This document shows positions 1 through 32,538 of a stretch of DNA of 32,538 nucleotides, one piece after another. The stretch is from Lachnospiraceae bacterium (GTDB lineage: Bacteria > Bacillota > Clostridia > Lachnospirales > Lachnospiraceae): contig JAEELW010000040.1 in NCBI GenBank assembly GCA_016282915.1, positions 1 through 32,538 of the forward strand, read 5' to 3'. How positions within the stretch are numbered: the stretch's first letter is position 1; the number at the start of each line of letters is the position of its first letter. The notes beneath the pieces are model-generated. The model was given only the letters and a program-made list of their open reading frames with translations. It did not search any database and was not told the DNA's origin. Both the position numbers and the translations under genes were made by a program.

Positions 1-1874
1 GTGGTATAATCCGTCGATACCGTCTCGGGATTGTTGTTGATCACGATGGCTTCGTAGCCCAGCTCGTGGATCGTCTTTACCGCATGGACTGTGGAATAGT
101 CAAATTCCACGCCCTGCCCGATCCTGATCGGACCGGAGCCGAGAACGATGATCTTTTTACTGTCCGATACGATGGACTCATTTTCTTCTTCATAGGTCGA
201 GTAGAAATAAGGCACATAGCTTTCAAACTCGCTTGCGCAGGTATCGATCATCTTGTACACGGGACGGAGACCGTACTCCTTACGGAGCATGCGGATCTCC
301 TCTCCGCTCTTTCCCGTGAGCTCTGCAATGTAGCTGTCGGAAAAGCCCATGCGCTTCGCCTCGTATAAAAGATCTTTCGTAAGCTCCGCGCCTTCCAGCT
401 TCTTCTCAAAATCCACGATCCTTTTGATCGCATCCAGGAAGAACATGTCGATCCCCGTCCTGTGGTAGATCACATGCTCGTCCGCGCCCAGCCATAAAAG
501 CTCAGAGATCGCATAGATCCGGTCGTCGGTTCCCTCACGGATATAATCAAGAAGCTTCTCCCTTGCTTCCGCCTTCGCCTCTTCACCTTCTTTATCCGAG
601 AGATTCTTTATGTCAAATTTCTCCAGATGGATATGGTTCTTTCCGTCTTCCAATGAACGCACGGCCTTTAAGAGGCTTTCCTCCAGCGTGCGCCCCACAC
701 TCATGGTCTCGCCGGTGGCCTTCATCTGCGTGGACAGGACATTTACGCCGCCGCTCACTGCCGCTTCCCTTCCTTCCTGCGGTTCCGGGAATTTGTCAAA
801 AGGAAAACGCGGCATCTTCGTCACCACATAGTCCAGAGCCGGCTCAAAGCAGGCCGGCGTATTCGCCAGCCGTATCTCGTCCAGGTTCATGCCCACGGCG
901 ATCTTTGCCGAAACCCTTGCGATGGGATAGCCGCTGGCCTTGGACGCCAGAGCCGAGGAGCGGGATACGCGCGGGTTCACTTCGATCACATAATAATCAA
1001 AGGATTCGGGATCCAGTGCAAACTGCACATTGCAGCCGCCCTTGACCTTCAGCGCACGTATGATGCGCAGGGCGCTGTCGCGGAGCATATGGTATTCCTT
1101 ATTTGTGAGGGTCTGGCTCGGCGCCACCACGATGGAATCGCCGGTGTGTATCCCGACCGGATCCAGATTTTCCATATTACAGACTGTGATCGCGGTGTCG
1201 TTCGCATCCCGGATCACTTCGTACTCGATCTCCTTATAGCCCTTGATACTCTTTTCCACCAGCACCTGGTGCACCGGTGAAAGAGAAAGCGCTGTCTTCA
1301 TGCGTACGCGCATCTCTTCCGCGTTATAGGCAAAGCCGCCGCCGGTTCCGCCCAGCGTAAATGCAGGACGCAGGATCACGGGATAACCGATGCTCTCGGC
1401 CGCTGCCAGACCTTCGTCCATGCTCTCGGCGATCATCGAAGGCACCACCGGCTCGCCCAGCTCCTCGCAGAGCTCCTTGAAACGCTCGCGGTCTTCCGCC
1501 CTGCGTATGCTGTCCGCGTCGGTTCCCAGCAGTTCGATCTCACATTCCTCCAGCACGCCCTTATCATAAAGCTGCAGGGAAAGGTTCAGCCCCGTCTGCC
1601 CGCCGATGCCCGGAACGATGGCGTCCGGCCGTTCATAGCGGCAGATCCTCGCCATGTATTCCAGGGTCAGCGGTTCCATATATACTTTGTCCGCGATAGC
1701 CGTATCCGTCATGATCGTCGCCGGATTTGAATTGGCCAGGATCACTTCGTAGCCTTCTTCTTTCAATGCCAGGCAGGCCTGTGTGCCCGCATAGTCAAAT
1801 TCCGCCGCCTGTCCGATCACGATCGGCCCGGAGCCGATGACCAGGACTTTTTTTATATCTGTACGTTTCGGCAT
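1..1874 (-). CDS. carB: Carbamoyl-phosphate synthase large subunit, 3' end cut by window edge
   Basis: Makes carbamoyl phosphate from bicarbonate, ATP and ammonia channelled from CarA, feeding pyrimidine and arginine synthesis in the cytoplasm. I translated it from ATG at 1874; the frame stays open to the left edge, giving about 624 of the usual 1,060-1,070 residues. The N-terminal ATP-grasp half opens with [20 protein letters not shown] and contains GGTGGG in the substrate-loop region. The family's internal duplication is visible near residue 570, where [18 protein letters not shown] starts the second half. Only about 50 residues of that half are present. The start is set by a GGAGG inside the 3' end of carA, with only 2 bases between the carA stop and this ATG, so translational coupling is likely. 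Identity is secure; the truncation is an edge effect, not a mutation. Confidence 0.96.
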
Positions 1875-1876
1875 TC

Positions 1877-2956
1877 TTACTTACCTCCCATCAGCTGTAC
1901 AAAACGCTCAAAAAGATATGCGGAATCCTGGGGCCCCGGAGCGCTCTCCGGATGATACTGTACCGAGAACACCTTATCCTCCGCATGCTCGATCCCTTCC
2001 ACCGTACCGTCCAGCACATTGGTATGCGTGACCGTAAGCCCCGTTCCCGCAAGGCTCTTTTCGTCAACGGCGTAACTGTGGTTCTGGCTGGTGATCTCGA
2101 TCTTTCCGCTTTTGTTTTCCCGGACGGGGTGGTTCCCGCCGCGGTGTCCGAATTTGAGCTTGTAGGTCTTCGCTCCGTAGGACAGGGCGATCAGCTGATG
2201 TCCCAGACAGATCCCGAAGACCGGCAGCTTTCCGCGCAGCTCCCTTAAGGTTTCGATCACCTCGGGCACATCCGTCGGATCTCCGGGGCCGTTGGAAACA
2301 AAGACCCCGTCCGGATTGAGACTCAGGATCTCTGCACTTGACGTATCATAAGGCACGACCGTCACGTTGCATTTATTTCTGTTCAGCATCCTGACGATAT
2401 TGGCTTTCATGCCGCAGTCAATCGCCACCACATGGAAGCGGGGATTGGAAGTGCGGCTGTAATGCTTCTTCGGGCTGCTCACGCGCGCCACCGCATCATG
2501 GGGCACCGGCGTCTCCGCGATACGGCGCAGTCCTTCTTCAAGCGGCACATCCGCCGCCGTGAGCAGTCCGCGCCGCGAGCCCAGATCCCGTATGCTGCGC
2601 ACCAGCTTTCTGGTATCCACGCCCTCAAGTCCCGGCACATCCGCATCCGCCATCAGTTCCGACAGCGATCTGGTCGCGCGGAAATTGGAGGGGTTCTCAT
2701 TCAGATCCCGTACGATCAGCGCAGAGGGCGTTACCCCTCTGCTCTCAAAATCCTCATCCGTCACTCCGTAATTGCCGATCAGCGGATAGCTCATCACGAT
2801 CCCCTGATCCGTATAGGAGGGATCGGAGACGATCTCCTGATATCCCGCCATGGACGTGTTGAACACGATCTCGAAGACCGCGTCTTTTTCACTGCCGAAG
2901 CCTGTCCCGTAATACTCGCTGCCATCCTCCAGGATCAGCTTTCTCCTATCTGCCAT
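1877..2956 (-). CDS. carA: Carbamoyl-phosphate synthase small (glutaminase) subunit
   Basis: Hydrolyses glutamine and passes the ammonia to CarB. At 359 residues it is full length. The N-terminal CPSase domain (about residues 1-150) begins with [14 protein letters not shown]. The class I glutamine amidotransferase domain follows, with nucleophile Cys250 in FGICLGHQ and the His335/Glu337 pair in QYHPES. ATG at 2956 is preceded by GGAGGAGAAAA. It sits 147 bases downstream of pyrG and 2 bases upstream of carB. No separate promoter is evident, so it probably belongs to the gltB-gltD-pyrG transcript. Only one carAB pair is seen, so the sequence does not show whether it serves pyrimidines, arginine or both. 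Confidence 0.97.
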
Positions 2957-3103
2957 TTTTCTCCTCCCGGATCTCTCCGTTTACTACCGGCGGCCACTCC
3001 GCCGCCCGGCCCGTTCATCCTGCCGCCATGCCGCTTCCGGCCTGTCCGCTGCTGTTCAGCGGCCTGCCGGCCACCGAAGGTAAGCTGCCTGCCGCCTTAA
3101 AGC
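2957..3103 (-). other. GC-rich pyrG-carA spacer with two hairpins
   Basis: This 147-base spacer is GC-rich and can fold into a CCGCUG/CAGCGG stem (3046-3062) and a GGCGGC/GCCGCC stem (2989-3006). Neither is followed by a U tract, so neither looks like an intrinsic terminator. I see no promoter and no PyrR-type attenuator. The structures may affect RNA stability or the relative output of carAB; that is inference. Confidence 0.4.
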
Positions 3104-6209
<3,106 letters not shown>

Positions 6210-6224
6210 CTTTTCCTCCGATCC

Positions 6225-6253
6225 GGAAAGCCCCGCTCCGGCAGGAACTTTCC
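6225..6253 (-). other. Hairpin in the gltB-gltD spacer
   Basis: The RNA can fold as GGAAAG / CUUUCC enclosing CCUGC / GCGGG with a CGGA loop. No U tract follows, so it is unlikely to terminate. It could protect or process the bicistronic message or adjust GltD output relative to GltB; this is inference from structure only. Confidence 0.4.
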
Positions 6254-6274
6254 TTATGCAAAACTCTCTTCCGC

Positions 6275-9200
6275 TCAGCCGTGCAGCTGCATAAATGCCT
6301 CCATCTGCGCCTGTTCCGCAGGGTATCCCTTTTCCTCCAGGGATGCGCTGAGAGATATGATCTTCTTGTATTCCTTCGGGATCACTTTCTTGAAATGCGG
6401 GAGCATCTCTTCAAAATGCTCCAGGACCCTCTTTCCGATCTCCGAGCCTGTCGCCGCGACATGCGCTTCGATCAGCTCCTTCAGTTCATGGCGGTCGTAT
6501 TTATTCTCCACTTTCTCGAGGAGGATCAGTTCCTTGTTCAGGTTCCTGTACAGAACGTTTTCCTCATCCAGCACGTAGGCCACGCCGCCGCTCATACCTG
6601 CCGCAAAGTTCTTTCCGGTATGACCGAGTACGACCACACGTCCGCCGGTCATGTATTCGCAGCCGTGTTCACCCACTCCTTCCACGACCGCGCTGGCACC
6701 GGAATTGCGTACCGCAAAGCGTTCGCCCGCAACACCTCCGATATAGGCGGTTCCGGAGGTAGCGCCGTACAGCGCCACATTTCCGACGATCACATTTTCC
6801 TCCGCTTTGTAAGAAGCGTTTGCGGGGATCTTTGCGATCAGCTTGCCGCCCGATAAACCTTTTCCGAAGTAATCATTGCTGTCTCCGCTCAGCTCAAGGG
6901 TAAGCCCCGCCGGGATGAACGCGCCGAAACTCTGTCCTCCGGCACCGCTGCAGTGCACCACGATGCTGTCCTCCGGCAGGCCGTCCTTATGCGCGCGTGT
7001 GATCTCGCTTCCGAGTATCGTACCGAAAGCCCGGTCGGTATTGGATACCGTAAGCTGCAGCTCCGTATGCTCCCCGGATTCGATCGCCTTTTTGCACTTC
7101 TTAAGGAGCAGGCTCATGTCCTTGGTCTTCTCAAGCTCAAAGTCGTATACCGCTTTCGGATCGAATACGGATCTGTCCGCAGCTCCCTTTGCAAGGACCT
7201 CTTTCAGATCGACCTGACCGGCATGCACCTTGAGTCCCGTGCTCACCTGCTTAAGCAGATCGGTCCGGCCCACCAGCTCCTCCACTTTCCGCACGCCCAG
7301 TTTTGCCATATATTCCCGCATCTCTTCCGCGATAAAGAGCATGAAGTTTTCCACGTATTCCGGCTTTCCCCGGAAGCGTTTCCGCAGTTCCGGATTCTGG
7401 GTCGCCACGCCCACCGGGCAGGTATCCAGATTGCATACGCGCATCATCACGCAGCCCATCGTCACCAGCGGGGCGGTCGCAAAGCCGAATTCCTCCGCTC
7501 CGAGCAGCGCCGCGATGATCACGTCACGTCCGCTCATCAGTTTTCCGTCGGCTTCGATACGCACGCGCTTACGCAGTCCGTTCTGGAGAAGCGTCTGATG
7601 CGCCTCCGCGATCCCGAGCTCCCAGGGAAGCCCCGCATGATGAATGGAAGATCTGGGCGCCGCGCCGGTCCCGCCGTCATAACCCGAGATCAGGATCACC
7701 TGCGCGCCGGCTTTTGCAACGCCGGCCGCAATGGTCCCCACGCCGGCTTCCGAAACCAGCTTGACAGAGATATCCGCCTTACGGTTTGCGCATTTCAGAT
7801 CATAGATCAGCTGCGCGAGGTCTTCGATCGAATAGATATCATGATGGGGCGGCGGCGAGATCAGCGACACACCCGGCGTCGAATGTCTCGTCTTTGCGAT
7901 CCAGGGATAGACCTTCTTTCCGGGCAGATGCCCGCCTTCTCCTGGCTTTGCGCCCTGCGCCATCTTGATCTGGATCTCCCTTGCGGAGACCAGGTAGGAA
8001 CTGGTCACGCCGAAGCGTCCGCTGGCCACCTGCTTGATCGCCGAGCAGCGGTCGTTTTCGCTTCCCGCGGAAGCGATACGTTCATCACTCTCACCGCCTT
8101 CGCCGGTATTGGACTTGCCGTGCAGGTGATTCATCGCGATGGCCAGGGTCTCATGGGCCTCCTGCGAGATTGAGCCGTAGGACATGGCACCGGTCTTGAA
8201 ACGCTTAACGATCTCGCTCGCGGGCTCCACCTCCTCCAGCGGGATCGCCTTTTCCGGATAGGCAAAATCCAGAAGCCCGCGCAGATTCCCGTAGTTTTCC
8301 GCATCCACGCGCGCCGTATACTCCTTGAACTTTTCGTAGCTGCCCGCATGGGTCGATAACTGCAGCAGGTGTATCGTTGCCGGATTGTAACGATGCTGCT
8401 CGCCCTGGCTGCGCATCTTGTGCGCGCCGATGGAATCCAGGGTCAGATCCGTATAAAGTCCCAGCGGATCGAAAGCCTCGGAATGCAGCCGGTCTACGGT
8501 CTTTTCGATGTCTTCGATCGTGATGCCGCCCACACGGCTGATCGTTGTTCCGAAATAGCGGTCGATCACTTTCCTTGAAATACCCACTGCTTCAAAGATC
8601 CTCGAACCCTGATAGGACTGTATCGTCGAGATCCCCATCTTGGACGCGATCTTGACGATCCCGGAAAGCACGGCGTGATCGTAATCCTCCACGGCTGCGT
8701 AATAATCCTTATCCAGCATGTTATTTTCGATCAGTTCGTGGATCGTATCCAGCGCAAGGTAAGGATTGATCGCACTTGCGCCAAAACCCAGAAGCGTTGC
8801 AAAATGATGCACCTCTCTCGGTTCGCCGGATTCCAGGATGATCGCGACCGAGGTGCGTCTCTTGGTCTGCACGAGATGCTGGTGCACGGCCGATACTGCA
8901 AGTAGCGAAGGGATCGCCATATGATTCTCATCCACGCCGCGGTCCGAAAGGATCAGCAGATTGGCTCCCTCTTTATACGCCTTATCTACCTCCACAAAAA
9001 GATGCTCGATGGCTCTCTCCAGTCTTGTACTCTTGTAATACAGGATGGGAACGACCGCAGCGCGGAAGCCTTCATGATCGATGCTTTTGATCTTCAGAAG
9101 GTCCGTATCCGTCAGGATCGGATTGTTGATCTTGAGCACATGGCAGTTTTCTTCTCCGGGTTCAAGGAGATTCCCGTCTTTTCCGACATATACGGTGGTC

Positions 9201-10801
9201 GCCGTAACGATCTCTTCACGGATCGCATCGATCGGCGGATTGGTCACCTGTGCGAACATCTGCTTGAAATAATCAAACAAAGGCCGGTCTTCGCCGGAAA
9301 GCACGGCAAGCGGCGTATCGCAGCCCATAGCACCGATCCCTTCCGCGCCGTTCAGTGCCATGTTCAGGATCGAGGTGCGGTACTGCTCATAGGTATAACC
9401 GAATGCTTTCTGAAGCCTTGCACGCTCTTCCGCGCCGTATTCCACCGGCTTGTGATTCGGGATATGAAGATCCTTCAGCTGTACGAGATTGGAATCCAGC
9501 CACTCGCCGTAAGGATATGCATGTGCATAATGTTCCTTCAGCTCGTGATCGTCGATCACGCGGCCGGCCACGGTATCCACCATCAGAAGCTTGCCCGGAT
9601 GCAGGCGTTCCTTCAGTACCACATGCTCTTCTCTGATCGGAAGCACGCCCACTTCCGAGGAAAGGATCAGCATGTCATCATCCGTGATGTAATAGCGGGA
9701 AGGTCTCAGGCCGTTGCGGTCCAGGATCGCCCCCATGATATCGCCGTCCGAAAAGACGATGGATGCAGGTCCGTCCCAGGGCTCCATCATCGTTGCATAA
9801 TATTGATAGAAATCACGGATCTCCTGCGAGATCGTATCGTTGTTTGCCCAGGGTTCCGGGATGCAGATCATGGCCGCAAGCGGCAGTTCCATTCCGCTCA
9901 TCACCAGGAATTCCAGGGTGTTATCCAGCATGGAGGAATCCGAACCGTCGCGGTTTACCACCGGCAGCACCTTATGAAGGTCGTCGCGCAGATGCGGTGA
10001 CGCCATGTTTTCTTCTCTCGCGAGCATCTTGTCCGCATTCCCGCGGATCGTGTTGATCTCGCCGTTATGCACGATAAAGCGGTTGGGATGCGCACGCTCC
10101 CAGCTGGGATTCGTATTGGTCGAAAAACGGGAATGCACTACGGCGATCGCCGCTTCATAGTCCGCATCCTGCAGATCTTCAAAGAAAGTGCGGAGCTGCC
10201 CCACCAGAAACATTCCTTTATATACGATGGTACGGCTGCTCATGGAAACCACATAGGTATTATCGTTACTCTGTTCAAATTCCCTTCTGGCAATATAGAG
10301 CTTACGGTCAAAGTCAAGGCCCTTTTCCGTGTCCTCCGGCCGTTCGATGAAGGCCTGGCAGATATAAGGCATGCAGTCCAGAGCCCTCTGCCCAAGAACT
10401 TTCGAGCACACCGGAACCTCACGCCAGCCGAGAAGCTTCAGGCCCTCTTTCTTCAGGATCACCTCAAACATCTTTTTTGCCTGCGCCCGTTGTAATTCCT
10501 GCTGCGGAAAGAAGAGCTGGGCGATACCGTAATCCCTCTCATCGCCGAGCGCGATCCCGCTGTGTGCCTTAAAAAACTTATGGGAGATCTGCAGAAGGAT
10601 CCCTACACCGTCGCCCGTTTTTCCTTCCGCATCCTTACCGGCACGGTGTTCCAGGTTTTCCACGATCTTCAGCGCATCCTCAACGACCGCGTGGCTCTTT
10701 ACGCCTTTGATGCTGACTACCGCACCGATCCCGCAGTTGTCATGCTCAAATTCCGGCCGGTACAGCCCTTTGCCGCGGACTTTTTCCATAATCCCCTTCA
10801 T
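6275..10801 (-). CDS. gltB: Glutamate synthase large subunit
   Basis: Catalyses reductive transfer of the glutamine amide to 2-oxoglutarate, giving two glutamates. From ATG at 10801 the protein has 1,508 residues, the usual size. Cys23 in DNCGIG is the class II amidotransferase nucleophile, exposed after removal of a short propeptide. Further along are a central domain, an FMN-binding barrel near residues 800-1200 with KPGEGGHLPGKK, the 3Fe-4S motif CNLDTCPVGVATQ, and a C-terminal GXGXG beta-helix (GAGGQSFGAF, GKGLSGG). The start is chosen because AAGGAGG lies 9 bases upstream. The same frame continues back to a GTG at 10879, but that stretch runs through a leader terminator. ATG at 10789 is a weaker alternative. 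It has its own promoter and an attenuated leader. Confidence 0.96.
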   Translation of the reverse strand: MKGIMEKVRGKGLYRPEFEHDNCGIGAVVSIKGVKSHAVVEDALKIVENLEHRAGKDAEGKTGDGVGILLQISHKFFKAHSGIALGDERDYGIAQLFFPQQELQRAQAKKMFEVILKKEGLKLLGWREVPVCSKVLGQRALDCMPYICQAFIERPEDTEKGLDFDRKLYIARREFEQSNDNTYVVSMSSRTIVYKGMFLVGQLRTFFEDLQDADYEAAIAVVHSRFSTNTNPSWERAHPNRFIVHNGEINTIRGNADKMLAREENMASPHLRDDLHKVLPVVNRDGSDSSMLDNTLEFLVMSGMELPLAAMICIPEPWANNDTISQEIRDFYQYYATMMEPWDGPASIVFSDGDIMGAILDRNGLRPSRYYITDDDMLILSSEVGVLPIREEHVVLKERLHPGKLLMVDTVAGRVIDDHELKEHYAHAYPYGEWLDSNLVQLKDLHIPNHKPVEYGAEERARLQKAFGYTYEQYRTSILNMALNGAEGIGAMGCDTPLAVLSGEDRPLFDYFKQMFAQVTNPPIDAIREEIVTATTVYVGKDGNLLEPGEENCHVLKINNPILTDTDLLKIKSIDHEGFRAAVVPILYYKSTRLERAIEHLFVEVDKAYKEGANLLILSDRGVDENHMAIPSLLAVSAVHQHLVQTKRRTSVAIILESGEPREVHHFATLLGFGASAINPYLALDTIHELIENNMLDKDYYAAVEDYDHAVLSGIVKIASKMGISTIQSYQGSRIFEAVGISRKVIDRYFGTTISRVGGITIEDIEKTVDRLHSEAFDPLGLYTDLTLDSIGAHKMRSQGEQHRYNPATIHLLQLSTHAGSYEKFKEYTARVDAENYGNLRGLLDFAYPEKAIPLEEVEPASEIVKRFKTGAMSYGSISQEAHETLAIAMNHLHGKSNTGEGGESDERIASAGSENDRCSAIKQVASGRFGVTSSYLVSAREIQIKMAQGAKPGEGGHLPGKKVYPWIAKTRHSTPGVSLISPPPHHDIYSIEDLAQLIYDLKCANRKADISVKLVSEAGVGTIAAGVAKAGAQVILISGYDGGTGAAPRSSIHHAGLPWELGIAEAHQTLLQNGLRKRVRIEADGKLMSGRDVIIAALLGAEEFGFATAPLVTMGCVMMRVCNLDTCPVGVATQNPELRKRFRGKPEYVENFMLFIAEEMREYMAKLGVRKVEELVGRTDLLKQVSTGLKVHAGQVDLKEVLAKGAADRSVFDPKAVYDFELEKTKDMSLLLKKCKKAIESGEHTELQLTVSNTDRAFGTILGSEITRAHKDGLPEDSIVVHCSGAGGQSFGAFIPAGLTLELSGDSNDYFGKGLSGGKLIAKIPANASYKAEENVIVGNVALYGATSGTAYIGGVAGERFAVRNSGASAVVEGVGEHGCEYMTGGRVVVLGHTGKNFAAGMSGGVAYVLDEENVLYRNLNKELILLEKVENKYDRHELKELIEAHVAATGSEIGKRVLEHFEEMLPHFKKVIPKEYKKIISLSASLEEKGYPAEQAQMEAFMQLHG

Positions 10802-10827
10802 TTCCGTATTCCTCCTTCGATCGCCTA

Positions 10828-10864
10828 AAAAAGCGAAAATGCCCCGGAGATCATCCGGAGCACC
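10828..10864 (-). terminator. Second intrinsic terminator in gltB leader
   Basis: RNA stem UGCUCCGGA / UCCGGGGCA (9 pairs, one G-U) with loop UGAUC at 10840-10862, then UUUCGCUUUUUU. It lies between the first leader terminator and the gltB ribosome site. Its 5' arm overlaps the 3' arm of the small hairpin at 10858-10871, so the two cannot form together. The pattern is that of an attenuator. Confidence 0.65.
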
Positions 10865-10871
10865 CTTGCTC
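10858..10871 (-). promoter_or_regulatory. Second putative ANTAR-type hairpin, gltB leader
   Basis: GAGC-AAGGGU-GCUC: a perfect 4-pair stem with a hexaloop that has A at position 1 and G at position 4, the two bases reported as conserved in ANTAR antiterminator targets. The 3' arm is shared with the following terminator. It repeats the logic of the first gltB unit about 65 bases upstream. Confidence 0.5.
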
Positions 10872-10899
10872 AAATACACATATTCTGTTCAACAAAACG

Positions 10900-10931
10900 A
10901 AAAAGCGTCCCGAAGAAAGCCTCCGGAACGC
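10900..10931 (-). terminator. First intrinsic terminator (attenuator) in gltB leader
   Basis: RNA stem GCGUUCCGGAG / CUUCGGGACGC (11 pairs including two G-U) with loop GCUUU and a following UUUUU. It ends only about 45 bases after the predicted transcription start and precedes gltB by about 100 bases, so it must be bypassed for expression. Its 5' arm overlaps the 3' arm of the AAAGGC hairpin. Confidence 0.75.
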
Positions 10932-10940
10932 CTTTGTTCC
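10925..10940 (-). promoter_or_regulatory. Putative ANTAR-type antiterminator hairpin, gltB leader
   Basis: GGAAC-AAAGGC-GUUCC: a perfect 5-pair stem with hexaloop AAAGGC (A1, G4). The same loop occurs in the glnA and amt leaders with different but compensating stem pairs. Pairing here uses bases needed for the terminator at 10900-10931, so stabilising this hairpin would favour readthrough. Family knowledge: ANTAR proteins bind such hexaloop hairpins and control nitrogen genes in several bacteria. Confidence 0.65.
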
Positions 10941-10951
10941 CAACGAAAATT

Positions 10952-10980
10952 ATATTACGCGCTGCTTCCGGATTTGTCAA
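10952..10980 (-). promoter_or_regulatory. gltB promoter (sigma-A type)
   Basis: TTGACA (10975-10980), 17-base spacer, TAATAT (10952-10957). Transcription should start near 10945, giving an untranslated leader of about 145 bases. It lies in the purF-gltB gap and gives gltB-gltD-pyrG-carAB a promoter of their own. The bases just after the -35 (ATCCGG) are shared with the glnA promoter. Confidence 0.85.
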
Positions 10981-11004
10981 GCATTTTTACAGCAGCAGAT
11001 TTCA

Positions 11005-11036
11005 TGTATCAATGAGAAGCGTCCCCCTTTGACACA
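11005..11036. repeat. REP-like palindromic element downstream of purF
   Basis: A 32-base imperfect palindrome whose ends are TGTGTCAA and TTGATACA, 8 pairs with one G-U as RNA. It closely resembles, in opposite orientation, the element at 12470-12498 on the other side of purF. Its GGGGGACG core and TGTGTCA ends recall small dispersed repeats of Firmicutes genomes; that link is from memory. It has no U tract, so it is a poor terminator. Confidence 0.5.
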
Positions 11037-11044
11037 CGAGCGGC

Positions 11045-12454
11045 TCAGACAGTTTCAAATCGCTCCTTTTCCGAATGTTCGGAAACATAGGTGGGATAAT
11101 CCCCGTTGAAACAGGCCGCACAGACTTTCCCCTCATCACCGGCCAGACGCATCACATTTTTCACGGACAGAAAACCCAGGCTGTCGACATCGATCATCTC
11201 CGCGATCTCTTCCACGCTGTGCCCGTTCGCGATCAGGCTGTTCTTCGAATCGATATCCGTTCCGTAATAACAGGGATAGAGAAAAGGCGGTGCGGAGATC
11301 CTCATGTGTACTTCCTTCGCTCCTGCAGCACGGATCAGTTTCACGATATAGGCACTGGTCGTTCCGCGCACGATGGAATCGTCGATCAGAACGATGCGCT
11401 TCCCCCTGAGCGCCGAAGCTATGGTGTTAAGCTTCTGCCGTACCAGGTCTTTTCTGAGCGACTGATCGGGTGCGATGAAGGTGCGGCCGATATACTTGTT
11501 CTTGACCAGTCCCACTCCGTAAGGGATCCCGGATTCCTCCGCATATCCCAGCGCTGCGTCAATGCCGGAATCGGGTACGCCGATCACCACATCCGCATCT
11601 ACGGGATGCTCCTGCGCAAGAAAGGTCCCGGCTCTTTTTCGGGCACTGTGTACACTCACATCCTCGATCACCGAATCGGGCCTTGCGAAATAGATATATT
11701 CGAATACACAGATACGCCTTTCCTTCTTCCCGCTGCAGGTAAGTATACTGCGGATGCCATCTTCATCCGCGATCATGATCTCTCCGGGTTCGAGTTCGCG
11801 GATATGCCGGGCCCCCACGGCGTCCAGTGCGCAGCTCTCCGACGCAAAGACACAGCTTCCGTCCTCCGTCTTTCCGTAACAGAGCGGCCGCAGCCCCAGC
11901 GGATCCCTTACCGCCAGAAGCTTTGCGGGAGACATCATCACCAGGGAATACGCCCCCTGAAGCTCTGTCATGGTCTTTTCCACCGCCGCTTCGATCGACG
12001 GCGTCTGAAGACGGTTTCTCGTGATCAGGTACGAGATCACCTCTGTATCGCTGCTGCTCTGGAAGATGCAGCCGGACAGTTCCAGCCTGCGCCGGAGCTC
12101 GTAGGAATTGGTCAGATTGCCGTTGTGACACAGGGCCAGCTGCCCTTTTACATGCCTGACCACCATGGGCTGTGCATTGATCACGCTGTTGCTCCCGCTC
12201 GTGGAATAACGCACATGACCCACGGCGATATTTCCGCATCCCAGCTCCGATAAGCTGCTTTCGTCAAAAACTTCATGCACCAGCCCCAGTCCCTTGTGAT
12301 AGCGGATCACGCGGTCTTCGTTCACCGCTATCCCCGCCGCTTCCTGTCCGCGATGCTGAAGGGCCGTCAGCCCGATACATACGCTGTGCGCAATGGAAGT
12401 CTTCTCCTTCTGCCGGATACCGAACACGCCGCATTCCTCATGGATCTTTTCCAT
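11045..12454 (-). CDS. purF: Amidophosphoribosyltransferase
   Basis: First committed step of purine synthesis: PRPP plus glutamine gives phosphoribosylamine. The 469-residue length is typical. After a short propeptide, Cys8 in ECGVFGI is the class II amidotransferase nucleophile. The C-terminal half has the PRPP motif VLIDDSIVRGTTS. Cysteines in ICVFEYIY, PCYYGTD and KVCAACFNGD match the Bacillus-type enzyme that carries a 4Fe-4S cluster, so oxygen-sensitive control is plausible. ATG at 12454 follows GGAGGAGAAGAAA. No convincing promoter is seen in the 118-base upstream gap, which holds a terminator-like hairpin and a REP-like repeat. It sits apart from other pur genes, between amt and gltB. 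Transcription by readthrough from amt is the likeliest route. Confidence 0.96.
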   Translation of the reverse strand: MEKIHEECGVFGIRQKEKTSIAHSVCIGLTALQHRGQEAAGIAVNEDRVIRYHKGLGLVHEVFDESSLSELGCGNIAVGHVRYSTSGSNSVINAQPMVVRHVKGQLALCHNGNLTNSYELRRRLELSGCIFQSSSDTEVISYLITRNRLQTPSIEAAVEKTMTELQGAYSLVMMSPAKLLAVRDPLGLRPLCYGKTEDGSCVFASESCALDAVGARHIRELEPGEIMIADEDGIRSILTCSGKKERRICVFEYIYFARPDSVIEDVSVHSARKRAGTFLAQEHPVDADVVIGVPDSGIDAALGYAEESGIPYGVGLVKNKYIGRTFIAPDQSLRKDLVRQKLNTIASALRGKRIVLIDDSIVRGTTSAYIVKLIRAAGAKEVHMRISAPPFLYPCYYGTDIDSKNSLIANGHSVEEIAEMIDVDSLGFLSVKNVMRLAGDEGKVCAACFNGDYPTYVSEHSEKERFETV

Positions 12455-12469
12455 TTTCTTCTCCTCCGT

Positions 12470-12498
12470 GTGTCATTATGGACAGTTCTCTTTGACAC
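12470..12498. repeat. REP-like palindromic element upstream of purF
   Basis: A 29-base element bounded by GTGTCA and TGACAC with a GGACAGTTCTC core, ending about 15 bases before the purF start codon. Read on the plus strand it aligns with the minus-strand reading of 11005-11036. It sits just upstream of the purF ribosome site, so its fold could affect purF expression. Confidence 0.5.
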
Positions 12499-12502
12499 GT
12501 TT

Positions 12503-12544
12503 AAACGAAACGAGGCAGCTGCCGGGAGAGCCCCGGCAGCCACC
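12503..12544 (-). terminator. Terminator-like hairpin between amt and purF
   Basis: A 13-pair stem with two wobbles, GGUGGCUGCCGGG / CCCGGCAGCUGCC, and loop GCUCU (12514-12544), followed by the imperfect U-rich tail UCGUUUCGUUU. The stem is very strong but the tail is interrupted, so partial termination after amt is more likely than a full stop. It may also set purF level by readthrough. Confidence 0.6.
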
Positions 12545-12572
12545 TGGAATGATACACTATGTCCTTTTATGT

Positions 12573-14330
12573 TTATTCCACATCCTGTAATGCCGCGAAA
12601 TCTTCCTCGCCCGTGCGGATCTTCACGACACGGCTCACCGGGTAAACAAAGATCTTGCCGTCGCCGATCTTTCCGGTATAAAGAGTCTTCTTTGCCGTCT
12701 CGATCACGCTGTCCACGGGGATCTTGCTGACGACCACTTCCAGCTTGATCTTCGGAAGAAGCGTCATGTCCATCTCAACGCCTCGGTACATCTGGCTGGA
12801 GCCTTTCTCAATACCGCAGCCGGTCACCTGTGTCACCGTGATACCGGTTACTCCCAGAGCGTTGAGGGCTCTCTTGATCTTGTCGTATCTGGAAAGCTTG
12901 GTGATGATGACCACCTTGTGCATACCGCTGTCCAGGGAAGTTCCTGCCACACCCGCCGAAATGTTCTGAACGGGTACGGAGGCGTTTTTCTTTGCCTCGC
13001 TCGCTTTCTCGTAATCATCCTCACCCAGATCCGTGTTCTCGTTTGCACTCATGCTGGCATTGCTCATATCCACGATCGAGAAACCTGCATATGCCGAAGC
13101 CAGGCCGTGTTCCTTCACATCCAGACCTTCGATCTCCTCTTCTTCGCTCACACGCAGACCGAAGATCGCTTTAATGATCGCGAAGACGATGATCATTCCT
13201 ATCGCTGCCCAGGCTGCTACCGCAGCAAACCCGATGAGCTGTATGCCCAGCAGATCAAAGCCGCCTCCGTAGAACAGACCGACAAGGCTGTCATTTCCGG
13301 GTGCCGAAGTGGTTGCAAACAGACCGGTTGCGATGGTTCCCCAGATCCCGTTCATCATATGTACCGCAACCGCACCGACGGGATCGTCGATATGAAGCTT
13401 ATAATCCAGCAGCCACACACCGAAGCATACCAGCAGGCCGGAAACTGCGCCGATGGCGATGGCGCCGAAAGCATCCGTTACATCACAGGGAGCGGTGATG
13501 GCTACAAGTCCTGCCAGGGACGCATTGAGACACATGGATACATCGGGCTTGCCGTATTTGATCCAGGTAAAGATCATGCATACCACCGTTGCGACCGAAG
13601 GAGCAATGGTCGTGGTCACAAAGACCGAAGCCAGCTGATCCGTAGAGGTGCAGGCTGCGCCGTTAAAGCCGTACCAGCCGAGCCACAGGATGAATACGCC
13701 CAGTGCGCCGACTACGATGTTATGTCCCGGGAAAGCGTTGACCTTTACGATCTTGCCGTTTTCATCCTTTTCAAACTTTCCGATACGGGGTCCCACCATC
13801 TTTGCGCCTACGATGGCTGCGATACCGCCCACCATGTGGATCGCACAGGAACCGGCAAAATCATGAAAGCCCATCTGTGCAAGCCAGCCGCCGCCCCAGA
13901 TCCAGTGCGCTTCGATGGGATAGATCAGTGCGGAGATCACTCCCGAATAAACGCAGTAGCTTAAGAATTTGGTTCTTTCCGCCATGGCTCCCGAAACGAT
14001 AGTCGCGGTCGTCGCACAGAATACCAGGTTGAAGATGAAATTCGACCAGTCGAAATTCTCATAGCTTGTAAAGATATCAAAGCCGGGTTTTCCGATGAAG
14101 CCCATCAGGTCCTCACCCAAAAGGAGCCCGAAACCGATGGCGATGAATACCACACAGCCGATGCAGAAATCCATCAGATTCTTCATCAGGATATTACCTG
14201 CATTCTTGGCCCTTGCAAAGCCCGCTTCCACCATCGCAAAGCCGGCCTGCATCCAGAACACCAGCGCGGCACCGATCAAAAACCATACCGCAAATACTTC
14301 TCCGTTCACAGCTTCCATGATCTCTTCCAT
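12573..14330 (-). CDS. Ammonium transporter with fused C-terminal PII domain
   Basis: Membrane ammonium channel of the Amt family joined to its own PII regulator. From ATG at 14330 it has 585 residues. Residues 1 to about 400 form the Amt part, with about 11 membrane segments and the conserved pore histidines in AGSCAIHMVGG and AVHMMNGIWG. An acidic linker of roughly 60-70 residues follows, then a complete 116-residue PII domain (DNA 12576-12923) with MYRGVE in the T-loop, GKIGDGKIFV and KIRTGEED. Aligned to E. coli GlnB, Arg47 and Lys58 are kept, but Tyr51, the uridylylation site, is Met and Gln39 is Glu. The second ATG is preferred because GAGGAGG lies 8 bases from it and only 2 from the first (14336). 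The gene follows glnA and has an attenuated leader. Confidence 0.95.
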   Translation of the reverse strand: MEEIMEAVNGEVFAVWFLIGAALVFWMQAGFAMVEAGFARAKNAGNILMKNLMDFCIGCVVFIAIGFGLLLGEDLMGFIGKPGFDIFTSYENFDWSNFIFNLVFCATTATIVSGAMAERTKFLSYCVYSGVISALIYPIEAHWIWGGGWLAQMGFHDFAGSCAIHMVGGIAAIVGAKMVGPRIGKFEKDENGKIVKVNAFPGHNIVVGALGVFILWLGWYGFNGAACTSTDQLASVFVTTTIAPSVATVVCMIFTWIKYGKPDVSMCLNASLAGLVAITAPCDVTDAFGAIAIGAVSGLLVCFGVWLLDYKLHIDDPVGAVAVHMMNGIWGTIATGLFATTSAPGNDSLVGLFYGGGFDLLGIQLIGFAAVAAWAAIGMIIVFAIIKAIFGLRVSEEEEIEGLDVKEHGLASAYAGFSIVDMSNASMSANENTDLGEDDYEKASEAKKNASVPVQNISAGVAGTSLDSGMHKVVIITKLSRYDKIKRALNALGVTGITVTQVTGCGIEKGSSQMYRGVEMDMTLLPKIKLEVVVSKIPVDSVIETAKKTLYTGKIGDGKIFVYPVSRVVKIRTGEEDFAALQDVE

Positions 14331-14377
14331 AATCATTTCCTCCTCGTATTTTTTTTATCGCATCCTCACGGAGCGTT

Positions 14378-14405
14378 GCAGTAAATGCTTTTTTTCATTC
14401 ACTGC
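14378..14405 (-). other. Hairpin downstream of amt leader terminator
   Basis: RNA stem GCAGUGAAUG / CAUUUACUGC (10 pairs, one G-U) with an A-rich 8-base loop, directly after the amt attenuator's U tract. No U tract follows it. It leaves the ribosome site free and may simply stabilise the message. Confidence 0.5.
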
Positions 14406-14452
14406 AAAAAGGCCATCCCACCTGCGTTCCACGCCTTTGTGGGATGACCTTT
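14406..14452 (-). terminator. Intrinsic terminator (attenuator) in amt leader
   Basis: RNA stem AAGGUCAUCCCAC / GUGGGAUGGCCUU (13 pairs, one G-U) followed by further U residues. The 17-base loop contains AAAGGC. It lies between glnA and amt, so it can end the glnA transcript and attenuate amt. The 5' arm CCAC can instead pair with GUGG right after AAAGGC, which would break the upper terminator stem. Confidence 0.8.
14429..14442 (-). promoter_or_regulatory. Putative ANTAR-type antiterminator hairpin, amt leader
   Basis: CCAC-AAAGGC-GUGG: a perfect 4-pair stem with the hexaloop found in the glnA and gltB leaders. Both outer pairs differ from those leaders yet remain complementary, which is covariation. 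Here the hairpin shares its 5' arm with the terminator, the reverse of the gltB and glnA layouts. A competing mini-stem GCGU-GGA-ACGC is also possible. Confidence 0.6.
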
Positions 14453-14462
14453 ATAAAGCTTT

Positions 14463-14468
14463 ATTATA
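14463..14468 (-). promoter_or_regulatory. Possible amt promoter -10 box
   Basis: A perfect TATAAT lies 25 bases before the AAAGGC loop, close to the 17-18 bases found in the gltB and glnA leaders. No good -35 hexamer is present at 16-18 bases, so it may need an activator or be weak. Readthrough from glnA could also supply amt. Confidence 0.4.
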
Positions 14469-14489
14469 TTCTTTCAGGATATGTCCGGC

Positions 14490-16589
14490 TCAGTACACGC
14501 TGAACAGGAGTTTCCCGTAGCTCGGGAACGGCCAGCACTTTTCGCTGCAGAGCATCTCGGCCTCGTCCACATGCTTCCTCAGATGCTCCATCTTCGGGAT
14601 CACATCGTCCCGGATCGCTTCGGCGGTCTTCAGAACGCCGTCGCATGCCTTCAGATCTTCCAGAGCCTTTTCCAGATCCTTCACGCGTTCCAGGATATAA
14701 TCGGTCAGCTCCGAAAGCCTCTCCATCGTGGTGATCTCGTAATTGCATTTCACGTTTCCGCTCACCGACTTCATCAGTGAAGTGGTCTGTGCAAGGCTGA
14801 ACAGATAACGCTCGATCGCCGGCAGATAATTCTTGCGGACCATATCCACCATGGTCAGGCCTTCGATGTTCACGGTCTTGCAATAGTTCTCCAGCATGAT
14901 CTCACAGCGGGAGTTCAGCTCGGTTTCGCTGAAGACCTTGTGTGCCATGAGCATGTCCTTATTCTTCTGATCCAGCAGATGAGGCATCGCATCCACAGTG
15001 GTCTTTAAATTGGACAGTCCGCGCTGCTCGGTGGCTTCCTTCACCCATTCGTCGGTATAACCGTTCCCGTTAAAGAGGATACGCTCATGCTTCTTAATGG
15101 TCTCTTTGATCAGCTCATGCAGGTCGCTCTGGAAATCCTTCGCATTTTCCAGCCTGTCTGCGAACTGCTTCAGGCTTTCGGCCACCGCCGCGTTCAGCAT
15201 GATGTTGCAGCAGGCGATGCTGTTGGAGGAGCCGAGGGAACGGAACTCGAATTTGTTGCCGGTAAAGGCAAAGGGTGATGTGCGGTTCCGGTCCGTGGTA
15301 TCTCTCGAGAATCTCGGAAGACTGTGCACGCCCAGCTTCATGATCACTTTTTCCGCTCCCTGATAAGGTGTGTCGTTTTTGATCGAGTCCAATATTCCGG
15401 ACAGCTCGTCGCCGAGAAATACCGAGATGATCGCGGGAGGTGCCTCGTTTGCTCCGAGACGATGATCGTTTCCGGCAGTCGCCACGGAAAGCCGCAGCAG
15501 ATCCTGATAATCATCCACCGCCTGGATCACGGCACAGAGGAAAAGCAGGAACTGTGCATTCTCGTGAGGGGTTTCCCCGGGAGAAAGAAGGTTGGCTCCC
15601 TTATCCGTTGCCATGGACCAGTTATTATGCTTACCGGACCCGTTCACTCCGGCGAAAGGCTTTTCATGGAGCAGGCAGACCAGTCCGTGCTTTCTTGCCA
15701 CCTTCTGCATGATCTCCATGGTCAGCTGGTTGTTATCCGTTGCCACGTTGGTGGTGGAGAAGATGGGTGCCAGCTCATGCTGTGCGGGTGCCACTTCGTT
15801 ATGCTCGGTCTTTGCCAGGATCCCGAGTTTCCAGAGCTCGTCGTTCAGATCCTCCATGAAGGCCGTTACTCTGGGCTTGATCACGCCGAAGTAATGATCG
15901 TCCAGCTCCTGTCCCTTGGGAGGCATCGCTCCGAAAAGGGTTCTGCCGGTATAGACCAGATCCGGTCTCTGCTCAAACATTTCCTTGTCGATCAGGAAAT
16001 ATTCCTGTTCCGGTCCCACGCTGGTACGTACATACTTTACTTCCTTACCGAAAAGTTTCAGGATACGTTTTGCCTGACGGTCAAGTGCCTGCATGGAACG
16101 CAGCAGCGGTGTCTTTTTATCCAGCGCATCTCCGCTGTAGGAGCAGAAAGCCGTGGGAATGCAGAGGGTGTGATCTTTGATGAACGCGTAAGAAGTGGGA
16201 TCCCATGCGGTATAGCCTCTTGCCTCAAAAGTAGCTCTGAGTCCGCCCGAAGGGAAAGACGATGCATCCGGCTCACCTTTGATCAGTTCCTTGCCGGAGA
16301 ACTCCATGATCACGCCGCCATCCGGAGCCGGTGCGATAAAGCTGTCGTGTTTCTCCGCAGTAACACCGGTAAGGGGCTGGAACCAGTGCGTAAAATGGGT
16401 CGCGCCCTTTTCCACCGCCCAGTCGCGCATCTCGGTCGCTACAGCTTCCGCCACAGCCTCATCCAGCTTTTCGTTCTCGTCGATGGTCTTTCTGAGCGAG
16501 CGGTATACATCTGCGGACAGACGAGCACGCATCACCCTGTCGTCAAACACCATCGAGCCGAACAGTTCCGGTACATTCTTCTTTTCCAT
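14490..16589 (-). CDS. glnN: Glutamine synthetase type III
   Basis: Makes glutamine from glutamate, ammonia and ATP. From ATG at 16589 the protein has 699 residues, the size of the GSIII class (GSI is about 440-470). It opens with [20 protein letters not shown] and carries family blocks such as [24 protein letters not shown] and [19 protein letters not shown], which hold ammonia, metal and ATP ligands in the known dodecamers. The start is fixed by GGAGG 8 bases upstream. The frame extends back to a TTG at 16700 but through the leader terminator. It has a strong promoter and an attenuated leader, with amt-PII next downstream. The name glnA is also used for this class. No GSI-type gene or GlnR-like repressor gene is in the window. 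Confidence 0.96.
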
Positions 16590-16611
16590 CTTGTTCTCCT
16601 CCTTTTCGCTC

Positions 16612-16662
16612 TGAAAACAGAAAGAAGGCGTCCCGAATGAAAACGGGGCACCTTCGCCTTCA
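16612..16662 (-). terminator. Second hairpin / weak terminator in glnA leader
   Basis: RNA stem GAAGGUGCCCCG / CGGGACGCCUUC (12 positions, one A-C mismatch) with an 8-base loop at 16624-16655, then UUUCUGUUUUC. A tandem copy of the 5' arm, GAAGGCG, lies just upstream and also pairs perfectly with CGCCUUC, giving two exclusive folds. A GGC-GAAGGU-GCC hairpin is possible too, but its loop starts with G, so it is a degenerate match to the ANTAR pattern. Confidence 0.5.
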
Positions 16663-16672
16663 GTTTCGATAT

Positions 16673-16705
16673 AAAAAAGCGTCCTGAAGAAATTCTTCAA
16701 GACGC
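16673..16705 (-). terminator. Intrinsic terminator (attenuator) in glnA leader
   Basis: RNA stem GCGUCUUGAAG / CUUCAGGACGC (11 pairs, one G-U) with loop AAUUU and then six U. It ends about 48 bases after the predicted start of transcription. It nearly matches the first gltB terminator (CUUCRGGACGC arm, five-base loop ending UUU). Its 5' arm includes the 3' arm of the AAAGGC hairpin. Confidence 0.8.
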
Positions 16706-16713
16706 CTTTGTCT
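16700..16713 (-). promoter_or_regulatory. Putative ANTAR-type antiterminator hairpin, glnA leader
   Basis: AGAC-AAAGGC-GUCU: a perfect 4-pair stem (a fifth G-U pair is possible) around the same hexaloop as in the gltB and amt leaders. It overlaps the terminator arm GCGUC. A second stem, UGAAG/CUUCA with loop AAUUU, could stack directly after it; that loop has five bases, not the six of the published ANTAR model. Confidence 0.65.
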
Positions 16714-16726
16714 CTTACGTTTTTGT

Positions 16727-16755
16727 ATGTTACTCCTCTGACCGGATCTTGTCAA
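16727..16755 (-). promoter_or_regulatory. glnA promoter (sigma-A type)
   Basis: TTGACA (16750-16755), 17-base spacer, TAACAT (16727-16732). Transcription should begin near 16720, leaving a leader of about 130 bases. The stretch CTTGACAAGATCCGG resembles CTTGACAAATCCGG in the gltB promoter, so a common DNA-binding factor could also act here. Confidence 0.85.
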
Positions 16756-16786
16756 GAGTTTTTTTCAGAATTTCTTAATCCGTTTT

Positions 16787-19700
16787 TTATGATTCCGCAT
16801 CCGCTTCCTCGGCCTGCTCTTCCACCTCTGCGGACAGCCTGCTTTCCTCCGCATCTTCCGCATCTTCCGCTTCTGCTGCTTCCGTCTTTTTCTGCGATGC
16901 GAGATACTCAGCCGCATCGTCCGGGATATCATCCAGGCTCTCGCTGCCGATATTCACATCCAGAGGCTTTTTCCTGAAGAGGATGTCATACATCACGGGA
17001 ATGATAAAGAGCGTCATCAGCGTGGCGTAGGCAAGTCCGCCGGCGATGACCAGTGCCATGCCGCGGCCCATCTGCGCCGCCATATCGTCGCCGACGATCA
17101 GGGCCGATTCCGCAAGGATCGTCGTCAGAGCCGTCATCAGGATCGGACGCATACGGGTCTTTCCGGTAACGACCAGCGCCGTGGTACGGTCCAGTCCGCC
17201 CTTCCGCAGCTGGTTCGCATAGTCCACAAAGACGATACCGTTATTGACCACGGTACCCATCAGCACGATGATACCCAGGATGCTGATGACCGAAAGGTTT
17301 TCTCCGGAAAACCATACGGCAAGGAAGCCTCCGGTAAAGGCCAGCGGCACCGTAAAGAGCACGATGAAAGGACTCAGCAGGCTCTGGAACTGTCCTACCA
17401 TGACAAGGTAGACCATTAAAAGTCCCAGCAGCATGACCAGCATCATCTGCTCCACCATGGTATTTACGGAATCGTACTCACCGCCGAGTTCCATCGTATA
17501 GCCGTGAGGCAGCTGGTACGCATCCAGAAGCGGCTTCAGCTCACGTGTGAGCAGCGTCGTGTTATAGCCTTCGCCCACGGAAGCCGAAACGGTCATGTAA
17601 CGGCTCTGGTTCTTACGGTTGATGCTGTCCAGCTCGTCCCTTACTTCGACCTGCGCAAACTCGCCGAGCCTGTGTTCCTCATGGATCGTGTCGTTATCCT
17701 CATCGGTCTTTTCCACCAGGAAGCTGTAATCCAGGATGTTCTCATAGGTCATGGGATCGGTCTCGTCCACCACCACGATATCCACGTCGATACCGTCCAG
17801 TGTGATGGTCACCGCACTCTTGGAATGCGTGAGCTTGCGGTTGATATCCTGATAGATCTGCACCACGCTCAGCCCCAGGCTCATGGCCTTGTTCTTGTCG
17901 ATGGTCACATGCAGGGATTTGCCCGCATCCTCCATGCCGTTGGAGATATTTTCATAACCGTCGATGGTATCCACGATATCACAGATCTCTCCGGTGATGC
18001 GCGCCAGTTCATCCATATCCGGTCCGTACACATTGATGCTCAGGCCGGAGCCGCCGGTCATCTGGTCCATCTCGGAGGCCATTGAGGACAGTGTCAGATC
18101 GAGTCCCATATCTTCCCCTATGGCTTCGATCTCGCGGTTGATCCTCTTGATCTCTTCTTCACCGGCATTCTCGTTTTCCGTCATGATCATAAAGGACATA
18201 TGGCGGAAAGCGCCGGGATTCGATGCAGCGCTCGATACCACCAGGGCAGAGCCGTTTCCGGTCATCACACCGATCGTACCTATACCATCGATCTGAAGCA
18301 TGCGCTCGATCACCTTATCGGTCGTCTCGTAAGCTTCTTCCCTCGTGGTCTCTTCCGGATACTGGATATCGGCCTGCATCTGGTTCATCGTCATCTCGGG
18401 GATCACGACGATACCCATGCGGAACGCCATGATGCCGGAAAATACCAGAAGTCCGATCGCCAGACCGAGGGGAACGATCTTTACCTTCAGACAGAAACGC
18501 AGAATCTTTTCATAACCGACCATCAGCTTGTCAAACAGACGGTGCTCTTTGGGCTTTGCATTTCTGAGCAGCGTGGATGCGGATGCCGGCACAACGGTAA
18601 AGGCGATGACCAGAGATGCCAGCAGGCAGAACACGATGGTCAGGCACATGGGTGCGATCAGATCCCGCACCAGGCCCGAAGTGAAGATCATGGGCAGGAA
18701 TACGCACACCGTCGTGAGGGTGGAGGCGATGATGGAGCCTGCCACCTGTTTCGTGCCCTGTACCGCCGCACGCGGAGCCTCCACACCGTGCCCCCGCATA
18801 CGGTAGATATTTTCCATGACCACGATGGAGTTATCCACCAGCATACCGATACCCAGTGCCAGACCGGACAGGGACAGCATGTTGAGGGAGATCCCCGAAA
18901 AATACATACAGATGATAGCTGCGAGCACCGATACCGGGATGCTTATGGCAACCACCAGGGTCGGCTTCACATCCTTCAGAAAGATTGCCAGGATCACTAC
19001 GGCAAGCAGGGCACCGATGGCCATGGACTGCAGCACGCTCTTGACGATCAGGTCGATATAATCGCCCATATCCACCAGAGTTGTGACCTGCAGACCGGGA
19101 TGCGCTTCCATCAGATCCGCGGATGCCGCCTCGATCGTCTTGGACAGTTCATTGGTGCCCGTCGTGCTGCTCTTAAAGATCGAGAGGATCACAGCCTTGT
19201 TGTTTCCGAGACGCACATAGCTTTCATCGGCATTGTCGATCACGACCACATCCGCCACATCCTCGATCCGGATATCTCCGATCTTGTTGATATTGGTCAG
19301 TACGATATCGCCGAGTTCATCGACCTCCTCGTAATTCTGTCCCACCTTCACGAGCCAGGAGCTGTCCGCTTTATCGTCCACATAGCCCGCAGGCATTTCA
19401 AAATTCTGTGCATAGATCAGTCCCGTAAGGGTATCCAGGGTCAGCAGACGGTCGGCGTTCGCGGTTCGCATCGCCTCGGCTTTCTGCTTATCGAATTTCT
19501 TTACCGCATCCTCATAATCCTTCCAGCCGTCGTCGATCTGCTTCTGACCGTCCTCGATCTGCTCATAGCCTTCACTGATCTGCTTCTCGCCGTCTTTTAT
19601 GGAATCCCAGCCGCTGTCGATCTGTTCCTGTGCGCTTTCCAGCTGCGTCTTTGCGCTGTCGATCTGGGCTTCCGCTCCCTCCAGCTGCGCCTTGCCGATG

Positions 19701-21199
19701 GTAAGCTGTGCATCCGCGCTGCCGATGGTCTGGGAGGCTTCGAGTTTTCCTTTTTCCAGCTCCTTATAGGCGCTCTCTACCTGCGCCTCGGTTTCCGCAA
19801 CAGTCTTCTTTAATGCGTTGATCGTAGCCTCCGCATTCTTGATCTGACCGTTGATGGAGGCTTTCTGCGCTTCCAGTTCTGCCTTCTGCGCGATCAGCGT
19901 ATCCTTCTGTTCCAGCAGGCTCTGCGACTGCTTCAGCCCGTCCAGCTGTTCGTTCATCGCTGCCAGTTCCGCTTTTTTCGTCTCCAGCTGGGTATTCAGT
20001 TCCGCAAGCTGCGACTCATAATCCTCCGCTTCCGGATCCAGCGCAGCGATCTGCGCTTCCAGTGCACTGATCTCCGCCTCTTTTTCGGCGATCTGTCCTT
20101 CCAGCCCGGTTATGGCATAAGCGATATTCTCCGCAGTCATTCCCGCAGCTTCCAGAGCTTCTATGGCCGCCAGTGCGGCATCAATCTGCGCTATGGCGTT
20201 ATCGATCTGCTTCACGCCATCCTTCAGCGGCGGGATCAGCGCCTCGCTCGTCGCCAGCTGGGTCTTCAGCGCCGCAAGCTGTGCCGAAGCCTGATCCAGC
20301 TGATAGCTCAGATCCGCCAGTTTGCTGTTGGACTCTTCGCGTTTTTCCGCCAGCTCCTGCTCGGCCTTATCCATATCGCTTTTGGATTCATCGAGCTTCT
20401 CTTTGTTTTCTTCCAGTTCTTTTTTCCCGTCTTCCAGCTCCTGCTGGGAATCGTTCAGTTTCTGTTTCCCGTCTTCCAGCTCCTTTTTGGAATCATCGAG
20501 CTTGGTCCGGTTTTCATCCAGGGTTACCTGGGAATCCTGCAGCTTCTTCTCGGCATCCTCCAGCTGCTTCAGCGCCTCGGCAAAGGCATCGTCCACCGTT
20601 GCGAGGATACGGTCGTTCAGCGCGTCGATCTTCTTTTCGTTCAGACGCACTTCAACGCTGCGGTCCACCAGACCGAGGGAGGTGACGGAGGCCACGCCGG
20701 CCTGCTTTTCATACTGCGGACTGATCCGGTCACGGACAAACTGCGAAAGCTCGTCCATTTCCATGCCTTCCATACTCACGGCCAGATAAACGCTGGCCAC
20801 CATATCGGTACTGATCTCGATGATGGAAGGCGTGCCCGCATCCGCCGGCAGATACGGCTGCAGCGTGTTCAGCGCGCTCGAGACCTTGACCATGGCGCTG
20901 TCCAGATCCGTATCGTCGGTAAATTCCAGCTGGACCATGCCGTAATTTTCATTACATATGCTGGTAACGTTTTCGACGCCGTTGATCGTGCCCAGAGCAG
21001 CTTCCATGGGCATACAGATCTCGCTTTCGATCTTTTCGGAACTGGCGCCGGGATACGTGGTCAGCACCATCAGATATGGCAATGAGATGTCCGGGAGCAG
21101 ATCGAGCTGCATATTGCTCAGGCTCACGAAGCCCAGCACGATTGCGATGATCACTCCCACCAGAACGGTGAACGGTTTTTTTACACTGATCTTTTCCAT
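16787..21199 (-). CDS. RND-family exporter with large inserted coiled coil
   Basis: Proton-driven exporter of the AcrB/SwrC superfamily; the substrate cannot be told from sequence. From ATG at 21199 it has 1,470 residues, against about 1,050 for usual members. The N-terminal membrane segment (VLVGVIIAIVLGFVSLSNM), porter-domain blocks (YPGASSEKIE), TM4 motif GIGMLVDNSIVVMENI and a second half ending in GTVVNNGIVFVDY and RPILMTALTTI show both RND repeats. TM4 has Asp-Asn where AcrB has Asp-Asp. Residues about 200-573 (DNA about 19480-20600) are an inserted heptad-rich coiled coil with KxxLxDGxxxL-type repeats. The C-terminus is a short acidic tail partly coded by repeated CTTCCGCAT triplets. 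The start is chosen because the signal-like MEKISVKKPF follows GGAGAAG; upstream frame lacks family sequence. No adaptor or outer-membrane partner gene is nearby. Confidence 0.9.
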   Translation of the reverse strand: MEKISVKKPFTVLVGVIIAIVLGFVSLSNMQLDLLPDISLPYLMVLTTYPGASSEKIESEICMPMEAALGTINGVENVTSICNENYGMVQLEFTDDTDLDSAMVKVSSALNTLQPYLPADAGTPSIIEISTDMVASVYLAVSMEGMEMDELSQFVRDRISPQYEKQAGVASVTSLGLVDRSVEVRLNEKKIDALNDRILATVDDAFAEALKQLEDAEKKLQDSQVTLDENRTKLDDSKKELEDGKQKLNDSQQELEDGKKELEENKEKLDESKSDMDKAEQELAEKREESNSKLADLSYQLDQASAQLAALKTQLATSEALIPPLKDGVKQIDNAIAQIDAALAAIEALEAAGMTAENIAYAITGLEGQIAEKEAEISALEAQIAALDPEAEDYESQLAELNTQLETKKAELAAMNEQLDGLKQSQSLLEQKDTLIAQKAELEAQKASINGQIKNAEATINALKKTVAETEAQVESAYKELEKGKLEASQTIGSADAQLTIGKAQLEGAEAQIDSAKTQLESAQEQIDSGWDSIKDGEKQISEGYEQIEDGQKQIDDGWKDYEDAVKKFDKQKAEAMRTANADRLLTLDTLTGLIYAQNFEMPAGYVDDKADSSWLVKVGQNYEEVDELGDIVLTNINKIGDIRIEDVADVVVIDNADESYVRLGNNKAVILSIFKSSTTGTNELSKTIEAASADLMEAHPGLQVTTLVDMGDYIDLIVKSVLQSMAIGALLAVVILAIFLKDVKPTLVVAISIPVSVLAAIICMYFSGISLNMLSLSGLALGIGMLVDNSIVVMENIYRMRGHGVEAPRAAVQGTKQVAGSIIASTLTTVCVFLPMIFTSGLVRDLIAPMCLTIVFCLLASLVIAFTVVPASASTLLRNAKPKEHRLFDKLMVGYEKILRFCLKVKIVPLGLAIGLLVFSGIMAFRMGIVVIPEMTMNQMQADIQYPEETTREEAYETTDKVIERMLQIDGIGTIGVMTGNGSALVVSSAASNPGAFRHMSFMIMTENENAGEEEIKRINREIEAIGEDMGLDLTLSSMASEMDQMTGGSGLSINVYGPDMDELARITGEICDIVDTIDGYENISNGMEDAGKSLHVTIDKNKAMSLGLSVVQIYQDINRKLTHSKSAVTITLDGIDVDIVVVDETDPMTYENILDYSFLVEKTDEDNDTIHEEHRLGEFAQVEVRDELDSINRKNQSRYMTVSASVGEGYNTTLLTRELKPLLDAYQLPHGYTMELGGEYDSVNTMVEQMMLVMLLGLLMVYLVMVGQFQSLLSPFIVLFTVPLAFTGGFLAVWFSGENLSVISILGIIVLMGTVVNNGIVFVDYANQLRKGGLDRTTALVVTGKTRMRPILMTALTTILAESALIVGDDMAAQMGRGMALVIAGGLAYATLMTLFIIPVMYDILFRKKPLDVNIGSESLDDIPDDAAEYLASQKKTEAAEAEDAEDAEESRLSAEVEEQAEEADAES

Positions 21200-21408
21200 A
21201 AAATCAATCTTCTCCGGATAATATGTATCTCCCCCCCATATTATCGGTTGCAGAACCCTGATATACCGTATTAATGTCATCCGGCATCCTGCTCATCATG
21301 ATTCTAACGGGTCCAAACTCACGAGCCGATCCCTGCATACATGACCGGAACATGGGCTTTTGACTCTAGAATCATATTATATATTCTGCCGAATTGCAAT
21401 ACCTGTTT
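21200..21408 (-). promoter_or_regulatory. RND gene leader with -10 box and inverted repeat
   Basis: This 209-base gap has a TATAAT (21376-21381) with no good -35. A 9-base inverted repeat, ATGATTCTA at 21367-21375 and its complement at 21298-21306, begins right at the predicted transcript start. It could be an operator pair or a long-range 5' leader stem. The seven-G run before the start codon adds GGGGGGGAG, but GGAGAAG is better placed as the ribosome site. Confidence 0.35.
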
Positions 21409-21984
21409 TTATCGAATTTCAACAGATATAAAGTTTTTGAGCATTTTTTTACCTTCGGGTGTCATGATGGATTCCGGGTGAAACTGTACGCCGAACACGG
21501 GATCGGAAGCGTGCATGACAGCCATTACTTCCCCGTCGGCGGTCTCCGCCGTCACCTTCAGGCACTCCGGTATCGTATCCTTTTCCGCCGCCAGCGAATG
21601 GTAGCGTGCCACCGGAAATTCCTCCGGGCAGCCGGCAAAGAGCGGGCAGGAAAGATCCGCACGGACCATGGACTGCTTGCCGTGCATCAGCGTCTTTGCA
21701 TAACCCACGGTCGCCCCGTAAGCCGCACAGATCGCCTGATGCCCCAGGCACACACCGAGGATCGGGATCGCGCTTCCCAGCTCCTTCACGGTATCGATGA
21801 TCACGCCTGCGTCCTCGGGTCTTCCGGGTCCGGGCGAAAGTATGATATGTGAAGGCTGCATCGCGCGGATCTCTTCCACACTCTTTTCATCGTTGCGGAT
21901 CACAAGGATCTCCTCCGCGAGCTCCCCGATATACTGGTAAAGATTATAGGAAAAACTGTCATAATTATCGATCAGAAGGATCAT
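21409..21984 (-). CDS. trpG: Anthranilate synthase glutamine amidotransferase subunit
   Basis: Supplies ammonia from glutamine to TrpE. The 191-residue class I amidotransferase has ILLIDNYDSFSYNL at the N-terminus, the oxyanion region ILSPGPGRPEDAG, nucleophile Cys79 in GVCLGHQ, and His169/Glu171 in QFHPES. The ribosome site GGGGAGG is inside the end of trpE, with one base between the trpE stop and this ATG, so the two are translationally coupled. TrpG of this size can also serve 4-amino-4-deoxychorismate synthase (PabA role) in some bacteria; with no pabB here, that cannot be judged. Confidence 0.93.
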   Translation of the reverse strand: MILLIDNYDSFSYNLYQYIGELAEEILVIRNDEKSVEEIRAMQPSHIILSPGPGRPEDAGVIIDTVKELGSAIPILGVCLGHQAICAAYGATVGYAKTLMHGKQSMVRADLSCPLFAGCPEEFPVARYHSLAAEKDTIPECLKVTAETADGEVMAVMHASDPVFGVQFHPESIMTPEGKKMLKNFISVEIR

Positions 21985-21985
21985 C

Positions 21986-23446
21986 TCACACCTCCCCGGC
22001 GAGCGTAAACGCCTTAAGCGCCGCCCCCGCTTTGTTCAGGCACTCCTGGTATTCCTTTTCCGGATCGGAATCCGCCACGATCCCCGCACCGCTGCGCACA
22101 AATACTTTTCCGTTCTTCTTATATAAAATACGGATCGCGATACAGGTATCCATATTTCCCGTCAGGTCGATGTAGCCGATGGCGCCGCCGTAGATCCCGC
22201 GCCGCACACCTTCCAGCTCGCCGATCAGCTGGCAGGCCCTTATCTTCGGCGCGCCCGAAAGCGTTCCTGCCGGCAGCACGGCTTCGATGGCGTCCAGTGC
22301 GTCCTTATCCTCACGGATCTCCCCGCGTACGGTGGAGCCGATATGCATCACATGGGAGAAACGCTCGATGGAATGGAGCTTTTCCACTTCCACGGTCCCG
22401 AACTTACTGACCTTGCCCAGATCGTTTCTGCCCAGATCCACCAGCATATTGTGCTCGGCCAGCTCCTTTTCGTCCTTAAGGAGCTCTTCTTCCAGTAGTT
22501 TATCCTCCGCTTCATCCTTTCCGCGCGGTCTGGTGCCTGCCAGCGGGAAGGTATGGAGTACGCCGTCCTGAAGCTTTACGAGGGTCTCGGGTGAAGCCCC
22601 CGCCACTTCCACGTCGGTCCCCGAGAAATAAAACATATACGGTGACGGATTGATGGTCCTGAGCACGCGGTAGGTATCCAGAAGGCTGCCTTCAAAGGGA
22701 ACGCTTAAGCGGTTGGAAAGAACGATCTGGAAGATATCCCCTTCAAAGATATGTTTCTTTCCTTTTTCCACCATGGCCGAATACTCGGCCTTATCAAACA
22801 TCGCCGTCACCTCACCGAGACGCTTTCCGGCGGCTTCTTCCTTCTTCTTCCCGTTACGGATCAGCTCTTTCAGCTTTTCCAGCTCCTGCACTGCCTTTTC
22901 GTAATTCTTCTCCACGTCGTCCAGACGGAGGTTTACGATCAGGACCAGCATCTGCCGCATATGGTCAAAGGCGATGACCTTGTCAAAGAGCATCAGGTCC
23001 ACATCCCGGAAACAGTCCGGATCGTTGTTTTCCTGACGGAGCTTCGGCTCGCTGTAGGCAAGATAATCATAGGAAAAATAACCGACCAGTCCGCCGGTAA
23101 AGGGCGGAAGTCCTTCGATACGCGGACTTTTGTATTCCTTTAAGACTTCCCGGATATGGGCGGAAGGATCCTCCGTGCGGAAGTTCTCCTCCCCGATGCT
23201 CATCTCGCCGTTGTCACAGCTGATGCAGAGCTTCGGATCATAGCCAAGGAAAGTGTAACGTCCCCAGCGGTCGTCCGAGCGCGCCGATTCCAGGAGATAG
23301 ACGTGATCCGAAACATTTTTCAACACACGCAGTGTCTCGATGGGCGTGGTAAAATCCGACAGGATCTCGCAGCTGACCGGCGCTACCCTGTATTCCCCCG
23401 TAGCGGCGATCTTCTGTATCTCGCTCAATGCAGGTGTGATCTTCAT
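21986..23446 (-). CDS. trpE: Anthranilate synthase component I
   Basis: Converts chorismate to anthranilate, the first step of tryptophan synthesis. The 486-residue protein has the chorismate-binding C-terminal half with AGTRPRGK, LVDLGRNDLG, LSGAPKIRA, YGGAIGYIDLTGNMDTCIAIR and GAGIVADSDPEKEY. GNMDTCIAIR favours TrpE over PabB. The N-terminal VYLLESA lies where tryptophan feedback binding occurs in the family. ATG at 23446 follows AAAGGAGGAAAAAG. Only 30 bases separate it from an upstream lipoprotein gene, leaving no room for a T-box or trp leader, so regulation differs from the usual trp operon. No trpD, C, F, B or A gene is in the window. Confidence 0.94.
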   Translation of the reverse strand: MKITPALSEIQKIAATGEYRVAPVSCEILSDFTTPIETLRVLKNVSDHVYLLESARSDDRWGRYTFLGYDPKLCISCDNGEMSIGEENFRTEDPSAHIREVLKEYKSPRIEGLPPFTGGLVGYFSYDYLAYSEPKLRQENNDPDCFRDVDLMLFDKVIAFDHMRQMLVLIVNLRLDDVEKNYEKAVQELEKLKELIRNGKKKEEAAGKRLGEVTAMFDKAEYSAMVEKGKKHIFEGDIFQIVLSNRLSVPFEGSLLDTYRVLRTINPSPYMFYFSGTDVEVAGASPETLVKLQDGVLHTFPLAGTRPRGKDEAEDKLLEEELLKDEKELAEHNMLVDLGRNDLGKVSKFGTVEVEKLHSIERFSHVMHIGSTVRGEIREDKDALDAIEAVLPAGTLSGAPKIRACQLIGELEGVRRGIYGGAIGYIDLTGNMDTCIAIRILYKKNGKVFVRSGAGIVADSDPEKEYQECLNKAGAALKAFTLAGEV

Positions 23447-23476
23447 CTTTTTCCTCCTTTAACTTACAAAATCCCG

Positions 23477-24757
23477 TTATTTCAGCAGATAAGCGATCAT
23501 CTTGTCGGCGCTCATCAGATTAAGTTTGGTATCCGATTCATGTCTTTTATAAAAAGAGCCCCCCTGGTAAGCATCATATTTCTGCATGTACTCTTCAAAA
23601 ACTTCCTCCGTCACCTTTGAGCTGTTCAGCTCATAGAAGCGGATCGGCTCATCGTTGGCATCCGTCCTGGGTTCCCCGTCCTCATCAAGCTCCAGATAAG
23701 TATAGCCAAACTCATAAAGCTGCGCTCCGCCACGGTATTCCAGATAGGAATTATACATACTGCCGTCTTCAAGGTACTGGCTCACCTCCACCACACCGGC
23801 ATCATGATAGACCCTGTAGCTCATAGTCTCCTCAAAATAGGAGTCGCTCTCCTGAAAGAGTATGCCGTCATCATAGGAACAGATATGGTAGGTATCATCC
23901 CCGATGCACAAAAGCAGGGGATCGCCATCCTTACGCCGTATCAGCGCATAGGAATAATCGTCGCCGAAGCCCGAAGATATGGTCTGCTGGAGCATTTCCG
24001 CATAAGCATCCCTGAAGTTCCCCCGGTTCTGTCCCGTCAGAAAATTCATCACTTCCGTATAGGAAGAACCGCGGCCGTAATGCCTGCGGTCCGCGACCCT
24101 TATCATCCCGTCCAGGGTCTTATAGTATTTCTCTTCGCTGACGCTGTTTCCGTTCAGTGCGTATTCCATATCACCGGTAGGACCGTTCTCCCCGTACACT
24201 TCATTATTCGTGCCTTCACACTTTAAGTCAAAACCGTCTTTCCCTATACTGTAGATGTAATCATGGTAATAACCCATATTACCGTCACAGTTATCCAGCA
24301 CATTCCCGCGTTCCTTATAGAAAATGCCCAGTCTTGCGGTCTGCATATGACTCACCTTCCCGTCCAGTATGGTGCAGATGATGTTTCCGGCCGCCTCATA
24401 ACCGCTGCTGATCACCAGTTCGGGGATATCATCTTTGTTCAGATAAATGAAACCCAGGGTCCAGCTGTTTCTCCAGCCGGGCTCCAGGTAGTCAATCTCC
24501 TGTTCGATCCCGCTGTCAAGGAATTCCGCGTAGATGCCCTTCCAGTCGATCTCTTCCTGCGGTGCTTCTGTGGGAGCAGCCTCTTCCGTAGGCGTGGCAA
24601 TATCATCTTTTTTAACGCTTTCCGGCGTGGGGCTCACTTCGGATGTGACCTCGACTTTTTCCTTATCATCTTTTCCGGGATCCGCGGGGGCCTTTGTCTC
24701 ACCGCAGCCTCCCATCAACAGCAGTGCAAGCACCGCCGGTATCAGTTTCTTTTTCAT
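23477..24757 (-). CDS. Putative lipoprotein, function unknown
   Basis: A 426-residue protein I do not recognise. It starts with MKKKLIPAVLALLLMGGC, a signal with a slightly off-consensus lipobox that would lipidate Cys18. A low-complexity Pro/Thr/Glu/Lys linker runs to about residue 70. The mature domain contains FIYLNKDDIPELVISSG, which resembles the short D-x-D-x-x-x-EL calcium-loop-like signatures of many Clostridia surface proteins, including the partial protein at 30526-32538. ATG at 24757 follows GGAGG. It has its own promoter and reads toward trpE with no visible terminator between. The outer-surface location is well supported; the role is unknown. Confidence 0.8.
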   Translation of the reverse strand: MKKKLIPAVLALLLMGGCGETKAPADPGKDDKEKVEVTSEVSPTPESVKKDDIATPTEEAAPTEAPQEEIDWKGIYAEFLDSGIEQEIDYLEPGWRNSWTLGFIYLNKDDIPELVISSGYEAAGNIICTILDGKVSHMQTARLGIFYKERGNVLDNCDGNMGYYHDYIYSIGKDGFDLKCEGTNNEVYGENGPTGDMEYALNGNSVSEEKYYKTLDGMIRVADRRHYGRGSSYTEVMNFLTGQNRGNFRDAYAEMLQQTISSGFGDDYSYALIRRKDGDPLLLCIGDDTYHICSYDDGILFQESDSYFEETMSYRVYHDAGVVEVSQYLEDGSMYNSYLEYRGGAQLYEFGYTYLELDEDGEPRTDANDEPIRFYELNSSKVTEEVFEEYMQKYDAYQGGSFYKRHESDTKLNLMSADKMIAYLLK

Positions 24758-24783
24758 GATGTTCCTCCAGAGTGTGTTCCGCT

Positions 24784-24799
24784 CCGGTCATCTGACCGG
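24784..24799. other. Palindrome in lipoprotein 5' leader
   Basis: CCGGTCA-GA-TGACCGG: 7-base perfect arms around two bases, lying about 15-30 bases downstream of the -10 box. It could be a repressor operator or a 5' hairpin. It has no U tract on the minus strand, so it is not a terminator for the upstream SGNH gene. Confidence 0.45.
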
Positions 24800-24812
24800 A
24801 AAAATATCCGTC

Positions 24813-24821
24813 ATTATAACA
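24813..24821 (-). promoter_or_regulatory. Extended -10 promoter for the lipoprotein gene
   Basis: TGT-TATAAT, a full extended -10 element (-10 at 24813-24818). The -35 region (TGGAAT at 17 bases) is weak, which extended -10 promoters tolerate. It lies just after the SGNH stop codon and would drive the lipoprotein gene and probably trpE-trpG. Confidence 0.6.
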
Positions 24822-24830
24822 CAGACCCTT

Positions 24831-25469
24831 TCATAATTCCAGCTTTTTGACCAGCGCGCAGAACTCCCCCGCAAGCGCGGCATGCCCTTCCTCCGTCAGA
24901 TGGAGGGAATCAAGGTCCGAAGGATACACACACTCCGCCGCATCAAAGAAGATACAGCCCTTTTCCTCCGCCTCTTTTTTGTAATAAAGGGGAAACTCCT
25001 CCGATATCCCGATGGCATCCTCCGTGAATTCCCCGTAAAAGGGCGAAGTCTTAATCTTCGTTCCGATCCTGGGGGGCGAGACCAGGATGAGCTTCGGCGA
25101 GAAGCCCTGGATCTCTTTTGTAAAGCTTAAGATCTGCCCTGCCACTGCCCCGGCATTCCCGGCGATCTCCTTTGCCGTCAGATGAAGCCAGGACTTTAAG
25201 TCGTTACTTCCCAGCATCAGGATCACGATATCCACCGGCGCGTTCTTTTCAAAACATTTCCTCATGTAATCGGTACCGGCCTGAAAGAAGACCGGTTCTT
25301 CGTTACAAAGCGCGGTGCGGCCGTTACAGCCTTCTTCAATGACCCGGTATCCCTCACCGAGCAGCATGGCAAGCTTCCCCGGGTAACGCACATTTTCCGG
25401 ATAACGTCCGCCGCTGCCCGGGATGAAACCGTAGGTATTGGAATCTCCGTAACATAATACACTGATCAT
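24831..25469 (-). CDS. SGNH/GDSL-family hydrolase
   Basis: A 212-residue esterase-like enzyme, cytoplasmic because no signal peptide is present. The SGNH blocks are visible: block I YGDSNTYG with nucleophile Ser10, the Gly region CNGR, block III LGSNDLKSW with Asn, and block V DSLHLTEEGH with Asp and His. The family includes arylesterases, acyl-thioesterases and sugar-ester deacetylases, so the substrate cannot be assigned. The start has an AAAGGGAAAGAG ribosome site. It is divergent from the AEC transporter across a 99-base gap. No promoter was recognised on the minus strand. Confidence 0.88.
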   Translation of the reverse strand: MISVLCYGDSNTYGFIPGSGGRYPENVRYPGKLAMLLGEGYRVIEEGCNGRTALCNEEPVFFQAGTDYMRKCFEKNAPVDIVILMLGSNDLKSWLHLTAKEIAGNAGAVAGQILSFTKEIQGFSPKLILVSPPRIGTKIKTSPFYGEFTEDAIGISEEFPLYYKKEAEEKGCIFFDAAECVYPSDLDSLHLTEEGHAALAGEFCALVKKLEL

Positions 25470-25509
25470 TTTCTCTTTCCCTTTCTGCAGCGTGCCCCGC
25501 GGCCTGCCC

Positions 25510-25537
25510 TTGCGTCCGGCTGATTTTCTGTTATAAT
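25510..25537 (+). promoter_or_regulatory. Promoter of the AEC transporter gene
   Basis: TTGCGT (25510-25515), 16-base spacer, TATAAT (25532-25537) preceded by TG one base upstream, so an extended -10. It is followed by GGAGG at 25556-25560, 8 bases before the ATG. Confidence 0.7.
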
Positions 25538-25568
25538 GCCAAAGTAATAGTTCCCGGAGGATACAAAA

Positions 25569-26498
25569 ATGAGTTTATCCGTGATCCTGCAGCAGATGGG
25601 CGTGATCTGCATCCTGGTCGGCATCGGTATTGCTCTCCAGAAAAAATCCGTTATCGATCCCGCCACTTCGCCGAAGCTCTCCGCCATCGTGGTGGATGTC
25701 TGCAATCCGGCGCTGATCATGGCCTCCATCCTGTCCGGGGACATCACGGCCAGTCACGAAGACCTGCTGATCGCCGCCGGTCTCGGCGCCGCTTTTTACT
25801 TTATCCTGATCCTTTTGGGCTTTCTGCTTCCGCGCATCCTCCGCGTTTCGCGCGATGAACGCCGCTTCTATAATCTCATGTGCGTTTATACCAACACCGG
25901 TTTTCTCGGCATCCCGGTCGCCCGCGCCATACTTCCGGCCAATGCGATCCTCTATGTCATCGTCATCAACATTTTTTACAGCCTGCTTTTCTATACCCAC
26001 GGTCTCACGATCCTCGGCCGCGGCAAAAACGGCGGCAGCCGGCCTTCGCTCCTGCGCATCATCAATCCCGGCACCGTCATGGCGGTCTTAAGCCTCGTCG
26101 TTTTCTGGTTTAAGCTTACGCTCCCGCCGATCCTCGAAAATACCATCGTCTATATCGGCAACGCCACGGTCTTCCTTTCCATGGCGCTCCTGGGCGTATT
26201 TATCGCCCGTTCCCGTTTTCTCTCCTGCTTTAAAAACGTACGCATCTGGCTTTTCATCCTGCTGCGCCTCATCGCCTTGCCTGTGGCCGTGGTCTTTGTC
26301 ATGCGCGCCCTGTCCTTCGATCCGACAGCCACGCTCGCCATGTGCCTCATGGCGGCCGTCCCCGTAGGCAATCTGCCCATGATCCAGGCCGAGAAAAACG
26401 GCGATGACACAACGCTCCTCTCTTCTGCCATCGCCGTTACCACCGTGTTCTCCATTGCAGGCATTACCGTCCTGATGGCGGTCTTTTCTGCAGTATAG
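25569..26498 (+). CDS. AEC (auxin efflux carrier) family transporter
   Basis: The only plus-strand gene: a 309-residue, very hydrophobic membrane protein with about ten predicted segments, starting SVILQQMGVICILVGIGIAL. The YTNTGFLGIPVARAIL block in the first half and the MCLMAAVPVGNLPMI block in the second are typical of the AEC/bile-acid-sodium-symporter fold, where paired discontinuous helices meet. Family members move organic acids such as malate or malonate; the substrate is not readable here. The start is fixed by GGAGG at 8 bases and the promoter just upstream. Its stop is 2 bases from the stop of the convergent surface-protein gene, with no terminator between. Confidence 0.9.
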   Translation: MSLSVILQQMGVICILVGIGIALQKKSVIDPATSPKLSAIVVDVCNPALIMASILSGDITASHEDLLIAAGLGAAFYFILILLGFLLPRILRVSRDERRFYNLMCVYTNTGFLGIPVARAILPANAILYVIVINIFYSLLFYTHGLTILGRGKNGGSRPSLLRIINPGTVMAVLSLVVFWFKLTLPPILENTIVYIGNATVFLSMALLGVFIARSRFLSCFKNVRIWLFILLRLIALPVAVVFVMRALSFDPTATLAMCLMAAVPVGNLPMIQAEKNGDDTTLLSSAIAVTTVFSIAGITVLMAVFSAV

Positions 26499-26500
26499 TT

Positions 26501-28801
26501 CTATTTTACAAAGACTTTGGCCGGGCGGATACGGAATCTGTAAGTCATCAGGCCGGTATAATCCCCCCGTCCCGCGATCATGATCAATGCCGTTCCGCTC
26601 TCCAGATTGTTGGCATAGGCAAGCACTTCATAGTCCGTGCCGGGGATCAGCTGTGCCCCGTTCTTTCCTCCGAGGACCAGCTTCACACCGGGGCATACCG
26701 CTTTCCCGCTGTATTCAAAATCCTTTTTCTCCATACCGTCGGCGCTCAGAAGCTTAACCTTGGCTTTTTTGATATCCTTCGTTTCCGGACGGAGCTTAAA
26801 GCCGGCCGAAACCGTTCCGCTGTAGTTGTTCCCCTTTGCCGTAAGCACGAGGGTGGCGCTCCCGTCGCCGTTGTCCGTAATGCTCTCCGTAAAGTCCGTA
26901 TTCTTCTTCAGCGCCTTACCGTTCCTGTCCGTGAGGGTATATTTCACCTTACCCGCGCCGCCCTTTGCATCCGCATCCCCGACGCAGAGGGTTAAATGTT
27001 CCAGCTGCCCGGGGGTGATGGCGAATTCTTCCGTGCGGGTACCGGTATAGGCACCTTTTCCGCTGACCTTTACGGTACCGGGTTTCGACGCATCTTTATT
27101 AGCTCCGTAAGACAGCTTGTAGTCTTCGCCTTCCTTAAGCACCACGCCGTTCAGTATAACGGTGACTTCCGGACGCACGCCGCCCTTTACATAGGTGGTA
27201 TCGCCGGTCCCGATCACCAGCACATCCTTCGGGTAATTCGCAAAATTTCCTTTGGTGATCTTGTATTTCACCACGGTGGAACCGTAGCACTTTCCGTTAC
27301 CGGGGATGGCCGTGATGATGCAGCTGACGGTCCCCACGCGGCCCAGGCCCACGTAGCGCAGCGTATAATCCACGCCCTCCTTCAGGTAATCCTCTCCCGG
27401 GAAGCTTACCGACACTTCTTTCGGATCATCCAGAATGTCCACCGGCATGCTGTTCACGCCGGCGACGCTTTCCGCCAGGTCTTTCATGCCTGTGGAGCCC
27501 GCGTCGATAAGGATCTCCTGTAGTTCATAACTGCCGGTATAATTTCCCGTTCCCACCGCACGGACCGTCCAGCTGCCCGGCTGCGCATAGGCTCCTTCCG
27601 CCGTATCCGGATACTCCAGCGTGTAATCCTTATTAAGCTTCAGCTCCTTATCCCCATGCCAGAGTACGGGCTTCAGCTCCTGCCGCTTCCCGTCCTTTAC
27701 AGTGCCGTAGACCGGCTCGGCGGAATACTTTCCCGCCGCTGCTGCCGCATCCGACATCTCCGCTTTTTTGATCTCGAAATACTCCTTCTCTTCCCCGCTG
27801 CGGTTTCCCTTAAACTTCACCGTGACCGTTGACAGTTTCGTTGTATAGGGCTTCAGGTTGTTGGAATATTTCAGGGTATAATCCACACCCTTTACAAGGC
27901 GTTTCCCGTTATCATAGACCTCGGGATCGGGCCGGATGGCGAAACCGGTATATTCATATTCTTTATTCACCCCGTCGATCTCAATGCCGGTGGCAGGCTC
28001 CTGCGCAGGCGGGAAATCCGCCTCGATCAGGATGCTGTACGCCGTACCCTCAACCAGCTTCGCGCTCATCCCGTTAATAAGGGCTGCCGGTTCGGCCTTT
28101 CCCTGTTCGTCCACCACAAAAGTATAGCCATCCTTTACGTTCAGGCGGATCTGTACACCGTAGATGCGCCCTGCCAGGAAATGATCATTACTGGCGTCCA
28201 GCCCCGTCTCCCTGTCGATCCATTTGATCCCGTCCTCTTCATATCTTCCGTTTGCTTCGGAATCCGTCAGGTAGTGACAGGCTCCCTCTCCCGCTACCGG
28301 GGCGGGAACGCAGACGGATACCTTCACGATCTCGTTTCCCGAAGGCGCCGCCGGGCAGATATAGTCCGCGTGGAAGTTCAGGTGCTCCTTGTTCCAGCCG
28401 TCGACCACAGCGCCGTCCCCGTTGACGGAAGCCACCGTTGTTTCCGTAAATACGGCCTCCGTCACATCGCTTATCTTCAGCCGGATATAGACGCGGTAAT
28501 ATGTTCCCGCTTCAAAGACATCCGTCTCTTTCATTTCCCTGTTTGCGTCCATATCCATCCAGGTGATGGCAGGCGCCGAATACTCCGAGCACAGGTAATA
28601 CAGCTCCGAGGCGGTCTCCGCTTCATAATCCGGCTTCTTTCCGTCCCTGGGTCTGTTCAGGTTCAGTACCGCTGCTGCCGTGATCTTCACGGGCTTCTCC
28701 GGTTCCGGCTCATCCGCCCTTGCAGGCAGGGCCGGTATCCCCGTAACCAGCAGTACCGCTGTCAATAACAATGCCCAAAACCTTACTCCGCTTTTTTTCA
28801 T
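26501..28801 (-). CDS. Secreted repeat-rich surface protein
   Basis: A 766-residue exported protein of unknown function. The N-terminus has a signal peptide ending near PARADEPE. After an N-terminal part with two related blocks (about residues 50-260), roughly six modules of 70-85 residues follow. Each has a pattern like GVDYTLKYSNN, then a beta-strand run and G-x-G-x-YTG (GTGNYTGSY, GKGAYTGTR, GRGDYTGLM). Such modules are common in large Clostridia surface proteins and are probably Ig-like. There is no LPXTG, membrane anchor or cell-wall-binding repeat at the C-terminus, which ends RIRPAKVFVK. The ribosome site is AAGGGAGAG. It is the last gene of a unit with the kinase gene 28 bases upstream, so the kinase may act in the same surface process. 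Confidence 0.8.
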   Translation of the reverse strand: MKKSGVRFWALLLTAVLLVTGIPALPARADEPEPEKPVKITAAAVLNLNRPRDGKKPDYEAETASELYYLCSEYSAPAITWMDMDANREMKETDVFEAGTYYRVYIRLKISDVTEAVFTETTVASVNGDGAVVDGWNKEHLNFHADYICPAAPSGNEIVKVSVCVPAPVAGEGACHYLTDSEANGRYEEDGIKWIDRETGLDASNDHFLAGRIYGVQIRLNVKDGYTFVVDEQGKAEPAALINGMSAKLVEGTAYSILIEADFPPAQEPATGIEIDGVNKEYEYTGFAIRPDPEVYDNGKRLVKGVDYTLKYSNNLKPYTTKLSTVTVKFKGNRSGEEKEYFEIKKAEMSDAAAAAGKYSAEPVYGTVKDGKRQELKPVLWHGDKELKLNKDYTLEYPDTAEGAYAQPGSWTVRAVGTGNYTGSYELQEILIDAGSTGMKDLAESVAGVNSMPVDILDDPKEVSVSFPGEDYLKEGVDYTLRYVGLGRVGTVSCIITAIPGNGKCYGSTVVKYKITKGNFANYPKDVLVIGTGDTTYVKGGVRPEVTVILNGVVLKEGEDYKLSYGANKDASKPGTVKVSGKGAYTGTRTEEFAITPGQLEHLTLCVGDADAKGGAGKVKYTLTDRNGKALKKNTDFTESITDNGDGSATLVLTAKGNNYSGTVSAGFKLRPETKDIKKAKVKLLSADGMEKKDFEYSGKAVCPGVKLVLGGKNGAQLIPGTDYEVLAYANNLESGTALIMIAGRGDYTGLMTYRFRIRPAKVFVK

Positions 28802-28829
28802 GCTCTTCTCTCCCTTCTGTTCTGCAGAG

Positions 28830-30494
28830 TTAATTATAGCTCACCCCGTTTGTGTCGACGATCCTTCCGTTTTCCAGCCGGAAAACGTTATTCTCCGACG
28901 AAATTCGGATCTCCTTCAGGCTGGCACAGTTTTCAAATGCATTTGCCCCGATATACTCCACGCCTGCCGGGATGTATATGCTTTCCAGATATACGCAGTT
29001 TTTGAATGCATTCGCCTCTATCGTCTTTAGACTGTCCGGCAGCACCAGCTCCGTAACATTACTGCCGATCCCGCTGATGGCTGTGATCTTCTTCCCGCCG
29101 ATCTCCTCCGGGAGCACCACTTCCGTTACCATATAGTCCGTTCCGCTGACCGTCAGTCCCTCTCCATTATCCGTCACGACGATCATATTGTCCAGGGTAT
29201 AAGCCAGACCATTTGCGGCAGCATAGGCCGCAGCCGTATCCGATGAATTTTTCTCCTGCTCTCCGCCTGCTTCTTCCGTATCCTCATCCCGGCTTACGGG
29301 CACTCCGGCATCCTGATCCGTGCCGGCTTTATCCGCCGTACCTGCTTCATCCTCCGTGCCGGCTTCCTCATCCACATCAACTTCTTCAGCATCCCGCCCG
29401 CTGTCGCTCACTTTATCCTCTCCGCTCTTTCCGGCCAGAACAGCAATGATCACTATGACAAGCACGGCGAGCACTCCGGCCGCAACCGCCACCCATAGCG
29501 CGAAAGGCGCTTTTTTCACCGGTACCTTGCGATCTTCATACAGGCAGGCATACAGCTCCTCCATATCCTGTATCCTCTCCTCCGCCCGGGCGCTCAGCCC
29601 CTTCCGCAAGGCCGCCTCCAGCTGTTTCGGGACGGTCGGATCGATATCCTGCAGAGGGGTGATCCTTTGTGAACCCGAATATAAGGACATGGCATCCGGC
29701 AGCACCCTGCCGCTGATCAGGCGGTACAGGGTCGCGCAGATCGCATACACATCCGTCCAGGGGCCCTGCCCGCCATGCGTCTGATACTGCTCCGGCGGGG
29801 CATAGCCGCGTTTTAAGGCCACGGTCAGGCTCTTTCCGTCATTTGCAAACTCCCTTGCCGCGCCAAAGTCGATCAGGGTGATCGAGCCGTCCTTTCTCAG
29901 CATGATATTATCCGGACTGATATCGCGATGGATGATGCCGTTTCTGTGAACCGTCGCCAGCGAGCGGATGACCGGCCGCATCAGCTCCAGGGCCTGCCTC
30001 CACCCGTTCTGCTTTCCCTGCTGAAACCACTCCTTCAGGGTAATGCCATCTATGTATTCCAGTACCAGATAGGCGGTATTATTTGCGTGAAAGAAGTCAT
30101 ATACTTTTACGATACCGGACAGTTCCTCCAGGGACGCAAGTCTCCTGGCCTCTTTTACATAATCCTCAAAACCCTTTTGGAATATATATTCTCTTTCTCC
30201 CTTAATGATCGAAATATCGTTTCCCGCCCCGCTCGTGGTATCTCTCGACGCGCACTGGACCGGGAAGTATTCCTTGATCGCCACCCTCATCTTCAGAATG
30301 AGATCCAGGCCGAGATAGGTGATGCCGAAGCCGCCTTCCCCCAGCACTTTGCCAATCATATATTTTCCGTTCAGCACGGTCATCGGCTGCAGCGCACGGT
30401 TGTTCATCTCGTACGCTTTCGGATCCGCCCCGCAATGCGGGCAGAACTTCACTCCGTCTTCGATCTCTTCCATGCAATTGATGCAGTAAGCCAT
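28830..30494 (-). CDS. Ser/Thr protein kinase with zinc ribbon, membrane segment and leucine-rich tail
   Basis: A 554-residue Hanks-type kinase. Cys4, Cys7, Cys18 and Cys21 form a zinc ribbon. The kinase domain (about 44-320) has GEGGFG at 52-57, catalytic Lys74 in VAIKE, HRD at 189-191, DFG at 209-211 and APPEQY at 232-237, so it should be active. One membrane segment (331-354) leads to an acidic linker with repeated EAGT/KAGT units, then an external BspA-like leucine-rich repeat: LVLPDSLKTIEANAFKNC and the next copy IYIPAGVEYIGANAFENC. The usual PASTA sensor is absent. ATG at 30494 follows AAGGAG. It lies 31 bases after the upstream membrane protein and 28 before the surface protein. The ligand and targets are unknown. 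Confidence 0.9.
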   Translation of the reverse strand: MAYCINCMEEIEDGVKFCPHCGADPKAYEMNNRALQPMTVLNGKYMIGKVLGEGGFGITYLGLDLILKMRVAIKEYFPVQCASRDTTSGAGNDISIIKGEREYIFQKGFEDYVKEARRLASLEELSGIVKVYDFFHANNTAYLVLEYIDGITLKEWFQQGKQNGWRQALELMRPVIRSLATVHRNGIIHRDISPDNIMLRKDGSITLIDFGAAREFANDGKSLTVALKRGYAPPEQYQTHGGQGPWTDVYAICATLYRLISGRVLPDAMSLYSGSQRITPLQDIDPTVPKQLEAALRKGLSARAEERIQDMEELYACLYEDRKVPVKKAPFALWVAVAAGVLAVLVIVIIAVLAGKSGEDKVSDSGRDAEEVDVDEEAGTEDEAGTADKAGTDQDAGVPVSRDEDTEEAGGEQEKNSSDTAAAYAAANGLAYTLDNMIVVTDNGEGLTVSGTDYMVTEVVLPEEIGGKKITAISGIGSNVTELVLPDSLKTIEANAFKNCVYLESIYIPAGVEYIGANAFENCASLKEIRISSENNVFRLENGRIVDTNGVSYN

Positions 30495-30525
30495 GCAGAT
30501 GCTCCTTAAATATTTGGGCTGTATT

Positions 30526-32538
30526 TTATTCTTCGTTATCCAGTACAGGGTAATAGGGTTTATGCGGGGTTAATCTGCAACTTCTGGTAACACCTCCCGG
30601 TTCACCCAGGTTAAAATCTTCATACTCCACTGTGTTTCCCTTCTTTTTCAGTATCAGATAAAATTCGTAATCCCAATCCTTATATGACAAGTGGCAATCG
30701 ATATTTACGTAAATATGATCATCGCTGCATAAGAGGATATTCGCCATGGAATAATCTTCTACGTCCTGAGAAGCTTTATTTACAGCCTCATCGATCAGCT
30801 CTTCCGACCCGCCAAGCAGTTTAAAACGCTCCATATCGATCTCGATGGAAGCGCATTCCACAAATTCCCCGTCAATATACCAGAAATTAAAATCTTCCCA
30901 TATAGCCGGATCCCCCCCATCCGTAACGGTACCCGTCACTCCGTCTTCTTTTATTGTCCAGTCTTCATTACCGGCTATCGGTATTGCATAAAGATTCCCG
31001 TTACGCAGTTCATATACTTCCTTAAAGGGCTCAAGGCAAAGTCTGGTCTTTCCGAAATCAGCCACTCTCAAGCCACTCCAGTATTCTAAATCTCCCAATA
31101 ACATAGTCACCAATCCTTTTTCATCACAATAACATACTTCCATGATCAGTGTACCAGGACCATGAACCGCGAAAGACTGATACCCCACTCTTTTATCATG
31201 TGCGTCAACAAACGCATATAACTCATGATAACCGTTACCATCAAAGTCATCATATAACCATTCTATTTTTTCACTCACATCATCCGGGTCATTGATCACG
31301 ATGTTTTCATTATCAAGAAAACCTGCATGTTCCATGACGAGCTGTTTCAGCTTTTCCTCACTGTCATCCCAGGCCCCGGCCGGATAACTATCCGGCATGA
31401 ATTCCGGGAAACGCTTACGAAACCTGTCCGAACAAGGTGGTAAGCTTTCTACCGTTCCCTCGTAGCGGATGCTGTGTCCGTCATAAGCAAGATCCAGAAA
31501 CTTTGAGCTATATTCTTCCGGCATTAAAAAAGTTTCATCGTCACTATACCCCATATTAAAACTGCTAAACCATCCGGCCCCGGCCTTCCAGGGATATAGA
31601 TCATCTTCTGCCCTTGTATAATCCGAATACTCCTTAAAACTGTGCACCTCCATATAGATATGCCCGTCCGGACTATAATAGCCCATAGTCGGTACCTGAT
31701 AGGGATGATCCTTCTCCCTGTCATGTATCTCCTTCATCCCCTCATCCAGTGCTTCTTTTCCGCCGCTCTTTTCACAGATCTCTTCCCGTGTAAGGATATT
31801 ATAGCCTATCCCCGCATATATGCCATCTGTATACTTTATCTCACAATGCCGTATCTCGCCATTTTCATATTCATTATACTTTTTTTTAAAAGTATCCCAG
31901 CTCCGATCCCTTTCATAAGAATATACTTTTCCGCCTTCGCATACAAGAACCGCATCTCCCGAATAGATCTCCGTAACTTTTCCGTCACGATAGCCGAAGC
32001 TGTGGGAATCCGTTGTTCCGTCGGCGGCAATACATCTGACATAGAAATGCTCCGCATCGGTAAAATACAGGATCGAAGTCTCCTGGATCTCCCCATGTAT
32101 ACGTTCATACCTTTTATCCTCATACATGCCCACAGTTCCATCTTCTTCCGCATACCAGAAACGGTATTCCTTTTCATCCTTCTTCGTCGGATGTTCAACA
32201 ACAGCAAAGAGTTCATCATAACCATCTCCGTCAAAATCATGATAAATGCTCTTTAGCGCTTCCGAGCCGCATTTGTCAACGATCATCGTATACAGCTCGT
32301 CTTCCGTATATATGTTCTTTCCCTGCCCGTCTTTTCCGTCCGCTTCCACCACCGTTTTCCCATCCTTTACGGAAGTCGTCTGATCATTCCCGCCGTTCCC
32401 TTTATCCTTGTTTCCGGATGCGAGCACAAACGCAAGAATTCCTCCGACCAGCAGCAGGAGGACCGCTGCTGCCGATATCGCGATCACCAGGCCCTTATTC
32501 TTTTTCGGCCCGCTTTGCAGTTCCTGCGCAAAATCCGA
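30526..32538 (-). CDS. Membrane-anchored surface protein, N-terminus cut by window edge
   Basis: At least 670 residues; the frame is open to the right edge. A GTG at 32487 could be read as a start, but it falls inside the hydrophobic segment (LVIAISAAAVLLLLVGGILAF) preceded by GPKKNKG, so the real start is probably outside the window. Related proteins often begin with a zinc ribbon; that is inference. Outside the membrane are a Gly/Asn/Lys linker and then two loops of the calcium-loop type, YHDFDGDGYDELFAVVE and DFDGNGYHELYAFVD, which may be FG-GAP or EF-hand-like. I do not recognise a catalytic domain. It is the first visible gene of the unit with the kinase and the secreted repeat protein. 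Confidence 0.78.
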   Translation of the reverse strand, partial: SDFAQELQSGPKKNKGLVIAISAAAVLLLLVGGILAFVLASGNKDKGNGGNDQTTSVKDGKTVVEADGKDGQGKNIYTEDELYTMIVDKCGSEALKSIYHDFDGDGYDELFAVVEHPTKKDEKEYRFWYAEEDGTVGMYEDKRYERIHGEIQETSILYFTDAEHFYVRCIAADGTTDSHSFGYRDGKVTEIYSGDAVLVCEGGKVYSYERDRSWDTFKKKYNEYENGEIRHCEIKYTDGIYAGIGYNILTREEICEKSGGKEALDEGMKEIHDREKDHPYQVPTMGYYSPDGHIYMEVHSFKEYSDYTRAEDDLYPWKAGAGWFSSFNMGYSDDETFLMPEEYSSKFLDLAYDGHSIRYEGTVESLPPCSDRFRKRFPEFMPDSYPAGAWDDSEEKLKQLVMEHAGFLDNENIVINDPDDVSEKIEWLYDDFDGNGYHELYAFVDAHDKRVGYQSFAVHGPGTLIMEVCYCDEKGLVTMLLGDLEYWSGLRVADFGKTRLCLEPFKEVYELRNGNLYAIPIAGNEDWTIKEDGVTGTVTDGGDPAIWEDFNFWYIDGEFVECASIEIDMERFKLLGGSEELIDEAVNKASQDVEDYSMANILLCSDDHIYVNIDCHLSYKDWDYEFYLILKKKGNTVEYEDFNLGEPGGVTRSCRLTPHKPYYPVLDNEE

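Follow-up and report, generated by a model that had tools for sequence, protein, structure and literature searches.

How are the nitrogen-assimilation genes controlled in a Lachnospiraceae genome where glnA, amt and gltB lie on one strand, each behind a short hairpin with an AAAGGC loop? The window, that is, the whole stretch of DNA analysed, comprised 32,538 nt of Lachnospiraceae bacterium (GCA_016282915.1, contig JAEELW010000040.1, positions 1-32,538). Its features are given in Table 1, and gltD-, pyrG- and carA-like genes were found downstream of gltB on the same strand. We consider the hairpins to be parts of nitrogen-assimilation attenuators, with one hexaloop per terminator, under the control of the genome's one detected ANTAR protein, and give this reading a probability of about 0.72.

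Table 1. Genes, promoter elements, hairpins and terminators of the glnA, amt and gltB leaders in the window.
Feature	Coordinates	Strand	Basis
glnA, type III glutamine synthetase (GSIII), 699 aa	14490..16589	-	Pfam GSIII_N + Gln-synt_C-ter
amt, ammonium transporter fused to P-II domain	12573..14336	-	
gltB, glutamate synthase large subunit	6275..10804	-	
glnA promoter: TTGACA 16755-16750, spacer 17 nt, TAACAT 16732-16727	16727..16755	-	read directly
glnA attenuator 1 hairpin AGAC-AAAGGC-GUCU	16700..16713	-	model R1 42.4 bits
glnA attenuator 1 terminator, takes hairpin loop + 3' arm	16672..16709	-	MFE -21.7; -7.5 with hairpin forced
glnA attenuator 2 hairpin GGC-GAAGGU-GCC, tandem copy	16647..16658	-	
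glnA attenuator 2 terminator	16621..16655	-	24.9 bits + folding
amt -10 box TATAAT	14468-14463	-	read directly
amt hairpin CCAC-AAAGGC-GUGG	14429..14442	-	
amt terminator, takes hairpin 5' arm	14406..14452	-	model search + folding
gltB promoter: TTGACA 10980-10975, spacer 17 nt, TAATAT 10957-10952	10952..10980	-	read directly
gltB attenuator 1 hairpin GGAAC-AAAGGC-GUUCC	10925..10940	-	
gltB attenuator 1 terminator	10898..10935	-	36.0 bits + folding
gltB attenuator 2 hairpin GAGC-AAGGGU-GCUC, tandem copy	10858..10871	-	
gltB attenuator 2 terminator	10832..10867	-	24.0 bits + folding

Hexaloop hairpins and terminators in the genome

The initial annotation described three AAAGGC hairpins with two varying stem pairs among them, and all three were found in their places on the minus strand with the same variation. 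Beyond these, the window contained two tandem hexaloop attenuators, one each for gltB and glnA. A second hairpin with a five-base loop had also been reported, but the real second sites of gltB and glnA are these hexaloops. A -10 box stands upstream of each hairpin as annotated; read directly, the end of the box is 13 bases from the hairpin in glnA, 20 in amt and 11 in gltB.

The hexamer AAAGGC is mildly enriched in the window (27 vs 17.2 expected; 27 was reached by one of 100 shuffles). A stem of at least four pairs surrounds 4 of the 27 (0.5 expected), namely the three leader hairpins and one at 14670 within the glnA gene. Genome-wide, the core ACAAAGGCGT was not enriched, with 9 places vs 20 for the letters reversed, and leader hairpins make up 4 of the 9. 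When the window was scanned against Rfam, nothing matched at E values up to 5. One window match at 26438 was set aside, its 17.8 bits being below the real glnA and gltB sites.

The hairpins are weak in predicted folding (-0.3 to -4.9 kcal/mol). Mutual exclusion was folded for seven sites of this genome, sites elsewhere having been picked for terminator overlap; in six of them, imposing the hairpin abolished the predicted terminator, and amt was the exception. The claim that each hairpin excludes an intrinsic terminator thus holds for glnA and gltB but fails for amt, where the lower 10 bp of the terminator can form alongside the hairpin. As annotated, the amt terminator lies on the opposite arm, using the 5' arm where the loop and 3' arm are usual. 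A clean switch is therefore not what the amt leader shows in these predictions.

Hairpin copies were also found in the same genome before a RelA/SpoT-domain gene and before an operon of a type I glutamine synthetase (GSI) and an ANTAR gene. The ANTAR gene is the single match in the genome (E 7e-16) and is located on another contig, directly behind GSI, so none was found in the window, as had been noted; a search of the full genome, suggested in the initial annotation, thus revealed one, in an operon whose own leader carries the motif. The amt, GSI-ANTAR operon and RelA-like leaders have one hairpin each. Of the seven sites, the genome-wide search with R1 recovered the four of glnA and gltB and missed the other three (amt, RelA-like and GSI-ANTAR), so the models are not fully sensitive. 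Two R1 matches in this genome (L078 and L079) were rejected as plain terminators at gene ends without a 5' arm.

Pairing, gene context and ANTAR co-occurrence among relatives

In an alignment of 32 sites, all have G at loop position 4, and 30 have A at position 1. Pairing occupied 89.4% of the hairpin cells vs 73.8% in shuffled alignments, with the inner three pairs partly selected because the site list required at least three closing pairs. The covariation score was 0.637 vs 0.308 shuffled (none of 500 shuffles was as high), 31-56% of cells were paired in slid registers, and G-U pairs were found in 9 stem cells.

A blind test avoids the pair selection: a model without the 5' arm was applied to 40 ANTAR-positive genomes and the best 80 distinct places were taken. 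At least four arm pairs were present in 44 of the 80 vs 17.7 shuffled (maximum 28 in 2000 shuffles), or in 43 of 79 without L250, a place which duplicates a model site exactly; 25 of the 80 had no 5' arm pair. Genes of the nitrogen set (GSIII, GSI, amt, gltB, purF, carA or pyrG, with the start at most 600 nt away) were located behind 35 of the 51 matches with at least three arm pairs and behind none of the 29 with fewer. Covariation in relatives, proposed earlier as a check, is strong in both the alignment and the blind test.

Among 30 GSIII loci, own genome included, from 59 genomes with a match, the leader hairpin was found by script in 23 and by eye in L020. In four others (L017, L018, L026 and L028), inspection by eye suggests that the upstream region is the tail of an asnB-like gene, and no hairpin was found at L022 (an ANTAR-negative genome) and L040. 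GSI leaders had the hairpin in 20 of 30 by script, plus L047 and L071 by eye; the script matches L066, L067 and L075 were judged spurious. Tandem copies stand about 45-98 nt downstream, each ahead of its own terminator.

In 200 family genomes the motif was present in 165 of the 175 with ANTAR vs 8 of the 25 without (Fisher 3e-12), and in 148 class genomes in 41 of 73 vs 4 of 75 (Fisher 4e-12); in both samples genomes absent from the match lists were assigned by elimination, relatedness among genomes inflates the P values, and the counts were kept as first assigned, with no genome moved after inspection. The ANTAR gene is beside GSI in 38 of the 39 genomes with both coordinates listed. This co-occurrence over family and class genomes supports the regulon; gene and motif could also be co-inherited without one acting on the other.

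Ten ANTAR-positive family genomes had no motif at the threshold used. The motif before GSIII is retained in G114 (98% complete) and G197 (99%), where no ANTAR gene was found by PF03861 or by the family profile, and four of the 45 motif genomes of the class sample (G238, G242, G314 and G336) have no ANTAR match. Two other genomes were counted as ANTAR-negative, G199 (with motif), whose ANTAR gene is truncated where the contig ends, and G137, whose motif-bearing GSI gene nearly reaches the edge of the locus examined. By eye, matches L122 (G129) and L126 (G154) in ANTAR-negative family genomes resemble coding sequence and L127 (G048) a weak terminator. G186, 86% complete, is another ANTAR-negative family genome with a motif match and may be a further exception beside G114 and G197, as may G016, 87% complete, which is not among the eight and has a weak match before GSIII.

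Hexaloop number and the ANTAR protein

The published ANTAR antiterminator target has two hexaloops, one being insufficient for EutV (PMC8934654, PMC3369931), and the published loop rule is A1 and G4 in the hexaloop (PMC3369931). Here the upstream hairpin P1 does not rise above chance. Within 25 nt upstream, a P1 of at least 3 bp was found in 6 of 78 distinct sites vs 7.1 shuffled, and one of at least 4 bp in 2 vs 2.7; when G was admitted beside A at the first loop position, the counts became 9 vs 10.3 and 3 vs 4.1, respectively. The -10 box ends 3-13 nt before the hairpin in 51 of 79 sites. The hairpins seem to work singly and near the RNA 5' end, unlike the known two-hairpin ANTAR switches. 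Why antitermination requires two hexaloops if the protein binds only one of them at a time was left open in the published work, where P1 was proposed as a timely recruiter (PMC8934654).

Dual targets are present in other Clostridia (L273, L296 and L350). Four genomes with Tyr or Phe at the G4-stacking ANTAR residue had dual hairpins vs none of 21 genomes with His, in a comparison of 48 rows that are a chosen part of the class-sample list and come from few independent lineages, the duals with a read ANTAR being from two families only. Six extra stretches from Tyr/Phe genomes were added after the residues were known, a step that inflates the number of Tyr/Phe sites and affects the by-genome count less. 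The comparison leaves out L353, which duplicates the position of L296, five rows with an unread ANTAR residue (L337, L338, L339, L341 and L346, of which L337-L339 have loops without G4), and the rows of two ANTAR-unmatched genomes, L275 (G314, dual) and L289 (G238).

The protein of this genome contains an ANTAR domain (PF03861, 57.7 bits vs cut-off 27.3), and the top structural match of its AF2 model was RNA-bound EutV (6ww6, TM 0.75). In EutV numbering it keeps Lys149, Glu160 and Met172, and Asn173, Arg175 and Arg177 are changed to Glu, Gly and Gly. His stands at position 164 in all but one of the 24 proteins of alignment A4 and in 23 of 29 in the wider set read (29 of 30 were placed; G200 was not placeable). 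The column of the receiver phospho-acceptor Asp, set via alignment to Rv1626, contains Gly or Ser in all 24 A4 proteins. Since such a receiver has no phospho-acceptor Asp, a kinase is a less likely source of the signal than a partner, either protein or ligand, for which GSI and glutamine are possible candidates. ANTAR genes near glnA in Clostridium are named nitR. Searches of open-access literature listings showed no published single-hexaloop antiterminator, GSI-ANTAR link or Lachnospiraceae ANTAR work.

Mechanism, rival explanations and known systems

In the proposed attenuators, transcription would start at or shortly before the hairpin, and the unaided nascent RNA would refold into an intrinsic terminator absorbing part of the hairpin, usually the loop and 3' arm. 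Nitrogen shortage would free or activate the ANTAR protein, which may bind the 5'-proximal A1/G4 hexaloop on its emergence from the polymerase. The protein probably holds the hairpin open against the terminator, and with the short hairpin held and the terminator blocked, glnA, gltB, the GSI-ANTAR operon and the RelA/SpoT-domain gene would be read through; tandem copies would give more stringency. The ANTAR antitermination regulon of the initial annotation is supported by covariation, the ANTAR gene and co-occurrence, but not as to two adjacent hexaloops and a clean amt switch. We regard it as only partly supported because the dual-hexaloop test failed and we infer the binding, because the motif stands without a detectable ANTAR gene in a few genomes, and because of the amt leader.

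The same hairpins might serve as an RNA switch for a different protein or for some small molecule, e.g. glutamine, with ANTAR merely occurring in the same lineages. G114 and G197, which keep the motif, fit this, as do the several changed EutV RNA-contact residues together with a binding that is itself deduced. We consider it unlikely, as the A1/G4 rule is satisfied, the ANTAR operon bears the motif (20 of 30 GSI leaders by script), motif presence or absence follows ANTAR in two samples, the window gave no Rfam match (E up to 5), and a riboswitch of only 14 bases would be very small. That these are ordinary, unregulated terminators with a chance 5' hairpin is scarcely credible: the model also picks plain terminators (the 25 blind matches without an arm pair and the two own-genome matches at gene ends), but the arms covary and the matches form two groups, with nitrogen genes only behind the paired one (35/51 vs 0/29).

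A DNA operator, i.e. an inverted repeat near +1 with incidental terminator overlap, would explain why many leaders (51/79) have the hairpin just downstream of the promoter, as expected of a repressor site. It is nevertheless very improbable, for the conserved loop is no palindrome, the stem accepts G-U pairs (9 cells), which break a DNA palindrome, and the downstream tandem copies have their own terminators. We give an equally small chance to a classical dual-hexaloop target with P1 overlooked, for instance if its linker were long or if the tandem attenuator served as the second hexaloop. The two hexaloops in each of the glnA and gltB leaders and the dual targets of other Clostridia speak for it; against it, the 25 nt upstream show no excess of P1 over shuffled sequence (6/78 vs 7.1), the promoter-hairpin gap is small, the amt, GSI-ANTAR operon and RelA-like leaders have a single hairpin, and the second copy stands past a complete terminator, and a 20 nt longer linker abolished EutV antitermination (PMC8934654).

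For a broader reading the odds are a little below even: a widespread His/pseudo-receiver ANTAR subfamily may antiterminate from a single 5' hexaloop without a recruitment hairpin, signalled by the adjacent glutamine synthetase. If true, the ANTAR residue (His for the G4-stacking Tyr) and the hairpin number would have switched jointly in evolution, and P1 would be replaced either by the 5'-end position, the hairpin being the first RNA out, or by the changed protein. A large natural one-hexaloop group near +1 makes the role of the second hexaloop directly testable. The single-hexaloop attenuators are a candidate control of glutamine synthetase, glutamate synthase and ammonium uptake, and also of carbamoyl-phosphate synthase and asparagine synthetase, in a large anaerobe family. 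Searches with dual-hairpin models would tend to overlook such sites.

The leaders resemble those of EutV/eut in Enterococcus faecalis in the A1/G4 hexaloop and the terminator overlapping the hairpin, and the protein resembles EutV in the REC-like and ANTAR fold and the nitrogen theme (PMC3369931, PMC8934654). They differ in having one hexaloop instead of P1 + P2, with the hairpin near +1, and in a pseudo-receiver without phospho-acceptor, Tyr164 changed to His, and loss of Asn173, Arg175 and Arg177. The pseudo-receiver is shared with AmiR of the AmiR-AmiC system in Pseudomonas aeruginosa (PMC8934654, PMC3369936), so the signal may come via a partner protein and not by phosphorylation; the neighbour here, however, is a type I glutamine synthetase, and the AmiR target is a dual hairpin (PMC3369931). 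Multiple ANTAR-type attenuators before nitrogen genes are likewise found in Desulfotomaculum and others; D. reducens, for example, has them at glutamate synthase, and D. acetoxidans has 13 systems over six transcription units (PMC3369931); those regulons were found with a dual-hairpin model and are compared here by description only. The LicT/SacY RAT also sets one alternative hairpin against a terminator (PMC3369931, PMC3369936); its RNA is bound by another kind of domain and, at 29-30 nt, is longer (PMC3369931).

Nitrogen cluster, leader hairpins and the probable regulator gene

The hairpin system is real and widespread and, as judged from sequence, is probably an ANTAR regulon. The window is a single contig from a genome of 3.85 Mb, and its minus strand carries a nitrogen-assimilation cluster (see table). 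The three hairpins which the initial annotation had placed before glnA, amt and gltB were all found at exactly the positions it gave, with 13, 20 and 11 nt, respectively, between the -10 and the hairpin. Two further hairpins were found in the window, each belonging to a second attenuator (hexaloop hairpin plus overlapping terminator) downstream of the first, one before gltB and one before glnA. AAAGGC alone is frequent in the window; a flanking stem of at least 4 pairs was found in 4 of 27 places against 0.5 expected, and three of these four are the annotated hairpins. Directly upstream of glnA lies a gene for an AcrB-family efflux protein of 1497 aa, which we take to be unusually long for this family.

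Features located in the window, its own genome (G000) and other sampled genomes (G, genome; C, contig; L, locus)
Feature	Location	Strand	Detail
glnA, type III glutamine synthetase (GSIII)	window cluster	minus	
Ammonium transporter fused to P-II	window cluster	minus	
Amidophosphoribosyltransferase-like protein	window cluster	minus	
gltB, plus gltD-, pyrG- and carA-like genes	window cluster	minus	
AcrB-family efflux protein	window 16787-21280	minus	
Leader motif of RelA/SpoT-domain gene	L004 (G000:C53), site 1501	minus	
Dual target before amt	G202		GAUGC-AACGAG-GCAUC, then UAAAGC-AAAGGC-GCUUUG
Two dual-hexaloop leaders (L296, L332)	G236:C1:1561049 and 1564292		
Triple attenuator (L272)	G258:C5:49296-49503		
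Two GSI-ANTAR pairs	G059, C1:594878 and C2:4608		

The core ACAAAGGCGT is not enriched in the own genome, since it occurs at 9 sites, whereas the same letters in reverse order occur at 20. Leader hairpins account for four of these nine sites, and the fourth of them stands before a RelA/SpoT-domain gene; there the motif, examined in the own genome, would couple nitrogen supply with the stringent response. An ANTAR gene, absent from the window according to the initial annotation, was sought in the full genome, where exactly one match was found (E 7e-16); it encodes 181 aa and lies 3 bases behind a type I glutamine synthetase (GSI) gene. The leader of this GSI-ANTAR operon contains CAC-AAAGGG-GUG followed by a terminator, an anatomy similar to that of the other leaders. 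From these leader hairpins, the candidate regulon would comprise glnA, amt, gltB, the RelA-like gene and the regulator itself.

At seven own-genome sites the terminator forms part of the minimum-energy fold (-17 to -28 kcal/mol), and the hairpin by itself has little stability (-0.3 to -4.9 kcal/mol), so that readthrough is predicted to need a stabilising factor. The claim that the hairpin excludes the terminator holds in these predicted folds except for amt, where 10 bp of the terminator beside the U-tract remain with the hairpin formed; the amt leader may therefore be controlled less, or differently.

Covariation and blind recovery in relatives

The GSIII gene was sought in 60 family genomes, 59 of which gave a match; among the 30 loci listed, with the own genome among them, 24 have the hairpin before a terminator in the leader (23 by script, one by eye). 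Over 32 sites, preselected for at least 3 closing pairs, the covariation proposed as a check on the initial annotation was present: hairpin cells were paired in 89.4% against 73.8% when shuffled, and the score was 0.637 against 0.308, as high in 0 of 500 shuffles. In L018, one of the fetched loci, a stretch that by eye resembles an asnB-like gene end occurs in about four tandem repeats upstream of GSIII/glnA.

Because of that preselection, a blind test was made with R1, a search model of loop and terminator without the 5' arm. From its ranked list over 40 ANTAR-positive genomes the 80 highest-ranked distinct places were taken, omitting seven rows on the opposite strand of a place already included. 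At least 4 arm pairs were found in 44/80 (shuffled mean 17.7, maximum 28 in 2000), or in 43/79 without L250, an exact repeat of one R1 model site. The places fall into two groups, with no arm pair in 25/80. A listed nitrogen gene starts within 600 nt in 35/51 places with at least 3 pairs and in 0/29 with fewer (Fisher 1.3e-10). Among the unlabelled paired places, asnB (L188, L248) and purA (L249) were identified by eye; for other members a connection to nitrogen is not obvious, and some of the 16 may therefore be false. L194 (G081) and L274 (G326), from two families, have a strong motif before proteins with the common start GIPEMD..L..IRLGDN, which by eye are perhaps PEP-binding/pyruvate-phosphate-dikinase-like. 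The three consecutive attenuators of L272 are about 83 bases apart, and the gene behind them had no match among the reference proteins.

Co-occurrence with the ANTAR protein

PF03861 matched in 175/200 family genomes, and R2, a model of hairpin and U-tract, in 173/200 (E up to 0.1). The motif occurs in 165/175 ANTAR genomes against 8/25 others (Fisher 3e-12), and in 148 class genomes (E up to 0.001) in 41/73 against 4/75 (Fisher 4e-12); genomes absent from the search outputs were assigned by elimination, and these P values are inflated by shared ancestry. After inspection of the eight family exceptions, two near-complete genomes (G114, G197) have the motif with no ANTAR found.

GSI, which the GSIII query picked up as its weaker, second match, adjoins ANTAR in 38/39 genomes with both coordinates listed, G057 being the exception; G059 has two such pairs. 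GSI senses glutamine in other systems, and because the ANTAR gene adjoins a glutamine synthetase gene, we infer that GSI would be its signalling partner. The receiver phospho-Asp column is Gly or Ser in 24/24 aligned ANTAR proteins, like a pseudo-receiver. The structure of the ANTAR protein was predicted confidently (pLDDT 89, pTM 0.63), with EutV bound to RNA as best structural match.

Single and dual hexaloops

The published ANTAR target has two hexaloops (P1, P2) with a tight linker, and EutV antitermination needs both (PMC3369931, PMC8934654, PMC8164766, PMC3369936). Single and dual forms both occur in other Clostridia; dual targets, defined by stems of 4 bp or more and either A or G as the first loop base, were seen in G202, G236, G264 and G291. 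The two dual leaders of G236 are near-identical and separated by 3 kb, and L332 precedes amt. The EutV residue at position 164 stacks on G4, according to PMC8934654. In an alignment of the EutV contact positions it is Tyr or Phe in the four dual genomes and His in 23/29 proteins (23/24 in A4, an alignment of 24 ANTAR proteins). Dual sites make up 8/14 in Tyr/Phe genomes against 0/26 in His genomes (Fisher 4e-5), and genomes with dual sites 4/6 against 0/21 (Fisher 9e-4), excluding L353 (the same place as L296) and L337, L338, L339, L341 and L346 (ANTAR residue unread). This suggests a lead, not proof, because one genus supplies three of the four dual genomes and its three GSI leaders seen are all single, no dual target was seen in Tyr genomes G262 and G281, and G314 has a dual site with no ANTAR found.

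Of the 79 sites scanned, 44 came from the blind test and the other 35 belonged to the first set, with 78 of the 79 being distinct. The 25 nt upstream of these sites contained another A1/G4 hexaloop at background level, 6/79 against 7.5 shuffled (6/78 against 7.1), or 9/78 against 10.3 with A or G at loop position 1. One hexaloop near +1 as an antiterminator form was not found described in the open-access literature searched. A -10 with at least 5/6 letters was not seen in 15/79 sites. In 51/79 the distance from its end to the hairpin is 3-13 nt, most commonly 7-9 nt, compared with 15.2 sites after shuffling (maximum 27); with the -10 so close upstream, the hairpin is predicted to start near +1 in many leaders.
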